From contig JANBVI010000057.1 of the NCBI GenBank assembly GCA_024239075.1, forward strand, positions 124,001-188,000: a DNA stretch of 64,000 nt, read 5' to 3'. The notes beneath the pieces are model-generated. The model was not told the DNA's origin. It saw only the letters and a list, made by a program, of their open reading frames with translations, and searched no databases. The position numbers and the translations under genes are program-made. This document shows, piece by piece, positions 1 through 64,000 of this stretch; positions within the stretch are counted from its first letter, which is position 1, and each line of letters starts with the position of its first letter. This DNA is from Fischerella sp. CENA71 (GTDB lineage: Bacteria > Cyanobacteriota > Cyanobacteriia > Cyanobacteriales > Nostocaceae).

Positions 1-185
1 ATTATTTGTAAATCAAAAACCAACAAATTATTAAATGTTTAATAACCTGTTATTAACAGTTATATCATTGATGGATTAATATTGTGGCAAAATAAGCAAT
101 TGGCCACCGTCTGTGTATTTATTAAGGGTTTTTAGCCTGCTATTGTGATAATTTTTTAGTCCGTTTTTACGGGCTTTGGCTATTA

Positions 186-207
186 GCCTAGAATTTTAAT
201 TCTAGGC
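186..207. repeat. Perfect inverted repeat downstream of map
   Basis: Arms GCCTAGAATT and AATTCTAGGC flank a 2-nt loop. It lies about 40 nt beyond the map stop codon and could end or stabilise that minus-strand transcript, but no clear T-tract follows on that strand. A second weaker stem (AGTCCGT/ACGGGCT) lies at about 151-172. Nothing else is recognisable in 1-247. Confidence 0.5.
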
Positions 208-247
208 GTACTCAGGACAATATATTAAATCTGTGTCAAGTAAATGA

Positions 248-1030
248 CTAGAAAACGTTTACTTTCCCTGACTGTAATGTCAGAATTTCCACACCATCTT
301 CTGTGACAGCTACAGTATGCTCAAACTGCGCTGAAAGTTTGCGATCGCGTGTTAAAGCAGTCCAGCCATCGCTTAAAACCTCAACTTCCCATGTACCTTC
401 ATTAATCATGGGTTCGATGGTGAATACCATACCAGGTCTGAGTACTCTACCTTTGCCTCGTGTGCCGTAATGGGGAATATCTGGTGCGGTATGAAAAATA
501 TTGCTGATTCCGTGTCCAACAAAGTCTCTGACTACAGAAAAACCCTGAGACTCAGCATATTCTTGAATTGCAGCACCAATATCTCCAATGCGTGCGCCTG
601 GTTTCACTTCAGCAATACCTCTGTCACGACATTCTTTTGTCACCTCGACTAATTTTTTGGCTACTGGCGAAGGTGTACCAACAAAGAATGTTTTAGATGT
701 GTCGCCGTGATAACCATCCACAATCAATGTCACATCGATATTGATAATGTCACCATCCTTTAAAATTTGCTTGGCACTGGGAATACCGTGACACACCACC
801 TCATTGATGCTGGTACAAATTGACTTGGGGTAGCCTTTGTAACCAAGAGGTGCGCTTTTCGCTCCATGAGCCTGTGTCCAACGTTCTGCTTCATCATTGA
901 TTTCCAGAGTATTGACTCCTGGTTTCACCATCGGTTCTAAATGATCTAAAAGTTCGGCTGCCAAGTGACCAGCCTGACGCATTTTCTCTAGTTCTCGTTG
1001 AGATAAAATTACAATAGTTTGATTTTTCAT
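248..1030 (-). CDS. map: Methionine aminopeptidase, type I
   Basis: Cytosolic dinuclear metalloprotease that removes the initiator methionine from nascent proteins. The pita-bread fold and all metal ligands are visible: the Asp pair in NIDVTLIVDGYHGDTSK, the His in GHGI, and Glu in IEPMI and FEHTVAV. Length (260 aa from the chosen start) is normal for the family. The frame extends up to 1060, overlapping the end of the upstream bvdR; the ATG at 1030 (MKNQTIVILS) best fits the conserved family start, but an ATG overlapping the bvdR stop codon is also possible. The close junction suggests cotranscription with bvdR. Confidence 0.93.
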   Translation of the reverse strand: MKNQTIVILSQRELEKMRQAGHLAAELLDHLEPMVKPGVNTLEINDEAERWTQAHGAKSAPLGYKGYPKSICTSINEVVCHGIPSAKQILKDGDIINIDVTLIVDGYHGDTSKTFFVGTPSPVAKKLVEVTKECRDRGIAEVKPGARIGDIGAAIQEYAESQGFSVVRDFVGHGISNIFHTAPDIPHYGTRGKGRVLRPGMVFTIEPMINEGTWEVEVLSDGWTALTRDRKLSAQFEHTVAVTEDGVEILTLQSGKVNVF

Positions 1031-1046
1031 AAGAGTATTATTATCT

Positions 1047-2051
1047 TTATTCATCCACAACTGCGGTTAAGCCGGTTTCGGCAGAACGCCTTGCTGCATC
1101 TGCAACCTTAAGAGTATACAAGCTTTCCTCTGGAGTAACATACAGTGGAGTGCCATCACAAAGATGCTTTAACACCATATTTGTATCTTTAGCAAATAAC
1201 CCTCGGCGACTACCAATCTCTATAGGTGTGGTTTCTTGTGCCTTGATTAACACTCCAGTATTACCATCAAATATTAATCCTCCATTTTCAGCATGAGCCT
1301 CAAATCTACGTTCTGGTTGCCACATAGTTTCGCCTTTAGCATAGATCACTTGTGCTAGCAGTCCACTGCTAAAACTCAACTGGGCTACACAGAAACAGCT
1401 TTGATAATATTCTGTTTGCCTTGCCCAAAAACGATTGTGACAATTGACTGTCAGAACTTGACCAAATAAATCAGTCAATCGATGTAATCTTGACAACGCT
1501 CCGATTAAAGGAAAACCGAAAAGTTCGTGACTATAAGTCCATCTATGAGGTGTGGGATGTTCGGGTTTAATAGTGTTGTAACGGACAAAAAAAGGCTGCC
1601 CAACTTTAGGTAAGTTTTTCTTGAGGGCTTGATGGACACCACCCAAAAGTTCTATATGTTCTACGTGTAGGAGTTTATTTTGAGTTTTTGCTAGGGCAAT
1701 GAGTTTCTCAGCCTCTGGCACACTCAAGGCTAAGGGATACTCAACAATTACGTGTTTACCGCTAGAGAGTGCTAATTCTGCGATCGCACCGTGATCTCGA
1801 TTCACAGTACAAATTATTACTAAGTCTATATCATCTCTGGTGACGAGTTCTGTCCAAGAATCCATGACTTGACATTGAAATTCCTCAGCAAAGGCTACTG
1901 TTTTTGCGGGTGTGTTCCCAGCAACAGCAACAAGATGCGATCGCGTAGCGTCTCCTTTGGAGAATCGCTGATCATCCATCAATGCTTCTGCACGTAGCTT
2001 TGCCGCATACCCAGTACCAACTAAACCAATACGCACTTTAGTTTCATCCAT
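1047..2051 (-). CDS. bvdR: Biliverdin reductase (Gfo/Idh/MocA fold)
   Basis: NAD(P)H-dependent reductase converting biliverdin IX-alpha to bilirubin, part of bilin metabolism around phycobilisomes. The N-terminal Rossmann motif is GLVGTGYAAKLRAEAL, followed by the Gfo/Idh/MocA C-terminal domain. Stretches such as LLHVEHIELLGGVHQA, ALSRLHRLTDLFG and GSRRGLF agree with what I remember of cyanobacterial BvdR; this identification is from memory, not a search. Length (334 aa) fits. Residues around 28-35 (RFSKGDATRSH) are encoded by a palindromic genomic repeat and look like an insertion. It runs into map and probably shares its transcript. A generic sugar/inositol oxidoreductase is the alternative. 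Confidence 0.78.
   Translation of the reverse strand: MDETKVRIGLVGTGYAAKLRAEALMDDQRFSKGDATRSHLVAVAGNTPAKTVAFAEEFQCQVMDSWTELVTRDDIDLVIICTVNRDHGAIAELALSSGKHVIVEYPLALSVPEAEKLIALAKTQNKLLHVEHIELLGGVHQALKKNLPKVGQPFFVRYNTIKPEHPTPHRWTYSHELFGFPLIGALSRLHRLTDLFGQVLTVNCHNRFWARQTEYYQSCFCVAQLSFSSGLLAQVIYAKGETMWQPERRFEAHAENGGLIFDGNTGVLIKAQETTPIEIGSRRGLFAKDTNMVLKHLCDGTPLYVTPEESLYTLKVADAARRSAETGLTAVVDE
1937..1968. repeat. HIP1-linked palindromic repeat inside bvdR
   Basis: A HIP1 octamer is followed by GTAGCG and a small hairpin (TCTCC-TTT-GGAGA) ending in ATCGC. Elements of this form are, to my knowledge, dispersed through Nostoc-type genomes. Here it lies in frame and encodes about 10 residues. Confidence 0.6.
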
Positions 2052-2360
2052 TCTTAAACTATTATGAGAATTTAATCAGCAAATTTGGACGATTTATCTA
2101 TACATTCAAGTTTCTTTTTAGAATAATAAATACATCTAATAGCTTAACTGTTAGCTGGTTTATTCTATAAGCAAAACTTATTGTTGACAAGTAACTAAAT
2201 TTCATTACTAATCGCCTTGAAATTCCGGTTACATCCTTTTCTTTTTCTCGTAGTATCAGAAGTGAAGCAAAATATCACAACCGACTAATCCTATAGGACT
2301 AGCCGCACTTTTTGCTTCAAGATAACTTATACTGCCGCTTGCAAAAGAGAGGATTACTGC
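2052..2360. promoter_or_regulatory. Divergent bvdR/petF intergenic region
   Basis: An AT-rich 309-bp spacer separates two divergently transcribed genes and must hold both promoters. The petF start is preceded by AGAGAGGA, a plausible ribosome binding site. I could not fix promoter hexamers or a known operator. Confidence 0.4.
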
Positions 2361-2663
2361 ATGGCAACTTACAAAATTACACTCGTTAGCGAAGCTGAAG
2401 GGATAAACACAACAATTGACTGTGACGACGATACCTATATTCTAGACGCTGCTGAAGATGCTGGTCTGGACTTGCCCTACTCTTGTCGTGCTGGTGCTTG
2501 TTCCACCTGTGCTGGTAAGCTTGTGTCTGGTTCTGCTCCAGATCAGTCTGATCAATCATTCTTGGATGATGACCAGATGGAATCTGGATACATCCTGACT
2601 TGTGTTGCTTATCCAACCGGAGACTGCACCATCGAAACCCACAAAGAAGAAGAACTCTACTAA
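2361..2663 (+). CDS. petF: Plant-type [2Fe-2S] ferredoxin
   Basis: Soluble electron carrier that takes electrons from photosystem I to FNR, nitrate/nitrite reductase, thioredoxin reductase and bilin reductases. At 100 aa it has the cluster ligands Cys42, Cys47, Cys50 and Cys81 in [10 protein letters not shown] and LTCVAYP, plus the acidic C-terminal tail EEELY typical of vegetative photosynthetic ferredoxin. Two extra cysteines (21, 89) and a one-residue longer loop ([11 protein letters not shown]) distinguish it slightly from classic PetF as I recall it, so it may be a paralogue. It stands alone with its own promoter region and downstream hairpins. Confidence 0.93.
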
Positions 2664-2733
2664 AACTTAGGCGCCTCACATCTACATCTCTTGCAAGAGT
2701 CATCGATGCTCTAATCATAGGGAAAGAAAAAGC

Positions 2734-2774
2734 AGGACAGACAACAAAAAAATTCTTCTTTTGTGTCTGCCCCA
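2734..2774 (+). terminator. Stem-loop after petF
   Basis: GGACAGACAACAAAA pairs imperfectly with TTTTGTGTCTGCCC about 75 nt after the petF stop. It is a probable mRNA-stabilising or terminating hairpin. Confidence 0.5.
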
Positions 2775-2814
2775 AATACCTAAATTTTGCAAAAAGTCAA
2801 GTTCTTGGCAAAAC

Positions 2815-2845
2815 GGCAGGAAATGCATAAAATTGCGTTCCTGCC
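2815..2845. terminator. Hairpin between convergent petF and SpoIID genes
   Basis: Perfect arms GGCAGGAA/TTCCTGCC lie between two convergent genes. It may serve as a bidirectional stop. The T-tract is weak. Confidence 0.45.
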
Positions 2846-2953
2846 TTATTCGCTTGATTATTTAGCGCATCTAAACACGCAGACAAAAAGCTTGCTGTAC
2901 AAGCCTTTTACCTACAGCATAGCTGCCCTCTTCTACTAGTTTAATACTTCTAC

Positions 2954-4561
2954 CTAAAAATCTCTGTTCGTTAACTTAATGCTATTGTCGAGAATATGAA
3001 TTTGAGTGCCAGGATAGTAAAACTCTAATATTTTTGCATTCGACCAGCCTAGTTTCGCTAAGTTTTGTGCGCCTGTTTGACTCAAACCAACTCCGTGTCC
3101 CAGTCCACCACCAACAAAAGCGTATCCCCAAAGCCCCGGTTGACCCTTGTTGAGAGGTTGCAGGTAAAATAATGTACTTACCGGAGCAAAAAAGGCACTA
3201 CGAACTTCATCTTTGTATAGGTAAAATGTGCCGATTTCTGTGTCAACAGCTAGTTTGAGAATACGTCCGCTTCTGCTGCGTTCTACTACTTTCATCCCCT
3301 TGATGGTTTTAAACTTAGCATAAGGGCTATTTTTTACCTTGAGAAATTTTTGTAAACCTTTGGTGATATCTTCTAGTTTGGTTTCTCTACGCCACCGGAA
3401 CAGATCCCACTCGCTTTCATTAAAGCCCTTTTTCAGGTTGATAAATCGCTGGAAGTTATTTTCATCTGCGAGATTCTGCCCTGGCAAGTTCCAAATCTTA
3501 GTGGGAGAATCAATTATTGGTTTTAGATAAGGACGATCATCTCCATTCCAAACGTCGCTGAAAGCAGCTGTCACACCACCGGTGGTAGAAGAATAAAGGG
3601 CGTCTACCAACTCGTCATTATAGGTCAGTATCATACCTCGTGTAGTAGCGATCGCCTGATCTGTAGCGGCAGTGGCTCCCTTCAATCCATAATAAACTTG
3701 ACAGTGTGTATCAGCGCATAATTGATACCCGTCCGCTTCAAATCTATGTATATTTCGCAAAGCATAAGTACGAGCAATAATCGCTTGTGCTTCCATTGAG
3801 GCTTTTGGAGCTTTTGTACCTATTTCATAGGGTACTACTCCACGTAAATATGTTTCTAAAGGTACTAAGTTTACTAAAGTATAAGTACCATAAGCATTTG
3901 ATTGTAATTGTAAACGTCCGGCGTAGAGTCGGGCATTTTCTGGTTTATTAGTTTCGTTTACCTTAACTAAATTTTTATTACTACTTATTTCTAGATAGTC
4001 ATCACTGTAACGCTTACCATCTATTACCCAGCTCACTCGTGACACTTTTTGTGGAGTTTTAGTATCAATCAGTACTTTAGATTTTCCGGCTGCTTGCAAG
4101 CTTTCTAATAGTAAGCGACGTAGCAAAGGAGTGCTGTAAACATCCCGTTTTGCCCATATTTGCCAACGTTCTGGTTGAGCGATTTCTACTTCTATACCCT
4201 TGGATTGCCAATTTTTCGCACTATCTTCGGCTGTTTCATAAGTCCGGTAAGTTCCCAGCACTACCCGTTCTTCAACTGCTGGTTCTACTAACGGTTGCAT
4301 CGTTACTTCTAATTTTATCGGTTTGTTTGTAACCAGAGTTTGTCCCTTGTTATTACCTTTTTGGAATTTTAACTGCAAGCGATCGCCCTCTGTCGGTTCA
4401 ACTAGCAACTGTTCTTTTGGATTATCTCCAAAGCGCTGCACAATCCCAACTCGCAGTTCTACATCATTTGCTAATCCTTGGGGACGCGATGCGGCTGTCA
4501 AGCCCAATAAACAAAATGTTGTCAGTACAGTATACGAACAACGCCAGAGCGATATTTTCAT
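2954..4561 (-). CDS. SpoIID/LytB domain protein, exported
   Basis: Likely peptidoglycan-active protein of the SpoIID/LytB family, which act as lytic transglycosylases on glycan strands. The N-terminus is a signal peptide (hydrophobic core TVLTTFCLLGLTAAS). A SPOR-like stretch with GTYRTYETAEDSAKNW follows at about residues 100-125. The SpoIID core (about 215-360) contains GVVPYEIGTKAPKASMEAQA, with the expected catalytic Glu, and later CADTHCQVYYG and SSTTGG. The C-terminal motif GHGVGLSQTGAQNLA is characteristic. Length 535 aa is long but usual for cyanobacterial members. In a non-sporulating filamentous organism a role in cell-wall remodelling or septal modification is inferred. Confidence 0.85.
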   Translation of the reverse strand: MKISLWRCSYTVLTTFCLLGLTAASRPQGLANDVELRVGIVQRFGDNPKEQLLVEPTEGDRLQLKFQKGNNKGQTLVTNKPIKLEVTMQPLVEPAVEERVVLGTYRTYETAEDSAKNWQSKGIEVEIAQPERWQIWAKRDVYSTPLLRRLLLESLQAAGKSKVLIDTKTPQKVSRVSWVIDGKRYSDDYLEISSNKNLVKVNETNKPENARLYAGRLQLQSNAYGTYTLVNLVPLETYLRGVVPYEIGTKAPKASMEAQAIIARTYALRNIHRFEADGYQLCADTHCQVYYGLKGATAATDQAIATTRGMILTYNDELVDALYSSTTGGVTAAFSDVWNGDDRPYLKPIIDSPTKIWNLPGQNLADENNFQRFINLKKGFNESEWDLFRWRRETKLEDITKGLQKFLKVKNSPYAKFKTIKGMKVVERSRSGRILKLAVDTEIGTFYLYKDEVRSAFFAPVSTLFYLQPLNKGQPGLWGYAFVGGGLGHGVGLSQTGAQNLAKLGWSNAKILEFYYPGTQIHILDNSIKLTNRDF

Positions 4562-4751
4562 ATAAGTAGATCCGCAGCCAGTATCATCTTTATAAATTAG
4601 ACGACGAATTTCCCTTGTAGTTTAGTCGCTTTATGAGGTTATTGGGCTATTAATCTTGGCTATATTTTAAACTCTTTTAACAAAATAGTTGCAATACAAA
4701 CTCATAACGACTATGATTTATATATAGGACTGGGAAAGATTTTTAAAAGAT

Positions 4752-5015
4752 ATGGTAAAAGTTCAAGAAATACCCTTAAATCAGATCAGGCGACCCTTGC
4801 CACGCCAAAACGATCCGAACAAAGTGCAAGCCTTAATGGAATCAATTAGTGAAATTGGGCAGCAAGAACCAATAGACGTGATAGAAGTAGATGGACAATT
4901 TTATGGTTTTTCTGGCTGCCATCGCTATGAAGCTTGCCAACGTTTAGGTAAACAGACAATATTAGCCAGAGTCCGCAAAGCACCCAAAAGTGTGCTAATG
5001 AAGCATTTAGCATAA
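4752..5015 (+). CDS. srxA: Sulfiredoxin
   Basis: ATP-dependent reductase that repairs cysteine-sulfinic acid in hyperoxidised 2-Cys peroxiredoxins. The 87-aa protein has the ParB/Srx fold and the signature FSGCHRYEA with catalytic Cys56 and the adjacent His-Arg. Its length matches minimal bacterial sulfiredoxins; ParB proteins are much longer and lack GCHR. The next gene, 80 bp away, is dps, so the pair forms a small peroxide-defence unit, although a perfect 16-bp inverted repeat lies between them. Confidence 0.9.
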   Translation: MVKVQEIPLNQIRRPLPRQNDPNKVQALMESISEIGQQEPIDVIEVDGQFYGFSGCHRYEACQRLGKQTILARVRKAPKSVLMKHLA

Positions 5016-5028
5016 TAGTCATTCGTCA

Positions 5029-5070
5029 TTAGTTATTGGTCATTAGCATTAACAAATGACCAATAACTAA
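5029..5070. repeat. Perfect 16-bp inverted repeat between srxA and dps
   Basis: TTAGTTATTGGTCATT and its exact complement are separated by 10 nt. It belongs to the GACCAATGAC-type dispersed repeats found several times in this window. It may attenuate read-through from srxA. Confidence 0.65.
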
Positions 5071-5098
5071 TGACCAATAATTAAATTAGGAGAAAACT

Positions 5099-5578
5099 AT
5101 GCAATCTTTACCAGTAAACATCGGTATTGACGAAACCAACAGAGCAAAAATTGCTGAGGGGCTATCTCGTTTACTAGCTGATACCTACACCCTCTATCTG
5201 AAAACTCATAATTTTCATTGGAACGTTACCGGGCCAATGTTCCAAACATTGCATCTAATGTTTGAGCAGCAATATACAGAACTGGCCTTGGCAGTTGATT
5301 TAATTGCTGAGAGAATTAGAGCATTGGGTTATCCTGCACCAGGAACCTACAGCGAATTTGTCAAACTTAGTTCCATATCAGAAACCTCTGGAGTTCCCAA
5401 AGCTACAGATATGATTCGCCTTCTAGTAGAAGGACAAGAAGCCGTCGTCAGGACTGCACGCTCTATTTTTCCGATAGTAGAAGAAGTAAACGACGAACCG
5501 ACAGCCGACTTGTTAACTCAACGGATGCAAGTACATGAAAAGACAGCTTGGATGTTGAGAAGTTTACTGGAAGAGTGA
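5099..5578 (+). CDS. dps: Dps-family ferritin-like protein
   Basis: Dodecameric iron-storage/DNA-protection protein that oxidises Fe(II) with hydrogen peroxide. The ferroxidase signature is clear: [13 protein letters not shown] with His40, then [15 protein letters not shown] with Asp67 and Glu71. The length of 159 aa is standard. A strong ribosome binding site (AGGAGAAAACT) precedes the ATG. Placement after sulfiredoxin supports a role in peroxide stress. Confidence 0.93.
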
Positions 5579-5605
5579 GGAACGGGGATCGGGGATCGCA
5601 AGGGA

Positions 5606-5777
5606 GACTTATCAGTTATCAGTTATCAGTTATCAGTTATCAGTTAACAGTTAACTAATTCATCCCCAATCCCTGATCCCCAATCCCTGATCCCCAATCC
5701 CTGATCCCCAATCCCTGATCCCCAATCCCTGATCCCCAATCCCCAGAAGGGACCTCGCCTTCCCTGATCCCCAATTC
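5606..5777. repeat. Low-complexity intergenic repeats
   Basis: Two arrays fill the dps to XRE-GrpE spacer: a 7-bp unit (TTATCAG, about 5 copies, 5610-5645) and a 14-bp unit (GATCCCCAATCCCT, about 5-6 copies, 5662-5742). Related GGGGATCGGGGA arrays occur elsewhere in the window, including inside a synthase gene. Confidence 0.9.
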
Positions 5778-5780
5778 CTA

Positions 5781-6443
5781 ATGCCCCAAACTGATTTCAC
5801 TCAAAAGTTACAAGATTTAATGCAACGGGTAGGTGTTTCTAGTTATAAAGCACTGAGTCGTGCTGCTGGGGTTTCAGAACGACAAATTTTGCGACTACGA
5901 CGCTTGGGAGTTGAGCAGATGCGTGTAGATGTCATGCTCAAGCTGTCGCAGGTACTCCAGATATCATTACAGGAATTAGTGACAAGTTTTTCTGGGCAAG
6001 AATTTTTACCAAAGAAAGCCACATCTGAAGACTTATCGCAACAAATCACAGACTTAAAAATAGAGTACGATCGCCTGCAATTACAACTGCAACAACAGCG
6101 CTTGAGTTTGCAGCAAGAGTTCCAGCAGTCAAGTTTACAACTGCTGGAATCTTTATTATTGCAGTTTCCTACGGCAGCTCAGAAAGCGCGGGAAAATCCC
6201 CAGCTAAGTGCTGTTAACATTGTGCCGTTGGTACAAAAACCGCTAGAAAGACTTTTGCAAGATTGGGGAATAGAAGCGATCGCATCTGTTGGATCAGAAA
6301 TACCCTACGATCCCCAGCTACATCAACTACTTGATGGTACTGCACAACCAGGAGATATTGTTAGGGTACGCTACATTGGTTATCGCCAAGGCGACAAGTT
6401 ACTTTATCGCGCCAAGGTAAGTCCATTAATTTCAGTGAATTAA
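5781..6443 (+). CDS. XRE-type HTH protein fused to a GrpE-like domain
   Basis: Residues 8-70 form a helix-turn-helix (YKALSRAAGVSERQILRLRR, then VMLKLSQVLQISLQELV), as in XRE/Cro repressors. Residues 85-150 are a Gln-rich coiled coil, and 160-220 resemble the GrpE beta-wing (YDPQLHQLLDGTAQPGDIV, then RYIGYRQGDKLLYRAKV). GrpE is the nucleotide-exchange factor of DnaK, so the protein may link DNA binding to the Hsp70 system. The assignment is from motif similarity. The start sits directly against a repeat array and no good ribosome binding site is visible. No dnaK or dnaJ gene lies nearby. Confidence 0.7.
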   Translation: MPQTDFTQKLQDLMQRVGVSSYKALSRAAGVSERQILRLRRLGVEQMRVDVMLKLSQVLQISLQELVTSFSGQEFLPKKATSEDLSQQITDLKIEYDRLQLQLQQQRLSLQQEFQQSSLQLLESLLLQFPTAAQKARENPQLSAVNIVPLVQKPLERLLQDWGIEAIASVGSEIPYDPQLHQLLDGTAQPGDIVRVRYIGYRQGDKLLYRAKVSPLISVN

Positions 6444-6596
6444 GATGTTAATTTCTCTACGGCAAAAATGAATTTTAGCAACCATTTATAGATATTATTT
6501 TAGGTCTAAACTGTAAATATGGCAACAAATATTATTAGCAATTATACTTGGTAATATAATGCTAAATTTACGACATTATGCTAGTGGTGGAAAATG

Positions 6597-6926
6597 ATGA
6601 GTAGTTCAATCAAAGTCATTCAAGTAGACGGAATTCTAGATGCTACTAAATCACAGGAGTTTCGCGACAAAATTACCACAGGCTTAGAAAGTGGTGCAAA
6701 GACTGTATTAGTTGATTTTAAAGATGTGACATTTATGGACAGTTCTGGTCTAGGTGCTTTAGTATTAGCTTTTAAAGCATTGCGAGCAGTTAATATCAAG
6801 CTAGTTATATGTTCCATTAATGAACAGATTAGAATTTTATTTGAACTGACAGGTATGGACAAGGTGTTTGAAATTTTTGCCAACCAAGATGAATTTCATC
6901 AATATATTAATAGTCAAGAACAATGA
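6597..6926 (+). CDS. STAS-domain anti-sigma-factor antagonist
   Basis: Small SpoIIAA-like switch protein of 109 aa. The conserved phosphorylation loop FMDSSGLGALV (Ser49/Ser50) is intact, so it can probably be phosphorylated by an HPK-like anti-sigma kinase and dephosphorylated by a PP2C phosphatase. A receiver-PP2C phosphatase gene lies convergently 100 bp away, suggesting that the two work in one partner-switching pathway. An ATG one codon earlier (6594) is equally possible. Confidence 0.88.
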   Translation: MSSSIKVIQVDGILDATKSQEFRDKITTGLESGAKTVLVDFKDVTFMDSSGLGALVLAFKALRAVNIKLVICSINEQIRILFELTGMDKVFEIFANQDEFHQYINSQEQ

Positions 6927-7028
6927 AATTAATTTATCAATTAGTTTCATAAATAAAAATAGGCTTTGTGATATGCATGTTTTAAATTATTAATTAAAAT
7001 AAAATTAATTGTTTTTTAATTTAAGCAC

Positions 7029-8165
7029 TTAATTAAAATTAACTTGTAGTATAGATAAATCATCATCAAAAACTTCTTGTGGGTTAACAGCGATTAATTG
7101 CTGGATAATTTGGTTAACTTGGCAACCGACAGGATGCTGTAACCTAACCAGCATTTTGATAAAAGCATCTAAGCCCCAAAGTGTACCATCAGATTTGGTA
7201 ATTTCGTAGGCACCGTCACTAAAAATATAAAGAGTGCTATTTTTTTCTATATTGCAAAAACCATCAGTATATTTTACCTGTGGAAACATTCCGACTGGCA
7301 TACCAGGAGTTCTTAAAAGTTGAACTTCAGCAGGATTATTTGATTGAGGAGATAATAAAATTGCAGGTGGATGACCTGCACTAGAATAGATTAATCGACG
7401 CTGCACACGGTTATACACACCGTACCAAATAGTAAAATATTTATCATTTTGGTAGTTCATCTGAAAAGTATCATTTAATGCTCTTAATACCTCACTTGGT
7501 TGATAATAATTCAGACCTTTAAGAGCGCGCGATCGCAGTAAATTAAGTACAGAAATTGAAGGTAAAGTCGCTCTGAGTCCATGTCCGGCGGTATCTAATA
7601 AATAAATTGCCAGATAATCAGGATCAAGCCAGTAATAATCTAAACAATCACCCCCTAGCTGTCGTGAGGGGATGAAGCAAAAATCAATACTAAACGGTTT
7701 TGTCATTGGAGAAGGAAGCAGCGATCGCACATAGTCTGCTGCTTCTGCCAATTCAGTTTCTAAAATTAGCTTTTGAGTTTGCAAATCTCGACTTAACTGA
7801 TGCAGGCGTAATCCTGCTCTCACCCGTGCTTGTAATTCATTATGCTCGATTGGTTTGGTGATAAAGTCATCAGCACCAGCATCCAAACCCTTTACCCGAT
7901 CAGCGATTGAATCGAGAGATGTTAACAAAATGAAAAATGTAGTAGATAATTTCGGATCTGCTTTGATGTGCTGGCAAACTTCCAGTCCACTCATTCCTGG
8001 CATAATCCAATCACAAATAATCAATGCAGGATTGCCAATAGCAGCCTGTTTAATTCCTTCTTCACCGTTGTTAACAGCAACAACTTTATAACCCTGCCTT
8101 TCCAGCATTCTTTTCAGCAGTATCTGAACTGCTGGATCATCGTCAATTACTAGAATTTGAAACAT
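7029..8165 (-). CDS. Response regulator with PP2C (SpoIIE/RsbU) phosphatase output
   Basis: Residues 1-120 are a CheY-like receiver (acidic pair in VIDDD, phospho-acceptor Asp52 in IICDWIMPGMSG, Lys in FITKPIE). Residues 125-150 are a coiled linker, and 175-378 are a SpoIIE-type Ser/Thr phosphatase with the metal-binding motifs GGDCLDYYWL, LLDTAGHGLRA, FSDGAYEI and DDDLSIL, all Asp ligands present. It would dephosphorylate a STAS antagonist in response to phosphorelay input; the STAS protein at 6597 is the obvious candidate. The cognate histidine kinase is not adjacent. Confidence 0.88.
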   Translation of the reverse strand: MFQILVIDDDPAVQILLKRMLERQGYKVVAVNNGEEGIKQAAIGNPALIICDWIMPGMSGLEVCQHIKADPKLSTTFFILLTSLDSIADRVKGLDAGADDFITKPIEHNELQARVRAGLRLHQLSRDLQTQKLILETELAEAADYVRSLLPSPMTKPFSIDFCFIPSRQLGGDCLDYYWLDPDYLAIYLLDTAGHGLRATLPSISVLNLLRSRALKGLNYYQPSEVLRALNDTFQMNYQNDKYFTIWYGVYNRVQRRLIYSSAGHPPAILLSPQSNNPAEVQLLRTPGMPVGMFPQVKYTDGFCNIEKNSTLYIFSDGAYEITKSDGTLWGLDAFIKMLVRLQHPVGCQVNQIIQQLIAVNPQEVFDDDLSILQVNFN

Positions 8166-8189
8166 AGGCTAAGAAGGCAATACGCAGGG

Positions 8190-8290
8190 ATTAGGAATTG
8201 GGAATTGGAGATTGGGGATTGGGAAGAGAAAGCACGACTAACTATTTTATTTCCTCTTACACCCCTATACCCCTATACCCCCACACCCCT
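8190..8290. repeat. GGGGATTGGGA-type and CACCCCTATACCCC-type repeats
   Basis: Low-complexity stretches (GGAATTGGGAATTGG, ACCCCTATACCCC) lie between two minus-strand genes. They are the same class as the repeats at 5662 and 20971. Confidence 0.7.
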
Positions 8291-8292
8291 TA

Positions 8293-9078
8293 CTATAACG
8301 GTGATACCGGGTTAAGCCAAAAAAGTATAGTCCGCTTGAGCTGCTGTAGGTCACGATATACTTCTTGTTTGAACCATTGTCCGATCGCATCCAAAGGGTT
8401 AAAATCTTTACCTGTTTGCCATTTAACATCTTGTCCCAATGGGGTGAGGTGATTTCCTTGGAGTATTTGTGTAGTCACCATTTCTCCAAAGCGCTGTTGC
8501 AGTAGTCCAGCTAAAGATGCTGATTGGTCAATAGTATCATTGTTAAATTTAATTAATAAATTACGACGAACACTATAGTTTTCTTGTACTAGTTGCTGAG
8601 TTTCTAAAGGTGAAGGAGTAAATTCAACAGCAAAATTAGAATTAAACTTAAATGTAGAATTAAATTGTTCGATCAAGGGAATTGCATCTCGTGCAGCATA
8701 ATTGTTAAAAGAGATGAGAATATTACCCGCACGTTCTACTGGAAAAAGACTACCAATCAGTAAATGCAGTTTGCATCCCATACTGTGTCCCAGTCCATAC
8801 ACAGGAAGGTATTTTTTACCTAGTATACCTCTGTCCTCTAAGCGTATTAAGGTACGTTCAAAGTTGAGGAGCGCAAGTTTTGCGATCGCTGTATGATCGA
8901 GAGTATTCACGAATGATGTAGCAACAATCACAAAGCCTTTATCTGCTATATTTTCCAATAACAAACGGTAAGTAATATGTGGCGCCGTAGCTACAAAGGC
9001 ACCACCGAGGAAATGAATTATACCTGTAGGTTTTGGGGGAATTAACACCCAGTTACCAGAGATTTCTTTCCATTCCAT
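8293..9078 (-). CDS. DUF1350 family protein (alpha/beta-hydrolase-like)
   Basis: 261-aa member of the cyanobacterium/plastid DUF1350 family, function unknown. It starts with the characteristic MEWKEISGNWVLIPPKP and FLGGAFVATAPH and contains VYGLGHSMGCKLH, resembling the alpha/beta-hydrolase nucleophile elbow with Ser in GHSMG. No signal peptide or membrane segment is visible. The neighbours do not suggest a pathway. Confidence 0.8.
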   Translation of the reverse strand: MEWKEISGNWVLIPPKPTGIIHFLGGAFVATAPHITYRLLLENIADKGFVIVATSFVNTLDHTAIAKLALLNFERTLIRLEDRGILGKKYLPVYGLGHSMGCKLHLLIGSLFPVERAGNILISFNNYAARDAIPLIEQFNSTFKFNSNFAVEFTPSPLETQQLVQENYSVRRNLLIKFNNDTIDQSASLAGLLQQRFGEMVTTQILQGNHLTPLGQDVKWQTGKDFNPLDAIGQWFKQEVYRDLQQLKRTILFWLNPVSPL

Positions 9079-9170
9079 GTTAATAGGCGATCGCTAGTTA
9101 ATGATTTTAGTTAACACTTTTTTATGGTAAACCTGTTGCCCAGTAGGCGTCATCCTCTCACAGGATTTTA

Positions 9171-9224
9171 GACTTCGTCGTGAGCGCTACTTCGACAAGG
9201 CTCAGTACAAGTCAGTCGAACGAT
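9171..9224 (+). repeat. 54-bp dispersed repeat, copy A
   Basis: Identical over 54 of 54 bases to the reverse complement of 47057-47110. It begins GACTTCGTCGTGAGCGC and ends CAGTCGAACGAT. Both copies are intergenic. It contains short internal complementarity (CTTCGACAAGG) but no transposase. Confidence 0.9.
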
Positions 9225-9387
9225 TTTGGATTGGGAAACTCTTTGGTGCATAAGAATTATGTCAGTTCATCTGTCGCATTCTTTTTTCAAATTGGTGTAT
9301 TTTCAATTCACCATGAAAATGTGGCTATTCCTATACCCCACACTCTTACACCCATATTCAAGATAATATTCATGTGCTAAAAATAAA

Positions 9388-9413
9388 AATTCCCGAAGGT
9401 TATTCCGGGAATT
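9388..9413. terminator. Hairpin
   Basis: Stem AATTCCCG/CGGGAATT with a 10-nt loop. A run of A residues just before it on the plus strand gives a T-rich tail on the minus strand, so it fits a minus-strand terminator. Confidence 0.5.
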
Positions 9414-9630
9414 CTGTAGTTTGACACTCTTGCACTTGATTTATGATTTCTCTACAATACTCGCTTTGAAATCTACACATATGCCAAAATGCCAAAAACA
9501 ACCGAGTATTTATGTAACATTTATCATTTTTACCTGAAATATTATCTTAGAGAAATAGATATCATTGATTCTATTCCTAGTATTAATTTGAGAAAGTAAT
9601 TCTGATGAGAGTCAAACTCCCAATAAAAGA

Positions 9631-9650
9631 CCCCTGTGGCTAACCAGGGG
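9631..9650 (-). terminator. Rho-independent-like terminator
   Basis: On the minus strand the stem CCCCTGG-TTAG-CCACAGGGG (one bulge) is followed by TCTTTTATT. No annotated minus-strand gene ends here; the gene at 10135 ends 485 nt upstream, so a small RNA or a long 3' UTR is implied. Confidence 0.55.
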
Positions 9651-9816
9651 AGGAAATTTTGCAATTCGCGCTAATTTTGTGCAAGAACGGATTGCTAACT
9701 TACTGTACTTTTTATTCAATCCGAATTGTTGCCAAAATGCCAAAATAAAATCCTATTGCTTCCCAAACAATAGCCTTCACCATCATGGATACCTAGATGG
9801 ATTATGGTTCATTTGG

Positions 9817-9864
9817 TTAGCAATTCAATCTACCACTGCCGCGATCGCCTTCATTGTTCTTCAT
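9817..9864 (-). CDS. 15-codon ORF containing an RGSGR pentapeptide (tentative)
   Basis: Reads MKNNEGDRGSGRLNC from an ATG with GGGAG 5 nt upstream. RGSGR is the HetR-binding pentapeptide at the C-terminus of PatS and inside HetN in heterocyst-forming cyanobacteria. Here four residues follow it, and part of the motif arises from a HIP1 site (GCGATCGC), so chance is quite possible. The ORF lies antisense to an equally uncertain plus-strand frame, upstream of a minus-strand terminator at 9631-9650. No hydrophobic PatX-type leader is present. Confidence 0.2.
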   Translation of the reverse strand: MKNNEGDRGSGRLNC

Positions 9865-9965
9865 AGATGCTCCCTAACGATCCAAGGTTCTTCATTTCCA
9901 TCTACAGAGAACAATAAGACAAACAGGAAAATAGGACGGTTAATCACAAAAAAAATCTGAAACAA

Positions 9966-9985
9966 ACGCACAAGTTAGCTTGCGT
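9966..9985. terminator. Hairpin with pyrimidine-rich tail
   Basis: ACGCACAAG-TTA-GCTTGCGT forms a stem with one bulged base followed by CTCTTT on the plus strand. The minus strand also has a T-rich tail, so direction is uncertain. Confidence 0.45.
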
Positions 9986-10134
9986 CTCTTTCATCAGAAT
10001 ATGTTGTCTTTTATTAGAAATATATTGAAAAAAATAACACTAATCTCAGATATTGTTTGGCAATTAATTTAACACTGAACAATGGATTAGGAGGTATCAG
10101 TAGTTACGAAGTAATTTAACTGTATGTATAAAAT

Positions 10135-10902
10135 TTAATGCTGGTTCTGTAAGCGTTTCATCTCATGTTGAACATCCAAAGCAATCTGTAAAGCCTCATT
10201 TAATAACCTTCCATGTTCACTCGCTTGTTCCGGTACTTGCATTGCTGTTAAAGCAGCTAAGTTATTCATAAATAGCTCTGAGTTACTAATAATAAAATTC
10301 CGATTTTCTCGCAAAATTCTTTCTGTCTTTAAAGCACGTATCAGATCAGCTTTTGTGAGTTGTAATGCTTCTATAACCTTACTTCTTTCTTTGATTGTTA
10401 CACCAACATTACCAACAGCTTCTATTTGATCATTTATATCTATTGCTTTAATCACAGAATTATATTTATCAACATCCATTAATAGTGTTTGAAAGGAAGG
10501 TGTAATGTTAGTTTTTACTAGTCTATTTTTTTGCTTCCAAATTAGATAGAATATTAATTGTGTAAAAGCAGCACTGGCGCCAACAAACACAATAAATAAA
10601 ACCCAAGATGGCATAAATGGTTCACTCATAAAACTTTTAACTAGCACATCAAATGCAAGATAGGTCACGAATGATATAGTAATGCCGATAAATATCGTAG
10701 TCGCCCCCTCTGGACCTTTTGCTTTATCAATGAAATTTTGGAGTATTTTCTTGATAGGTTTAATAATAATTACTAGTTCATACTTAACAGGTAAATTCGT
10801 CAAATATTGCAATTCACTAAGTCTTATTTCTAAATCTTTTAAATCATTACGCACAGTTATCAAATCCTTGTTAAGCGTAGTTTCACTAAAATTATATGTC
10901 AA
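10135..10902 (-). CDS. Hypothetical membrane protein with coiled coils
   Basis: I do not recognise this 255-aa protein. Residues 10-60 are helical and charged. Two hydrophobic segments follow, at about residues 78-98 (TIFIGITISFVTYLAFDVLV) and 106-128 (WVLFIVFVGASAAFTQLIFY). The C-terminal 120 residues are amphipathic helix with coiled-coil character, ending in a Gln-rich tail. The topology suggests a two-span inner-membrane protein with both ends on the same side. A possible minus-strand terminator sits far downstream at 9631. Confidence 0.6.
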   Translation of the reverse strand: MTYNFSETTLNKDLITVRNDLKDLEIRLSELQYLTNLPVKYELVIIIKPIKKILQNFIDKAKGPEGATTIFIGITISFVTYLAFDVLVKSFMSEPFMPSWVLFIVFVGASAAFTQLIFYLIWKQKNRLVKTNITPSFQTLLMDVDKYNSVIKAIDINDQIEAVGNVGVTIKERSKVIEALQLTKADLIRALKTERILRENRNFIISNSELFMNNLAALTAMQVPEQASEHGRLLNEALQIALDVQHEMKRLQNQH

Positions 10903-11429
10903 TCAAACTTGTGACAGGTTCACAGAATGGCAATTTGACCAAAATGATGTATGTGCTTATCTCGAATATCTCAGAAAGCTAACAACTATTAATATGTTTG
11001 ATGCGATCGCATAATTTGAGTGTATTCTACTCAATAGCAAACTGCTATAGTAAATTCACAAATAGGTTATGTTATGAGAAAGCGATCGCTACAAAAGCAT
11101 TAAATTCCTGGAAAATGCTGTAAGTGTGCAACCTACACCAGACTCGATCACCACATGCAGCCAGTAGTACAAGTATAGAAAGCGATCGCCTAAACATCGT
11201 CATCACTCTCCAGCAAAAAAAAGACCCAGCAGTACTGGGTTCATTGATTACGAAGCTGAAACCGGAAAAATTTAGTGAAAAAAATTAAGATATGCAAAGC
11301 TCATGCTAATAGTTAAAGCTGTTTAATAAGCTGATTTAAAAGGCTAAAGCCACTAATACGCTTTGATTCTCCTTTGGCGAAAGACACTCATGTATAAACA
11401 ATATCTTGTAGTTAAGCCTTCTGCCTTCT
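10903..11429. other. Non-coding region with a minus-strand terminator
   Basis: Contains three HIP1 sites and the terminator at 11215-11240. I see no credible ORF or RNA gene in the rest. Confidence 0.5.
11215..11240 (-). terminator. Rho-independent terminator of the cysC-TPR transcript
   Basis: On the minus strand ACCCAG-TACTG-CTGGGT is followed by C and then eight T residues. It is well placed, 190 nt after the TPR gene stop. Confidence 0.8.
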
Positions 11430-12212
11430 TCAATAACCATTTAGTCGTTGAAGCTTGGGAAGATTACTGATAACTTCAGCAGCTTCTTTTAATTTGTTTT
11501 CTTGAATCAAAGTCTCTGCTAACCCTAACCTAGCAGCAGGTATCGCCGGGTTAAGTTGAATCGCTTGTTCAAATGCATCTCTGGCGGCTTTATATTCCTC
11601 TTTTTCTAAGTAAATACGGCCCAACTTAATATAGGCAAGCACAAATTTAGGGTTCAAACTCAAAGCATGATTGAGTTCCGTGACAGCTTCTGATAACTTT
11701 CCTTTGTTTTTATATGCTTCTGCCATCAGCAAGTGAGCTAGAGACATTTCTGGATTTAAGCTCAAACTAATTCTCAATCTCTTTATGGCAGCATCATATT
11801 GCTTTTGCTCTATACACACTTGAGCAATACCCAACTGAGCTGGCGCAGACTTGGGATCTAAATTGAGAACATTCTCAAATTGTTCCAAAGCATGACTCAG
11901 CTTACCTTGTTTTAAATAAACACGTCCGACATTGAGTGGAGCCTCAGGCATCAAAGGATCTATTTGCATTACCGTCAGAAAATGATGCAACGCCTCCTGG
12001 TGATGTTTCTGTTTCAGATAAATATTTCCAGCAGCTAAATGAGCGTGAACCGAGCGGGAATTAATTTGTAGAACTGTTGTCAACTCTGCTAAAGCTTCAT
12101 TGAAACGTCTTTCTTTGGCTAAAGCCGCACTCAACTGCAATCGCTCTTGCTCAGTTAAAACTGTTGGTTCATCTTGCTTCAACCGTTTGATGCTGGGAGT
12201 AAACTTGTACAT
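11430..12212 (-). CDS. TPR-repeat protein
   Basis: 260-aa soluble protein made almost entirely of about seven tetratricopeptide repeats from residue 20 on, such as VHAHLAAGNIYLKQKHHQEA and AYIKLGRIYLEKEEYKAA. TPR arrays are protein-protein docking scaffolds; the partner is unknown. Its first 44 bp overlap the 3' end of cysC in another frame, implying translational coupling. No signal peptide is visible. Confidence 0.85.
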   Translation of the reverse strand: MYKFTPSIKRLKQDEPTVLTEQERLQLSAALAKERRFNEALAELTTVLQINSRSVHAHLAAGNIYLKQKHHQEALHHFLTVMQIDPLMPEAPLNVGRVYLKQGKLSHALEQFENVLNLDPKSAPAQLGIAQVCIEQKQYDAAIKRLRISLSLNPEMSLAHLLMAEAYKNKGKLSEAVTELNHALSLNPKFVLAYIKLGRIYLEKEEYKAARDAFEQAIQLNPAIPAARLGLAETLIQENKLKEAAEVISNLPKLQRLNGY

Positions 12213-12747
12213 AGCCCCTCTCTTCTAGCTTGACTAAAACTTTAGATATACTTTCTTCTAAGCTTTCTAAATCGGTTCTACACTCTATATCTGCATTTAA
12301 TGGTGGTTCGTAGGGATCATCAATCCCAGTAAAATTCTTAATTTGCCCAGAGCGGGCCTTTTGATACAGTCCTTTAATATCCCTGCGCTCACAGACATCT
12401 AGTGGTGCATTCACATAAACTTCGATAAAATTACCAATACGCTGCCGCATTTCTTCGCGAACGTCTCGATACGGTGAAATTGCTGAAACCAGGACAATCA
12501 CACCATTGCGAGACAGCAGACTGGCAACAAAACCCACACGACGCACGTTTTCATCTCGATCTTTCTTGCTGAATCCCAAATCCTTAGTGAGATTTTGGCG
12601 CACTACGTCTCCATCTAACACTTCAACTTTATAGCCTTGGGAACGCAGTATTTTCTCTAAACTGCTGGTAATTGTGGTCTTACCTGCACCACTCAAGCCG
12701 GTAAACCATACAGTAACACCGAGGTGCTGACGCTTACTCAATTCCAT
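12169..12747 (-). CDS. cysC: Adenylylsulfate (APS) kinase
   Basis: Phosphorylates APS to PAPS, the activated sulfate used for reduction or for sulfotransferases. The P-loop GLSGAGKT spans residues 17-24, and the kinase motifs LDGDVVRQNL, DENVRRVGFVASLL, FIEVYVNAPLDVCE and FTGIDDPYEPPLNADI are present. Length of 192 aa is normal. It is coupled to a TPR gene, and its 5' end faces the large lipid-synthase operon across a 400-bp spacer, so PAPS supply for a sulfated product is conceivable, although no sulfotransferase is seen. Confidence 0.92.
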   Translation of the reverse strand: MELSKRQHLGVTVWFTGLSGAGKTTITSSLEKILRSQGYKVEVLDGDVVRQNLTKDLGFSKKDRDENVRRVGFVASLLSRNGVIVLVSAISPYRDVREEMRQRIGNFIEVYVNAPLDVCERRDIKGLYQKARSGQIKNFTGIDDPYEPPLNADIECRTDLESLEESISKVLVKLEERGYVQVYSQHQTVEAR

Positions 12748-13147
12748 ACTAATTGTTGGTAACTACCTGATTTATTGTCTAATTCTTAGAGTTATTTCAG
12801 CAAGCTTGATATTTTGGCAATTTTCAAGACTTTTGCTCTGGATTTACCAACACCTGAGTTTTTAACTATATATATTTTTTTGATTTTTTGACTAAAAGAT
12901 CACACATACTTTAAAAACCAGGTTTCAGTAACAGTATATACTGTATCCTCGAAACGTTTTTTAAATTTTTTAGTTTTAGTAAAGTTTTAGTTAAGTATTT
13001 ACACGAAAATCTTTTTTAATTTTGGCACTTTATTCTTTCAATTCTACAAAATTAATTTTTAATACTTGGTGTTTAAAGCCACAAAAAGTAAAAGAAAAAT
13101 ATGTATTTGTATGTAATTAATATCAGTACTTACTTATCCTGAAATAT
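12748..13147. promoter_or_regulatory. Divergent cysC / lipid-synthase intergenic region
   Basis: A very AT-rich 400-bp spacer must hold the promoter of the 15.7-kb synthase operon and that of cysC. TAAAGTTTTAGTTAAG-like direct repeats occur near 12975-13000. No NtcA box or other known operator could be fixed with confidence. Confidence 0.4.
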
Positions 13148-16100
13148 ATGAGTCAATTTATCTGTTTATCTATAAGTCCTATTAGTCTTACCCATCCTGG
13201 TATAGCTGTCGCTACCAGCCGTGCAGGTGGTATTGGTATTTTAGACACAGAATTTTGTCATAATCCACAACAAGCAAGTGATAATTTAGACCAACTATTA
13301 GCTTTAATTAATCCTAGTCAATCTATAGGGCTACGTTTATCAGCTGCTCAGGTTGCTTCTAGTCATGCACTGTTAACACGTCTGAGCAATCAACCTCACT
13401 GGTTAATCCTGTGTGGCTGGCATCCAAAGACACTAGAAGAAGTTATAGCATCACTGCCAACAGGGCGATCGCGTCAACTATTGTTAGAAATTACAGATGT
13501 CGAACAAGCTCAAGCTTTAGATTCCCAGGCACAAGACATTAATATAGATGGCTTGGTGGCTCGTGGACATGAAAGCGGAGGTTGGGTAGGTGAAGACTCC
13601 GCTTTTATTTTATTGCAGAAACTCTTAAGCATTCAGTCACGACCAGTCTATGTACAAGGTGGAATAGGAATTCATACAGCAGCAGCTTGCCGCGCCGTCG
13701 GAGCGGCTGGTGTAGTATTGGATGACCAGCTGTGGTTGATGCCAGAATCGCCCCTACCCCAGGAATGGCAACGTCATCTCAGTAATCTCAATGGTCAAGA
13801 AGCAGTAATATTGGGCGAAAGACTCAATCCTGGTTGTCGTGTGTTGTCCCGTCCGGGCTTTCCAGTAATTGCCAACCTACAGCAACTTGCTGACCAAATA
13901 GAAGTAAAAAACAACGATTCTGCTGGTGGTGTTCAAAATTGGCAGCAACAAGCGCAACCCTTAATCGGTTGGGATGAACCAGGAAAACTTGCTTGGCCAA
14001 TGGGACAAGCAGTAGGATTAGCAGCAATATTTCGCGATCGCTATCCTACAACTGGCAAACTGATTCAAGCCTTACTCCAACAAAGTCAAGAACAACTCAA
14101 AATCGCTCAACAACTGCGTCCTTTAGATGCCAATGCACCTTTAGCAGTCTCTCATGGCACAGAATATCCGATTGTTCAAGGGCCAATGACACGGGTGAGC
14201 GATACCGCAGAGTTTGCCAATGCAGTTTCCCAAGCCGGAGGACTGCCATTGTTGGCCTTAGCATTAATGCGTGGTTCGCAAGTACGCAGCTTACTGCAAA
14301 AAACCCAGCAACTATTAGGTAATCGACCTTGGGGAATTGGAATGCTGGGTTTTGTTTCCCACGCCTTGCGAGAAGAACAAATTCAAGCTGTGAAAGAATT
14401 TCAGCCGAAGTTTGCTTTGATTGCAGGTGGACGCCCTGATCAAGCAACCCATTTTGAAGCCCAAGGGATTGCGACGTATATCCATGTTCCTGCCCCACGC
14501 CTCTTGAAAATGTTTCTGGAGCAAGGAGCAAGACGTTTTGTTTTTGAAGGTCGCGAATGTGGTGGCCATGTTGGTCCTTTGAGTAGTTTTGTTCTCTGGG
14601 AAAGCATGATCGCCACCTTGTTAGCAGATGTAAAACTAGGTAAAGAATCAGAGATACATATTCTATTTGCTGGCGGTATTCATGATGCCCGTTCCGCAGC
14701 TATGATTTCCGCTATGGCTGCACCTTTAGTAGAACGAGGGATGCGGATAGGTGTGCTGATGGGAACAGCATATTTGTTTACCCAAGAAGCTGTTACCTGT
14801 GGTGCGATCGTCCCGAAATTTCAAGAACAAGCCTTAGCATGTAACCACACGATCAACTTAGAAACCGGACCTGGACACGCTAGTCGTTGTGTTGTCACTC
14901 CCTTTGCTCAAGAATTTTACACCACACGACGAGAAATGCTGGCAGCAGGTAATCCACCAGAGGAAATTAAAGATACCTTAGAAAACTTAACTTTGGGACG
15001 CTTACGCATTGCTTCCAAAGGATTGCAGCGCACAGCAGATGGTCAAGTGCAAACGGTAGATGAACCACAACAACTGACTGATGGTATGTACATGATCGGG
15101 CAAGTCGCTACTCTGCGCCATCAAGTTTGTACCGTGCGTGAATTGCACCAAGATGTATCGGAAATTGGTACTAAGCTGTTAATGTCTGCATTCGTGGAAC
15201 AAGATGGAGAAGAAGTCACCACTTGTCCCTCAGATATTGCCATTATTGGTATAGGGACATTGTTACCCCAAGCTCAGTACCCCGAAACCTTTTGGAACAA
15301 CATTCTCCGCAAAGTCGATGCGATTACAGAAATTCCTGCCCAGCGTTGGGACTGGCGATTGTATTATGATCCTGACCGAAACGCCAGAGATAAAGTTTAT
15401 TCTAAATGGGGTGGATTTTTAGAAGATGTACCTTTTGACCCACTGCGTTTTGGTATCCCACCCAAATCTTTAAAATCCATTGAACCAGTACAACTGCTGG
15501 CACTGGAGACAGTAAGGCGAGCTTTAGAAGATGCAGGTTACGAATCTGGTAACTTTGACCGCGAGCATACTTCTGTGATTCTGGGAGCCGGTGGTGGAAT
15601 TGCAGATTTGGGTCAGCAATACGCTACCCGTTGTGAAATTCCCCGGATGGTTGGTAAAACCTCACCAGAAGTTTGGGAGCGCTTACCAGAATGGACAGAA
15701 GAATCTTTCCCCGGTTTGTTGTTGAACGTCATTGCAGGTCGAGTCGCCAATCGTTTTGATTTTGGTGGTCACAACTTCACAGTTGATGCTGCTTGTGCTT
15801 CTTCTTTAGCAGCATTGGATTTAGCAGTGAAAGAACTCGAAAGTGGACGTAGTAATGTGGCGATCGCAGGTGGAGTTGATACCGTTCAAAGTCCCTTTGC
15901 TTACTTCTGCTTTAGCAAAACTCAGGCTCTTTCACCACGGGGAAAATCGCGGACTTTTGACAAAACAGCAGATGGGATTGCTATCAGTGAAGGTCTAGCC
16001 GTCGTTGTACTCAAACGCCTCGCCGACGCCGAACGAGATGGCGATCGCATTTACGGCGTGATCAAAGCCGTCGCCAGTTCCAGTGATGGTAAAGCTTTGG

Positions 16101-19100
16101 GGATGACAGCGCCTTTACCTGCTGGACAAATACGGGCTTTGAGACGTGCTTACAAAAAAGCTGGCTTTTCACCCAATACCTTGGGGTTATACGAAGCTCA
16201 TGGTACAGGTACAGCAGCAGGTGATCAAGCAGAGCTAGAAACTGTGATTAGTATCTTAAAAGAAAATCAAGCTAATCCCAAATCCTGTGCGATCGGCTCA
16301 GTCAAAACCTCCATCGGTCACACCAAGAGTACGGCGGGAATTGCTGGTGTGGTTAAAGCCGTTTTGGCGCTGCATCACAAAGTCAAACCCCCACATATGA
16401 ATGTTGATACACCCCTTGACCCAATCATAGATAGTGAAAGCCCGGTGTATCTACCCAAAGAAGCCCAACCCTGGCTAGCCCATCCCGATTACCCTCGTCG
16501 CGCTGGTGTCAGTGCTTTCGGTTTTGGTGGCACAAATTTCCACGCTGTTTTAGAAGAATATCGAGGTAATTGGCAAGCTGTAGCCCCAGGAAGTCATACA
16601 TGGCCGTGCGAATTATTTGTCTTCCGTGGCGAAAACCGCGCTGCATTGGTTCAAGCAGCCAAATCATTACTGACAGCTTTGAGTAATGGTGCAGAGCCAC
16701 GTTTACAGGATCTTGCTTACAGTTATGCTCAACGCGCCCAAGCACAAAAGAACCAGAATGCTTGTTTGACGATTGTCACTGAGAGTTTGTCAAAGTTACG
16801 CACAGATTTGGAAATAGCGATCGCCTACTTAGAGAATCGTCACTCTCAAACCTTACCACCTCACATTCAGTTTGGCATGGCAGATCCCCGAGCTAATCAG
16901 CAGATTGCCTTTTTGTTTCCAGGACAAGGATCACAATATTCTGGCATGGTTCGAGAAGTCGGGCTGTATTTCCATGAAATGCAGCACACTTTCGAGTTGG
17001 CAAATCGTCAATTGCGGCAGTACTTTCCTAAATTACTTAGTCAGTACGTGTATCCACCCAGTCCTTACAGTGAAGACGCAGAAAAACAAAACAATCAACT
17101 GCTCATGGATACCAGTATTGCTCAACCAGCAATTGGTACGGTGGAAGCAGGTTTTATGGATTTGGCAGCAAGGCTAGAACTAGAGCCAGTGATGGTTGGT
17201 GGACACAGCTTTGGTGAGTACGCCGCCCTCCACGCTGCGGGAGTTTTATCCAGAGAAGACTTTTTGAACTTGGCTGCAACTAGAGGACGGGTAATGGCAG
17301 AAGCCTGTGCTACTTCTGTAGGAGCCATGGCCGCAGTCAAGACTAGCCGGGAAGATTTACTCTTGCACCTCCGGAATTTTGAAGGAGTAGTGATTGCGAA
17401 CCAAAACGCTCCCCGCCAATCGGTGATTTCTGGAGAAAAACGGGCTGTTCAGCAGGTAGTAGATAGTTTAAACGCTGCTGGGATTACTGCTCGGATGTTG
17501 CCAGTTTCCGGTGCTTTTCACTCCCCCTCGGTAGCATCTGCCCAAGCTGCTTTAGCAGTGCCAATTGCTACCGTAACCATGCATTCTCCCCGCATCCCCA
17601 TTTACTCCAACTCTACAGCTTGTCCCTACAGTACAAATATCCATGAAATCCGTAGCCAGTTAACCGGGCATTTACTTAAACCAGTAGAGTTTTTGAGTCA
17701 AATTAATATTATGTATGCTGATGGAGCGCGGATTTTTGTCGAACTGGGGCCAAAAAATATTCTCACTAACCTAGTCGGTCAAATCCTCGCAGAAAAAGAA
17801 CATACTGCTGTGTCCTTGGATGGACAAGGTGGGGGATTGCGTGGTTTCTTGATGGCTTTGGGTACATTGTTCGTTCGTGGTGTCCACATCAAGTTAACAG
17901 CTTTATTCGATGGTCGTGAAGTAAAAGACCTCAACCTATCTAATTTGGTTGAGTTAACACAAAAACCTGCTTTACCTGCAACAGCTTGGTTAATTAATGG
18001 CGGTAGTGCTAGACCTCAAAATCAAACAGTTGGTTATACAGGTAAGTTACCACCCTTAAATCAACAAACAGCTGCGATCGCATCATTATCTAAATCAGCA
18101 AAATCCCCAGTCAATACCCAAAAACCAGAAATCCCTATGAATCCAAAAGCTATACAATCTACCCCAAATAACGCTCAGAATTTAAATGGTAATTCATCGC
18201 ATTTTCCTGCTCCTGCAAACACACCTCAAAATCAGCCAGCGATAGGAGCAGGTATCTTGCAAGCCTACCAAGCTTACCAAGAGACGATGCGTAAGTTCTT
18301 GGCAGTCCAAGAACAGGTGATGAGTCAGTTACTTGCTACAACTGCGCCTTCTACTCCAATACCACAGCGCAGACAACCAGAAAATCATTTACCAGCAGTC
18401 CCCCAACCAGTCGTTGTTCAGTCAAAAAATGGTTACGCTCATGCTTTGACATCCAATACTAACGGTAAGCAAGAGCAAGTTTTACCTGGTGTAACACACC
18501 CGACCACACCTGTTGCACCACCACAACCAGTAACCCCAGTACCAACACTATTATCTTCTACTCAGCCCTTGAGCGATCGCGCCAGTTTAACTCAGACTTT
18601 ATTAGGATTGGTCAGTGAACGTACAGGTTATCCCGCAGATATGTTGGGATTAGACCAAGATATGGAAGCAGAACTAGGTATTGACTCAATCAAGCGAGTT
18701 GAAATTTTGGGAGCATTCAACCAAGCTTTACCAGCCAAACTTGCAGATAGCGTTCGTCAGCAAATGGAGCAGTTGACTAGAGTCAAATCTCTCAACGGGA
18801 TTGTCGATCAAATTTTGGAAAATTTCCAACCTGCGACGACTACAAGTATCTCGACTAAATCTGTCGATGAATCGTTAAATCAAGCCGAACTAACTCAAAC
18901 TTTATTACAACTACTGAGCGATCGCACAGGCTACCCTATAGATATGTTGGGGTTAGACCAAGATTTAGAAGCAGAATTGGGTATTGATTCAATTAAGCGA
19001 GTCGAAATCTTAGGGGCGCTGCAAAAAAGTTTACCCCAGTTCCTAGCGGCTAGTGTACAGACACGCATGGAAAATTTGACCCGCGTGAAATCCCTCAACA

Positions 19101-19189
19101 GTATTGTTGAAGAAATTCTGGCAATATCAGCACAGGAGAACAGCCTGGGAAAGTCTCTAACCCAGTTGCAAGCATCCCACGCTACGTGA
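13148..19189 (+). CDS. Multidomain lipid/polyketide synthase NPD-NPD-KS-AT-ACP-ACP
   Basis: First enzyme of a PUFA-synthase/heterocyst-glycolipid-like system, 2013 aa. Two nitropropane-dioxygenase/PfaD-type TIM-barrel domains (about 1-225 and 335-640) come first; such domains act as FMN enoyl reductases in PUFA synthases. NPD2 keeps the CGGH motif (His474), while NPD1 has Trp146 at that position. A ketosynthase follows (696-1140) with Cys883, His1018 and His1058, then an acyltransferase (about 1252-1560) with nucleophile Ser1354 in GHSFGEYAA. A Pro/Gln-rich linker leads to tandem carrier domains with phosphopantetheine Ser1847 and Ser1948 in LGIDSIKRVEILGA. The tandem ACPs and their sequence style are like PfaA/HglE. 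The next gene overlaps the stop codon (TGATG). Confidence 0.88.
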   Translation: MSQFICLSISPISLTHPGIAVATSRAGGIGILDTEFCHNPQQASDNLDQLLALINPSQSIGLRLSAAQVASSHALLTRLSNQPHWLILCGWHPKTLEEVIASLPTGRSRQLLLEITDVEQAQALDSQAQDINIDGLVARGHESGGWVGEDSAFILLQKLLSIQSRPVYVQGGIGIHTAAACRAVGAAGVVLDDQLWLMPESPLPQEWQRHLSNLNGQEAVILGERLNPGCRVLSRPGFPVIANLQQLADQIEVKNNDSAGGVQNWQQQAQPLIGWDEPGKLAWPMGQAVGLAAIFRDRYPTTGKLIQALLQQSQEQLKIAQQLRPLDANAPLAVSHGTEYPIVQGPMTRVSDTAEFANAVSQAGGLPLLALALMRGSQVRSLLQKTQQLLGNRPWGIGMLGFVSHALREEQIQAVKEFQPKFALIAGGRPDQATHFEAQGIATYIHVPAPRLLKMFLEQGARRFVFEGRECGGHVGPLSSFVLWESMIATLLADVKLGKESEIHILFAGGIHDARSAAMISAMAAPLVERGMRIGVLMGTAYLFTQEAVTCGAIVPKFQEQALACNHTINLETGPGHASRCVVTPFAQEFYTTRREMLAAGNPPEEIKDTLENLTLGRLRIASKGLQRTADGQVQTVDEPQQLTDGMYMIGQVATLRHQVCTVRELHQDVSEIGTKLLMSAFVEQDGEEVTTCPSDIAIIGIGTLLPQAQYPETFWNNILRKVDAITEIPAQRWDWRLYYDPDRNARDKVYSKWGGFLEDVPFDPLRFGIPPKSLKSIEPVQLLALETVRRALEDAGYESGNFDREHTSVILGAGGGIADLGQQYATRCEIPRMVGKTSPEVWERLPEWTEESFPGLLLNVIAGRVANRFDFGGHNFTVDAACASSLAALDLAVKELESGRSNVAIAGGVDTVQSPFAYFCFSKTQALSPRGKSRTFDKTADGIAISEGLAVVVLKRLADAERDGDRIYGVIKAVASSSDGKALGMTAPLPAGQIRALRRAYKKAGFSPNTLGLYEAHGTGTAAGDQAELETVISILKENQANPKSCAIGSVKTSIGHTKSTAGIAGVVKAVLALHHKVKPPHMNVDTPLDPIIDSESPVYLPKEAQPWLAHPDYPRRAGVSAFGFGGTNFHAVLEEYRGNWQAVAPGSHTWPCELFVFRGENRAALVQAAKSLLTALSNGAEPRLQDLAYSYAQRAQAQKNQNACLTIVTESLSKLRTDLEIAIAYLENRHSQTLPPHIQFGMADPRANQQIAFLFPGQGSQYSGMVREVGLYFHEMQHTFELANRQLRQYFPKLLSQYVYPPSPYSEDAEKQNNQLLMDTSIAQPAIGTVEAGFMDLAARLELEPVMVGGHSFGEYAALHAAGVLSREDFLNLAATRGRVMAEACATSVGAMAAVKTSREDLLLHLRNFEGVVIANQNAPRQSVISGEKRAVQQVVDSLNAAGITARMLPVSGAFHSPSVASAQAALAVPIATVTMHSPRIPIYSNSTACPYSTNIHEIRSQLTGHLLKPVEFLSQINIMYADGARIFVELGPKNILTNLVGQILAEKEHTAVSLDGQGGGLRGFLMALGTLFVRGVHIKLTALFDGREVKDLNLSNLVELTQKPALPATAWLINGGSARPQNQTVGYTGKLPPLNQQTAAIASLSKSAKSPVNTQKPEIPMNPKAIQSTPNNAQNLNGNSSHFPAPANTPQNQPAIGAGILQAYQAYQETMRKFLAVQEQVMSQLLATTAPSTPIPQRRQPENHLPAVPQPVVVQSKNGYAHALTSNTNGKQEQVLPGVTHPTTPVAPPQPVTPVPTLLSSTQPLSDRASLTQTLLGLVSERTGYPADMLGLDQDMEAELGIDSIKRVEILGAFNQALPAKLADSVRQQMEQLTRVKSLNGIVDQILENFQPATTTSISTKSVDESLNQAELTQTLLQLLSDRTGYPIDMLGLDQDLEAELGIDSIKRVEILGALQKSLPQFLAASVQTRMENLTRVKSLNSIVEEILAISAQENSLGKSLTQLQASHAT

Positions 19190-21939
19190 TGCAATCACAG
19201 TTAGAAGCTTTACCTCCACAGCAGCTGGCTTCACTTACAGGTTTATTCCTAATTACTGAAGATGGACTATCAGTAGCTTCCCATGTTGCCACAGCATTGC
19301 AACAAAAAGGAGCCACTACAGCTATCCTCAACACCTCTACCTTAGCTGAACCAGAAAAACTAGAGAAAGCGATCGCTCAATTACGACAACTTCACGGTTC
19401 TGTTACTGGCATTGTACATCTCGCTCCCCTCGCTGTCATTCACCAAGAAGACGCGGAGACGCAAAGAAGGGGAGACGCGGAGCGCGATTTTTCTCAATCG
19501 TCTCAAGAATTTGAATCTCCTGGATTGACACATGAACTATCCCCGCGTCACCATGTCTCCCAACGCCAGGTGCTACAACGGGGGGAACCCCCGCAACGCA
19601 CTGGCTCCTCTCCGCGTCCTCTTCAACTTGAATCCCTTGGATTGACACATGAACTGTCCCCGCGTCCCCCCATCTTCCACTCTCCGCGTCCTCTTCAACT
19701 ACCCGAAACTCTCGCTGGCTGGCGACAAATCACCCAAATTCAGTCCAAGAGTCTATTTCAATTACTACATCTGTGTGCTGCTGACTTGCAACAAGCAGGA
19801 CAAAAACAACTCGGTTGTGTAGTAGCAGCTTCTTTACTGGGAGGATATTTCGGTCGTCAAGGTAAAGGCGGTTCTGGTTTACCCACAGGCGGTAGTAATA
19901 CTGGTTTCCTCAAAACCTTAGTAACTGAATGGCCTGGGGTTCGAGCCAAAGCCATTGACTTTGACACCAGCCTATCTCCTGCTAGTATTGCCGAGCAGAT
20001 TGTCAACGAGTTACTCAGTAGTGGTCGTTTAGAAGTCGGCTATCCTCAAGGCGAACGAACCATTTTCCAAACTGTAACAGCAACTTTGACGAAGGATAAT
20101 CAACCTGCACAGCTAACGCCAAATAATAATTGGGTAGTATTAGTTACAGGTGGGGCTAGGGGAATTACTGCTGAAATTGCTCATGATTTAGCAAAATATG
20201 GCTTAACACTGGTGATTACAGGAAGAGCCGCAGAGCCAGCAGCAGAAACAGCAGAAACAGCAGGTATTGAAGATATAACCGTACTGCGGCGAGTATTACT
20301 GCAAAAAGCGCGGAATTTGGAATTAAGCCCAACGCCAATCCAGATAGAGCGACAACTACAGGATTTGTTACGCGATCGCGCCATTACTAACAACCTCAAA
20401 CAGTTTCGCCAAGCTGGCGCTCAGGTAGAGTATTTAAAAGCGGATGTCAGAAATGCCGAAGAGTTTGGTGCTGCTATCAACAGTATTTATACTCGTTACG
20501 ATCGCTTAGATGCGGTGGTTCATGGTGCTGGTATCATCGAAGACAAGCTCATTGCTGACAAAAGCTTTGCATCTTTGGAGCGGGTTTTTGACACCAAAGT
20601 AGATAGTACCTTTTTGTTGTACCGCTATCTTAGACCAGAATCCCTGAAGTTGCTTGTCTTGTTTAGCTCTGTTGCAGGGCGCTATGGTAATCGCGGTCAA
20701 TCTGATTATGCTGCTGCTAATGAAGTGATGAATCGCTTTGCTTGGTTAATGGATCACTCTTGGCCAAATACACGAGTTGTAGCCATCAACTGGGGCCCTT
20801 GGGATACAACTGGTATGGCTTCGGAAGAAGTCAAAAGCCAATTCCGAGAACGTGGTATAATTTCTATCCCCTTAGCCGCAGGGCGTCAGTTCTTTGTTAA
20901 CGAATTACATTACGGGCGCAAAGGTGAAGCCGAGGTAGTTGCAGGAGAAGGGCCTTGGGAAGCCTACGAAGGATTGGGGATTGGGGAACGGGGATCGGGG
21001 ATCGGGGATCGGGGACACGGGGACAAGGGAGACACGGGGAATTGGGAACAGATAAGAGCGAAATCTCCGTATCTTTTATTACCATCTTCGCCACAACTGC
21101 AACTCAACGGTACTGTCACCCTTGAACATACCTTTTCTCTAGCTACTGACCCCTATTTAGAAGATCATCGCTTAGATGGTAAACCTGTTCTCCCTGCGGC
21201 GGCTGCTTTGGAGTGGTTCGCTGAATTTGTCCAGTCAGCTTGGCCGGAATGGCAAGTCACAGAAGTTTGCCAACTCAGAGCTTTGCGGGGTTTAGTACTA
21301 GATACAGAAGCAGGGAAAAAAGTTTTATTTCAGGCTCGTGCTTCTAGCCATGCTGATTCAGAATCCTTACAGATAGCAGCAGAAATCGTTGATCCAGAAC
21401 TCAATCTGCCATTTTATCGAGCTTCTGTGATTCTGCGTCCACAACTAGAAGAACCATTGGCAAGCGAAATTTTACTATTATCTTCCGGACAAAAGCTACA
21501 ACCTACTGTAGCGTATGATACGTATCTGTTTCATGGTCAACGTTTCCAGTTAATCACAGCCATTGATCGGGTAAATGATGTGGGTATTGATGCCCACGTT
21601 ATACCTAGCCAACCGACGGCGTGGTTGAACAGTCAACCAGTGGCTAATTGGTTATTTGACCCTGGCTTGATTGATGTGGCTCCTCAGTTAGCGATTGTAT
21701 GGGCGCGATCGCAGCGAGGAACTACAGCTTTACCTTCCCGATTTGGTAGCGTCAAGCGTTTTGGTCAATCAATACGCTATAGCCCACTCCAGATTGCCTT
21801 GCGAGTCAATCGCTTTGATGACCACAGCCTAAATTACGATGCTGTTTTTATCGATGAAAACGGCTATGTACGCTTGCATCTCAAGGACATTGAGAGTACC
21901 TGCAACACTGCTCTGAATCGTTTAGCCAGCCACCTATGA
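19189..21939 (+). CDS. Synthase component: structural KR half, ketoreductase and dehydratase
   Basis: 916-aa partner of the preceding protein. Residues 1-300 resemble the pseudo-KR structural subdomain. The catalytic ketoreductase (about 313-600) has the NADPH loop TGGARGIT and active residues Ser494, Tyr507 and Asn511. A hot-dog dehydratase follows (about 640-900) with His660 in DHRLDGKPVLP. The two would reduce and dehydrate beta-ketoacyl chains on the tandem ACPs. Two in-frame blocks are repeat DNA: nt 19443-19700 and nt 20971-21048, the latter between KR and DH. A GTG at 19186 is an alternative start; the ATG at 19189 shares a base with the upstream TGA. Its stop overlaps the next ATG. 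Confidence 0.85.
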   Translation: MQSQLEALPPQQLASLTGLFLITEDGLSVASHVATALQQKGATTAILNTSTLAEPEKLEKAIAQLRQLHGSVTGIVHLAPLAVIHQEDAETQRRGDAERDFSQSSQEFESPGLTHELSPRHHVSQRQVLQRGEPPQRTGSSPRPLQLESLGLTHELSPRPPIFHSPRPLQLPETLAGWRQITQIQSKSLFQLLHLCAADLQQAGQKQLGCVVAASLLGGYFGRQGKGGSGLPTGGSNTGFLKTLVTEWPGVRAKAIDFDTSLSPASIAEQIVNELLSSGRLEVGYPQGERTIFQTVTATLTKDNQPAQLTPNNNWVVLVTGGARGITAEIAHDLAKYGLTLVITGRAAEPAAETAETAGIEDITVLRRVLLQKARNLELSPTPIQIERQLQDLLRDRAITNNLKQFRQAGAQVEYLKADVRNAEEFGAAINSIYTRYDRLDAVVHGAGIIEDKLIADKSFASLERVFDTKVDSTFLLYRYLRPESLKLLVLFSSVAGRYGNRGQSDYAAANEVMNRFAWLMDHSWPNTRVVAINWGPWDTTGMASEEVKSQFRERGIISIPLAAGRQFFVNELHYGRKGEAEVVAGEGPWEAYEGLGIGERGSGIGDRGHGDKGDTGNWEQIRAKSPYLLLPSSPQLQLNGTVTLEHTFSLATDPYLEDHRLDGKPVLPAAAALEWFAEFVQSAWPEWQVTEVCQLRALRGLVLDTEAGKKVLFQARASSHADSESLQIAAEIVDPELNLPFYRASVILRPQLEEPLASEILLLSSGQKLQPTVAYDTYLFHGQRFQLITAIDRVNDVGIDAHVIPSQPTAWLNSQPVANWLFDPGLIDVAPQLAIVWARSQRGTTALPSRFGSVKRFGQSIRYSPLQIALRVNRFDDHSLNYDAVFIDENGYVRLHLKDIESTCNTALNRLASHL
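19443..19700. repeat. In-frame genomic repeat block in the KR/DH gene
   Basis: Begins with GACGCGGAGACGC-type repeat DNA and contains a 37-bp direct repeat (19513-19549 and 19630-19666). It encodes the recurring peptide GLTHELSPR. Related DNA occurs in the next gene at 24895-24995. Confidence 0.75.
20971..21048. repeat. GGGGATCGGGGA-type repeat inside a coding region
   Basis: The intergenic low-complexity motif (GGGGATTGGGGAACGGGGAT and relatives) runs in frame for 26 codons between KR and DH, encoding a Gly/Asp/Arg-rich linker. Confidence 0.85.
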
Positions 21940-24900
21940 TTGTGTCAAATTCATCTCCCGACATTGCCATTGTTGGTATGTCTGCCTTATTTCCTGGAGC
22001 TAAGGATCTGCGTACCTACTGGCAAAACATCTTAAATCAGGTGAATGCGGTTCAGGATGCACCTGATCAATGGGCAAAGCCTTATTTTGACCCTGATTCA
22101 ACGGCAAATGACCGCATCTACACCCGTAAAGGTGGTTTTTTAGGAGATTTGGCGGAATTCAATCCCCTGGAATTTGGGATTATGCCAAATTCGGTGGATG
22201 GTGGGGAACCAGATCATTTTCTGGCTCTTAAACTGGCGTGGGAAGCGCTGCAAGATGCTGGCTATATTGATCGCCCTTTTAACCGAGAAAAAACAGGTAT
22301 TATTCTGGGTCGTGGGACTTATATTAATCGGGGCTACAACACATTATTGCAACATGGTCAGATTGTAGATCAGACGTTGGATTTGCTGAGGCAATTGCAT
22401 CCAGAGTTAGATGAAACTACTTTACATGAGATCCGCAAACAGCTAAAAGCTAGCTTGCCACCTTTCACGCCGGAGATGGCACCCGGACTAGTGCCGAATG
22501 TAATTACGGGTCGCATTGCTAATCGCCTCAACTTGATGGGGCCGAATTACATTATTGATGCAGCTTGCGCTTCTTCTTTGATTGCTGTGGAACTGGCGAT
22601 GAAAGAGTTATTAAGCGATCGCTGTGACATGGTTTTAGCGGGGGGTGTTCATGCTTCAACACCGCCGCAAATTAACATGATTTTCTGTCAGCTGGGCGCT
22701 TTGTCTCGCAGCCATATTAAACCTTTTGACACCAAGGCGAGTGGGACGCTGCTGGGGGAAGGTTTGGGAATTTTAGTTTTGAAACGGTTACGCGATGCTG
22801 AAAAAGATGGCGATCGCATTTATGCTGTTCTTAAAGGTGTGGGTAGTTCCAGCGATGGCAAGGCTTTGGGACTTTTAGCACCGCGTTTGGAAGGGGAAGT
22901 GCTAGCCCTCCAACGTGCCTACCAAGAAAGTGGTGTTGATCCGACTACAGTCGGGATGATTGAAGCACATGGTACAGGTATTGCCTTGGGAGATCAAACA
23001 GAGGTGCGTTCCTTGATGCAAATTTTTGGTCAACGTCAGGAGCTACCTAAGTGTGCTTTGGGTTCTGTGAAATCAATGATTGGTCACTGCATTCCCGCAG
23101 CTGGTGCCGCAGGGATAATAAAAACGGCGTTGGCATTATACCACAAAATTTTGCCGCCAACATTGTGTGATGAAGTTGCTCCTGCCCTAGAAATCGAAAA
23201 AACTCCTTTTTATATTAATACTCAGGCACGACCCTGGATTCATGGCGATCGCTCTACACCGAGACGGGCGGGTGTCAATTCTTTTGGGTTTGGTGGGATT
23301 AATGCTCATGCGGTTTTAGAAGAGTATCCCAGCCAAGCTGTACAATCAACCAAATTATTGCACCAACAATGGCCTACAGAACTGCTGTTGTTTTCAGGTG
23401 AGCATCGAGCAGCTTTGCTAGAGTCTATTCACCGAATTCAACAACTTCTGCAAAATCATTCTCAAGTAACTCTGGCGGAAATTGCTTACACCTTATCAAC
23501 TCAATCTATCGCTTCCCATCGTTTGGCTATAGTCGCCAAAGATATTCCAGAATTACAGAAAAAACTTAGCCAAGCGGTTGAGAAATTAGAAAATTCTGCA
23601 AAAAGCAGATTACAAACTCGCAATGGCATTTACTTTGCAGAAGTTGATGCCAATGTCAATCCTGGCAAGACAGCTTTTATATTTCCTGGTGAAGGGTCGC
23701 AATATCCTCAGATGCTGGCTGATTTGTGCCTGTATTTCCCGCAAGTACGCCAGTGGTTTGACTTCTTAGATGCGACTTTTAGTGAGAGACGGGCTTGTTT
23801 ACCCAGCCAGCTAATTTTTCTGCCACCCACCAGTTTAACCCAAACAGAACGTAACTATGCCCAGCAACGATTATTTGGTATGGATGTCGCTTCGGAAACG
23901 GTGTTTACTGCCAGCATGGCATTATACGAATTGCTATGTAATTTGGGTGTTGGTTGTGATGTCATGGTGGGACACAGCACAGGCGAGAATGCAGCACTGA
24001 TTGCTTCTGGTACTGTTCGCTTGTCTGAGCGGATGGAATTGATGTCCAAAATGCGCCACCTCAATCAGATTTACCTCGATTTAGAGATGGGAAACAATAT
24101 TCCCAAGGGCGCACTTTTGACGGTTGGGGCGATCGCACCTGAGATTTTGCAACAAGTATTAGATGAGTTTGATGGTCGTTTACATTTGGCAATGGACAAT
24201 TGTCCCAATCAGGTGGTTCTATTTGGTAGTGTCAATGATATTGATGCAGCCACCAGTAAGTTACAAGCATTGGGTGGTATCTGTACCCGTTTACCTTTTG
24301 ACCGTGCCTATCACACACCCCTGTTTGCACCTGTAGGGGCTGCTTTTCTGGAATTTTACAACGATTTGGAGATCAATTCTGGTTATACACCTCTTTATAG
24401 TTGTGCAACTGCGGCACTTTTTCCTGATGAACCGGAAGCAATTCGGGCGTTAGCAGCACAACAGTGGTCTAGTCGAGTGCGTTTTCGAGAAACAGTTCTC
24501 CAACTTTATGAACAGGGAGTGAAAAATTTTATTGAGGTTGGACCTAGTAGTAATTTGACAGGCTTTGTCAGTGATATTCTTCATGGTCGAGAACACCAAG
24601 CCATAGCCTGCAACAGTCAACGATTATCTGGTTTGGAACAGATTCAGCATTTGCTAGGACGGCTGTTTGTCAATGGGAATGGTGTAGATACAAGCGCGTT
24701 GTACTTGCACCGACAAATTACTCCTGTGAGCCTAGATACGAAAATGCAAGTTGGGGAAACCCAAAAATCTAGCCCAGTTCTGGAACTGACAATGCCGATT
24801 ATGCAGTTGCAGCCTGATTTTGTCAATCATGTCCGGGAAAAATTGCAAACAAGCAAAAGTGAGTCTGTTTCTGATTTGGGTGCGATCGCATCAACCCAAG

Positions 24901-26855
24901 AAGACGCCCAGACACGGAGAACAAGAGACGCGGAGCCATCGTCGCAAGAATTTGAATCATCTGGGTTAACAGATGAACTGTCCCCATTTCCTCTTCCAGA
25001 AGAACAAGAGCAGCGCTTATCAATTGTTTTAGATCACTTTAACTTGATGCAAGAATTCCTTGATAGTCAAGCACGGGTGATGGGCGCGTTACACTCTCAC
25101 CTGGCTGGTGTAGACAATGGGGTAAATGATGATTTTGTCAATATGTCTTTACCATTTTCAGATATCAATAATTGGCAAACATCCAGTTTTGATGAAACTT
25201 TTGCTCTATTAGGTGAGATTCTGGAATGCGATCGCCAGTATCTTTACTGTCAACGTCGCTTTGATATGCAGCGAGATATTTTTCTCTACGACCATACTAT
25301 TGGCGGTCAAGTATCTCAGAGGCGTTTAGACCTGTTTCCCCTACCTGTGATTCCGTTCACTGTGAGTATGGAAACCCTCGCGGAAGCGGCAGTTTATTTG
25401 CTGGGTAAAGATCAAGTCGTGGTTGGACTTTACGACCTACGTGGTTATCGCTGGCTGGCTCTTGATCGTGGTGAACTCACTCTCAAGATTAAAGCATGGT
25501 TACAACCCCAACCAGACCCGCAAACTTGGGAAGTTAAAGTACAACTGTTTCAAGTAGGGGAAAACAGTAATATCGATCACTTGGTATTTGAAGGTAATGT
25601 CCGTCTGGCAAATCAATTTCCAGCATTTCCTGCACCACTACCTTTTCACCTAGAGCGACCTGCACCTTCGCGCTGGTCTGATACCGATTTATACTGCACG
25701 GGGATGTTCCATGGCCCGCGTTTCCAAGGTGTGAAGCACATTCGCCAATGGGGTTTGCAGGGTATTGAAGCTGATTTGGAAGCGATCGCCATTGAGGATT
25801 TCTTTAGTCATACCCAGCAGCCAGTTTTCCAAATCGATGCAGGTTTACTTGATGCTGCTGGACAATTAGTCGGGTACTGGGTTTCAGAGCAGTTTGGCAC
25901 TGATTTTAATGTTTTTCCCTTCCAAGTACGGGCATTTCATCAGTATGTCTCACCCCTACCACCCAAAAGTGCGGTATTATGTCGCGGCTTAATGCATTTT
26001 ACTAGTGAGTGGCAAACCGAAGCTAGCTTTGATTTTCTTGATACCACAGGTCGGGTAATTGCTCGCTTGGAAGGATGGCAAGATCGTTACTTCAGTGTGC
26101 CACACAGATATTACCAATGTCGCTTGCATCCCCAAACTGCTTACTTATCAGATCCTTGGCTGCAAGTAGAAACTCAACTGGTAATACGCCGGGTTGAACC
26201 GTTCCCTGAGCATTTTCTTGATGATTCTTGGAGTATTTGGAAACGTGTTTTAGCACACCTAATACTTAATGAATCAGAACGAAATTTCTGGTACAATCTA
26301 CTACAAAAAGGTATAGAACGTACAGATTGGTTAATTAGTTGCATTGCTGCTAAAGATACCATCCGTCAGTGGGCAAAGCAAAACTTTAATTTGCAACTTG
26401 CTCCTATTGATATAGAAGTTATCAGCACTACCACAGGTAAACTTGCTGTCCGTTGTCCAGAATTAGAGGCGGTGGCGGGAGTTTTACCAAACATTGCCAT
26501 TAGTCACGCTCAAGGTTTTGTAATCGCCGCGATCGCGCATTCAGGAAAATCCATTGGTATTCATATCGAGCATTTTGACTCTGTGCATACCGATCATTTA
26601 ATTGCTACTGCCTTTAGTGAATCAGAACTACAACAACTTCCCCAACTACAGCACAGTGACATGATTGGACTGTGGTGTGCAAAGGAAGCCGTAGCTCAAG
26701 CACTAGGTAAAGGATTGCAAAACGATCTGACTCAATGGTTAATCACCCATATTTCCAGCGATGGACAATGGATCACTGTTAATTATGACGGTGAATCATT
26801 TGTCGTCCAACTTTGTTATGGCGATCGCCAAGTCCTAGCAATATGTCAATACTAG
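21936..26855 (+). CDS. Multidomain synthase KS-AT-DH with C-terminal PPTase-like domain
   Basis: 1639-aa third synthase subunit. The ketosynthase (about 5-440) has Cys211, His345 and His384, so it is not a degenerate chain-length factor. An acyltransferase-like domain (about 560-880) has Ser681 in GHSTGENAAL. After a repeat-derived linker (about 985-1025), a dehydratase spans about 1110-1390, with His1120 in YDHTIGG and Asp1306 in DAGLLDAAGQ. Residues 1400-1639 resemble an Sfp-type 4'-phosphopantetheinyl transferase, with WCAKEA (Lys1583, Glu1584); the usual metal-binding Asp is His1543 in GIHIE. A fused PPTase could activate the ACPs in cis. ATGA overlap couples it to the previous gene. Confidence 0.83.
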   Translation: MIVSNSSPDIAIVGMSALFPGAKDLRTYWQNILNQVNAVQDAPDQWAKPYFDPDSTANDRIYTRKGGFLGDLAEFNPLEFGIMPNSVDGGEPDHFLALKLAWEALQDAGYIDRPFNREKTGIILGRGTYINRGYNTLLQHGQIVDQTLDLLRQLHPELDETTLHEIRKQLKASLPPFTPEMAPGLVPNVITGRIANRLNLMGPNYIIDAACASSLIAVELAMKELLSDRCDMVLAGGVHASTPPQINMIFCQLGALSRSHIKPFDTKASGTLLGEGLGILVLKRLRDAEKDGDRIYAVLKGVGSSSDGKALGLLAPRLEGEVLALQRAYQESGVDPTTVGMIEAHGTGIALGDQTEVRSLMQIFGQRQELPKCALGSVKSMIGHCIPAAGAAGIIKTALALYHKILPPTLCDEVAPALEIEKTPFYINTQARPWIHGDRSTPRRAGVNSFGFGGINAHAVLEEYPSQAVQSTKLLHQQWPTELLLFSGEHRAALLESIHRIQQLLQNHSQVTLAEIAYTLSTQSIASHRLAIVAKDIPELQKKLSQAVEKLENSAKSRLQTRNGIYFAEVDANVNPGKTAFIFPGEGSQYPQMLADLCLYFPQVRQWFDFLDATFSERRACLPSQLIFLPPTSLTQTERNYAQQRLFGMDVASETVFTASMALYELLCNLGVGCDVMVGHSTGENAALIASGTVRLSERMELMSKMRHLNQIYLDLEMGNNIPKGALLTVGAIAPEILQQVLDEFDGRLHLAMDNCPNQVVLFGSVNDIDAATSKLQALGGICTRLPFDRAYHTPLFAPVGAAFLEFYNDLEINSGYTPLYSCATAALFPDEPEAIRALAAQQWSSRVRFRETVLQLYEQGVKNFIEVGPSSNLTGFVSDILHGREHQAIACNSQRLSGLEQIQHLLGRLFVNGNGVDTSALYLHRQITPVSLDTKMQVGETQKSSPVLELTMPIMQLQPDFVNHVREKLQTSKSESVSDLGAIASTQEDAQTRRTRDAEPSSQEFESSGLTDELSPFPLPEEQEQRLSIVLDHFNLMQEFLDSQARVMGALHSHLAGVDNGVNDDFVNMSLPFSDINNWQTSSFDETFALLGEILECDRQYLYCQRRFDMQRDIFLYDHTIGGQVSQRRLDLFPLPVIPFTVSMETLAEAAVYLLGKDQVVVGLYDLRGYRWLALDRGELTLKIKAWLQPQPDPQTWEVKVQLFQVGENSNIDHLVFEGNVRLANQFPAFPAPLPFHLERPAPSRWSDTDLYCTGMFHGPRFQGVKHIRQWGLQGIEADLEAIAIEDFFSHTQQPVFQIDAGLLDAAGQLVGYWVSEQFGTDFNVFPFQVRAFHQYVSPLPPKSAVLCRGLMHFTSEWQTEASFDFLDTTGRVIARLEGWQDRYFSVPHRYYQCRLHPQTAYLSDPWLQVETQLVIRRVEPFPEHFLDDSWSIWKRVLAHLILNESERNFWYNLLQKGIERTDWLISCIAAKDTIRQWAKQNFNLQLAPIDIEVISTTTGKLAVRCPELEAVAGVLPNIAISHAQGFVIAAIAHSGKSIGIHIEHFDSVHTDHLIATAFSESELQQLPQLQHSDMIGLWCAKEAVAQALGKGLQNDLTQWLITHISSDGQWITVNYDGESFVVQLCYGDRQVLAICQY
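24895..24995. repeat. In-frame genomic repeat block in the KS-AT-DH gene
   Basis: Contains GACGCCCAGACACGGAGA-type DNA and a third copy (24954-24985) of the element duplicated at 19513 and 19630. It lies in the AT-DH linker and encodes GLTDELSP. Confidence 0.75.
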
Positions 26856-26945
26856 GGATCGGGGAATAGGGGACAAGGAAGACAAGGGAGAATTATTTCA
26901 CAAGTCTCTTCCCAATGACCAATGACCAACAAGCAATTTCTCTTT
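26856..26945. repeat. Low-complexity repeats before the free ACP gene
   Basis: GGGATCGGGGAATAGGGGA and AATGACCAATGACCAA motifs lie between two operon genes. The repeat offers a spurious upstream ATG (26922) for the ACP. Confidence 0.75.
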
Positions 26946-27236
26946 ATGCAAGTCATAGACCTTCCTATTCAATCAACAATTATTGAGATTCTCAAAGACA
27001 TTATCCAAGACTGGGATTTGGAAGCAGATGAGATCAGTCTCGAAACCCAGTTAGTAGCAGACCTCAGTTTTGCTTCTATCGATATCATTCATTTTGTTGT
27101 TGCTATAGAAGACCATTTCAAGCAGAAATTCGGGTTTGCTCAATTATTGATGCAGGATGGTCGCTATGTTGATGACCTGAGTGTAGGGCAAATCGTGGAT
27201 TTTGTGTCTAAGCAATCAAACAAAGGGGTTTTATGA
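26946..27236 (+). CDS. Free-standing acyl carrier protein
   Basis: 96-aa acidic helical protein with the carrier-protein core LVADLSFASIDIIHF; the Ser before Ile-Asp is the likely phosphopantetheine site (residue 44). It would hold a growing or finished acyl chain as a thioester. The start at 26946 (MQVIDLPIQ) is preferred because the codons before it are dispersed repeat. Its TGA overlaps the ATG of the following phosphatase-superfamily gene, which suggests that the two products act in sequence. A specialised ACP for off-loading or starter loading is inferred. Confidence 0.82.
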   Translation: MQVIDLPIQSTIIEILKDIIQDWDLEADEISLETQLVADLSFASIDIIHFVVAIEDHFKQKFGFAQLLMQDGRYVDDLSVGQIVDFVSKQSNKGVL

Positions 27237-28831
27237 CAAAAACGCTATTTATTGGCTTAGATGGCGCGACTTTTACCGTGATCAATGAAATGATCCGCGA
27301 CCTACCGGATGTAGGTGTGACGATGCCTTTTTTGAAACAATTTATTGAAAAAGGTGCGCGGGCGAAATTGTTATCTACTCCCAATCCTTTGACCCCTCCA
27401 GCTTGGGTTTCGATTATGACAGGTCGCACGCCGGGAAATCACGGTGTTTATGATTTTATTCGTGCTGAAGAAAAAGCCGGGGACGTTTATTTTACGCTGT
27501 ATGATGCCAGAGATATTCGTACAGAAACTATTTGGGCGATCGCTAGTCGGCAAAATTGCACTGTTGTAGCTTTAAACTTTCCTTTCACTGCTCCACCTCT
27601 ACCGATTAATGGAGCTTTAGTACCAGGTTTTGTCCCGTGGAAACACTTACGCCGCAACACAACTCCACTAAATTTGTACGATCGCCTCAAGGAAATTCCA
27701 GATTTTGATCCCAAAGAATTAGCTTGGGACTTTGACCGTGAAAAACAAACTTTGGAGGTGATGACTGATGAGGATTTAGAAAACTGGGTTCGCTATCACA
27801 TCCCCCGCGATGAACAGTGGTTCCGAATCGCCGAGAAACTTCTCAAAGAAGATAATCCCGATTTGATGGCAGTATTGTTTGATGGTGTAGACAAACTCCA
27901 GCACCAAATCTGGATGTTTCTTGATCCTGCTTTGATAAACGCTAATCCTTCTCCTTGGGAAAAACGGATGCGGGAACTGTGTCTAGAGTATTTCCGCAAG
28001 TTAGATACTTATATTCAACGCTTGGTAGAACTTGCTGGTCCTGAAGCTCAAGTATTTATGGCTTCAGACCACGGCTTTACAGCCACAACAGAAGTAGTTC
28101 GCATCAATACCTTTCTGCACGAAAAAGGTTATCTCGTATGGAAGGAAACAGACGATTCCCAAGCGAGTAATAGACGTGAATCAAGTTGGTTTGCCAATCT
28201 AGATTGGGACAAAACTCTCGCATACTGTCGTACTCCCTCCAGCAACGGTATAACAATTCGTGTCGCTGAAAAACCAGGAAATCCAGGTATTCAGCCTTCA
28301 GAATACGAAGTCTTCCGAGAAAAATTAATTCGTGATTTGGAGAATTTTCGAGATCCAAATACAGGAGAAAGGATTATCCAAGCAATTCATAAACGGGAAG
28401 ATATTTATTCTGGTGCTGCTATGCATGAAGCACCTGACTTGACTTTAGTGCTACGCGACTATGGTTTTGTCTCCATCAAAAATTACGAACCTGCGGTTGA
28501 ACCACGCGAGACACCAGCAGGGACTCACCATCCTGAAGGTATTTTCTTAGCAGGAGGATATGGAATTAAATCTAACTATGAAGGAAACCGGCAAAATGTT
28601 GTAGATGTTCCAGCAGCCTTATTATATAGTCTTAATCTTCCTATTCCAGCAGATTTTGAAGGTTACGTACCTGAAGATTTCTTTACTGAATCTCATCTGA
28701 ATTTCAAACCAGTAAAAATTGGTGTGTCTACTGTTACAGATGAAGAAATAAACTTAGCAACAGATGATATTAGTGAAGATGAAAAACAACAAATTATTGC
28801 TCAACTACAAATGCTTGGCTATATGGAATAG
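27233..28831 (+). CDS. Alkaline-phosphatase-superfamily phosphohydrolase/transferase
   Basis: 532-aa member of the AP/nucleotide pyrophosphatase-phosphodiesterase superfamily. Metal ligands and nucleophile are visible: Asp10 in GLDGATF, Thr54 in NPLTPPAWVSIMTGR, Asp and His in FDGVDKLQH, the pair in MASDHGF, and His in AGTHHPEG. It has no signal peptide, so it should be cytoplasmic. Superfamily members hydrolyse or transfer phosphate, phosphodiester or sulfate groups. Because its ATG overlaps the ACP stop and it ends the synthase operon, a tailoring or head-group role on the lipid product is inferred; no substrate can be named. Confidence 0.82.
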   Translation: MTKTLFIGLDGATFTVINEMIRDLPDVGVTMPFLKQFIEKGARAKLLSTPNPLTPPAWVSIMTGRTPGNHGVYDFIRAEEKAGDVYFTLYDARDIRTETIWAIASRQNCTVVALNFPFTAPPLPINGALVPGFVPWKHLRRNTTPLNLYDRLKEIPDFDPKELAWDFDREKQTLEVMTDEDLENWVRYHIPRDEQWFRIAEKLLKEDNPDLMAVLFDGVDKLQHQIWMFLDPALINANPSPWEKRMRELCLEYFRKLDTYIQRLVELAGPEAQVFMASDHGFTATTEVVRINTFLHEKGYLVWKETDDSQASNRRESSWFANLDWDKTLAYCRTPSSNGITIRVAEKPGNPGIQPSEYEVFREKLIRDLENFRDPNTGERIIQAIHKREDIYSGAAMHEAPDLTLVLRDYGFVSIKNYEPAVEPRETPAGTHHPEGIFLAGGYGIKSNYEGNRQNVVDVPAALLYSLNLPIPADFEGYVPEDFFTESHLNFKPVKIGVSTVTDEEINLATDDISEDEKQQIIAQLQMLGYME

Positions 28832-29052
28832 AAAGTATTTTTAAATGAGATTGCTAAAGAATATAACAAATATTCTAATTTTAATTGCTACTAGAAAATT
28901 ACCAATGCAAAGGGGGGAAATCTTAATTTTCCCCATTAAGTGATCAATAAAATTTTAGAAACTAAATAATCTTGCTTTTAAGAGTATAGATACTAAAATA
29001 CACTTTTTGTTCACAAAAATATTAGGACTTTTGAACAAAAAATCTTCGGAAA

Positions 29053-31707
29053 ATGTATAAACCATTAGAAAATCGTTGGCGTCAAGATTTAGAAATTACA
29101 AGAATTCCTGAAGTAGGGCAAAAACCTGTATGTTATCAAGTTAAAGTTCCAGGTTCTGAGCAAATTTTTGAATTCGGGTTAGAAGAATATTTTCTCTGTC
29201 AATCAATGAATGGAGTAGTTACTCCTACGGAAATTGTAGAAAAATTTAAATCGCGTTTTCATGTGCTGATTACTGAGACAGATTTTTTGCAATTTACTCA
29301 TCAAATAGCAGAATTTAATCTGCTCGAATCATTTACAAATACAGAAAATATACAAAATGGTTTACAGCCAAAATTACCATTACCAGATATCAGAGGTCAA
29401 GAATCTGCAAGAACATCATCTAATTTTAAATTTTATAACAGAGAAAAGAAAAATAAAAAAGAACAAATTTATTTATGGTATGCTGACCATCCTCATCATT
29501 TTTTTGCAATACTGAAAAATATTTTTCAACCTTTCGGCATATTCTTCAAAATATTAATTTGGGGATTAATACCTGGTATTCCTATAGCTTTTTTAACTTT
29601 ATTTCATAATCAATTTGATTTTTGGTATGACTATCTTGATGTCAGCAAGTCATGGTCTTATTTAGCAACTTATATATTTAATCTTATTTTTGCATCCCTA
29701 ACAGCTAAGGTAGCTCAGGGTGTTATTTTTACATCTTATGGTGGCACAGTTCGCAAATTTGGTTTGGTTCTCGCTGGTGGATTTTTACCCCGCTTTTATA
29801 TTGACAGAGAGGCTATTTGGCAACTACAACGACCTAAACAGCTGTGGACATTAGCAACTCCTGTAATCGCTAGACCTGTTTTATTTGTTTGGAGCATTTT
29901 GATATGGTACTTTCATCGTGAAACAGGAACACAATTAAGCAACTATGCACTTCTGCTCGCTCATGCTAGCTTTATAGATTTTTTACTAGACGCAAGCCCT
30001 CTTTGGCCTTCTGATGGTTATGTATGGACGACTGCTTATTTTCGCCTACCACCTGATTTATTTCAAAGGTCTTTTTTAATTTGGCAGATGCTTCTTAACC
30101 GTCGTCCTTTACCTAAATCATTATCTCATAAACAAAAATTAGGACTGCAACTATTTTTTATCGCAGCAGTAATTTTTACATTATTAATGCTCTTTACTAT
30201 TATCTCTTCTACTGCCTATGGTTTAGCAGCAAACTTTTCAGGTCTTTTCGGTAATGGTACAGGTTATATAATTTTGTTCGCCTTGTTGGTGCTAGCTTTA
30301 CGCCAACCAGTATCTAGACTTTTCAAAAATAAAAATAATTCACTAACAAAACATATGGTGACATCAGCAAAAGAATCAGCATATCCAAATGCAAAAATCA
30401 GTAAATCTTGGTTTAGTACGGTTTTAAAAGGACTAACTATGGTTGGTGGTGGTGTAGTTCTTTTATTACCATATCCTTACCGTTCTGGTGGTCAAATTAA
30501 ATTAACAACTTCCAAACAACAGCAAATGCAAGCTGAAGTGGATGGAAAAATTACACGAGTTTTTTTCAAGGGTGGTGATGGTACTTGGGTAAAAGCTGGA
30601 ACTGTAGTTGCAGTGATGGAATCTCCGGAAGTAAACAATGAATTTTCTAAAACACAAGAGCAGATAAATTCTCGACAAGCTGATTTAAGAAAACAACAAG
30701 CTGAATTGAGTCAATTGCTATCTACTCCTAAAAAAGAAGATGTAGATTTAGCTCAACAGCAAGTGGAAGTTGCAAAACAACAAATGGAAACTTCTAAACA
30801 AAAAGTCAAAGTAGCAGAACAACAAATAGAAGTATCTAGAAAATCACTGCGGACTGCTATTAGTAAATCAGAATTTAGCATTCGCGAAGCTGAGAGATTT
30901 AAGTATTTGTTACAACAAGGTGCTTATTCTCAACAACAATATGAAGATGCTGATAGGCGTGCTACGACAGAAATTAACACATCTGAAGAAATTAAACAGG
31001 ATATAGAAAAAGCAAAACAAAGTTTACAAGAAGCCAAAGAAGATGTGTTAGTAAAATTACAAAATGTCAGGCAAGCAGAGGCTAATTTAAAGCTAGTCAA
31101 AAGTGGACCATACCCACAAGAAATTGAAGCTGCTCGTGAGGAATTAGTAGCGACAAATGCAGAAATTCAACGCCTCAGACAAGAACTCAAATATCTCAAT
31201 AATAAGATGAGACGTACGATATTAAAAATGCCATTTGATGGATATATCGCAACTTCGGAATTACAACAAAAAGTGGGTAGGTATCTGGAGCAAGGTGATA
31301 CATTTGCGACTGTAGAAAACTCTCGTAATATTTATGGAGAACTCCAAATACCCGAATATGAACTAAGCGAAATCATATCTAATGGGAAGGTTGAAGTTAA
31401 ATTATCTGCATATCCAAATGAACCTTTAATAGGCCGTATAGTTTCAATTCAACCTGTGACAACAACTGATGACTCATTGAACAAAACTTCTACTAGTGCA
31501 GAATCAGGTAAAACAGTAGAATCTTCAAATTCGCATTCTGGTCAAGTTGTCAAGGTAGTGGTAGAGATTCCCAAAACTGACAAGCTATTAAAATCTGGGA
31601 TGTCTGGATACGCAAAAATTGAGGGTAAAACTATGCCAGTCATCCTCGCTTTTACTCGTCCAATTGTGCGATTTATCCAAATTGAAATGTGGTCATGGAT
31701 ACCTTAA
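29053..31707 (+). CDS. PqqD-like / inactive M50-like / HlyD fusion membrane protein
   Basis: 884 aa. Residues 30-85 resemble a PqqD-type peptide-binding domain. Residues 145-440 contain several membrane spans laid out like an M50 site-2 protease, but the zinc motif HExxH is replaced by AKVAQ in ASLTAKVAQGVIFTSYGG; the later DGY is kept. From about 490 on an HlyD/RND adaptor follows: lipoyl-like half-motifs around GGDGTWVKAGTVVAVMES and DGYIATSELQQ, a long Gln-rich coiled coil (530-710) and a beta-barrel end. It is probably a transport or assembly adaptor rather than a protease. Two small genes follow on the same strand. Confidence 0.75.
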   Translation: MYKPLENRWRQDLEITRIPEVGQKPVCYQVKVPGSEQIFEFGLEEYFLCQSMNGVVTPTEIVEKFKSRFHVLITETDFLQFTHQIAEFNLLESFTNTENIQNGLQPKLPLPDIRGQESARTSSNFKFYNREKKNKKEQIYLWYADHPHHFFAILKNIFQPFGIFFKILIWGLIPGIPIAFLTLFHNQFDFWYDYLDVSKSWSYLATYIFNLIFASLTAKVAQGVIFTSYGGTVRKFGLVLAGGFLPRFYIDREAIWQLQRPKQLWTLATPVIARPVLFVWSILIWYFHRETGTQLSNYALLLAHASFIDFLLDASPLWPSDGYVWTTAYFRLPPDLFQRSFLIWQMLLNRRPLPKSLSHKQKLGLQLFFIAAVIFTLLMLFTIISSTAYGLAANFSGLFGNGTGYIILFALLVLALRQPVSRLFKNKNNSLTKHMVTSAKESAYPNAKISKSWFSTVLKGLTMVGGGVVLLLPYPYRSGGQIKLTTSKQQQMQAEVDGKITRVFFKGGDGTWVKAGTVVAVMESPEVNNEFSKTQEQINSRQADLRKQQAELSQLLSTPKKEDVDLAQQQVEVAKQQMETSKQKVKVAEQQIEVSRKSLRTAISKSEFSIREAERFKYLLQQGAYSQQQYEDADRRATTEINTSEEIKQDIEKAKQSLQEAKEDVLVKLQNVRQAEANLKLVKSGPYPQEIEAAREELVATNAEIQRLRQELKYLNNKMRRTILKMPFDGYIATSELQQKVGRYLEQGDTFATVENSRNIYGELQIPEYELSEIISNGKVEVKLSAYPNEPLIGRIVSIQPVTTTDDSLNKTSTSAESGKTVESSNSHSGQVVKVVVEIPKTDKLLKSGMSGYAKIEGKTMPVILAFTRPIVRFIQIEMWSWIP

Positions 31708-31769
31708 GTTTTATTTGAATTTAAAGTTTATTTCTAGAAATTCAGGTAAATAAAATTTCGGAGGTAGCT

Positions 31770-32291
31770 ATGAATATCGAGCGAATTTATGGTTCGAGTA
31801 GCTTGCAAGAGATTAAGCAGCGACAACAACAAATGGAATATCGTAGGCTCTGGCTGAAAACATTAATCGATGAAACTCAATTAGAAATTGAAGCACTTCC
31901 GCATCTCAAAGAGCAAATAACTCAAGAAAATCAAACTTCTACTTCTGTGTCTAAAATTTTAGGATTTATCAAAGGAATAATATCGAATTCTGAAGCAGAG
32001 GTGATAGAGGAAAACAACAGTGTTTATCATCGAGGCACTATGCTGAAATTTATTGATGGACTATCTGATTTTGCTCTGGAAGCAAACCTGAACCTCACAA
32101 CATTAGCAGATATTGAAAAACGCGAAGAAAAACTTAATTACCGTGTATCTTGGTTGAAACATTTATTAAAAATCACAGAAAGAGAATTAAATTTAATTTC
32201 TATGACGCAGGAAGAAGAACAAAATAATGACAATAATATCACTGAGATTAGTGATAGCTCAAAAACAATATTGAAAATGCTGAATTCCTAA
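31770..32291 (+). CDS. Hypothetical protein with internal duplication
   Basis: 173-aa charged, helical cytosolic protein that I cannot assign. Residues 11-40 and 111-140 align at an offset of exactly 100, sharing the pattern Yrx-WLK-xLhxxTxxEh (YRRLWLKTLIDET and YRVSWLKHLLKIT). Each half is probably a helical hairpin. A strong ribosome binding site (GGAGG) precedes the ATG. Sitting 62 bp after the pseudo-M50-HlyD gene, it may be its partner. Confidence 0.7.
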   Translation: MNIERIYGSSSLQEIKQRQQQMEYRRLWLKTLIDETQLEIEALPHLKEQITQENQTSTSVSKILGFIKGIISNSEAEVIEENNSVYHRGTMLKFIDGLSDFALEANLNLTTLADIEKREEKLNYRVSWLKHLLKITERELNLISMTQEEEQNNDNNITEISDSSKTILKMLNS

Positions 32292-32388
32292 TATGAAATT
32301 ATAGTTTTTTATACACAGAGTGACAAGATATATGCATAAATGAATAAAAAATTGCCAATGTTTTATCTATTGGATTAAGGAAGTTAAT

Positions 32389-33576
32389 GTGAAGAATAAA
32401 ATTTTAATCAAAGTGCCAATAACTCAATGTTTTGTCCTATTAGTGCCAATCGTTTTATTAATATTCCCGACTCTGACTGCTTGTTCTTCTAAATTGAATA
32501 ATAATCACGTGTTTGCTCAATCTTCGTCAACCTCACAAATAGCATCTACATACACATCTAATCAGCCTTCTTATAATGTGGCGATCGCAGATAACCTAAT
32601 ACTCAGAGATTTACGGCGTCAGCGTCAAATACCCATCAAAGTTTCTTACCCACAAGCACAAGGCAAGTTTCCTATAATTATCTTTTCTCATGGAACCGGA
32701 GCCTCCAAAGATGATTACGCTGCTTTAACCAGTTTTTGGGCTAGTAAAGGATATATCTGCATTCAACCCACTCATGCGGATTCTATTGCTTTGAAAAAGC
32801 AACAAGGAGAATCTACCAACTTAAACGAAGCTGTTCGCGAAATTCTCACCGATTCCCAAGGATGGAAAGATCGCGCTGCGGATATATCTTTTATTATTCG
32901 TGCTTTGAACAGACTGGAGCTGAAAGTACCTGAGTTGAAAGGTAAGATGGATGACCAACGTATTGGTGTTGGTGGTCATTCCTATGGCGCTTATACTGCT
33001 CAGTTGATTGGTGGAGCTACCATTGATATCCCAGGAGGAGCGAAAGGTCAAAGTTTTACAGATCCCCAAGTACAGGCAATTTTGTTACTGTCTCCCCAAG
33101 GAAGCGGTCAGCAGGGACTGAATCGCAACTCTTGGACAAATCTCAAGCTACCAATGATGATGATGACTGGTTCTAGAGACAGAGGCGCTCAAGGACAGGG
33201 GCCAGAATGGAAGGAGGAACCATTTAGATATTCTCCTGCGGGTGATAAATATCTTGTTTTTATAGAAGGAGCTACCCATTTTTCCTTTAGTGGTAGACTC
33301 GCTCAAGGCGGGGGTGAAGCTCAAACTCAAGCTCAAAGGCGACCCGGTTGGAGATTACGAGAACGCTTCGGTGGTGGACAAGGTGATGGTTTGGGGGTTC
33401 GCAGACGCTTTGGTGGCGCTCAACAACAGGAAGAAAATATCTTCAATTATGTGAAAGTTGCTAGTGTGAGTTTTTGGGATGCTTATTTGAAACAAGATAC
33501 TCAAGCTAAAAATTACCTCAAATCTGATGGATTGAAGACTGATAGTAATGGTGATGTCTCCATTTCTTCTAAGTAA
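32389..33576 (+). CDS. Alpha/beta-hydrolase lipoprotein
   Basis: 395-aa predicted lipoprotein. A hydrophobic signal ends in a lipobox (PTLTAC, Cys32). The hydrolase body carries an oxyanion-region motif IIIFSHGTGASKDDY, a nucleophile elbow GGHSYGAYTAQ, and a late His in GATHFSF. It resembles PAF-acetylhydrolase/dienelactone-like enzymes acting on esters outside the cytoplasm. After the His there is a Gly/Gln/Arg-rich insert of about 45 residues (AQGGGEAQTQAQRRPG, then repeated RRFGG-like units) that looks like expanded low-complexity sequence. It starts at GTG with AAGGAAG upstream. Confidence 0.78.
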   Translation: MKNKILIKVPITQCFVLLVPIVLLIFPTLTACSSKLNNNHVFAQSSSTSQIASTYTSNQPSYNVAIADNLILRDLRRQRQIPIKVSYPQAQGKFPIIIFSHGTGASKDDYAALTSFWASKGYICIQPTHADSIALKKQQGESTNLNEAVREILTDSQGWKDRAADISFIIRALNRLELKVPELKGKMDDQRIGVGGHSYGAYTAQLIGGATIDIPGGAKGQSFTDPQVQAILLLSPQGSGQQGLNRNSWTNLKLPMMMMTGSRDRGAQGQGPEWKEEPFRYSPAGDKYLVFIEGATHFSFSGRLAQGGGEAQTQAQRRPGWRLRERFGGGQGDGLGVRRRFGGAQQQEENIFNYVKVASVSFWDAYLKQDTQAKNYLKSDGLKTDSNGDVSISSK

Positions 33577-33738
33577 TGTTACTATAGGATCATATGGTGA
33601 CGTTATTTGCTTGATAAATACCTTGTCACAGCATTAACACACCAGCAACAAACTATTGGCACACCAGGGTGATATTACTTGTATTTGATTAAGTGCGATC
33701 GCACGGTTCAAATACATAATTATTTTTCGTAAAAATAA

Positions 33739-33773
33739 ATCTCTCCTGTATATTTCCAGGAGAGAATTTTTTT
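33739..33773 (+). terminator. Rho-independent terminator
   Basis: CTCTCCTG and CAGGAGAG form a perfect 8-bp stem followed by AATTTTTTTA. It ends the transcript of the hydrolase lipoprotein gene, perhaps of the whole 29053-33576 group. Confidence 0.88.
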
Positions 33774-34325
33774 ATCTTAAATTTTTAGTGAGGACTTTAG
33801 TCCCCATAATAAGGGCTAGAGCCACCCATAGCGTTTTTTTTTAAAAATTTAGACAAATTTGAGTTTATTGTCAGGAAATTAGGTTATTAATCAACAATTA
33901 TTCAGAAATACTTATAACTCTTGCAAGGGTTTCATATTTAGATATTAATTAGCAAAAATAGCCGATATGAGGCTTTTTTTATCATTTATTTTACTTGCAA
34001 AAATATTGCTCATTCTATATATAGTCCCTAAAAATTATTTAATTGTTAAGAATTATTTAGAAATTCTTATAAAAAAATATTGCCACTCATTGAGGTAATT
34101 GTTAAAGTGTGTATTGGCAATAAAATTGGTAATCCTAGTAACAATCACAGGAGTAAACTATGAGCCATATCCATTCTGCCGATCGCGTCAAGAATTAATT
34201 TTCGGCTTTGGATTTTTAGCAATTCAAGAATTAACTTTGTCTTACCCTGTACCGTGATGCAGAAAAGTTGTGAAGGAATCCTATGGTCCAGGTGCAATAA
34301 GACTAGAATTTGGAGGATGAAATCC
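33774..34325. other. Spacer with a possible 12-codon leader ORF
   Basis: AT-rich. At 34158-34196 an ATG with an excellent ribosome binding site (AGGAG, 6-nt spacing) reads MSHIHSADRVKN then stop. A near-direct repeat, CAAGAATTAA, lies at the end of this ORF and 40 nt later. It may be a leader peptide or a truncated gene start. Confidence 0.35.
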
Positions 34326-35201
34326 ATGAATATTCAAGGTAAGGTTGCTCTGATTACTGGAGCTTCCCGTGGTATTGGACGTGCAATTGCTTTGGAATTA
34401 GCGCAAAAAGGCATGAAACGGCTGATTTTAGTGGCACGCGATCGCCAAAAGTTAGCAGAGGTTGCTCAAGAAATCGAAGCAATAGGTGCAGAAGCCATAA
34501 TCATGGCGTTAGATTTGACGAAACCAATCTTTGTCAATGTTGCTATTGCACAACTTTGGCGTAGTTATGGCCCGATTCACTTGCTGGTAAATTGTGCAGG
34601 TGTAGCCTACCAAAACTCGTTTTTGCAATCGAAATTACCCCAAGTTCAAGAGGAACTTTCTCTCAATTTATTGGGGACTTATACCCTGACTCATATGATG
34701 GCCAGACGTATGGCAAATCGAGAAGAAGGAACAATAGTTAATGTCTCCAGCTTGATGGGGAAAGTCGCTGCACCGACGATGGCGACTTACTCAGCTACTA
34801 AGTTTGCACTTTTAGGCTTCACCCAAGCTTTACGCCGCGAACTTGCTCAATACAAGATCCGAGTCATAGCATTACTACCAACTCTGACAGATACCGACAT
34901 GGTGCGCGATTTAGAGTTATTTCAGTGGATAATGCCGATGACTCCTGAACAAGTAGCTCAAGCATTTGTATGTGGATTACAAAAAGACTCATCGGAAATT
35001 TTGGTTGGATGGCAAAGCTATCTAGCTGTTTGGTGTCAGCGTTTTGCTCCTTGGTTGCTGGAGATAATTTTACAAATCTCAACGCCTAAAGTTCAAGGTT
35101 CAAGAAAACAAAAAGCTGAAAAGCAAAATATATTCAGGCTGAAAATGAATTCGTCACCAGACTTTTCAAATTTTGCCAATAGTTTTGCAAAACTTAGATA
35201 A
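34326..35201 (+). CDS. Short-chain dehydrogenase/reductase
   Basis: 291-aa NAD(P)-dependent SDR. The cofactor loop TGASRGIGRAIA, the NCAG stretch (LVNCAGVA), and the catalytic Ser/Tyr/Lys (NVSSLMGK, then YSATK) are all present. GGAGG at 34312 is 9 nt before the ATG at 34326, which sets the start. The C-terminal 60 residues carry a hydrophobic stretch (WCQRFAPWLLEIILQIS) and a basic tail, suggesting membrane association. It could act on the product of the upstream lipid synthase, but a terminator separates them. It is not HetN: no RGSGR motif is present. Confidence 0.88.
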   Translation: MNIQGKVALITGASRGIGRAIALELAQKGMKRLILVARDRQKLAEVAQEIEAIGAEAIIMALDLTKPIFVNVAIAQLWRSYGPIHLLVNCAGVAYQNSFLQSKLPQVQEELSLNLLGTYTLTHMMARRMANREEGTIVNVSSLMGKVAAPTMATYSATKFALLGFTQALRRELAQYKIRVIALLPTLTDTDMVRDLELFQWIMPMTPEQVAQAFVCGLQKDSSEILVGWQSYLAVWCQRFAPWLLEIILQISTPKVQGSRKQKAEKQNIFRLKMNSSPDFSNFANSFAKLR

Positions 35202-35207
35202 ATATTA

Positions 35208-35258
35208 GGCGTTGCATATTTGGGCTGTTCATTCTTGATCCCTAGTTTGTGCAACGCC
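35208..35258. repeat. Inverted repeat between convergent SDR and kinase genes
   Basis: GGCGTTGCA and TGCAACGCC flank a 33-nt loop. It is located where both transcripts would end. Confidence 0.55.
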
Positions 35259-35275
35259 GGATTCTAAGCTAGCTA

Positions 35276-36475
35276 TCACAAAAAAGATGTCACAAACGCG
35301 ATCGCAGCTGTCCACAACATAATACTAAAAGGTGCGCCAATCAGTACTCCAGCGATCGCCCAACCTCTTTGATGTTCTTTGAAGTGTTGGATACTGCGCC
35401 AACGTCTGCTTTTCCAAGCCCACTCATTAGCTTTAGCACCAAGGATAATTGTCATTATCCAACCAATTGATGGGAAAAAACATAACAATCCTACCCAAAC
35501 TTTATTACTCCATAACCACAACCAAGGCATTAAAAATGCACCCCAATTCCAACCAAGAATTTCATCAGGGACTTGCTCTTTTGTATTATTAATACCGCAC
35601 CCTGAATTATTTATCGCTTCTGTACGTGCTAATCCCACTCCATTATTTTTCACCGACTGATGCAAAATCTGACCAGATTTTAAATAATCTAGCGCTTGTC
35701 TAGCAGTAGTAAACCTTTGTTCTGGTACTGGTTCTATCATCTTTTGCAACCAACAGACAAAACTGCGGCTAGCAGTAACTCGATCAGCAAATTGAATTCG
35801 CAGATCCGATTGAGGTAATTCAGCTGGAGGAGTACCCGTCAATAAATGAATTAAAGTTGCTCCTAATGCATAAAGATCAGATGCAGGGATCGCCCTTCCT
35901 CCATACTGTTCCATTGGTGCGTAACCGTAAGTTCCGACTATGGTGAAGGTAACTCCTTCTTTGGCTGCTTTATCTTGAACTGCACCAAAATCAACTAAAT
36001 AAATGTGATTATCTTCTCCCCAAATTAAATTACTCGGTTTAATATCACGATGTAGCACTGGTGGATTTAACTCATGCAAGATTATGAGAATCTTTAAAAC
36101 CTCAACAGCAATCTTGCGGACTTGCTTTTCTGTAAATCTTTGTCTGTGAGCAAGTTTTTCTTTAAGAGACTCGCCGGGAATATATTTTTGTACCAAGCCA
36201 AACCAAAGTGTACGGTCATCGATACAAAAATAATCAATATATTGGGGAATCCGAGGGTAATGAAGATGTTGAAGAATTTGGGCTTCTCGCTCAAACAGTT
36301 TAAGATCATCCCACTGCACATTACCACCGAAGGCCAGGAGTTTGACGATCACTTGCGAGTTTTCCTGAGCAGAAAGTTGTAAATCAGTTGCTAACCAAGT
36401 TTGGCGAACTCCATTATTACCTAGTTGACGTTGGAGTTGGTAACGATTCTGTAAGATTTGTTCTACTTGCAGCAT
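35276..36475 (-). CDS. Membrane-anchored Ser/Thr protein kinase
   Basis: Hanks-type kinase, 399 aa. The kinase domain (about 10-265) has the catalytic loop VLHRDIKPSNLIW and the DFG motif VDFGAVQ; the glycine loop is degenerate (LGNNGVRQTW), with the ATP-binding Lys in VIVKLL. The C-terminal 100 residues hold two to three hydrophobic segments (GAFLMPWLWLWS, VGLLCFFPSIGWIMTIILGA, GVLIGAPFSIMLWTAAIAFV), so the kinase is probably bound to the inner membrane. The target is unknown. Confidence 0.85.
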   Translation of the reverse strand: MLQVEQILQNRYQLQRQLGNNGVRQTWLATDLQLSAQENSQVIVKLLAFGGNVQWDDLKLFEREAQILQHLHYPRIPQYIDYFCIDDRTLWFGLVQKYIPGESLKEKLAHRQRFTEKQVRKIAVEVLKILIILHELNPPVLHRDIKPSNLIWGEDNHIYLVDFGAVQDKAAKEGVTFTIVGTYGYAPMEQYGGRAIPASDLYALGATLIHLLTGTPPAELPQSDLRIQFADRVTASRSFVCWLQKMIEPVPEQRFTTARQALDYLKSGQILHQSVKNNGVGLARTEAINNSGCGINNTKEQVPDEILGWNWGAFLMPWLWLWSNKVWVGLLCFFPSIGWIMTIILGAKANEWAWKSRRWRSIQHFKEHQRGWAIAGVLIGAPFSIMLWTAAIAFVTSFL

Positions 36476-36823
36476 TTGTAACCTGCTTTCTCACCAGCCT
36501 AATTCTTCTAATTTAGCTATAACTACTAAGTCTTGCGATAAATTTCTGAATTAAAATTATGTTAATTTTTGGTTTGAAAATATCTTTCAAGTAGCTTTGA
36601 TTAAATATTCCTCAAGCAGGATGAAAAATAGAAAAAACAATTCTATATTTAGCCTTTAATTAATAAATATTGATAATATTTATAAAATGAGAAAAAGAGA
36701 AATATTTTTCTTTTTCTCCAGCACTGTTTTTCACATTGTGTGTGGTTTCAATTTCTAAAATCTAACTTTCGTGAGTCATTTCAGTAATATCAAACATCAT
36801 TGAAAAGCACCTATTTAATTTGT
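36476..36823. other. Intergenic region without recognised features
   Basis: 348 bp of AT-rich DNA between two minus-strand genes; it probably contains the kinase promoter. I found no ORF, strong hairpin or repeat here. Confidence 0.5.
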
Positions 36824-37888
36824 TCAGAAAACATAATTTTTTTGGTAATATGCCTGATACTCTTGCGATAGCAGAGGTTTCCACCAACTCTCATGGGTGA
36901 GATACCATGCAACTGTGAGACGCAAACCTTCTGCAACAGTAACTGAAGGTGTCCAACCTAACTGAGTTTGAATTTTAGTAGCATCAATGGCGTATCTGCG
37001 ATCGTGTCCGAGTCTATCTTTGACAAAAGTAATTAAGTTCGCTGCTGGACGCACAGGTAAATTAGGGGCTAATTCATCCATAAGCTGACATAACATCTGC
37101 ACCAAATTGATATTTTCTACTTCATTATTACCGCCAATATTGTAAGTTTCCCCTGGTATACCACGATTAATCACTACATCTAAAGCACTACAATGATCGC
37201 CTACATAAAGCCAATCTCGGACATTTTTGCCATCACCGTATACGGGTAATTGCTTACCCATTAAAGTATTAATACACATCAAGGGAATTAGTTTTTCGGG
37301 AAACTGATAGGGGCCGTAATTATTAGAGCAATTCGTGATAATTGTTGGTAGTCCATAAGTATGGTGATAAGCACGAACTAAGTGATCGCTACCGGCTTTT
37401 GATGCAGAATAGGGACTATTGGGACTATAGGGAGTAGTTTCAGTAAAAGGTGGGTCATTGGGATTCAGACTACCGTAAACTTCGTCAGTAGAAACATGTA
37501 GGAAGCAATAATTTGGAGGTAAAGAATTTGCTTGCCAGTGTTGACGAAAAGCTTCGAGTAAAGTGTATGTACCTACTACATTAGTTTCGACAAAAGCACC
37601 GGGACCTAAAATTGAGCGATCGACATGAGATTCGGCAGCAAAATGAGCAATAGTATCAATATTTTCTGTTTCTAATAGTTGATCGACAAACGAGCGATCG
37701 CATATATTTCCTTGGACAAAACGAAAATTCTCTCGGTTCTCCAACCCTGCTAAGTTGGCAATATTTCCTGCGTAAGTCAAGGCATCTAAAACTACCACCC
37801 GGTCATGAGGATAATTTTGACACCAATGATGCACAAAATTTGAGCCAATAAATCCCGCACCACCAGTTATCAATAACCGACGACTCAT
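36824..37888 (-). CDS. rfbB: dTDP-glucose 4,6-dehydratase
   Basis: Second enzyme of dTDP-L-rhamnose synthesis, converting dTDP-glucose to dTDP-4-keto-6-deoxyglucose. It is an extended SDR with the NAD loop TGGAGFIGSNF, HVSTDEVYGS with the Thr-Asp-Glu catalytic set, and YSASKAGSDHLVRAYHHTYG with the Tyr-Lys pair. Length of 354 aa is normal. A GTG at 37897 is possible, but GAGGAG 8 nt before the ATG at 37888 favours the latter. It stands alone: no rmlA, rmlC or rmlD is adjacent. Confidence 0.9.
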   Translation of the reverse strand: MSRRLLITGGAGFIGSNFVHHWCQNYPHDRVVVLDALTYAGNIANLAGLENRENFRFVQGNICDRSFVDQLLETENIDTIAHFAAESHVDRSILGPGAFVETNVVGTYTLLEAFRQHWQANSLPPNYCFLHVSTDEVYGSLNPNDPPFTETTPYSPNSPYSASKAGSDHLVRAYHHTYGLPTIITNCSNNYGPYQFPEKLIPLMCINTLMGKQLPVYGDGKNVRDWLYVGDHCSALDVVINRGIPGETYNIGGNNEVENINLVQMLCQLMDELAPNLPVRPAANLITFVKDRLGHDRRYAIDATKIQTQLGWTPSVTVAEGLRLTVAWYLTHESWWKPLLSQEYQAYYQKNYVF

Positions 37889-37963
37889 GTCACTCACTCC
37901 TCTTGTAATGCCGCACTTATCATACTAGTCGCCTTGGAAAGGGACAAGGGAGAAGAAATCGCC

Positions 37964-38230
37964 TTGAGGTTTGAAACGAGAACTTTGAGGTTTGAAACTA
38001 GAACTTTGAGGTTTGAAACTAGAACGTTGGGGTTTCAAACGAGAACGTTGGGGTTTCAAACGAGAATGTTGAGGTTTCAAACGAGAACATTGGGGTTTCA
38101 AACGAGAACGTCGAGGTTTCAAACGAGAACATTGGGGTTTCAAACGAGAACATTGGGGTTTCAAACTAGAACGTTGGGATTTCAAACTAGAACGTTGAGG
38201 TTTGAAACGAGAACGTTGGGGTTTGAAACG
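37964..38230. repeat. 21-bp tandem repeat, about 12-13 copies
   Basis: Unit like GGTTTGAAACGAGAACGTTG, with variation at a few positions (GGTTTG/GGTTTC, ACGAG/ACTAG). As the unit is a multiple of three, both strands stay open for 105 codons, reading LRFETRT-like or SRFKPQR-like heptapeptides. There are no spacers, so this is not CRISPR. No ribosome binding site or conserved domain supports translation. Confidence 0.9.
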
Positions 38231-38329
38231 GCGTTGCTGCACTCAGCATGACAAAGCTAAAATCATCCCGCATTTTTGCAACGCTCGCGTCTCTACTAAT
38301 GACGAATGACAAATGACCATTGACTATTA

Positions 38330-40666
38330 CTAACTTATCTGCCATATCTTAATAGTTTTATCTGAACTACCACTCACAATCAATTGACTATCAGGGCTAA
38401 CAGCAACAGAATTTACAGATCCTGCATGTCCGTGGAGAGTTTGTAGGAGTTCTCCGGTTTGCAAACACCAAATTTTGATGGTTTTATCAGCACTACCGCT
38501 AAACAAAAGTTGTCCATCTGGACTAATTGCAACTGATTTGACTTCATCTGTGTGAGCAGTGAAGGTATGCAGCATTTTCCCGGTTTCAAGTTCCCAAATT
38601 TTGATGGTTTTGTCAGCACTACCACTAAACAAAAGTTGTCCATCCGGACTGATAGTAACTGAGTACACGTCGCCTTTATGTCCGTTGAGAGTGCGTAGTG
38701 GTTCACCTGTGCGGGAGTTCCACAAGCGAATTTTTTGATCGCTGCTAGCACTGGCGATGATTTTACCATCGGGACTGATCGCCGCACCGTGAACAGGAGA
38801 AGAATGCCATAAAGTACAGATGCGATCGCCTTTGTGGAGGTTCCAAATCTTGATTTTGTTACTACCGCTAGCTAAAATTTCCCCATCTGGGCTAATCACG
38901 ACGAAATTTACTGGTTTTTGGTGTCCCAGAAGTTTGTGCAGTAGTTTTCCAGTGGACAGATGCCAGACTTTAACATTACTTCTGGGATGTTCGCAACTGC
39001 CAACAGCCAGGAAATTACCATCGGGACTCACAGCAACCGAAGAAACTTCTCCCAATTCCTCTTTAAGGGTGCGGATTGTTTTTCCAGTCTGCAAATTCCA
39101 GATTTTTATCGTTTTGTCTGCACTACCACTGACTAAAATCTGTCCATCCGCAGTGATGGCGACAGATGATATTTTGCCTGTATGTCCGGTTAAAGTTTGG
39201 CTGAGATAAGCATTTTTTATTTGGCGTGGGTGTCGGGAGTCGGCGATCGCATATAAAATTTCTTCGACTTCATTAATACCCTGACTATCACCAACTGCTG
39301 AAAAATATTCTTTAAGTTTTTGAAGATATGCTGTATCTGCTGTGGTGGCTGCGTTGCGGATCGCCTCAACTAGATTATTAACTTGCACTGGCGGTACTTG
39401 ATGCAGTTCTAACCATGTGCCAATCGAGTATTCTAATTGTTCGTCTGCTAGAGAGCGATCGCTCAGATGCGATAAACTCTGAGCTAATTGCAGCGCTAAC
39501 TCTGGAATCCAGTAACGATGTTTTTCTTCTAGAGCTTGATAGACTTGTTTGTATCCAGAGGCGATCGCTTGCACTGATTGCAAGTCAATCTGGCTCTTAA
39601 GCAAACTCGGTAGTAAATCTGGTAGCAAGGGAGGTACATCATGATGAACCAAGTGATAAATATCTGCTATCCAACCAGCAACTAGACAATGACAGGTAAT
39701 TAAAACTTGGCTCAGTTGTTCTAAATCTTGATGATTAATTTGATATTGCAAGGATAATTTACTAACATCAACTCCCTTCGCTCTCCATTTTTCTTCTTTT
39801 TCTAAGATTGCTAAATTACTATCACTATCTTTACCTAAGTAATTAATTTCCTCTAATTTTTCTCCTTGAGCTATTAATTCATCGCGGATACTTTTCCACT
39901 CATAGGCGCGGTTTTTTGCCGACTGTTCAACAATTTCTCTGTAAGATATCCGAGATATTGTTTTGTAGTAATAACGCTCTTGTCCTAGTCCCCAATAACC
40001 AATCCGAAAATTTAGGTAATCTCCATCAGCTTCAGACTCTAAAATTAAAATCGGCTCTGTTTTTAACATTCCAAACAGAGCCTTGATACTAGATTCACTG
40101 TGAAAACGTTTACTATCCCATGCTCCGGCTAAAAACTCTGTTGGTCTGACCGTATTCTGTAAAGAATAATATTTACTCAAGAAATCTCGCAATCCCTCCG
40201 CCACCATTAACTCGATATTAGTAGCAAATTCTTCTTCTCGATGGTCAAACTGATCAAATCCTACTTTCGGAGGAGCCAGAAAAATTTTTAAAGGTTTACG
40301 TTCATAACTAGTACCAGACTCTAAAATTTGTGAAGGATACAACCGCAAAGGCCAGCTATCAAATAGTTTATTCACCTCTGGAATTTTGAGTGCTGTTTCC
40401 TGTTCTTGGGTTGCAATTTCTAACTGCATCTGATGATAGTAAACAGCTAGCTGCTGCTGTTCGTCCGATTTTTGTTGTTCATATCCTCCCAAATAGGTAA
40501 GCTTTTCACTGGCACTGTTGACGGTTTGGATAATTTCTTGAATTTTGGCAGGATAATCGTTCTTAGCTCCATCAGGACGTGCATCATTATTTTTTTGCAC
40601 TAAATTTGCAATTACAGGCGCAAATTCTAATACTAATTGCAGTAATAACCTTAAGCCTTGCTCCAT
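38330..40666 (-). CDS. Seven-bladed WD40 protein with unassigned N-terminal region
   Basis: 778 aa. The C-terminal 290 residues form seven WD40 repeats, each with SPDGxxLxSGSxDKTIKIW, making a closed beta-propeller. The first 490 residues are not recognised: a helical start (LLLQLVLEFAPVIANLVQ), then a mixed region with IFLAPPKVGFDQF and FRIGYWGLGQERYYYK. No signal peptide is visible. Blades 5 and 6 are nearly identical at DNA level, suggesting recent gene conversion or duplication. WD40 proteins of this kind are common in filamentous cyanobacteria as scaffolds or signalling effectors. Confidence 0.8.
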   Translation of the reverse strand: MEQGLRLLLQLVLEFAPVIANLVQKNNDARPDGAKNDYPAKIQEIIQTVNSASEKLTYLGGYEQQKSDEQQQLAVYYHQMQLEIATQEQETALKIPEVNKLFDSWPLRLYPSQILESGTSYERKPLKIFLAPPKVGFDQFDHREEEFATNIELMVAEGLRDFLSKYYSLQNTVRPTEFLAGAWDSKRFHSESSIKALFGMLKTEPILILESEADGDYLNFRIGYWGLGQERYYYKTISRISYREIVEQSAKNRAYEWKSIRDELIAQGEKLEEINYLGKDSDSNLAILEKEEKWRAKGVDVSKLSLQYQINHQDLEQLSQVLITCHCLVAGWIADIYHLVHHDVPPLLPDLLPSLLKSQIDLQSVQAIASGYKQVYQALEEKHRYWIPELALQLAQSLSHLSDRSLADEQLEYSIGTWLELHQVPPVQVNNLVEAIRNAATTADTAYLQKLKEYFSAVGDSQGINEVEEILYAIADSRHPRQIKNAYLSQTLTGHTGKISSVAITADGQILVSGSADKTIKIWNLQTGKTIRTLKEELGEVSSVAVSPDGNFLAVGSCEHPRSNVKVWHLSTGKLLHKLLGHQKPVNFVVISPDGEILASGSNKIKIWNLHKGDRICTLWHSSPVHGAAISPDGKIIASASSDQKIRLWNSRTGEPLRTLNGHKGDVYSVTISPDGQLLFSGSADKTIKIWELETGKMLHTFTAHTDEVKSVAISPDGQLLFSGSADKTIKIWCLQTGELLQTLHGHAGSVNSVAVSPDSQLIVSGSSDKTIKIWQIS

Positions 40667-41187
40667 ACAGAGATGCCTGCTAAATAAATAATCTCAAAAG
40701 CTTTCATTATCATCAACGCTATAGCCTTCATTCAATTAGGCATTGTTGCCATCCGGCAAATTTCCACACATTTCTATTTTACTGCTTTATTGCATCCAGC
40801 TTTACATAACAATGAGCAAAAGAGCAATAACTAATCATAAAGCAAGACAGTACAAAACTGAGTGCTTATACTCACAACAAATCGCCTAAATTGCCTCAAA
40901 AGCCATTAATTTTGATGAAAATTAAAGCGTAAATTTTGTAATTTGCTTTCTTCCTCGACCCCAGAATCAAAAATAATAAGGAAGTTTTCAATCATCTCAA
41001 TCACTATGGAAACTTGTTCATATCTTGTACCAGCTTTTCATCCCGCCAATCAATAAATAATAAAAATGTCACTTCATAAAAGATTGTAATAAAAACTCTA
41101 ACTACCATAGCATTCCTAAATTATTCATGAACAACAAAATCCCCGACTTCCCAGAAGTCAGGGATTTGGCATTTTGGATTGCTATAT
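40667..41187. other. Intergenic region with one terminator
   Basis: 520 bp of AT-rich DNA containing the hairpin at 41139-41165. No ORF or RNA gene was recognised in the rest. Confidence 0.5.
41139..41165 (-). terminator. Terminator of the small exported-protein gene
   Basis: On the minus strand ATCCCTGACTTC-TGG-GAAGTCGGGGAT pairs fully (one G-U) and is followed by TTTTGTTG. It is an uninterrupted relative of the element at 49946-50008. Confidence 0.8.
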
Positions 41188-41577
41188 CTAAAATTTTATT
41201 CCGAATTGACCATTGATGCCACGCACAGAATTGTAACCAGCACCCAAAAAAAGATTGTCACCAGCACCTACCTGAACTCCACCAGAAACCGCTAGTCCTT
41301 TATCTTCTGAATAGTATCCTAATCCGACATAGGGTGAAACTACTGGTAAACTAATAAACTTTAGCACATCTACACCTGTGGCACTATCGGGGCCAATTCC
41401 CAATTCCGCACCCCAATTCAAAGCTCTTGCACCTACAGAATAAGTGACATCACCATCTTTTCCACCAACTGATACCCAAGGTTGTGGTATCAATTGAGCA
41501 TGAGCTTGTTGTGGAGACAACAGCATTAAAAAACCAACTGATGCAATGATAGTTTTGACAATAGCCGCAGTTTTCAC
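41188..41577 (-). CDS. Small exported protein, outer-membrane-like
   Basis: 129 aa from a GTG start with AGGAAA upstream. The N-terminus is a signal peptide (VKTAAIVKTIIASVGFLML, cleavage near AHA-Q). The mature part is Gly-rich with alternating hydrophobic residues (SPYVGLGYYSEDKGLAVSGG, NLFLGAGYNS) and ends in Phe, like short outer-membrane beta-barrel proteins. The open frame continues upstream to 41685, but that part is a dispersed repeat (GGCGTCTTTGTGCCTTGGTG), so the internal GTG is preferred. Function unknown. Confidence 0.7.
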   Translation of the reverse strand: MKTAAIVKTIIASVGFLMLLSPQQAHAQLIPQPWVSVGGKDGDVTYSVGARALNWGAELGIGPDSATGVDVLKFISLPVVSPYVGLGYYSEDKGLAVSGGVQVGAGDNLFLGAGYNSVRGINGQFGIKF

Positions 41578-41702
41578 ATTTTTTCCTACCAGTCTTTGGC
41601 TAATAGACGAATTTTCTTGGCGTCTTTGTGCCTTGGTGGTGAAGAATAGAAAAATGGGGAGCGGAGGAAAATTACTAATACTCACGCCGACTTAGCAAGA
41701 TC

Positions 41703-42539
41703 ATGAACCAATCTAAAGGCAGTAAAACTCAAGCTAGAGTTTGGGTAGTGGAAGATGGTAAAGTGCGATCGCGCTCCGACTATATCACCACAGAAGAACC
41801 TTTAGAAATTCGTCTGATGTCTCCACGTCGGACAGTTGCAATCACCATGCGAACCCCAGGTGCAGATTTTGAACTAACTGCTGGTTTTCTTTACACCGAA
41901 GGGGTGATTAGCAATCGACAAGATATCCAACGTTTGAGTTATTGCGTAGATACAGAAATTGATGGTGAACAACGTTTTAATATTGTCAATGTAGAACTGC
42001 GAGAAGATTTGCATCCGAATTTACAGCCTTTGGAACGTCACTTTTATACCTCCAGCGCCTGTGGAGTTTGTGGTAAAGCGAGTCTGGAAGCTTTGCGTTT
42101 GCGGGGTATTGCAAGCATACCCCCAGAACCAAAAGTGACACCAGAAATTCTCTATAGTTTGCCAGAGCAACTAAGGGCAGCTCAAGGTATATTTAAAGCT
42201 ACAGGTGGTTTACATGCTGCTGCCTTATTCGATACTCAAGGCCAGTTGATCAGTTTGCGAGAGGATGTTGGACGCCACAATGCCCTAGATAAACTTATTG
42301 GTTCAGCTTTATTGAGCGATCGCTTACCTTTGCATAATCACATTGTCATGGTCAGTGGGCGCTCTAGCTTTGAGATTTTACAAAAGTGTATAGTTGCTGG
42401 AGTACCCATTATCTGTGCTGTTTCTGCTCCTAGTAGTTTAGCGGTTTCTCTGGCTAGAGAATTTGAAGTTACCTTAATCGGATTTTTGCGGGGAAAAAAA
42501 TTTAATGTTTATTCTGGTTGGGAAAGAATCAACATCTAA
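41703..42539 (+). CDS. fdhD: Formate dehydrogenase accessory sulfurtransferase FdhD
   Basis: Delivers sulfur from a cysteine desulfurase to the molybdenum cofactor of formate dehydrogenase-type enzymes. The Cys pair is in SSACGVCGKAS, and the conserved regions RTPGADFELTAGFLYTEGV, FKATGGLHAAALF, EDVGRHNALDKLIG and VSGRSSFEI are present. Length 278 aa is typical. No molybdoenzyme gene lies in the window, so its client is elsewhere. Confidence 0.92.
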   Translation: MNQSKGSKTQARVWVVEDGKVRSRSDYITTEEPLEIRLMSPRRTVAITMRTPGADFELTAGFLYTEGVISNRQDIQRLSYCVDTEIDGEQRFNIVNVELREDLHPNLQPLERHFYTSSACGVCGKASLEALRLRGIASIPPEPKVTPEILYSLPEQLRAAQGIFKATGGLHAAALFDTQGQLISLREDVGRHNALDKLIGSALLSDRLPLHNHIVMVSGRSSFEILQKCIVAGVPIICAVSAPSSLAVSLAREFEVTLIGFLRGKKFNVYSGWERINI

Positions 42540-42713
42540 TCGTTATATACGGAAAGCAGTATAAATCTTGGAAATTACAACAATTTACCAGAAATACATG
42601 GCTGAATCTGACATTATTAGCGATTATTGGTGGTGCTTCTTATCCTCACAGAAATCAGAAAAATAGCGATCGCCTCAATCAGCTTTTTTGCACAAATCAC
42701 TTAAAATGTAAAG

Positions 42714-42749
42714 ACCCGGTTTGCCATTAGCTAGAAACCGGGTTTCTTC
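42714..42749 (+). terminator. Terminator after fdhD
   Basis: ACCCGGTTT and AAACCGGGT form a 9-bp stem with a 12-nt loop, followed by TTCTTC. It lies 175 nt past the fdhD stop and just before the ABC gene. Confidence 0.75.
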
Positions 42750-42769
42750 ATGCATGATTGCCTAAACCA

Positions 42770-43777
42770 ATGATTGAAGTCGATCATCTCAGTAAAACAT
42801 ACGGTTCAACTCAAGCAATTAGCGATGTGACTTTTAACGTCGAACCAGGAGAAATTCTGGGATTTTTGGGGCCGAATGGTGCTGGTAAAACTACGACAAT
42901 GCGGATTCTAGCCGGTTATTTACCTGCAACAAGCGGTACAGCTAGGATTGCTGGCTTTGATGTTCATGAACAATCTTTGTTGGTGCGCCAAAGAATCGGT
43001 TACTTACCAGAGACACCGCCGTTATATCCAGAAATGACGGTGGAAGGATTTTTGTATTTTGTGGCGCGGATTAAAGGAGTGTCAGCAGGCGATCGCACAA
43101 CTAAAGTTACTGCTGCAATTGAACGTTGCAACTTGCAAGAGAAACGTCACGTCATTATTCGCAAACTTTCTAAAGGATATAGACAACGTGTTGGTATTGC
43201 TCAGGCGATCGTTCATGATCCACCAGCTATAATTCTGGACGAACCAACCGTTGGACTCGATCCTCGACAAATAATTGAGGTGCGAAATTTAATCAAAAGT
43301 CTGGCTGGAAGCCATACTATTATTCTTTCTACCCATATTTTGCCAGAAGTTAGTATGACCTGTAGCCGTGTTGCGATCATCAAAAGTGGAAAAGTTGTAG
43401 CAACAAACACTCCCGAACAACTCATGACTCAGTTGACAAGTGGTTCTGGTTATGAATTAGAAATCGGGGGCGAAGCAAATTTAGCTAAACAAGTATTACA
43501 AAATTTGCCTGGTGTGAGTCAGATAGAATCAATTCCTTTAGCAGCAATGCATGGTGTTTCTCCCAAAGAAAATCGTGCTTATCTGCGAGTTATCTCCCAC
43601 TCTGGTGCAGAACCAGGTAAAGATATTGCCGCAGCTTTGCTACGTACAGGATTTGATTTGTATGAAATGCGACGTGTCAGCGCCACACTCGAAGATGTAT
43701 TCTTACAACTGACTACAGAAGAAAAGACTGTAGAAGCAGAGACAAACTCAGCAGTCAATGAGGAGGAAGCGGCTTAA
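42770..43777 (+). CDS. ABC transporter ATP-binding subunit, GldA-like
   Basis: ATPase of an ABC-2 type exporter. Walker A is GPNGAGKTT, the signature is LSKGYRQRVGIAQAIVHDP, and Walker B is AIILDEPTVGLDP. A C-terminal extension after residue 220 is typical of GldA/NatA-like subunits. The ATG at 42770 is preferred to the upstream TTG at 42758. It overlaps the permease gene at TAATG and is followed by GldG-like and DUF4340 genes, a conserved arrangement in many bacteria. The substrate is unknown. Confidence 0.9.
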   Translation: MIEVDHLSKTYGSTQAISDVTFNVEPGEILGFLGPNGAGKTTTMRILAGYLPATSGTARIAGFDVHEQSLLVRQRIGYLPETPPLYPEMTVEGFLYFVARIKGVSAGDRTTKVTAAIERCNLQEKRHVIIRKLSKGYRQRVGIAQAIVHDPPAIILDEPTVGLDPRQIIEVRNLIKSLAGSHTIILSTHILPEVSMTCSRVAIIKSGKVVATNTPEQLMTQLTSGSGYELEIGGEANLAKQVLQNLPGVSQIESIPLAAMHGVSPKENRAYLRVISHSGAEPGKDIAAALLRTGFDLYEMRRVSATLEDVFLQLTTEEKTVEAETNSAVNEEEAA

Positions 43778-44589
43778 TGGGTGTCGTACTGAGTAACATT
43801 ATTGCCATTTATCGCCGAGAATTACAGGGTTATTTTGTCTCACCATTGGCTTATGCGATCGCTGGCGTTTTTTGGTTTTTAGCTGGGTTGTTTTTTATCT
43901 TAATTTTGATGGGGCCAGATGGTATTTTGGCAGCAGTCACAGCATTAGATTTACAAGGACAACAGTATGGAGTACCAGTACCACCCATAGATGTACCTTA
44001 TGAATTTGTCCGAGCATTTTTAGACCGGATGGGATGGCTGTTGTTGTTTATACTGCCACTTTTCTCCATGGGACTTTATGCAGAAGAACGCAAGCGGGGG
44101 ACTTTAGAACTTTTGGCAACATCTCCGGTGACAAACTGGGCTGTAGCTGTGGGTAAATTATTAGGCGTAGTGACATTTTTTATCACCCTGATCTTACCGT
44201 TATTGGCGTTGGAAGCGATCGCTTTGAGTGCATCAACTCCACCAATACCTGCGACAATTCCTTTGTTGGGCCATGTAGCATTAATTTTGCTAGCAGCAGC
44301 AATTTTATCTTTAGGAATGTTTATTTCTTCTTTGACAGACAGCACAATTTTAGCTGCTGTTCTCACTTTCGCTGTAATTTTATTACTGCTATTTGTAGAT
44401 TTAATTGCTAAAACTATTAATGGCCCAATCGGTGAAGCCTTGGGTTATTTGTCATTACTCAAACACTACAACAATCTCATTCAAGGAATTTTTGATAGTA
44501 GCAGCATTATATTGTTTGGTAGTTACATTATCTTAGGTATATTTCTGACTGCACAATCAATTGATGCACTCCGCTTTCAACGACAGTAA
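43777..44589 (+). CDS. ABC-2 type permease, GldF-like
   Basis: 270-aa inner-membrane permease with about six hydrophobic spans (LAYAIAGVFWFLAGLFFILIL at the start, then LLFILPLFSMGLYAEERKRG). The EERKRGTLELLATSPV motif is typical of ABC-2 permeases. The start overlaps the ATPase stop, so the two are translationally coupled and should form one transporter. Confidence 0.9.
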   Translation: MGVVLSNIIAIYRRELQGYFVSPLAYAIAGVFWFLAGLFFILILMGPDGILAAVTALDLQGQQYGVPVPPIDVPYEFVRAFLDRMGWLLLFILPLFSMGLYAEERKRGTLELLATSPVTNWAVAVGKLLGVVTFFITLILPLLALEAIALSASTPPIPATIPLLGHVALILLAAAILSLGMFISSLTDSTILAAVLTFAVILLLLFVDLIAKTINGPIGEALGYLSLLKHYNNLIQGIFDSSSIILFGSYIILGIFLTAQSIDALRFQRQ

Positions 44590-44667
44590 TTATTGGTCAT
44601 TTGTCATTGGTCATTGGCCATTAATTTTGGATAAATGACACAGGACAAAGAACAAAGGACTAATCAA

Positions 44668-46281
44668 ATGAAAAGCATCTCTACAAAAAAATTTTGGAAA
44701 TATTTGATTTTGCCAGGTTTATTCCTAGTTGCGGCTGGCTTTACAATTGCTGTTGTCTCAGAAAGTTGGGGAACAATCCCCTTAGCATTGATTATTTGTG
44801 GGGCGGTAGTTATTGGCTTATGGTTAATATGGCAAAGCCAAGAAAGTAACTGGTGGGGACGCCGTTCAACTCAAGCTGGTACTAATGCTTTAGTTGCAAC
44901 TTTGGCAGTGTTAGCAATTTTAGGGTTAATTAATTTCTTGGCTAGTCGCTATGAATTCCGTGCAGATTTAACAGAAACTAAGTTGTTTACTCTTGCGCCT
45001 GAATCTAAGGAACTGGTACAAAATTTAAAACAGCCCGTGAAAGTCTGGGTATTTGATGTCACTCAAAATCCCCAAGACCGAGAATTATTAGAAAGTTATC
45101 AAAAGCAAAACCCTCAGTTTAAATTTGAATACGTTGATCCGCAGGGTAGACCGGGGTTGACTGAGAAATTTGGCGTCAAAGATTTTGGAGAAGTTTATCT
45201 AGAATCTGGTGAAAAAAAGCAATTAGTGCAAGTTGTGAATGTTAGTGATCGCCTTTCTGAAATTAAATTAACTAATAGTCTGCAACAAATTAGCAGTACC
45301 AGCACAACCAAAGTTTACTTCCTTCAAGGTCACGGCGAACATCAACTTACGGCTGGTGAAGGTGCTGTTTTCCAAGCTTCCCAAGCATTAAGTAACAAAA
45401 ACTATACTACTTCCCCACTCAATTTAATTGAGAAATCAACTGTTCCTAGTGATGCTAATGTCGTGGTGGTGGCTGGGCCAAAACGAGAATTATTTGATAC
45501 TGAAGTCAAAGCTTTACAAAACTATCTCAATCAAGGCGGAAATTTAGTCCTGATGATTGATCAAGGTACAGACCCCAAACTTGATAGTTTGCTGACAGAA
45601 TGGGGTGTGAAGTTAGATAATCGTTTGGCTATTGATGTCTCTGGGAATGTCAACCTTGGTCCTGCTGTTCCCATTGTCACAGAATACGGTCAACATCCAA
45701 TCACTAAAGAGTTTGGTAACGGTATTTCTTTTTATCGTTTAGCACGACCAGTTATTACTACTCCAGTACCGGGTATTGAAGTCACAAAATTACTCATCAC
45801 CAAACCTTATCCTAACACTTGGGCTGAAAGCGACCTCAACAACGAAAACTTAGAATTCAATGAAGGAAAAGACCTTAAAGGGCCTCTGACATTGGGTGTA
45901 GCTTTAACGCGAAAACTATCAACTTCAAGCAAACCCACCCCTACACCAACAACATCTCCACAAGCACAAACCAAACCCTCGCCAACTCCTACTCCTAGCG
46001 ACTCAACCGCTACCGAATCACGCATGGTAGTTATCGGAGATTCAGACTTTGCCACAGATAATTCATTTACACAACAGCTAAATGGCGATGTATTTCTCAA
46101 CTCAGTCAATTGGGCTAGTCAGCAGGATCGTCAACCCCTTTCGATTCGCCCCAAGGAACCAAAAAACCGCCGCATCAATTTAACAGCCTTACAAGCTAAT
46201 GTTTTAGCTGTATCTTCTTTGTTAGTTTTACCTTTGATTGGATTTGCAGTAGCAGCTATTTTATGGTGGTTGCGTAGATGA
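44668..46281 (+). CDS. GldG-like ABC-associated membrane protein
   Basis: About 537 aa. Two N-terminal membrane spans (YLILPGLFLVAAGFTIAVV and LALIICGAVVIGLWLIW) and a third (ALVATLAVLAILGLINFLA) are followed by the large GldG domain (SRYEFRADLTETKLFTLAPE; VYFLQGHGEHQL) outside the cytoplasm, a Pro/Thr-rich linker and a C-terminal anchor (LLVLPLIGFAVAAILWWLRR). The first ATG (44635) falls in repeat-like DNA, so the ATG at 44668 is chosen. It is the accessory subunit of the GldA/F-like exporter. Confidence 0.83.
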   Translation: MKSISTKKFWKYLILPGLFLVAAGFTIAVVSESWGTIPLALIICGAVVIGLWLIWQSQESNWWGRRSTQAGTNALVATLAVLAILGLINFLASRYEFRADLTETKLFTLAPESKELVQNLKQPVKVWVFDVTQNPQDRELLESYQKQNPQFKFEYVDPQGRPGLTEKFGVKDFGEVYLESGEKKQLVQVVNVSDRLSEIKLTNSLQQISSTSTTKVYFLQGHGEHQLTAGEGAVFQASQALSNKNYTTSPLNLIEKSTVPSDANVVVVAGPKRELFDTEVKALQNYLNQGGNLVLMIDQGTDPKLDSLLTEWGVKLDNRLAIDVSGNVNLGPAVPIVTEYGQHPITKEFGNGISFYRLARPVITTPVPGIEVTKLLITKPYPNTWAESDLNNENLEFNEGKDLKGPLTLGVALTRKLSTSSKPTPTPTTSPQAQTKPSPTPTPSDSTATESRMVVIGDSDFATDNSFTQQLNGDVFLNSVNWASQQDRQPLSIRPKEPKNRRINLTALQANVLAVSSLLVLPLIGFAVAAILWWLRR

Positions 46282-46284
46282 ATA

Positions 46285-46405
46285 GTTAGTAGTTGGTTTT
46301 TGGTTATTGGTTATTGTTTGAAACTATCAACTCTTAAAAGTCAACAAATGACCAATGACAAATAACCAATAACAAATAACAAATGACAAATGACCAATGA
46401 CTAAA
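46285..46405. repeat. GACCAATGAC/AATAACAAAT-type repeats
   Basis: Short direct and inverted copies of TTGGTTATTGG and CAAATGACCAATGACAAATA fill the spacer between the GldG-like and DUF4340 genes. Confidence 0.8.
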
Positions 46406-46407
46406 AA

Positions 46408-47028
46408 ATGAAATTACAGCGAACAACTTTAATCTTGATTCTGTTAATGCTGGGTTTGGGTGGTGTTGTTTATTTTCATGAATTTTATTGGAAAACTCAG
46501 CAAGAGGAAATCAAAAACAAAAAGCAGCAAATTTTCTCTTTTCAGGCGGATGATGTGCAGTCTTTAGCAGTCAAGACAAAAAGCGGCACTATTGTTTTGG
46601 AACGCAACAATAATTCTGAACGCCCAAAATGGCGGATGACCTCTCCCCAACAAGTATCAGCCAATGATGCTATAGTTTCTTATTTAATGGATTTATTAGT
46701 CAAAGGTGAAAGCGATCGCACGATTGCAACTCCTGTTAATCAATTAGGAGATTTTGGCTTAACTGCACCCCAAGCAACTATTGATATTAAACTCAAAAAT
46801 CAGCAAAATCATCAGTTGCTTATAGGGAAAGCTGACTTTAATAATCGTTTTTTATATGCTCAAGCTGATCCAAAACCGAAATCAGACGGTAATGTAGATG
46901 TGCTACTGGTATCTAAAGATTTTGGAAACGCAGTTAATCGAGAATTATCAGAATGGCAAGAAATTCCCAATCAGAGTGAAAGTACACCTTTACCAAGCTT
47001 GAATTTACCCACTCCGTCAAAGAAGTAA
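46408..47028 (+). CDS. DUF4340 domain protein
   Basis: 206-aa protein with one N-terminal membrane anchor (LILILLMLGLGGVVYFHEF) and an extracytoplasmic DUF4340 domain (WRMTSPQQVSANDAIVSYLM, LLIGKADFNNRFLYAQ). DUF4340 proteins usually accompany GldG-like ABC systems, as here, and are probably an accessory of the exporter. Function unknown beyond that. Confidence 0.8.
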   Translation: MKLQRTTLILILLMLGLGGVVYFHEFYWKTQQEEIKNKKQQIFSFQADDVQSLAVKTKSGTIVLERNNNSERPKWRMTSPQQVSANDAIVSYLMDLLVKGESDRTIATPVNQLGDFGLTAPQATIDIKLKNQQNHQLLIGKADFNNRFLYAQADPKPKSDGNVDVLLVSKDFGNAVNRELSEWQEIPNQSESTPLPSLNLPTPSKK

Positions 47029-47056
47029 TACCGTTTCACTGTGGAGTCAATCTAAA

Positions 47057-47110
47057 ATCGTTCGACTGACTTGTACTGAGCCTTGTCGAAGTAGCGCTCA
47101 CGACGAAGTC
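47057..47110 (-). repeat. 54-bp dispersed repeat, copy B
   Basis: Exact inverted copy of 9171-9224. It is followed by AAAATCCAAAATCC-type low-complexity DNA up to the purU start. Confidence 0.9.
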
Positions 47111-47140
47111 CAAAATCCAAAATCCAAAATCTAAAATCGA

Positions 47141-47995
47141 ATGACAAGTCCGACAGCAACATTGTTAATTTCTTGTCCCGATCAACAGGGACTTGTAGCT
47201 AAGTTCGCCAATTTTATCTATGCTAATGGTGGTAATATTATCCATGCAGATCAACATACAGACTTTGCAGCTGGGTTATTTCTCACACGCTTAGAGTGGC
47301 AATTAACAGGATTTAATTTACCACGGGAATTTATCGCACCTGCTTTTAATGCGATCGCTCAACCATTCAACGCTAAATGGGAACTGCACTTTTCTGATAC
47401 TGTTCCCCGTATAGCTATTTGGGTTAGTAAACAAGACCATTGTTTATTTGACTTGATTTGGCGACACCGTGCCAAAGAATTTACTGCTGAAATTCCCTTG
47501 ATTATCAGCAATCATCTTCAACTTCAGGAAGTGGCAGAACAATTTGGGATTGACTATAATCACTTTCCTGTTAACAAAGATAATAAATTAGAACAAGAAG
47601 CAAAACAATTAGAATTATTGCAGCAATACAAAATTAATTTAGTTGTATTGGCAAAGTATATGCAAATTCTCAGCGCTGATTTTATTGCTAAATTCCCCCA
47701 AGTTATTAATATTCACCACTCTTTTTTACCAGCTTTTGTCGGCGCTAATCCTTATCATAAAGCTTTTGAACGTGGGGTCAAAATCATTGGTGCAACAGCC
47801 CATTATGTAACTTCTGATTTAGATGCAGGGCCAATTATTGAACAAGATGTAGTCCGGGTTAGTCATCGTGATGAAGTTGAAGATTTAATTAGAAAAGGCA
47901 AAGATTTAGAAAGAGTTGTCTTAGCAAGGGCGGTGCGATCGCATTTACAAAATCGCGTGTTGGTATATGGCAACCGCACAGTAGTATTTGAGTAA
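47141..47995 (+). CDS. purU: Formyltetrahydrofolate deformylase
   Basis: Hydrolyses 10-formyl-tetrahydrofolate to formate and tetrahydrofolate, balancing one-carbon pools and supplying formate for PurT. The N-terminal ACT domain (ISCPDQQGLVAKFANFIY) is followed by a formyltransferase-fold domain with NIHHSFLPAFVGANPYHKAF and ATAHYVTSDLDAGPIIEQD. The 284-aa length is standard. Confidence 0.94.
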   Translation: MTSPTATLLISCPDQQGLVAKFANFIYANGGNIIHADQHTDFAAGLFLTRLEWQLTGFNLPREFIAPAFNAIAQPFNAKWELHFSDTVPRIAIWVSKQDHCLFDLIWRHRAKEFTAEIPLIISNHLQLQEVAEQFGIDYNHFPVNKDNKLEQEAKQLELLQQYKINLVVLAKYMQILSADFIAKFPQVINIHHSFLPAFVGANPYHKAFERGVKIIGATAHYVTSDLDAGPIIEQDVVRVSHRDEVEDLIRKGKDLERVVLARAVRSHLQNRVLVYGNRTVVFE

Positions 47996-48009
47996 TTTAT
48001 TACTTGGTG

Positions 48010-48062
48010 TCTTAGTGCATTGGTGGTAAAATTTTGAACCACTAAGACTCGAAGACAGAAAG
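48010..48062. repeat. Inverted repeat of the GTCTTAGTGCATTGGTGG type
   Basis: GTGTCTTAGTGCATTGGTGG and AACCACTAAGACTCGAAGAC are imperfect inverted copies between the convergent purU and EamA genes. A relative lies at about 41620-41645. Confidence 0.6.
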
Positions 48063-48073
48063 ATTTTTAACGC

Positions 48074-48985
48074 CTACTTCAGATAAAACAATAATCCAAT
48101 TCCCGCGATCGCTATGATTACACCTGCGATCGCTCTCCAGCTAACTTTGTCGCCTAACCAAATCCCTATAGGAATAATAAACACCGGACTAGTTTGCAGC
48201 AGGGTAGAAGCAACCCCTGCAACGGTGAATTTTAAAGCTATCTGCTGTAACCAAATTCCTAAGTAAGTTCCGCAGAAAGCAGCAAAAATAATTGCTAGTA
48301 TGAATCGTGTAGATCGCCAATCAGAGTAAGGCATTGTTTTATTTTTGGACTGAAAAAATAAACCCCAAAGCAGCAAAATTAATACACCAGCACTCAGCCG
48401 CAACAAAGCAGCCCACAAAGGACTAATATTTGCATTACTAAAAGCCGCACGCGAAAACAAAACCCCCATAGCATTAGCGATCGCTGCTAACACTCCAAAC
48501 CCGATTCCCCGCCATAGGCGCATTGCAGCACCAGAAGCTTTTCTGCTATCCTCAGGAGTTCGTTCTGTTAATACCCAAGCAACTCCCAAAATTGTCAGTA
48601 AAATCCCGCACCAAGCACTCCAATTAAGCTTTTCCTGCAAAAAAATCATTGCCCCAATCGCTGTGATTGGCGGGGCTAAGGTTCCCATGAGTAAAGCACG
48701 ACGTGGCCCCAAACTATTGATAGAAGCAAAGAAAACTGTATCACCTAAACCAATCCCTACGATACCACTGAGGAGAATCAGAGCAAGGGAAATCGGGGGA
48801 ATGCTGGGAAATAATTCGCCACTCAGCACAATAGTGAGTAAAAGCAGAGCGATCGCAACTATACCTTTCATGAAATTGAGTTGCACAGGTGGGATACGCT
48901 CACCCAACCGTCCATACACCACAGATGCGATCGCCCACAAACAAGCAGCAGACAAAGCTGCTATTTCACCCTGAAAACTTGTCAT
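48074..48985 (-). CDS. EamA-family (DMT) transporter
   Basis: About 303 aa with ten hydrophobic segments arranged as two EamA repeats (first half from IAALSAACLWAIASVVYGRL, second from IGFGVLAAIANAMGVLFSRA). Drug/metabolite transporter superfamily; substrate unknown. The ATG at 48985 (MTSFQGE) is preferred over 49036 because the codons between are repeat-like DNA (GATTTGGATTTTGGACTG). Confidence 0.85.
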   Translation of the reverse strand: MTSFQGEIAALSAACLWAIASVVYGRLGERIPPVQLNFMKGIVAIALLLLTIVLSGELFPSIPPISLALILLSGIVGIGLGDTVFFASINSLGPRRALLMGTLAPPITAIGAMIFLQEKLNWSAWCGILLTILGVAWVLTERTPEDSRKASGAAMRLWRGIGFGVLAAIANAMGVLFSRAAFSNANISPLWAALLRLSAGVLILLLWGLFFQSKNKTMPYSDWRSTRFILAIIFAAFCGTYLGIWLQQIALKFTVAGVASTLLQTSPVFIIPIGIWLGDKVSWRAIAGVIIAIAGIGLLFYLK

Positions 48986-49273
48986 TCGATTTGAGATTTG
49001 GATTTTGGACTGACTGCACTTAGTACAGCATTTCATGAATTCCTAGCGAATTCTATGCAGAAATACTCTGCGTTCCTCTGCGCCTTCCTCCGCGCTCCTC
49101 TGCGTTTAAAAACGCTACGATTTTACGCAAAGCTACACGTTGGTCATCTGAATGCTTGTACCATCAAATAATTATCGGTCGCTGGCAAGTTTAACAAATT
49201 ATTAAAAATAATATTTACCCCTTTTCAAACACGAAAAAAATTTCCTATTTTATGATTAATACTCTTATAAACT
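48986..49273. other. Upstream part of the divergent EamA / CIRCE-gene spacer
   Basis: Contains CTCTGCG-rich low-complexity repeats (about 49060-49110) and AT-rich DNA. The EamA promoter should be here. Nothing else is recognised. Confidence 0.4.
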
Positions 49274-49300
49274 TTAGCACTCAATGCACGAAACTGCTAA
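49274..49300 (+). promoter_or_regulatory. CIRCE element 1 (HrcA operator)
   Basis: TTAGCACTC, 9 nt, AACTGCTAA. This matches 16 of 18 arm positions of the CIRCE consensus TTAGCACTC-N9-GAGTGCTAA, with exact spacing. CIRCE is bound by the heat-shock repressor HrcA, which controls groESL/groEL in cyanobacteria. Confidence 0.8.
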
Positions 49301-49318
49301 ATTTTTGATGGATAAACT

Positions 49319-49345
49319 TTAGCACTCCAAACAAGAAAGTGCTAA
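49319..49345 (+). promoter_or_regulatory. CIRCE element 2 (HrcA operator)
   Basis: TTAGCACTC, 9 nt, AAGTGCTAA: 17 of 18 arm positions match, with exact spacing. It starts 45 bp after element 1. It lies 114 bp before the start codon at 49459. Confidence 0.88.
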
Positions 49346-49380
49346 GTTATCTAGTTTTCAATACCTAAGATAGAAAGTAC

Positions 49381-49386
49381 TATAAT
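49381..49386 (+). promoter_or_regulatory. Possible -10 hexamer for the CIRCE-linked gene
   Basis: TATAAT lies 36 nt after CIRCE element 2. No good -35 at 17-nt spacing is visible, so the exact promoter is uncertain. Confidence 0.4.
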
Positions 49387-49458
49387 CCTGAGTTTAAACA
49401 TTTTTCAGCCAATTTAAAGTAAAAATATTTTCAAAATTTTCATATTGAGGAAGCAGCA

Positions 49459-49809
49459 ATGAAGTATACTTTTGATATTGTTGGAGTATCTCAAGTTTTA
49501 CAGTTTTTTCATCATCAACAAGAAACTTTGCACAAACCCCAACATCAAGGTGTGGAATATATAGCGACGCATACATGTACGTTAGATGCATTTCTAGAAT
49601 CTGTGGAGCCAGTACCACCCAAATGGAATTGGGATAAAGATGAAGTTGTGAGTGCAGTTATAGATTTTTGGATGCAGAATTCTGATAGTATTCGTTATTG
49701 GAAAGCACGTTTAATTGATGCTGGCACTGATAATTTACTAATAGCAAGAGTTGCAGATATCAAAGCCTTAAAAGTGGAATTAGAATCTTTGCTCGGTGGA
49801 AATTTGTAA
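49459..49809 (+). CDS. Uncharacterised 116-aa protein, likely HrcA-regulated
   Basis: I do not recognise the family. The protein is small, acidic and cytosolic: no signal peptide or membrane span, an N-terminal part with VSQVLQFFHHQQETLHKPQ, a central PVPPKWNWDKDEVVSAVIDF, and a helical C-terminus (ARVADIKALKVELESLLGG). GAGGAAG is a good ribosome binding site 7-8 nt before the ATG. Two CIRCE operators lie upstream, so it is probably induced by heat or other protein-folding stress; a chaperone-related or protective role is inferred only from this. Confidence 0.72.
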   Translation: MKYTFDIVGVSQVLQFFHHQQETLHKPQHQGVEYIATHTCTLDAFLESVEPVPPKWNWDKDEVVSAVIDFWMQNSDSIRYWKARLIDAGTDNLLIARVADIKALKVELESLLGGNL

Positions 49810-50772
49810 TATAAACGTTGCAGTAGAGACATTACAGTGCAACGTCTCTACATATCCGAGATATTGCGATCGCAACAATTAACAATTACCAATTGTCAAC
49901 ACGAGCGGATAACATCAGTGTTCAAGCGAACACAGAGAATAAAAACCCCGACTTTTACCCTTCGGGAAGCCACCCTAAGGGTGTCTACAAGAAGTCGGGG
50001 ATCTTTTTGATCACGTTGGCGCAGCCTGCCCTTGGGGCTTATGATTTAGAAATGCTATATAATACCGGGTTCGGATAATAATTTTATATTCCCACTACTA
50101 TCGCAACTATTTAGTTAATACCCCAATTACCCATTACTCATTACCCACTACCTAATGTTACATATCTTTAAGCTTAAATTGCAGATGTGATTGTTGAGCA
50201 ATAGTAGTAAAATAAGTATATTTGCCGCATCTACCTTGGTACATTCTCAAGCTACGCGCACTGTACCAAACTCCTATTTATTACTCTGTATCAAATGTGT
50301 GTCTCTGTCTTTCCACTTAATGAAGATAGAAATATTTTGATGCCAATAGTACTGATGTAACCGTAAGCTATAGGATGCTAATCACATCATTATAGTCAGT
50401 AATCTCCACCAAGTTTTTGTGAAAATTTTGTAAAATAGCTCGCTTTTTAATGAAAAAATTCTTAGCTTTTGATAAAGATACTGTAAAACTTCTAGACCGA
50501 CAAAACACTCAGACTGGAAATCGATTAGCCTGTATTGAAGAGTACAATGACCAAAGTCATCTAACAAGTTTCTTCTAAATTTTCATTAAAAAATAAAGGT
50601 TTTGATAAATGAAATGATATGTGGCAATGTTGAAAATTATACAAACTACAAATTTTATTTATTGAAAGGCAAAGTCTATAAAAGAACCAATTAGAAATCA
50701 GTGAAAGTTTTGTAAAAAAAATATGTAATTAATTCAACTTGCCTACAGTTGAGGCTAACTGGTGATAAAATT
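49810..50772. other. Long spacer before the peptide-secretion locus
   Basis: About 960 bp. It holds the composite terminator at 49946-50008 and ATTACCCATTACTCATTACCC-type repeats (about 50115-50155). The rest is AT-rich, with the regulator promoter probably near 50650-50750. No convincing ORF was found; frames at 49893-50078 (plus) and 50382-50567 (minus) are overlapped by repeats or have no support. Confidence 0.5.
49946..50008 (+). terminator. Terminator hairpin with a nested palindromic repeat in its loop
   Basis: Stem CCCCGACTT/AAGTCGGGG followed by ATCTTTTT. The loop (49955-49991) holds a second palindromic element (CCCTTCGGGAAG, ACCCTAAGGGT). It lies 137 nt after the CIRCE-controlled gene and probably terminates it. 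Confidence 0.72.
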
Positions 50773-51375
50773 ATGCAGAATCATTCTAGTAACAACAATG
50801 CCCTAGAAAGCTATGACAGCAAAGAGAGTAAATTTTTAACCCCCTTTCAGCGAAAACTTCTACTCAAAAATTTGCAAACTGATTTGCAACCAGAATACAG
50901 ACGTAGGCTAGAAATCATGTTGTTAGCAGACATGGGTAAAAGCCAGGCTGAAATCTGTCGCATTTTAGGTTGCTCTCAGGAGATGGCACGGTATTGGATT
51001 GCTATGGTACAAGCAGGCCTAGCGCACCAATGGAATGAGCGAGCAAAAGGCAGACCAAAAACTGTTAACAAGCAATATCTTGAAAGATTGCAAGAACTAG
51101 TAACACATAGCCCGCGTGAGTATGGTTATGCCTTTAGCAGTTGGACAGCCCAATGGTTAAGCAAACACCTAGCTTTTGAACTAGGAATTGAGATTAGCGA
51201 TCGCCACATTAACCGACTGCTTAAACAGAAAGGGCTGTCTACCAAACAAAAATATCAAAAAGGCAAACAAGAAACTGACCAGTTAAAAAACGCTGGAATT
51301 CAGATTTGTGATTTGCAATCTAACTCTGAATTGAAAGTTGATTATCCATTGAACTTAATGAAAATCAGCAATTAA
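50773..51375 (+). CDS. Winged-helix/HTH regulator of the peptide locus
   Basis: 200-aa protein. Residues about 40-90 are a helix-turn-helix (MGKSQAEICRILGCSQEMARYW), and 95-165 a second winged-helix module (YGYAFSSWTAQWLSKHLAFE, then ISDRHINRLLKQKGL). This layout equals the N-terminal DNA-binding half of IS630/Tc1-type transposases, without the DDE catalytic half. An ATG at 50773 after GGTGAT is preferred to the TTG at 50749. It ends 21 bp before the C39-ABC exporter gene, so it is likely cotranscribed and may be a local regulator. Confidence 0.75.
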   Translation: MQNHSSNNNALESYDSKESKFLTPFQRKLLLKNLQTDLQPEYRRRLEIMLLADMGKSQAEICRILGCSQEMARYWIAMVQAGLAHQWNERAKGRPKTVNKQYLERLQELVTHSPREYGYAFSSWTAQWLSKHLAFELGIEISDRHINRLLKQKGLSTKQKYQKGKQETDQLKNAGIQICDLQSNSELKVDYPLNLMKISN

Positions 51376-51396
51376 GTATATTTGTGAGGTAAGAAA

Positions 51397-54300
51397 ATGC
51401 CATCAGTATTTGACCAGCAGCAGCTAGGTCAAACGCTCACCCGTGTTTTAGGTGAAAAGCTTGCTAATCAAGAAATGCAAAGCTGCATGAAGGCGGTAGA
51501 AATAATCAAGCCGCCAGTAGCAAAGCTTTTTTGGCAAGCGACGACAGGAAAACCAGGAATTTATCTTGTCTTAACGGGTAAAGTGCGGCTATTAGATCGC
51601 TCAAACAATTTAATTACCACCCTCAATCCTGGAGGAGGATTTGGTGAAGCGAGTTTGTTTGCACAAGAACTGTGGCTTCCCTATGCTGCTAGAGCTTCTT
51701 CTAACTTGCAACTTGCTTATTTACCAAGCGGGGTTTTGCAAGCTTTGATCAGCAAACATCCTCGGATTGGCGATCGCCTCAGAAAACAAGCAGAAATTTG
51801 GGATTTAATGCTCACTTTACTGCATCAATATCAAGAACAAAACAGTACCTCTGGTGAAGGTATACTCCAAGCCTTATCTGTATTTGAGCGACATGATTTA
51901 GAGTTGGGTAGTGTCAATGCCAAACTCCGCCAAGAGAGTAAATTATGCCTAGTGCATCGGGGAGAATTACAACATCCTGATGGTCGTTGTTTAACTCCTG
52001 GAAATATCTATGAAATAGCCCGTGCAGACGATTTGCGGGTTACACAACCAGCAACAATTGCATATACTCTCAGTCATGCAAATTGGGAAATAGCGTTGCA
52101 ACACTGGCCTGACTTAGCTCAATTAATTGACTCTAAAGTTGCTTCAGCTACCACACAAAAACCTCTTGAGAGCAGAAAAGTCATTCCTTTTCCCTCAACA
52201 GAGTCGTCCACAAAACCAAAACCAAAAAAACGCCAATCCTATTTTCCCAGCCCCCAAGTAAGATTCGGGCAACTTTGGGGACACATCACTCGGCGCTATC
52301 CTTTTTATGCTCAACAAAGCGCCTCAGACTGTGGTGCAGCTTGCTTGGTAATGATTGGTCGTTATTGGGGCAAGCAGTTTAGTATTAGTTGGTTGCGAGA
52401 TTTAGCCAATACTAACCGTAGCGGTGCTTCAATCAAAGGTTTAGTCGCCGCTGCGGAAAGTATCGGCTTTTCTACCCGGCCCGTCAAAGCTAGTCTCGAT
52501 CAATTAGCACAACAATCATTACCTGCAATTGCCCACTGGGAAGGTAAACATTATATAGTTGTCTACGAAATCAACAAAAAGCGAGTCATTGTCTGCGATC
52601 CTGCAATTGGACAACGCAGTCTTACCCACGAAGAATTCCAAGCTGATTGGACTGGTTATGCATTGTTATTGCAACCAACAGTTGGGTTAAAAGAAACCCC
52701 AGAAGCCACTCAGCCATTTTGGCGATTTTTTGAATTAGTCAAACCCCATTCCGTTGTATTGGTAGAGGTGTTTGCTGCTTCGATCTTGATTCAATTATTT
52801 GGGTTAGTAACACCACTATTTACTCAATTACTTTTGGATCGAGTCGTTGTCCAAGGTAGCACCTTAACCTTAAACGCTGTCGGTTTAGGGTTAATTATTT
52901 TTGGTTTATTTCGTGTTGCGATCAGCGCCCTACGACAATATTTATTAGATCACACAGCTAACCGGATAGGTGTCGCCTTGATGGTAGGTTTTATTAAACA
53001 CACTTTTAGTTTGCCTTTAGCATTCTTTGAATCTCGATTCGTTGGTGATATTGTTTCTCGCGTCCAAGAAAACCAAAAAATTCAGCGCTTTTTAACAGGG
53101 GAAGCACTGACAATTGTTCTGGATTTATTAACAGTATTTATCTACATCGGATTGATGTTTTGGTATAGTTGGCAACTAGGATTGCTGGTGCTATTAGTTG
53201 TACCACCATTTGTTTTAGTTGCGCTGATTGCCACACCTTTTTTACGCTTAATATCCAGAGAAATTTTTACGAGTTTAGCAAAAGAAAGTAGCTACCTGAT
53301 CGAATCATTAACCGGGATTCGGACAATTCGTTCCATGGCGATCGAGCAGACAGTCCGGTGGCGTTGGGAAGAACTGCTCAATCAATCGGTGAAAAAAAAT
53401 TTTTCTGGTCAAGTGATTGGTGTACGACTGCAACTTGTTAGTACTACTATTGAAACTTTAGCAACCACAATTTTACTTTGGTTTGGCGCATGGCAGGTAA
53501 TCCAAAATCAACTAACTATTGGTCAATTAGTTGCTTTTAATATGTTGTTGGGTCAGGTAATTCAGCCTTTTAGACGATTAATTGTCTTGTGGAATCAACT
53601 ACAAGAAGTAGTGATTTCTACAGAGCGGATTAATGATGTCCTAGAAGCTGAAGCAGAAGAAGACTTAAGCGCCTCAGCCAAACAAATGCTTCCCGAACTG
53701 AGTGGTAGTGTTCGCTTTGTGGGAGTAACTTTCCGTTATCATCCCGAAAGCGAATATAACATTCTGGAAAATCTCAGCTTTGAAATCAAGCCAGAACAAA
53801 CAGTAGCCCTTGTTGGACGTAGTGGTTCTGGGAAAACCACCCTCTCCAAACTCATATTAGGTTTATACCCACCGACAGATGGCAAAATCTTGATCGATGG
53901 TCAAGATATCACATCTATTTCTTTGCGATCGCTGCGACAACAAATAGGAGTTGTTGATCAAGATACCTTTTTGTTTGGTGGAACTATTCGCGAAAACCTG
54001 AGCATTGCTCACCCCCAAGCCACCCTAGAAGATATTATCCAAGCCGCAACCATTGCTGGTGCAGATGAATTTATTCGCCGACTACCAATGGGTTATGAAA
54101 CCCAAATTGGTGAAGGAGGTGGTTTACTCTCTGGTGGACAACGCCAAAGGCTGGCGATCGCTAGAGCTTTGGTTGGTAATCCCCGCTTATTAATTTTTGA
54201 CGAAGCCACAAGTCATCTGGATACAGAATCAGAGCGGATCATTCAAAACAATCTCAAAACAATTTTGACTGGGCGCACAAGTATTATTATTGCTCATCGC

Positions 54301-54441
54301 CTCTCGACGATTCGCAATGCGGATTTAATTCTGGTTTTGGATCGTGGTGTGTTAATTGAAAGCGGTACTCACGATGAATTGATCAACACCAAAGGACACT
54401 ATTTTTATCTCAATCAACAACAACTTGCTCAAGTTGGTTAA
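51397..54441 (+). CDS. C39-peptidase ABC exporter (PCAT) with N-terminal cNMP-binding-like domains
   Basis: 1014-aa transporter that should cleave double-glycine leaders and export the peptide. Residues 20-140 form a cyclic-nucleotide-binding-like domain (FGEASLFAQELWLPYAARAS) and 160-250 a degenerate second copy. The C39 protease (about 305-425) has Cys312 in SASDCGAAC, His385 in GKHYIVVYE and Asp401 in CDPAIG: a complete triad. Six membrane spans follow (about 450-730), then the ATPase with GRSGSGKTT (Lys813), LSGGQRQRLAIARAL and LLIFDEATSHLD. HlyD and PPIase genes follow. The heterocyst protein HetC resembles it, but the neighbours here differ. Confidence 0.92.
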   Translation: MPSVFDQQQLGQTLTRVLGEKLANQEMQSCMKAVEIIKPPVAKLFWQATTGKPGIYLVLTGKVRLLDRSNNLITTLNPGGGFGEASLFAQELWLPYAARASSNLQLAYLPSGVLQALISKHPRIGDRLRKQAEIWDLMLTLLHQYQEQNSTSGEGILQALSVFERHDLELGSVNAKLRQESKLCLVHRGELQHPDGRCLTPGNIYEIARADDLRVTQPATIAYTLSHANWEIALQHWPDLAQLIDSKVASATTQKPLESRKVIPFPSTESSTKPKPKKRQSYFPSPQVRFGQLWGHITRRYPFYAQQSASDCGAACLVMIGRYWGKQFSISWLRDLANTNRSGASIKGLVAAAESIGFSTRPVKASLDQLAQQSLPAIAHWEGKHYIVVYEINKKRVIVCDPAIGQRSLTHEEFQADWTGYALLLQPTVGLKETPEATQPFWRFFELVKPHSVVLVEVFAASILIQLFGLVTPLFTQLLLDRVVVQGSTLTLNAVGLGLIIFGLFRVAISALRQYLLDHTANRIGVALMVGFIKHTFSLPLAFFESRFVGDIVSRVQENQKIQRFLTGEALTIVLDLLTVFIYIGLMFWYSWQLGLLVLLVVPPFVLVALIATPFLRLISREIFTSLAKESSYLIESLTGIRTIRSMAIEQTVRWRWEELLNQSVKKNFSGQVIGVRLQLVSTTIETLATTILLWFGAWQVIQNQLTIGQLVAFNMLLGQVIQPFRRLIVLWNQLQEVVISTERINDVLEAEAEEDLSASAKQMLPELSGSVRFVGVTFRYHPESEYNILENLSFEIKPEQTVALVGRSGSGKTTLSKLILGLYPPTDGKILIDGQDITSISLRSLRQQIGVVDQDTFLFGGTIRENLSIAHPQATLEDIIQAATIAGADEFIRRLPMGYETQIGEGGGLLSGGQRQRLAIARALVGNPRLLIFDEATSHLDTESERIIQNNLKTILTGRTSIIIAHRLSTIRNADLILVLDRGVLIESGTHDELINTKGHYFYLNQQQLAQVG

Positions 54442-54597
54442 GATACAAATTTTTCTTTTTCCTAACTTCTATTTAAACCAAGGGCGCAGATAAAATATTC
54501 TACCAAATTATTTATTTGAAGGTACAGAGCAAGAAAATTTCATGAGTTGAGTTGAGTCAATTCCTAAATCCAAAATTGTTTGACAGGGTACACAAGT

Positions 54598-56148
54598 ATG
54601 GCTAACTTATCTAACAATTTACCGTCTATATCGGCAAACAATCAAACAAATGGGCGTCGTAACTATAGATCACCTGAAGATAATGAATTCGAGCAAGCAA
54701 ATTTTGTAGAAACAGAAGCAAATGATTGGTATTATGGCACAGAAGAACTGTTAGATGCCTTACCCAAGCGTTGGACACGTTCTTCACTATATTTTTTAAT
54801 GAGTTTTGCTGTTGTCGTTTTACCTTGGACAGCGTTTTCTCGAGTCGATGAAACAGGAAACGCCAGAGGACGGATAGAACCACTAGGAAAAACGCGAAAA
54901 TTAGATAGTCAAGTCGGTGGTAGTGTCGTAGCCGTTAAGGTAAAAGAAGGAGATACAGTTAGAGCAGGACAAGTTTTAGTTGAGTTGGAATCAGATGTTC
55001 TGCGAACCGATTTACAACAAGCAAAAACTAAACTCGAAGGATACCAAAATCGGTTAGTACAGTTTGAGTTACTCAAAAATCAAATAATTTTAACAAATAG
55101 TGTTCAAGAACAACAAAATAAATCTCAAGAATTAGAAAAACTTTCACAAATAAATCAAGCGCAGCAAGAGTTGAGCGCAAAAGAGAGTATCTACAACTCA
55201 CAAAAAATAGAAAAACTAGCTTTGGTTGATCAAGCAAAGCAGAATATTGATACTACCCAGGCTATTCATAAATTAGCCAAGACTCGTTTAATTCAGGATC
55301 AGATAGAAGCTGAACGCTATCAACAATTACAAAACCAAGGTGTTGTTCCCAAAATTAAAGTTGTAGAACTACAAAAGGAAACACAAGAAAGTCAACAATT
55401 ACAAGAAAAAGCTCAATCTGATGCCAAACAAGCCGAATTACGTTACAAAGAGGAAGCTAGTCGTTATCAAACAGTAATTAACCAAGCAAAAGCAGAGATT
55501 GAACAAGCTAAACTGCGTTTGCAAGAACAGCGCAGTAGCTATAAGAGTGTAGTGGAAGCAGGAAGAATTTCTGTTCTCAAAAATCAGCAACAACTCAAAG
55601 ATTTACAATCACAAGTTGCTGAGTTGCGATCGCTCATTGCTCAGAGTCGGAGCGAAATTTTATCATTAAATCTTCAGTTACAGCAACGTGTTATTAGATC
55701 GCCAATTAATGGTGTAATTTATGAGTTGCCGATTGAAAAACCCGGCGCTGTTGTTCAACCTGGTCAAGAAGTTGCTCAGATTGCACCAAGTAATTCTGAT
55801 TATATCCTCAAGGCACAAATGCCTAGCCAAGAAAGCGGTTTCTTAAAGGTAGGAATGCCTGTCAAAATGAAATTTGATGCTTATCCTTTCCAAGATTATG
55901 GAGTTGTTCAAGGACAAGTACGTTGGATTTCACCAGACTCAAAACTTGTCGAAACTCCTCAAGGTAATATTGAAGTTTTTGATGTCGAAGTTACCTTAGA
56001 TAAACCTTACATCCAAACAGGGGATAAACGTATTATGCTTACCCCTGGTCAAACAGCAACCGCAGAAGTAATAGTTCGTCAACGTCGTTTAGCTGATTTT
56101 ATTTTAGATCCGTTTAAGAAACTGGAAAAAGGTGGATTGGAACTGTAG
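54598..56148 (+). CDS. HlyD-family membrane-fusion protein
   Basis: 516-aa periplasmic adaptor linking the C39-ABC exporter to the outer membrane. One N-terminal membrane span (SLYFLMSFAVVVLPWTAF, about residues 62-80), a lipoyl half-motif (GGSVVAVKVKEGDTVRAGQ), a long Gln/Glu-rich coiled coil (about 130-360), the second half-motif (SPINGVIYELPIEKPGAVV) and a beta-barrel end are visible. The ATG at 54598 is chosen; an upstream TTG at 54580 is less likely. Confidence 0.9.
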   Translation: MANLSNNLPSISANNQTNGRRNYRSPEDNEFEQANFVETEANDWYYGTEELLDALPKRWTRSSLYFLMSFAVVVLPWTAFSRVDETGNARGRIEPLGKTRKLDSQVGGSVVAVKVKEGDTVRAGQVLVELESDVLRTDLQQAKTKLEGYQNRLVQFELLKNQIILTNSVQEQQNKSQELEKLSQINQAQQELSAKESIYNSQKIEKLALVDQAKQNIDTTQAIHKLAKTRLIQDQIEAERYQQLQNQGVVPKIKVVELQKETQESQQLQEKAQSDAKQAELRYKEEASRYQTVINQAKAEIEQAKLRLQEQRSSYKSVVEAGRISVLKNQQQLKDLQSQVAELRSLIAQSRSEILSLNLQLQQRVIRSPINGVIYELPIEKPGAVVQPGQEVAQIAPSNSDYILKAQMPSQESGFLKVGMPVKMKFDAYPFQDYGVVQGQVRWISPDSKLVETPQGNIEVFDVEVTLDKPYIQTGDKRIMLTPGQTATAEVIVRQRRLADFILDPFKKLEKGGLEL

Positions 56149-56283
56149 TTAATTATAGGCAATCACCATGTAATAATTAGCAGTTAGTTGCTATCATTAG
56201 CTATTAGTTATTTGATGAGATATTAACTGTTAAGCAACGATTGACTCGATGCAAACTTTGTAATTGGAATTCAGAAATTCACC

Positions 56284-57063
56284 ATGTCGAAAGAGTTAAA
56301 AATTTCCAGTGTAGATATTTTGCAGCAACTCAAACTCTCCTGCCAAATTCCAGAATTAGTACAAGCGATCGCAAATCGCAAAATTGTTGCTGATGCTGCA
56401 AATCAAGCAGGGATAAAAGTTGAAACCACAGAACTACAAAAAGCAGCAGATAATTTGCGCGTAGTTAATAAACTGCTTAAAGCAGAAGACACTTGGGCAT
56501 GGCTGAAAAAACATCATCTTGCAGTAGAAGAATTTGAACTATTAGCAGAAACTAATTTGCTTTCTGCAAAACTAGCAAATCATTTATTTGCTGACAAAGT
56601 TGAACCCTTCTTTTATGAAAATCAACTCAATTACATAGCTGCGGCTATCTATGAAGTTGTTTTGGATGACGAAGACTTGGCTTTAGAATTATTTTATGCC
56701 CTTAAAGAAGGCGAAATTAGTTTTGCAGAAATTGCTCGCCAATATATTCAAAATCCAGAATTACGCCGTGCTGGTGGATATATTGGTGTAAAAACTCGCA
56801 GTGAATTGCGTCCAGAAATTGCTGCTGCTGTTTTTGCTTCCAATCCACCAGGAGTAATTAAGCCTATTGTTACTCCTAAAGGAGTTCATTTAATCTGGGT
56901 AGAAGAAATCATTCAACCTCAATTAAATGATTTAGTGCGTCTCAAAATCCTGAGTGATTTGTTTGCTAATTGGTTGAAACAACAAAGTTCTACATGGAAC
57001 ATCAATGTAGATTTAGACTCAGAGTATAATTCTTCAGCAAAAGAATTGTTGCAGCAAGTTTAG
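56284..57063 (+). CDS. Parvulin-type peptidyl-prolyl isomerase (SurA-like)
   Basis: 259 aa. An N-terminal helical chaperone-like region (1-125) is followed by a parvulin domain (about 128-220) with YIQNPELRRAGGYIGVKTRSELRPEIAA and GVIKPIVTPKGVHLIWVEE. No signal peptide is visible, so it probably acts in the cytoplasm or at the inner membrane on the exporter's substrate. PPIases of this type accompany HlyD/ABC peptide exporters in filamentous cyanobacteria to my knowledge. It may keep the GG precursors export-competent. It is the last plus-strand gene of the locus. Confidence 0.85.
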   Translation: MSKELKISSVDILQQLKLSCQIPELVQAIANRKIVADAANQAGIKVETTELQKAADNLRVVNKLLKAEDTWAWLKKHHLAVEEFELLAETNLLSAKLANHLFADKVEPFFYENQLNYIAAAIYEVVLDDEDLALELFYALKEGEISFAEIARQYIQNPELRRAGGYIGVKTRSELRPEIAAAVFASNPPGVIKPIVTPKGVHLIWVEEIIQPQLNDLVRLKILSDLFANWLKQQSSTWNINVDLDSEYNSSAKELLQQV

Positions 57064-57093
57064 TTTAAATTTAGATTTGAATCTAAATCTCAA

Positions 57094-57117
57094 GACGTAG
57101 CAATGCTACGTCTTTCT
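57094..57117 (+). terminator. Terminator of the exporter operon
   Basis: GACGTAGC-AAT-GCTACGTC is a perfect 8-bp stem followed by TTTCTTC, 30 nt after the PPIase stop. A second stem, ATTTAGATT/AATCTAAAT, lies just before it. Confidence 0.82.
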
Positions 57118-57173
57118 TCAGCAACTACAAAATTTAGTTGAGCATTGACAGAATTAAACTTGTCAAATAAGAT

Positions 57174-57217
57174 TTGGTGGTGTTGTAAAAAGTTAAAACT
57201 TTTCGCAACACCACCAA
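57174..57217 (-). terminator. Long hairpin downstream of the precursor genes
   Basis: TTGGTGGTGTTG and CAACACCACCAA are perfect 12-bp arms with a 20-nt loop. It lies between the convergent exporter operon and the precursor peptide genes. Confidence 0.6.
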
Positions 57218-57265
57218 TATGTTTACCTTACACAGATAAGGGTATTAAGTTTTTGTTCAGATTAC

Positions 57266-57303
57266 TTGTGGTTGTAGAACACGCTATTGTTTTACAACCA
57301 CAA
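57266..57303 (-). terminator. Hairpin directly after the first precursor gene
   Basis: TTGTGGTTGTA and TACAACCACAA are 11-bp perfect arms, 18 nt past the stop codon of the peptide gene at 57321. Likely stabiliser or terminator of the precursor mRNA. Confidence 0.65.
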
Positions 57304-57320
57304 TTATTTGAGTTTAGAGA

Positions 57321-57521
57321 TTAAACTCCACCAATTGCGCCTAAGAGTCCAGAGAAGCTAGCTCCAAACTGAGAAATTTTCTGGCTAGCGATTGCGGTTC
57401 CATAGCTACCCAGAGTAGCAACGAGTTCGTTGAAAGACAAGCCACCAACAACAGCAGCAGCGTCAACTTCAGATACTTCGATCATTTCTACGTTGATGTC
57501 GGAAATTGTAATTCTAGACAT
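57321..57521 (-). CDS. Double-glycine precursor peptide, copy 1
   Basis: 66-aa bacteriocin-like precursor. Residues 1-27 form a leader ending in EVDAAAVVGG, the double-glycine site cut by C39 peptidases; residues 28-66 form a hydrophobic, Gly/Ala/Ser-rich 39-residue core from LSFNELVATLGSYGT to GLLGAIGGV. It lacks Cys, so lanthionine or disulfide bridges are excluded. An AGAGGAA ribosome binding site precedes the ATG. It is a tandem duplicate of copy 2 at an offset of 254 bp. The C39 exporter encoded convergently next door is the expected processing and export machine. Confidence 0.85.
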   Translation of the reverse strand: MSRITISDINVEMIEVSEVDAAAVVGGLSFNELVATLGSYGTAIASQKISQFGASFSGLLGAIGGV

Positions 57522-57574
57522 GATTTAATTCCTCTTGAGTTCAAGTTAAGTATTTTCAGAATCGTTTTTAGAGA

Positions 57575-57775
57575 TTAAACTCCACCAATTGCGCCTAAGA
57601 GTTCAGAGAAGCTAGCTCCAAACTGATAAATCTTCTGGCTAGCAATTGCGGTTCCGAAGCTACCCAGAGTAGCAACGAGTTCGTTGAAAGACAAACCACC
57701 AACAACAGCAGCAGCGTCAACTTCAGATACTTCGGTCATTTCTACGTTGATGTCGGAAATTGTAATTCTAGACAT
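57575..57775 (-). CDS. Double-glycine precursor peptide, copy 2
   Basis: Same architecture as copy 1: 27-residue leader with VVGG at 24-27 and a 39-residue core. The copies differ at four positions: Ile/Thr14 in the leader, and Tyr/Phe40, Ser/Tyr50 and Gly/Glu58 in the core. This copy is the upstream, promoter-proximal one on the minus strand. Ribosome binding site and upstream 30 bp are also duplicated. Two related cores could act as a two-peptide bacteriocin or be simple dosage duplicates. Confidence 0.85.
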   Translation of the reverse strand: MSRITISDINVEMTEVSEVDAAAVVGGLSFNELVATLGSFGTAIASQKIYQFGASFSELLGAIGGV

Positions 57776-58357
57776 GATCTAATTCCTCTTGAGTTCAAGT
57801 TAGTGTTTTGTGTTGAAATCAGCTTTTGTTCGCTTCATCCATGTTTTCATTTTGCTATTTGAAACCATGAAAAACAAGGGTTAACAATGAAGGCTTTAGA
57901 CAAAGTCACTGGAATTTTGTCTCAAAATTTTATTAAAGTATAGAAGCTGATTTTTGAAGATATTGTTAATAGTATTTATGAAGTAAATATTAAGTACAGC
58001 AATCAAATACGTTTTATCCTAATTGCTTTTTTGAGACGTTTTACCAGCAGTCCAATAAACCAAAATATCTAAAAATCAATATATCTATTTATTCAGTCAT
58101 CTCTCAAAGCAAATTTGAAGTAGTTGTGAAGTAAGATTCTAACTTAGACAATATAAAAATAAAAATTATTTATCCTTTTCTTATAGTTTATGAGCCCAAA
58201 TGGCAAGTCAAGTTTTTCTGAATAAGTTTAAAGACTAAATTACAGGAATTTTGTCTTGACAAGTTTACTTAAATAACGCTCTTCCACATTTAAGTTGCAT
58301 ATTTTGTTGGCTGAAACCTTTGGTTGGCTTGGCTAAAACTGGAAAATTAGATTTGGT
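57776..58357. other. Upstream region of the precursor genes
   Basis: 580 bp of AT-rich DNA that must hold the promoter for the precursor pair. I found no further GG-type ORF on either strand and no clear operator. Confidence 0.45.
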
Positions 58358-58528
58358 TCAGCGTACCCGAAACCAGCGATAGCCGTATGCTTCTAATGGG
58401 ATGGAAGAGGAATCACCATTGAGGGATTCATATTGGCGATCGCAAAATATATCGATGAGATGGGTACATTTGTACGACTTGAATCTGGCTGTACATGGTT
58501 GATCTGCTAAATGGTGTAGGGCGATGAT
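58358..58528 (-). pseudogene. C-terminal remnant of a GH13 (alpha-amylase family) enzyme
   Basis: The minus strand reads about 57 residues in frame to a stop, including HHLADQPCTARF, THLIDIFCDRQYE and IPLEAYGYRWFRVR. This looks like the C-terminal beta-domain of GH13 glucosyl hydrolases/transferases (family resemblance from memory). The catalytic barrel is absent: the fragment begins within a few bases of the end of the histidine kinase gene, so a deletion or rearrangement probably joined them. Confidence 0.6.
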
Positions 58529-58530
58529 GC

Positions 58531-59946
58531 TTATAAAGGCAAATAAATAGTGAATGTAGACCCTTCACCAACTTTGCTAGTAACAGTAATGCTACCGCCG
58601 TGTGCTTCGATAATGCGTTTGGCGATCGCCAAGCCTAATCCAACTCCTCGACCTTTACGAGAGCGATCGCCTGTGTAGAATTGCTCAAAAATCCGGGGGA
58701 GATCGCTGTCTTTGATCCCCTTACCTTGATCGCGGATTTTAACAACAGCCTGTTTATCTTCTTTGTAGCCAGTGATGAATATGTAAGAATTAGAGACTGA
58801 GTGCTTGATGGCGTTATCTAGGAGATTGAGAAGTGCTTGCAGCAACCTTTCTGAATCACCCTGTATTTGTAACTCAGCTACATTTACTTGGGCAGAAATT
58901 TGCGAATTTTGCAGTCGCGTTTCCACGGCTCTGACTGCACGGTTAATTAAACTAGAAAGCTGAAGATGCTGCTTTTCTAGGTGTGTCACCCCAGCTTCCA
59001 AGCGTCCTAAATCCAGTAAATCATCAATCAGGCGTGATAGCCGTTTGGTTTCGTCTTCTACGGTTTTCAAAAAGCGATCGCTCACTGCTGGTTCTGCGAT
59101 CGCACCGTTACGCAAAGCTTCAACCGTCACCAATACATTACTAATAGGAGTGCGGAGTTCATGAGACACGTTTGCTAGAAATGCTCGCCGTTCCTGATCC
59201 AACGAAGCTAAACGCTCGCTCATGCGATTGAGTTCTATTGCTAGCTGGTCTAATTCGTTACTTTGACGAATTTGAAGCTTATCGCCAAAATGCCCAGTAC
59301 CCAGACGAATAGCAAAATTTTTCATAATTTGAATGGGACGGGAAAGACTACGCGCCAACCATTGACTGATGAAAGCGCAAACTAAAAGCGTAAACAAAAG
59401 TGTACCTAGTACTGTCCAGATAACTGTGACAAACTGGCGTTGAAATTGCTTCAAGGTAATAGACATTCGCAACACACCCAACAATCGACCATTACGCATG
59501 ATTGGTTGGGCGATAAATAGTCTATCGTCGTTAGACAAGACTCCTTTTGCTACACCTTGCACTTCTCGTTTTTCTAAAGCTGCATCTATTCCAGGTACTA
59601 ACAGCCAGTCTTTGATTTGTTGATCTTGTTGAGGATTGGATGAGGCTATAAGTACACCCTTATTGTTGAAAACTCTTAATGTGATAGTCTCAGCTTTACC
59701 ATAACGCTGCACTATGATCTCTACTTGTTTACGCTTATCCTCCTCTAGCACCTCAGCAATACTTTTATTGATCGCAGTACTCCAGTTCCGCATTTCTACC
59801 TGCCTCGCTTTCATAAAGTAGGCATAGAATGACCAAAGAACGTATCCTGCCATGAGCGAGGTTCCCAAAGCAGTCAGCAACAGATAAGTAGCTAAAAGCT
59901 TGGTATGAATGGAATTCCACTTAATTTTTGATAACCAACTCATCAT
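58531..59946 (-). CDS. Sensor histidine kinase
   Basis: 471-aa transmembrane kinase. Membrane spans lie at about residues 18-42 and 172-197, with a 130-residue extracytoplasmic sensor between them (cache-like, RVFNNKGVLIASS). HAMP (about 195-250), HisKA with phospho-accepting His262 in NVSHELRTP, and HATPase (LLDNAIKHS, DQGKGI, GRGVGLGLAI) follow. The response regulator gene ends 13 bp upstream, so they form an operon. The stimulus is unknown. Confidence 0.92.
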   Translation of the reverse strand: MMSWLSKIKWNSIHTKLLATYLLLTALGTSLMAGYVLWSFYAYFMKARQVEMRNWSTAINKSIAEVLEEDKRKQVEIIVQRYGKAETITLRVFNNKGVLIASSNPQQDQQIKDWLLVPGIDAALEKREVQGVAKGVLSNDDRLFIAQPIMRNGRLLGVLRMSITLKQFQRQFVTVIWTVLGTLLFTLLVCAFISQWLARSLSRPIQIMKNFAIRLGTGHFGDKLQIRQSNELDQLAIELNRMSERLASLDQERRAFLANVSHELRTPISNVLVTVEALRNGAIAEPAVSDRFLKTVEDETKRLSRLIDDLLDLGRLEAGVTHLEKQHLQLSSLINRAVRAVETRLQNSQISAQVNVAELQIQGDSERLLQALLNLLDNAIKHSVSNSYIFITGYKEDKQAVVKIRDQGKGIKDSDLPRIFEQFYTGDRSRKGRGVGLGLAIAKRIIEAHGGSITVTSKVGEGSTFTIYLPL

Positions 59947-59959
59947 CTATTATTTACGA

Positions 59960-60328
59960 TTACTTTTCAGCACGACGCCGCAACACTGCTTTAATACGTG
60001 CTAAAAGTTCGCGAGTATTAAAAGGTTTTGTCACATAATCATCTGCTCCCGCCTCTAATCCCCATATTTTGTCCACATCTTGGTCTTTGGCAGTCAGCAT
60101 TACAATTGGCACATCAGAAAATGCACGAATTCGCCAGCAAACTTCCATACCGTCAACTTCTGGTAACATCAAGTCTAACAAAATCACATCTGGCACTTGC
60201 TTGTGAAACTGTTTAATTGCACTCTGACCATCTGCTGCTGTTGTCACCGTGTAGCCTTCTTTTTGCAAGCTATAAGAAAGACTTTCTCGCAAAGCTTCTT
60301 CGTCATCTACTAGTAATACGTGGGGCAT
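59960..60328 (-). CDS. Receiver-only response regulator
   Basis: 122 aa, a complete CheY-like receiver: acidic pair in LLVDDEEALR, phosphorylation Asp52 in LLDLMLPEVDG, Thr in LTAKD and Lys in YVTKPFN. The sequence is OmpR-type, but the protein stops at RRRAEK, where the DNA-binding domain would begin. It is either a genuine single-domain regulator or a truncated OmpR-family gene. It is the first gene of the operon with the kinase. Confidence 0.88.
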   Translation of the reverse strand: MPHVLLVDDEEALRESLSYSLQKEGYTVTTAADGQSAIKQFHKQVPDVILLDLMLPEVDGMEVCWRIRAFSDVPIVMLTAKDQDVDKIWGLEAGADDYVTKPFNTRELLARIKAVLRRRAEK

Positions 60329-60648
60329 ATTTTCTCTGAGGTTAATTATTTCTTTTCTCGAAAATTATGCTGTAATTTAATCTTGAAAACATCCTTATCA
60401 TAACTTTTTTATATATCTTATATATATTTATTATGCAATTGCTCCTCAAATTCCTGCCACTTGAGCAGTAATTTGAGGAGCGATCGCTTCACTATTTAGC
60501 TGTACGTTATTCTAGTGATAGATAATAGATCCAAAATCCCTAGCAAGTTTAATATTTGAAATTTTAAATTCCTGAATATTGTTATTTTCTGAAAAAATAT
60601 GGGAACTATATATCTATGGTCTGATGATTATTTATTAATTAAGTATTA
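60329..60648. other. Divergent spacer with a stem-loop
   Basis: Contains the promoter regions of the two-component operon and of the gene at 60649. A strong stem, GCTCCTCAAAT/ATTTGAGGAGC (60441-60451 and 60471-60481, 19-nt loop), lies in the middle. No ORF is apparent. Confidence 0.5.
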
Positions 60649-61446
60649 ATGTTAGCTTCCTCTCGGCAAACTAGTCAAACTACAGGTGCTTTTTTTTCAG
60701 CTTGTCTGTGTATTTTGGGGGTTTGCTTGTTGCAATTTCCACACATGCAACAACTAATCTCTATTCAGAAAACTGCTTCACTAGAAACCTTAGAAAGAGA
60801 ACTCAACGCAGAAAAACTTCGGTTGAATTTGCTCAAACAAATGCCGAGTTTTGGTTATACTAATTTAATTGTCAACTGGACATATCTAGATTTTTTGCAA
60901 TACTTTGGTGATGATAAAGTTCGCGCGAAAACAGGTTACAGTCTGAGTCCCGAATATTTTGAAGTAATCTTGAAACGCGATCCGCGATTTCTAGAAGCTT
61001 ACCTGGGTCTTTCTACAAGTACTTCTATGTATGCTGCCATGCCAGAGCGCTCCATAGCATTAATGAACAATGGCTTAAAATCTCTTTCTCCCTGGATTCC
61101 CTCCAAATCTTATTATGTGTGGCGTTATAAAGGCATTGATGAATTATTATTCTTAGGGGATTCTCAGAACGCCAAACAATCTTTTCAACAAGCTGCTAAC
61201 TGGGCAAATAAGCATACAGATGAAGAGAGTAAACAGGTTGTGGAAATTTCCCAAAAAACAGCTGAATTTTTAGAACGTAACCCTGATAGTAAATATGCTC
61301 AAATTGCTACCTGGATGATGGTGTTAAATAATCAGGTTGACGAAAAAACCCGCCAAAGAGCAATTATTGCCATAGAAGCTTTTGGAGGAAAAGTCATCAA
61401 AAATCCTGACGGCTCCACTAGGATTAGATTACCTAAACAAGATTGA
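60649..61446 (+). CDS. Hypothetical anchored protein, possibly TPR-like
   Basis: 265 aa. An N-terminal hydrophobic segment (GAFFSACLCILGVCLLQF) anchors or exports it; a coiled stretch (ETLERELNAEKLRLNLLKQ) and a helical body follow. Sequences such as RDPRFLEAYLGLSTSTSMYA and LLFLGDSQNAKQSFQQAANWA have the spacing of tetratricopeptide-like helices. This family is, as far as I recall, cyanobacterial and of unknown function. It ends 66 bp before the class-IV aminotransferase gene. Confidence 0.65.
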   Translation: MLASSRQTSQTTGAFFSACLCILGVCLLQFPHMQQLISIQKTASLETLERELNAEKLRLNLLKQMPSFGYTNLIVNWTYLDFLQYFGDDKVRAKTGYSLSPEYFEVILKRDPRFLEAYLGLSTSTSMYAAMPERSIALMNNGLKSLSPWIPSKSYYVWRYKGIDELLFLGDSQNAKQSFQQAANWANKHTDEESKQVVEISQKTAEFLERNPDSKYAQIATWMMVLNNQVDEKTRQRAIIAIEAFGGKVIKNPDGSTRIRLPKQD

Positions 61447-61512
61447 GTCAATTGTCATTGGTCAACAAGTTCTTGAATTTTTAATTTTTAATTTTTAATT
61501 GATAAGTCTCCC

Positions 61513-62343
61513 TTGTCTCTAATACCCGATCTCCAATCTCCCATTCCCCCCTACTGGTATAACGGCAAATTAATCCATTCCCAAACCCTAGAGTTACCTA
61601 TTGATGATCCGGGTTTGCTCTACGGGGCAACGGTTTTTACGACTTTGCGGGTGTATGATAAGTGCTTAGAACATCGACTCACTAATTGGCAAGCTCACTG
61701 CGATCGCCTGAAATTTAGCTTGCAAGCGTTTGATTGGGCATTACCACAACAAAAACGAGTACGTCAAGGTGCAGAATTAATCATAGCGCACTATCCCATC
61801 CTGAGAATTTCTGTATTTCCTGATGGGCGAGAATTGATTACTGGTAGGGAATTACCAAAAAATTTAACAGAAAAACAAAATCATGGGGTATCTGCTACCT
61901 TATCATCCCCAAAATACTATCGGAGTTTACCCGATCACAAGACTGGAAATTATCTTAGTGCTTGGCTAGCGAGAAATAGCGCTCAAAAACTAGACGCCCA
62001 AGAAGCAATATTAATAGATGCTCTGGGAAATTGGCTAGAAACAAGTACGGGTAATCTTTTCGGTTGGCGGGATGGTTGTTGGTGGACGCCTCCGTTAACA
62101 GTGGGAATTTTACCCGGAATCATGCGATCGCAACTCATCAACTACTTGAAACAACAGCAGCAGCTAGTACGAGAGGAACCTTGGACACCAGAACTAGTCG
62201 AAAAAATGGAAGCGATCGCCTATTGTAACAGTGTGGTTGAAATTGTTCCTATCCACACCGTCATTCAGCCTACAGGATCGCTACAATATAATCCCTACCA
62301 TTCTTGTTTTCAACAAATACGGAGATTTTTACTAGCATTATAG
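61513..62343 (+). CDS. Class IV PLP aminotransferase/lyase (PabC-like)
   Basis: About 276 aa, fold-type IV PLP enzyme, either 4-amino-4-deoxychorismate lyase or a branched-chain aminotransferase relative. DDPGLLYGATVFTTLRVY, DHKTGNYLSAWLARN with the PLP-binding Lys, ALGNWLETSTGNLFGW and GILPGIMRSQLINYL are diagnostic of the family. The start is unclear: no ATG exists before the conserved WYNGKLI, and the upstream codons are repeat-like (TCCAATCTCCCATTCCCC). A TTG at 61513 is used provisionally. Confidence 0.8.
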   Translation: MSLIPDLQSPIPPYWYNGKLIHSQTLELPIDDPGLLYGATVFTTLRVYDKCLEHRLTNWQAHCDRLKFSLQAFDWALPQQKRVRQGAELIIAHYPILRISVFPDGRELITGRELPKNLTEKQNHGVSATLSSPKYYRSLPDHKTGNYLSAWLARNSAQKLDAQEAILIDALGNWLETSTGNLFGWRDGCWWTPPLTVGILPGIMRSQLINYLKQQQQLVREEPWTPELVEKMEAIAYCNSVVEIVPIHTVIQPTGSLQYNPYHSCFQQIRRFLLAL

Positions 62344-62426
62344 GTGTGGAATTTGGTATACCTTAAGATAAGTTAACATAATTCTTAAAATGCCCTCGCA
62401 CGACAAACTTAGGAGGATTGACCTCA

Positions 62427-64000
62427 GTGAATAATAAACGATGGAGAAATGCGGGGCTGTACGCACTGCTTTTTATTGTTGTCGTTGCTTTGGGAACAGC
62501 TTTCTTTGACAAGCAACCCCAAAGTAGAGAGACATGGCGATACAGTCAATTTATTCAAGAAGTCCGAAATAACAAGGTAGAAAAGGTCAGTATTAGTGCG
62601 GATAGATCTACAGCTATAGTCACGCCCAAATTTGACTCTAAAAAGAAATTGGTGACTTTGGTTAACGACCCCAATCTGATCAACGAACTGAATGACAAAG
62701 GCGTTGATATTATCGTTCTACCTCAAACAGACGAAGGATTTTGGTTTAAGGCACTTAGCAGCTTATTCTTCCCCGTATTACTTCTAGTTGGTTTGTTTTT
62801 CTTGTTACGCCGCGCTCAAAATGGTCCTGGTAGCCAAGCTATGAACTTTGGTAAATCCAAGGCCAGAGTGCAAATGGAACCACAAACCCAAGTTACCTTC
62901 GGGGATGTTGCTGGTATTGACCAAGCCAAGCTGGAATTAAACGAAGTCGTAGACTTTTTGAAAAATGCCGATCGCTTTACTGCTGTTGGAGCCAAAATTC
63001 CTAAAGGCGTTTTATTAGTAGGCCCTCCAGGAACTGGTAAAACACTATTGGCTCGTGCTGTAGCAGGCGAAGCAGGCGTCCCCTTCTTCTCCATCTCTGG
63101 TTCTGAGTTCGTGGAAATGTTTGTGGGTGTGGGTGCATCCCGTGTCCGTGACTTATTCGAGCAAGCCAAAGCCAATGCGCCTTGTATTGTCTTCATCGAT
63201 GAAATTGACGCTGTTGGTCGTCAGCGAGGCGCAGGTTTAGGTGGTGGTAACGATGAACGGGAACAAACCCTCAACCAGTTACTCACAGAAATGGACGGTT
63301 TTGAAGGTAATACCGGTATTATTATTATCGCTGCTACAAACCGCCCCGACGTTTTAGATGCAGCCTTGTTGCGTCCTGGTCGCTTCGACCGTCAAGTTGT
63401 TGTAGACCGCCCAGACTACTCTGGACGTGTGGAAATTCTCAAAGTTCACGCCCGTGGCAAAACTCTGGCAAAAGATGTGGACTTAGATAAAATTGCCCGT
63501 CGCAGTCCTGGTTTTACAGGTGCGGATCTATCGAATCTGCTCAACGAAGCCGCTATTCTGGCTGCACGTCGCAACCTGACCGAAATTTCGATGGATGAAA
63601 TCAACGATGCGATTGATCGCGTTTTGGCAGGGCCAGAAAAGAAAGACCGAGTCATGAGCGAAAAACGTAAGGAATTGGTCGCCTATCACGAAGCTGGTCA
63701 CGCTTTAGTTGGTGCCTTAATGCCAGACTATGATCCAGTGCAAAAAATTAGCATTATTCCTCGTGGTCGTGCTGGCGGTTTAACTTGGTTTACTCCCAGT
63801 GAAGACCGTATGGATAGTGGTTTGTACAGCCGTTCCTATCTGGAGAATCAGATGGCTGTAGCATTGGGTGGTCGTATTGCTGAAGAATTAATCTTTGGTG
63901 AAGAAGAAGTCACCACAGGTGCTTCTAACGACCTGCAACAAGTAGCACGTGTTGCTCGCCAAATGGTAACTCGCTTTGGTATGAGTGAAAAACTCGGTCC
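62427..64000 (+). CDS. ftsH: ATP-dependent zinc metalloprotease FtsH (3' end beyond the window)
   Basis: Membrane-bound AAA protease degrading damaged membrane proteins such as PSII D1. It starts at GTG ([14 protein letters not shown]) with AGGAGG 10 nt upstream. Two membrane spans (about 10-26 and 113-131), Walker A GPPGTGKT (199-206), Walker [13 protein letters not shown] ([20 protein letters not shown]) and zinc motif HEAGH (421-425) are present. About 524 codons lie within the window; the frame is open at the end. Confidence 0.95.

Follow-up and report, generated by a model that had tools for sequence, protein, structure and literature searches.

Our preferred reading, to which we give about an even chance, is that a gene cluster of Fischerella sp. 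CENA71 encodes a Type O/P-like iterative, reducing type I fatty-acid/polyketide synthase whose predicted product is a sulfated long-chain acyl lipid, modified on the free-standing ACP encoded by gene D. Under this sulfated-lipid model, the product would be neither a heterocyst glycolipid nor a PUFA. The core of the cluster lies in the window, i.e., the whole stretch of 64,000 nucleotides that was analysed, and consists of the following features:

13148-19189, plus strand: gene A, ER-ER-KS-AT-ACP-ACP, 2013 aa
19186-21939, plus strand: gene B, psiKR (putative)-KR-DH, 917 aa; Pfam KR and DH (PS-DH)
21936-26855, plus strand: gene C, KS-AT-DH-PPTase, 1639 aa; Pfam KS-AT-DH-ACPS
26211..26852, plus strand: PPTase domain of gene C, with the metal-binding Asp replaced by His and a Lys of the KExxxK motif by Gln
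26922-27236, plus strand: gene D, free-standing ACP and proposed carrier for sulfation, 104 aa; PF00550
27233-28831, plus strand: gene E, NPP-type phosphodiesterase of the alkaline phosphatase superfamily by sequence match, 532 aa; Phosphodiest PF01663, 1.6e-43

An ORF check in the window confirmed the original prediction of five overlapping or nearly abutting genes, since genes A to E are open frames that all run in the same direction, with overlaps of 4 bases between A and B, B and C, and D and E, and a gap of 66 bp between C and D. Pfam and NCBIfam also agree with the reading as a secondary-lipid synthase that works iteratively and has tandem ACPs, along with a free ACP and an enzyme of the alkaline phosphatase superfamily. 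Gene A reads in Pfam as NMO (three stretches)-KS-AT followed by two PP-binding domains. Gene B, which is fused to A in most proteobacterial relatives, aligns from residue 239 on with the end of the PfaA model that carries KR and DH; of the psiKR-KR-DH order first proposed for it, KR and DH are recovered by Pfam, whereas a psiKR upstream of the KR is plausible but has no Pfam match of its own. The motifs of both KS (C-H-H), both AT (GHSxGE) and both DH domains are intact in the window, and both tandem ACPs of gene A carry an intact LGIDSIK motif. Pfam and motif checks revealed no CLF in gene C, and its KS and AT motifs are complete.

The cluster had initially been read as HGL-like, with PfaD-like domains in gene A. 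PfaD identity of the two enoyl-reductase domains proved unsupported: they score as FabK/nitronate monooxygenase, and no PfaD model was found for gene A among the 25 of 36 NCBIfam matches listed. By contrast, another gene of this genome matches the PfaD family with 657 bits. The domain-order comparison with Pfa and Hgl clusters also went against the initial reading. Like a PUFA synthase (PfaA-E, Types A/B), the cluster aligns with the PfaA model, gene A at one end of it and gene B at the other, but gene A reaches only 942.7 bits, under the cut-off of 1010.1, and the cluster has a PS-DH instead of a FabA-type DH and no CLF. Cyanobacterial PUFA-type clusters, CF-1 to CF-3, are described in the accessible part of PMC4247773. 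With the heterocyst glycolipid synthase (Type F, hgl), the window shares the iterative KS-AT-ACP-ACP-KR core, but it lacks the hglC-type KS-CLF-AT protein and a PfaD-type ER.

We placed the first KS of the window in a tree of 43 chosen rows, four of which sit on long branches and were flagged. It falls together with Type P and a family that spans phyla (26 rows, 88/91), apart from the first KS of two hgl/pfa-type clusters of the same genome (contigs C64 and C88), which served as references only. The KS of gene A is 46-47% identical to these two, and this distant homology is what speaks for a heterocyst-glycolipid-like synthase. We consider such a synthase highly improbable, given the KS tree, the missing KS-CLF-AT protein, the lack of a PfaD-family match among those listed for A, the presence of two separate hgl/pfa-type clusters in the genome and the distribution described below. 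On domain content, KS tree and distribution, the HGL and PUFA readings were both rejected. Domain order and the KS tree point instead to the Type O and Type P secondary-lipid synthases.

The closest characterised architecture is that of Type P (arsABCD; Azotobacter), compared here through the Beijerinckia indica pBIND02 cluster (L124) only. This cluster has the same ER-ER-KS-AT-ACP-ACP-(psiKR)-KR order and a DH-PPTase protein, so that the N-terminal enoyl reductases, which had seemed odd, are not. Type P of Azotobacter makes C22-C26 chains. It differs from the window cluster in having two type III PKS genes of its own, whereas the window has a second KS-AT before the DH-PPTase part and a DH after the KR, neither of which was found in Type P. 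The Beijerinckia stretch, whose gene table is incomplete, has no annotation for a sulfotransferase, an ACP or an alkaline-phosphatase-family protein. From this architecture, the synthase could be imagined to donate alkyl chains to a type III PKS, as for the phenolic lipids of Azotobacter and Beijerinckia; we regard this as very unlikely, as no such enzyme was found among 25 window proteins or 20 neighbour proteins scanned.

Type O entered the catalogue of secondary-lipid synthases in 2011 with no product assigned (Shulse & Allen 2011, PMC3098273), and none is given in the literature searched. The accessible part of that paper names Gloeobacter violaceus and two marine alphaproteobacteria as sources, places Dinoroseobacter shibae, G. 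violaceus and Parvularcula bermudensis in the Type O KS clade and reports a P1b' motif (hShxH) rather than (F/S)NxSH for the Type O PPTase. Our related loci include none of these three species, and likeness to Type O is judged by published description: the taxa are similar, with the window family found in Aphanocapsa lilacina, Actibacterium and a Rhodovulum assembly, P1b' is kept in most aligned PPTases though not in the window's own, and neither has an assigned product. Rows from Actibacterium and A. lilacina fall inside the KS family of the window. The accessible text of PMC11804610 lists A. lilacina HA4352-LM1 and G. violaceus together as basally branching cyanobacteria. In the window, genes A and B are split, the PPTase looks impaired and its own P1b' Ser is an Ala.

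The claim that the cluster carries its own PPTase stands for the presence of the domain, but its function is doubtful. The window reads GIHIE where GIDxE is expected, and the Mg-binding Asp is therefore missing. This residue is kept in 55 of 60 aligned PPTase rows; the other five are the window, L009, L010 and L011, all with His, and L015 with Asn, which makes it lost in 5/6 Fischerella-group copies; the F. thermalis domain still has it. The P1b' motif is kept in 47 of the 60. Its Ser is Ala in the window and in five Fischerella-group kin (IAISH or IAISQ), and its His is missing in seven other rows. From these substitutions, the PPTase domain of gene C is probably impaired. Two further PPTase-family genes are present elsewhere in the genome.

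A sequence search detected relatives of gene C at at least 69 loci, and genes D and E each occur at 51/69 of them; because locus flanks were 10 kb at most and several loci are short contigs, these neighbour counts are lower bounds, with genes in relatives called by a simple codon-usage script. By this linkage, conservation of the five-gene cluster is far beyond chance. Beyond D and E, the accessory set, which is new here and by sequence recurrent across phyla, includes c4 (a second alkaline-phosphatase-superfamily protein), c7 (a beta-propeller protein), c2 (an alpha/beta hydrolase) and F, although matches to c2, F and SDR are to large families. In cyanobacteria, homology adds a CurM/OLS-like sulfotransferase to this set, sometimes with an APS kinase beside the synthase. 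The gene C family is found in Synechococcus, Leptolyngbyaceae and Aphanocapsa, which are not known to form heterocysts, and in Proteobacteria; this makes a role tied to heterocysts or nitrogen unlikely. All 13 named cyanobacterial genomes with gene C contain the ER-ER part of A, 12/13 the sulfotransferase and 11/13 c7; Fischerella PCC 9431 has neither of the latter two, and A no longer lies upstream of its gene C. Among 292 cyanobacterial genomes, window strain included, the DH-PPTase part of gene C was detected in three and c7 in four, including all three synthase genomes. At E <= 1e-30, the sulfotransferase was found in only one of these three, that of the window strain, as well as in G202 with its diverged synthase; this speaks against the sulfation model.

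The cluster probably extends in both directions, with APS kinase and TPR genes upstream and HlyD-type and hydrolase genes downstream:

11430..12212, minus strand: TPR-repeat protein by TPR match, tentative cluster neighbour
12169..12747, minus strand: APS kinase (PAPS supply), divergent from the synthase; PF01583, 1.1e-66
29053..31707, plus strand: gene F, HlyD-type domains (HlyD_D23/HlyD_3), putative export
31770..32291, plus strand: gene G, small protein; homologues in L009, L010, L012, L014 and L015
32389..33576, plus strand: gene H, PAF-acetylhydrolase/chlorophyllase-like hydrolase; PF03403, 8.4e-13

Homologues of the TPR gene (87-95%) lie upstream of the cluster in L009, L010 (partial), L012 and L015, and in the distant G021 cluster a 47% homologue adjoins c4, one gene away from E. 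TPR proteins are promiscuous, a caveat on counting this gene as a cluster member. Gene F has homologues at 21/69 related loci, with 26-100% identity over the matched part, measured to the window query or to a gammaproteobacterial query. Gene G was seen in the Fischerella group only. Gene H, with homologues in L009-L012, L014 and L015, has a lipoprotein-like N-terminus as judged by eye. The reported lack of a thioesterase holds within the five genes, but not for their surroundings, as the alpha/beta hydrolase gene H follows just downstream and c2-like hydrolases were detected at 45/69 loci; c2 is a generic family, and some of these may be unrelated hydrolases.

Genes for the sulfotransferase, c7 and c4 come after the synthase genes in three relatives, namely Westiellopsis, F. 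muscicola and F. thermalis; W. prolifica and F. muscicola PCC 73103 are examples with the complete locus. In the window strain these genes form a block on another contig (G000:C64), and since this lies outside the window, they were invisible to the original prediction. The sulfotransferase of F. thermalis, which shares 87% identity with the copy of the window strain, was closest in a solved-structure search to the CurM ST 4gbm (8e-28), followed by 4gox (3e-22), which we take to be the OLS ST. The PAPS loop is kept in the window strain's sulfotransferase, and in three relatives (L021, L017 and L114) a sulfotransferase is fused to D or to a D-like ACP. Homology, PAPS loop and ACP fusions are the signs, all at the level of sequence, of a sulfotransferase that may act on an ACP-bound beta-hydroxyacyl chain. 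It resembles CurM and olefin synthase in sequence family and PAPS loop, but in these clusters it stands alone or is joined to a free ACP, and it occurs next to a Pfa-like synthase. We found no description of a sulfotransferase linked to such a synthase in the accessible text of the literature searched; in that of PMC4558948, on Subsection V cyanobacteria, the OLS sulfotransferase is used only as a query for hydrocarbon genes. The PAPS-loop Arg is lost in four aligned gammaproteobacterial homologues, a fifth being cut off there, and sulfation may thus be a cyanobacterial addition or absent elsewhere. The APS kinase lies beside the synthase in 5/69 related loci (L009, L010, L012, L013 and L015), and in G021 it follows the ACP gene on the same strand at a distance of about 50 bp. 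APS kinase is also a housekeeping gene, and this and its presence at just 5/69 loci weigh against the sulfation model.

The CurM and 4gox relationship, the ACP-ST fusions and the c2-like hydrolases would also suit an olefin-synthase-like termination, in which a beta-hydroxyacyl chain on D is activated by the sulfotransferase and then set free by a hydrolase; decarboxylation and loss of sulfate would leave a long terminal alkene. The Trichocoleus c2 matches moreover include 3qit (7.9e-10), listed as Polyketide synthase and presumably the CurM TE. Such a mechanism is described in the accessible part of PMC3903477; the hydrocarbons named there for Fischerella PCC 7414 and Gloeobacter violaceus are, however, methylheptadecanes. 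Only generic alpha/beta hydrolases are linked to the cluster as c2, with many closer matches than 3qit. As this termination also leaves E, c4, c7 and F unexplained, we consider it unlikely.

Gene E fits an NPP-type phosphodiesterase: D10, T54, D220, H224, D279, H280 and H432 are invariant in 22/22 sequences and presumably form a complete two-metal site with a Thr nucleophile. In fold, it comes closest to ENPP6 and to phosphonoacetate hydrolase, with a TM of about 0.5 by query length, and a search of the window's gene E against solved-structure sequences gave no match. A plasmid search returned 57 records, of which the 20 listed are haloarchaeal with 24-27% identity. Both E and c4 fit poorly with a simple sulfation scheme. 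The metal site, the ENPP6-like fold and the conservation between the window strain and gammaproteobacteria, mostly 59-67% identity for E and c4 compared with 48-54% for A and mostly 41-52% for C, could indicate a phosphorus-containing product, with E (and c4) acting as phosphodiesterase or phospho-transferase on a lipid or acyl-ACP and the sulfotransferase providing a lineage-specific decoration only. No phosphate-lipid enzyme such as a kinase or CDP-alcohol transferase is named among the 20 neighbour proteins scanned, and c4 is also called Sulfatase (PF00884), though it lacks the Cys that becomes formylglycine in the sulfatase motif; a phosphorus-containing product thus seems rather improbable to us. 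For c7, the L026 protein had no match among solved-structure sequences, and a fold search pointed to neither one family nor a function: of its 1054 matches, the 50 listed are mostly beta-propellers of unrelated kinds.

Returning to the sulfated-lipid model, A, B and C together would use malonyl units to assemble an acyl chain that is long and mostly reduced, on ACPs activated by PPTases encoded elsewhere. The chain or a hydroxyacyl intermediate would be passed to D, probably by the second AT, and the PAPS-dependent sulfotransferase, encoded on the other contig in the window strain, would sulfate a hydroxyl on D. E, c4 and a hydrolase may then trim or release the product, and gene F may help in its export.

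A bolder extension, which we consider a long shot, is that Type O-like synthases with E, c4, c7, c2 and D form one conserved pathway to an undescribed lipid class across cyanobacteria, Nevskiales, Rhodobacteraceae and deltaproteobacteria, in which cyanobacteria sulfate the ACP-bound chain and E may cleave the phosphopantetheine link of D to free it, with no thioesterase hydrolysing the thioester. Our analysis also serves as a warning that "hgl-like" or "PUFA" calls for such clusters can mislead. The accessory genes lead to a concrete chemical hypothesis for the cyanobacterial branch, namely sulfation on a dedicated ACP. If true, this would mean a new class of cyanobacterial sulfated long-chain lipids and a beta-propeller family tied to lipid synthesis.

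The window lies at positions 124001-188000 of contig C57 in a cyanobacterial genome of 7.47 Mb (G000), which is close to those of Westiellopsis and F. muscicola (Fischerella muscicola PCC 73103), with 93% identity in the C protein. The five co-directional genes of the original prediction, here A to E, were confirmed at their positions, with 4-base overlaps at three junctions. Pfam and NCBIfam back its domain calls of (psi)KR-KR-DH for B, KS-AT-DH-PPTase for C, and ACP for D, and read A as ER-ER-KS-AT-ACP-ACP and E as Phosphodiest. Alignments holding between 46 and 73 copies of a domain show intact KS, AT, KR, DH, and ACP motifs in the window. The AT arginine expected of malonyl transferases, which reads malonyl, is present in A (60 of 62 aligned rows) and at the same position in C (53 of 73 rows, the window among them). 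A short tandem repeat array of 7-base units (e.g., GGATCGG/GGGGAAC) within gene B (20971-21049) translates in frame to a Gly-rich stretch, and further repeat-like linker stretches are visible by eye in the B and C translations.

The cluster had also been credited with its own PPTase. The domain is present in C, but the aspartate of its metal-binding GxD motif is replaced by His in the window and loci L009, L010, and L011 and by Asn in L015; it is retained in L014 and all 54 rows outside the Fischerella group (55 of 60 rows overall). The KExxxK lysine of the window PPTase is likewise changed to Gln. Because both residues are replaced and two additional PPTase-family genes lie elsewhere in the genome, the domain is probably decaying, and another enzyme likely serves the cluster's ACPs.

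The proposed PUFA-synthase/HGL-like identity was not supported. Gene A scored 942.7 bits against NCBIfam PfaA, under the cut-off of 1010.1. In a KS tree of 43 rows, the window's first KS falls in an 18-row group (support 100/98). This group joins the Type P row in a larger one of 26 rows (88/91, not starred), from which the first KS domains of the same genome's two hgl/pfa-type clusters stand apart. In the Type P cluster of Beijerinckia indica pBIND02, ER-ER-KS-AT-ACP-ACP-psiKR-KR is separated by type III PKS genes from a DH-PPTase encoded as its own protein. Type O, in the available text of Shulse & Allen (PMC3098273), is known from Dinoroseobacter, Gloeobacter, and Parvularcula, with its product unknown. 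These taxa agree with the family of C, which we likened to Type O by taxa and by the PPTase motif in that text rather than by Type O sequences; 47 of 60 PPTases match the motif, the window's own not fully. The available part of PMC11804610 describes the hglEA homologues of G. violaceus and Aphanocapsa lilacina HA4352-LM1 (locus L070 of our set) as oldest-branching and of unknown product. We are confident that the cluster is Type O/P-like, not Hgl or PUFA. Within the 18-row group, the Nevskiales rows are nested inside the cyanobacterial ones, a pattern suggestive of horizontal transfer.

The genome's second, pfa-type cluster (C64:122000-160000; L080, L081) has a PfaD-family gene, a PfaB/KS gene, DevBCA-type exporter genes, and a StlD/DarB-like (dialkylresorcinol) ketosynthase. 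The third, pfa/hgl-type (C88:185000-222000; L082, L083), encodes one protein in which an AT accompanies two KS-like stretches (KS-CLF-AT-like).

With C as query, a scan of named genomes yielded 69 loci, many short of full length, in cyanobacteria, Nevskiales and related gammaproteobacteria, alphaproteobacteria (Actibacterium and others), Desulfobulbaceae and other deltaproteobacteria, Planctomycetota, and Chitinivibrionales. At these partly incomplete loci, tblastn found D and E at 51 each, a c2-like hydrolase at 45, c4 at 31, c7 at 28, a sulfotransferase (ST)-like gene at 22, HlyD-type F at 21, and APS kinase at 5. A Pfam scan of the neighbor proteins gave no match for c7; other accessory families matched as listed.

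Pfam matches of accessory families
c2: Abhydrolase_1
c4: Sulfatase/AP superfamily
c6: hexapeptide
c8: Sulfotransfer_3
c9: PHB-esterase-like
c11: CoA-transferase III
c14: methyltransferase

Between the window strain and gammaproteobacteria, E and c4 (mostly 59-67% identical) are more conserved than A (48-54%) or C; E is only 39-50% identical in alphaproteobacteria, the cyanobacterial loci L018 and L034, and the deltaproteobacterial contigs L042 and L076. A short contig labeled Tatlockia (L039) carries a partial gene C copy, 64% identical, and is probably a metagenome binning error.

The AlphaFold model of E (mean pLDDT 86) best matches ENPP6, phosphonoacetate hydrolase, and bacterial NPP. Seven residues, invariant in 22 of 22 sequences, are consistent with the NPP two-metal site, in which we presume their roles. 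The c7 model, built from the Trichocoleus L026 sequence (mean pLDDT 81), is a beta-propeller for which the fold search gave no specific partner among the matches listed.

The window has no ST, c7, or c4; in its strain these three are grouped on contig C64 at about 351.6-358.6 kb (L079).

Features of L079
9611-10519: ST
between ST and c7: 444-aa protein
between ST and c7: 400-aa protein
13743-15260: c7
15818-16642: c4

The synthase cluster is followed by ST, c7, and c4 in Westiellopsis (L122), F. muscicola (L121), and F. thermalis (L123), and the far side of this block holds the same two presumably cyd-like genes. This arrangement argues that the window strain has broken up what was once a single locus.

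Thirteen named cyanobacterial genomes with C were compared: all 13 have the ER-ER part of A, 12 have ST (E <= 1e-10), and 11 have c7. Those missing c7 are the L012 metagenome assembly and Fischerella sp. PCC 9431, in whose genome ST was not found either. At the PCC 9431 locus (L011), C, D, E, and the PAF-acetylhydrolase/chlorophyllase-like H are still together, A lies elsewhere on the genome, and F was not found; this cluster is apparently in decay. Among 292 evenly sampled cyanobacterial genomes, the window strain's own being one of them, 3 have the DH-PPTase part of C (E <= 1e-20), these and a fourth have c7 (E <= 1e-30), 2 have ST, and 9 have E (2 at >=70% identity, 7 only 28-35% identical). 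G202, the fourth genome with c7, carries a diverged synthase accompanied by STs of its own, c7, and an F-like gene. Against the sulfation model, G021 and G283 have synthase and c7 without ST at the sample cut-off, and G283 also lacks E at its cut-off; G021 does, however, carry an APS kinase gene about 50 bp beyond D.

The F. thermalis ST, 87% identical to the window strain's, is closest among solved structures to the CurM ST 4gbm (8e-28), then to 4gox (3e-22), which we take to be the OLS ST. The main chemical rival to a sulfated product is CurM/OLS-type terminal-alkene formation, in which, in the available text of PMC3903477, ST and TE convert a beta-hydroxyacyl chain to a terminal alkene. The PAPS loop (S-P-R-S) is retained in four aligned free cyanobacterial STs (window strain, L014, L021, L036). 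Its arginine is lost in four gammaproteobacterial homologues (L022, L067, L050, L066), and a fifth (L024) ends at that point; the Arg-less homologues, which still adjoin c7, may have another function. L021 encodes an ACP fused to a sulfotransferase (PP-binding 7e-6, Sulfotransfer_3), the ACP sharing 57% identity with D. L017 has the same order by alignment to D (34%, 3e-16; no PP-binding match), and L114 by alignment only. These fusions link a D-like ACP with sulfation more strongly than gene neighborhood alone does.

The comparisons establish the parts of the cluster and their linkage. For the pathway, we infer that A, B, and C would build the chain iteratively and hand it over to D, where in cyanobacteria it would be sulfated; E, c4, and a hydrolase would trim or release it, and F would take part in export. 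A sulfated long-chain product has, in our estimate, an even chance of being correct.
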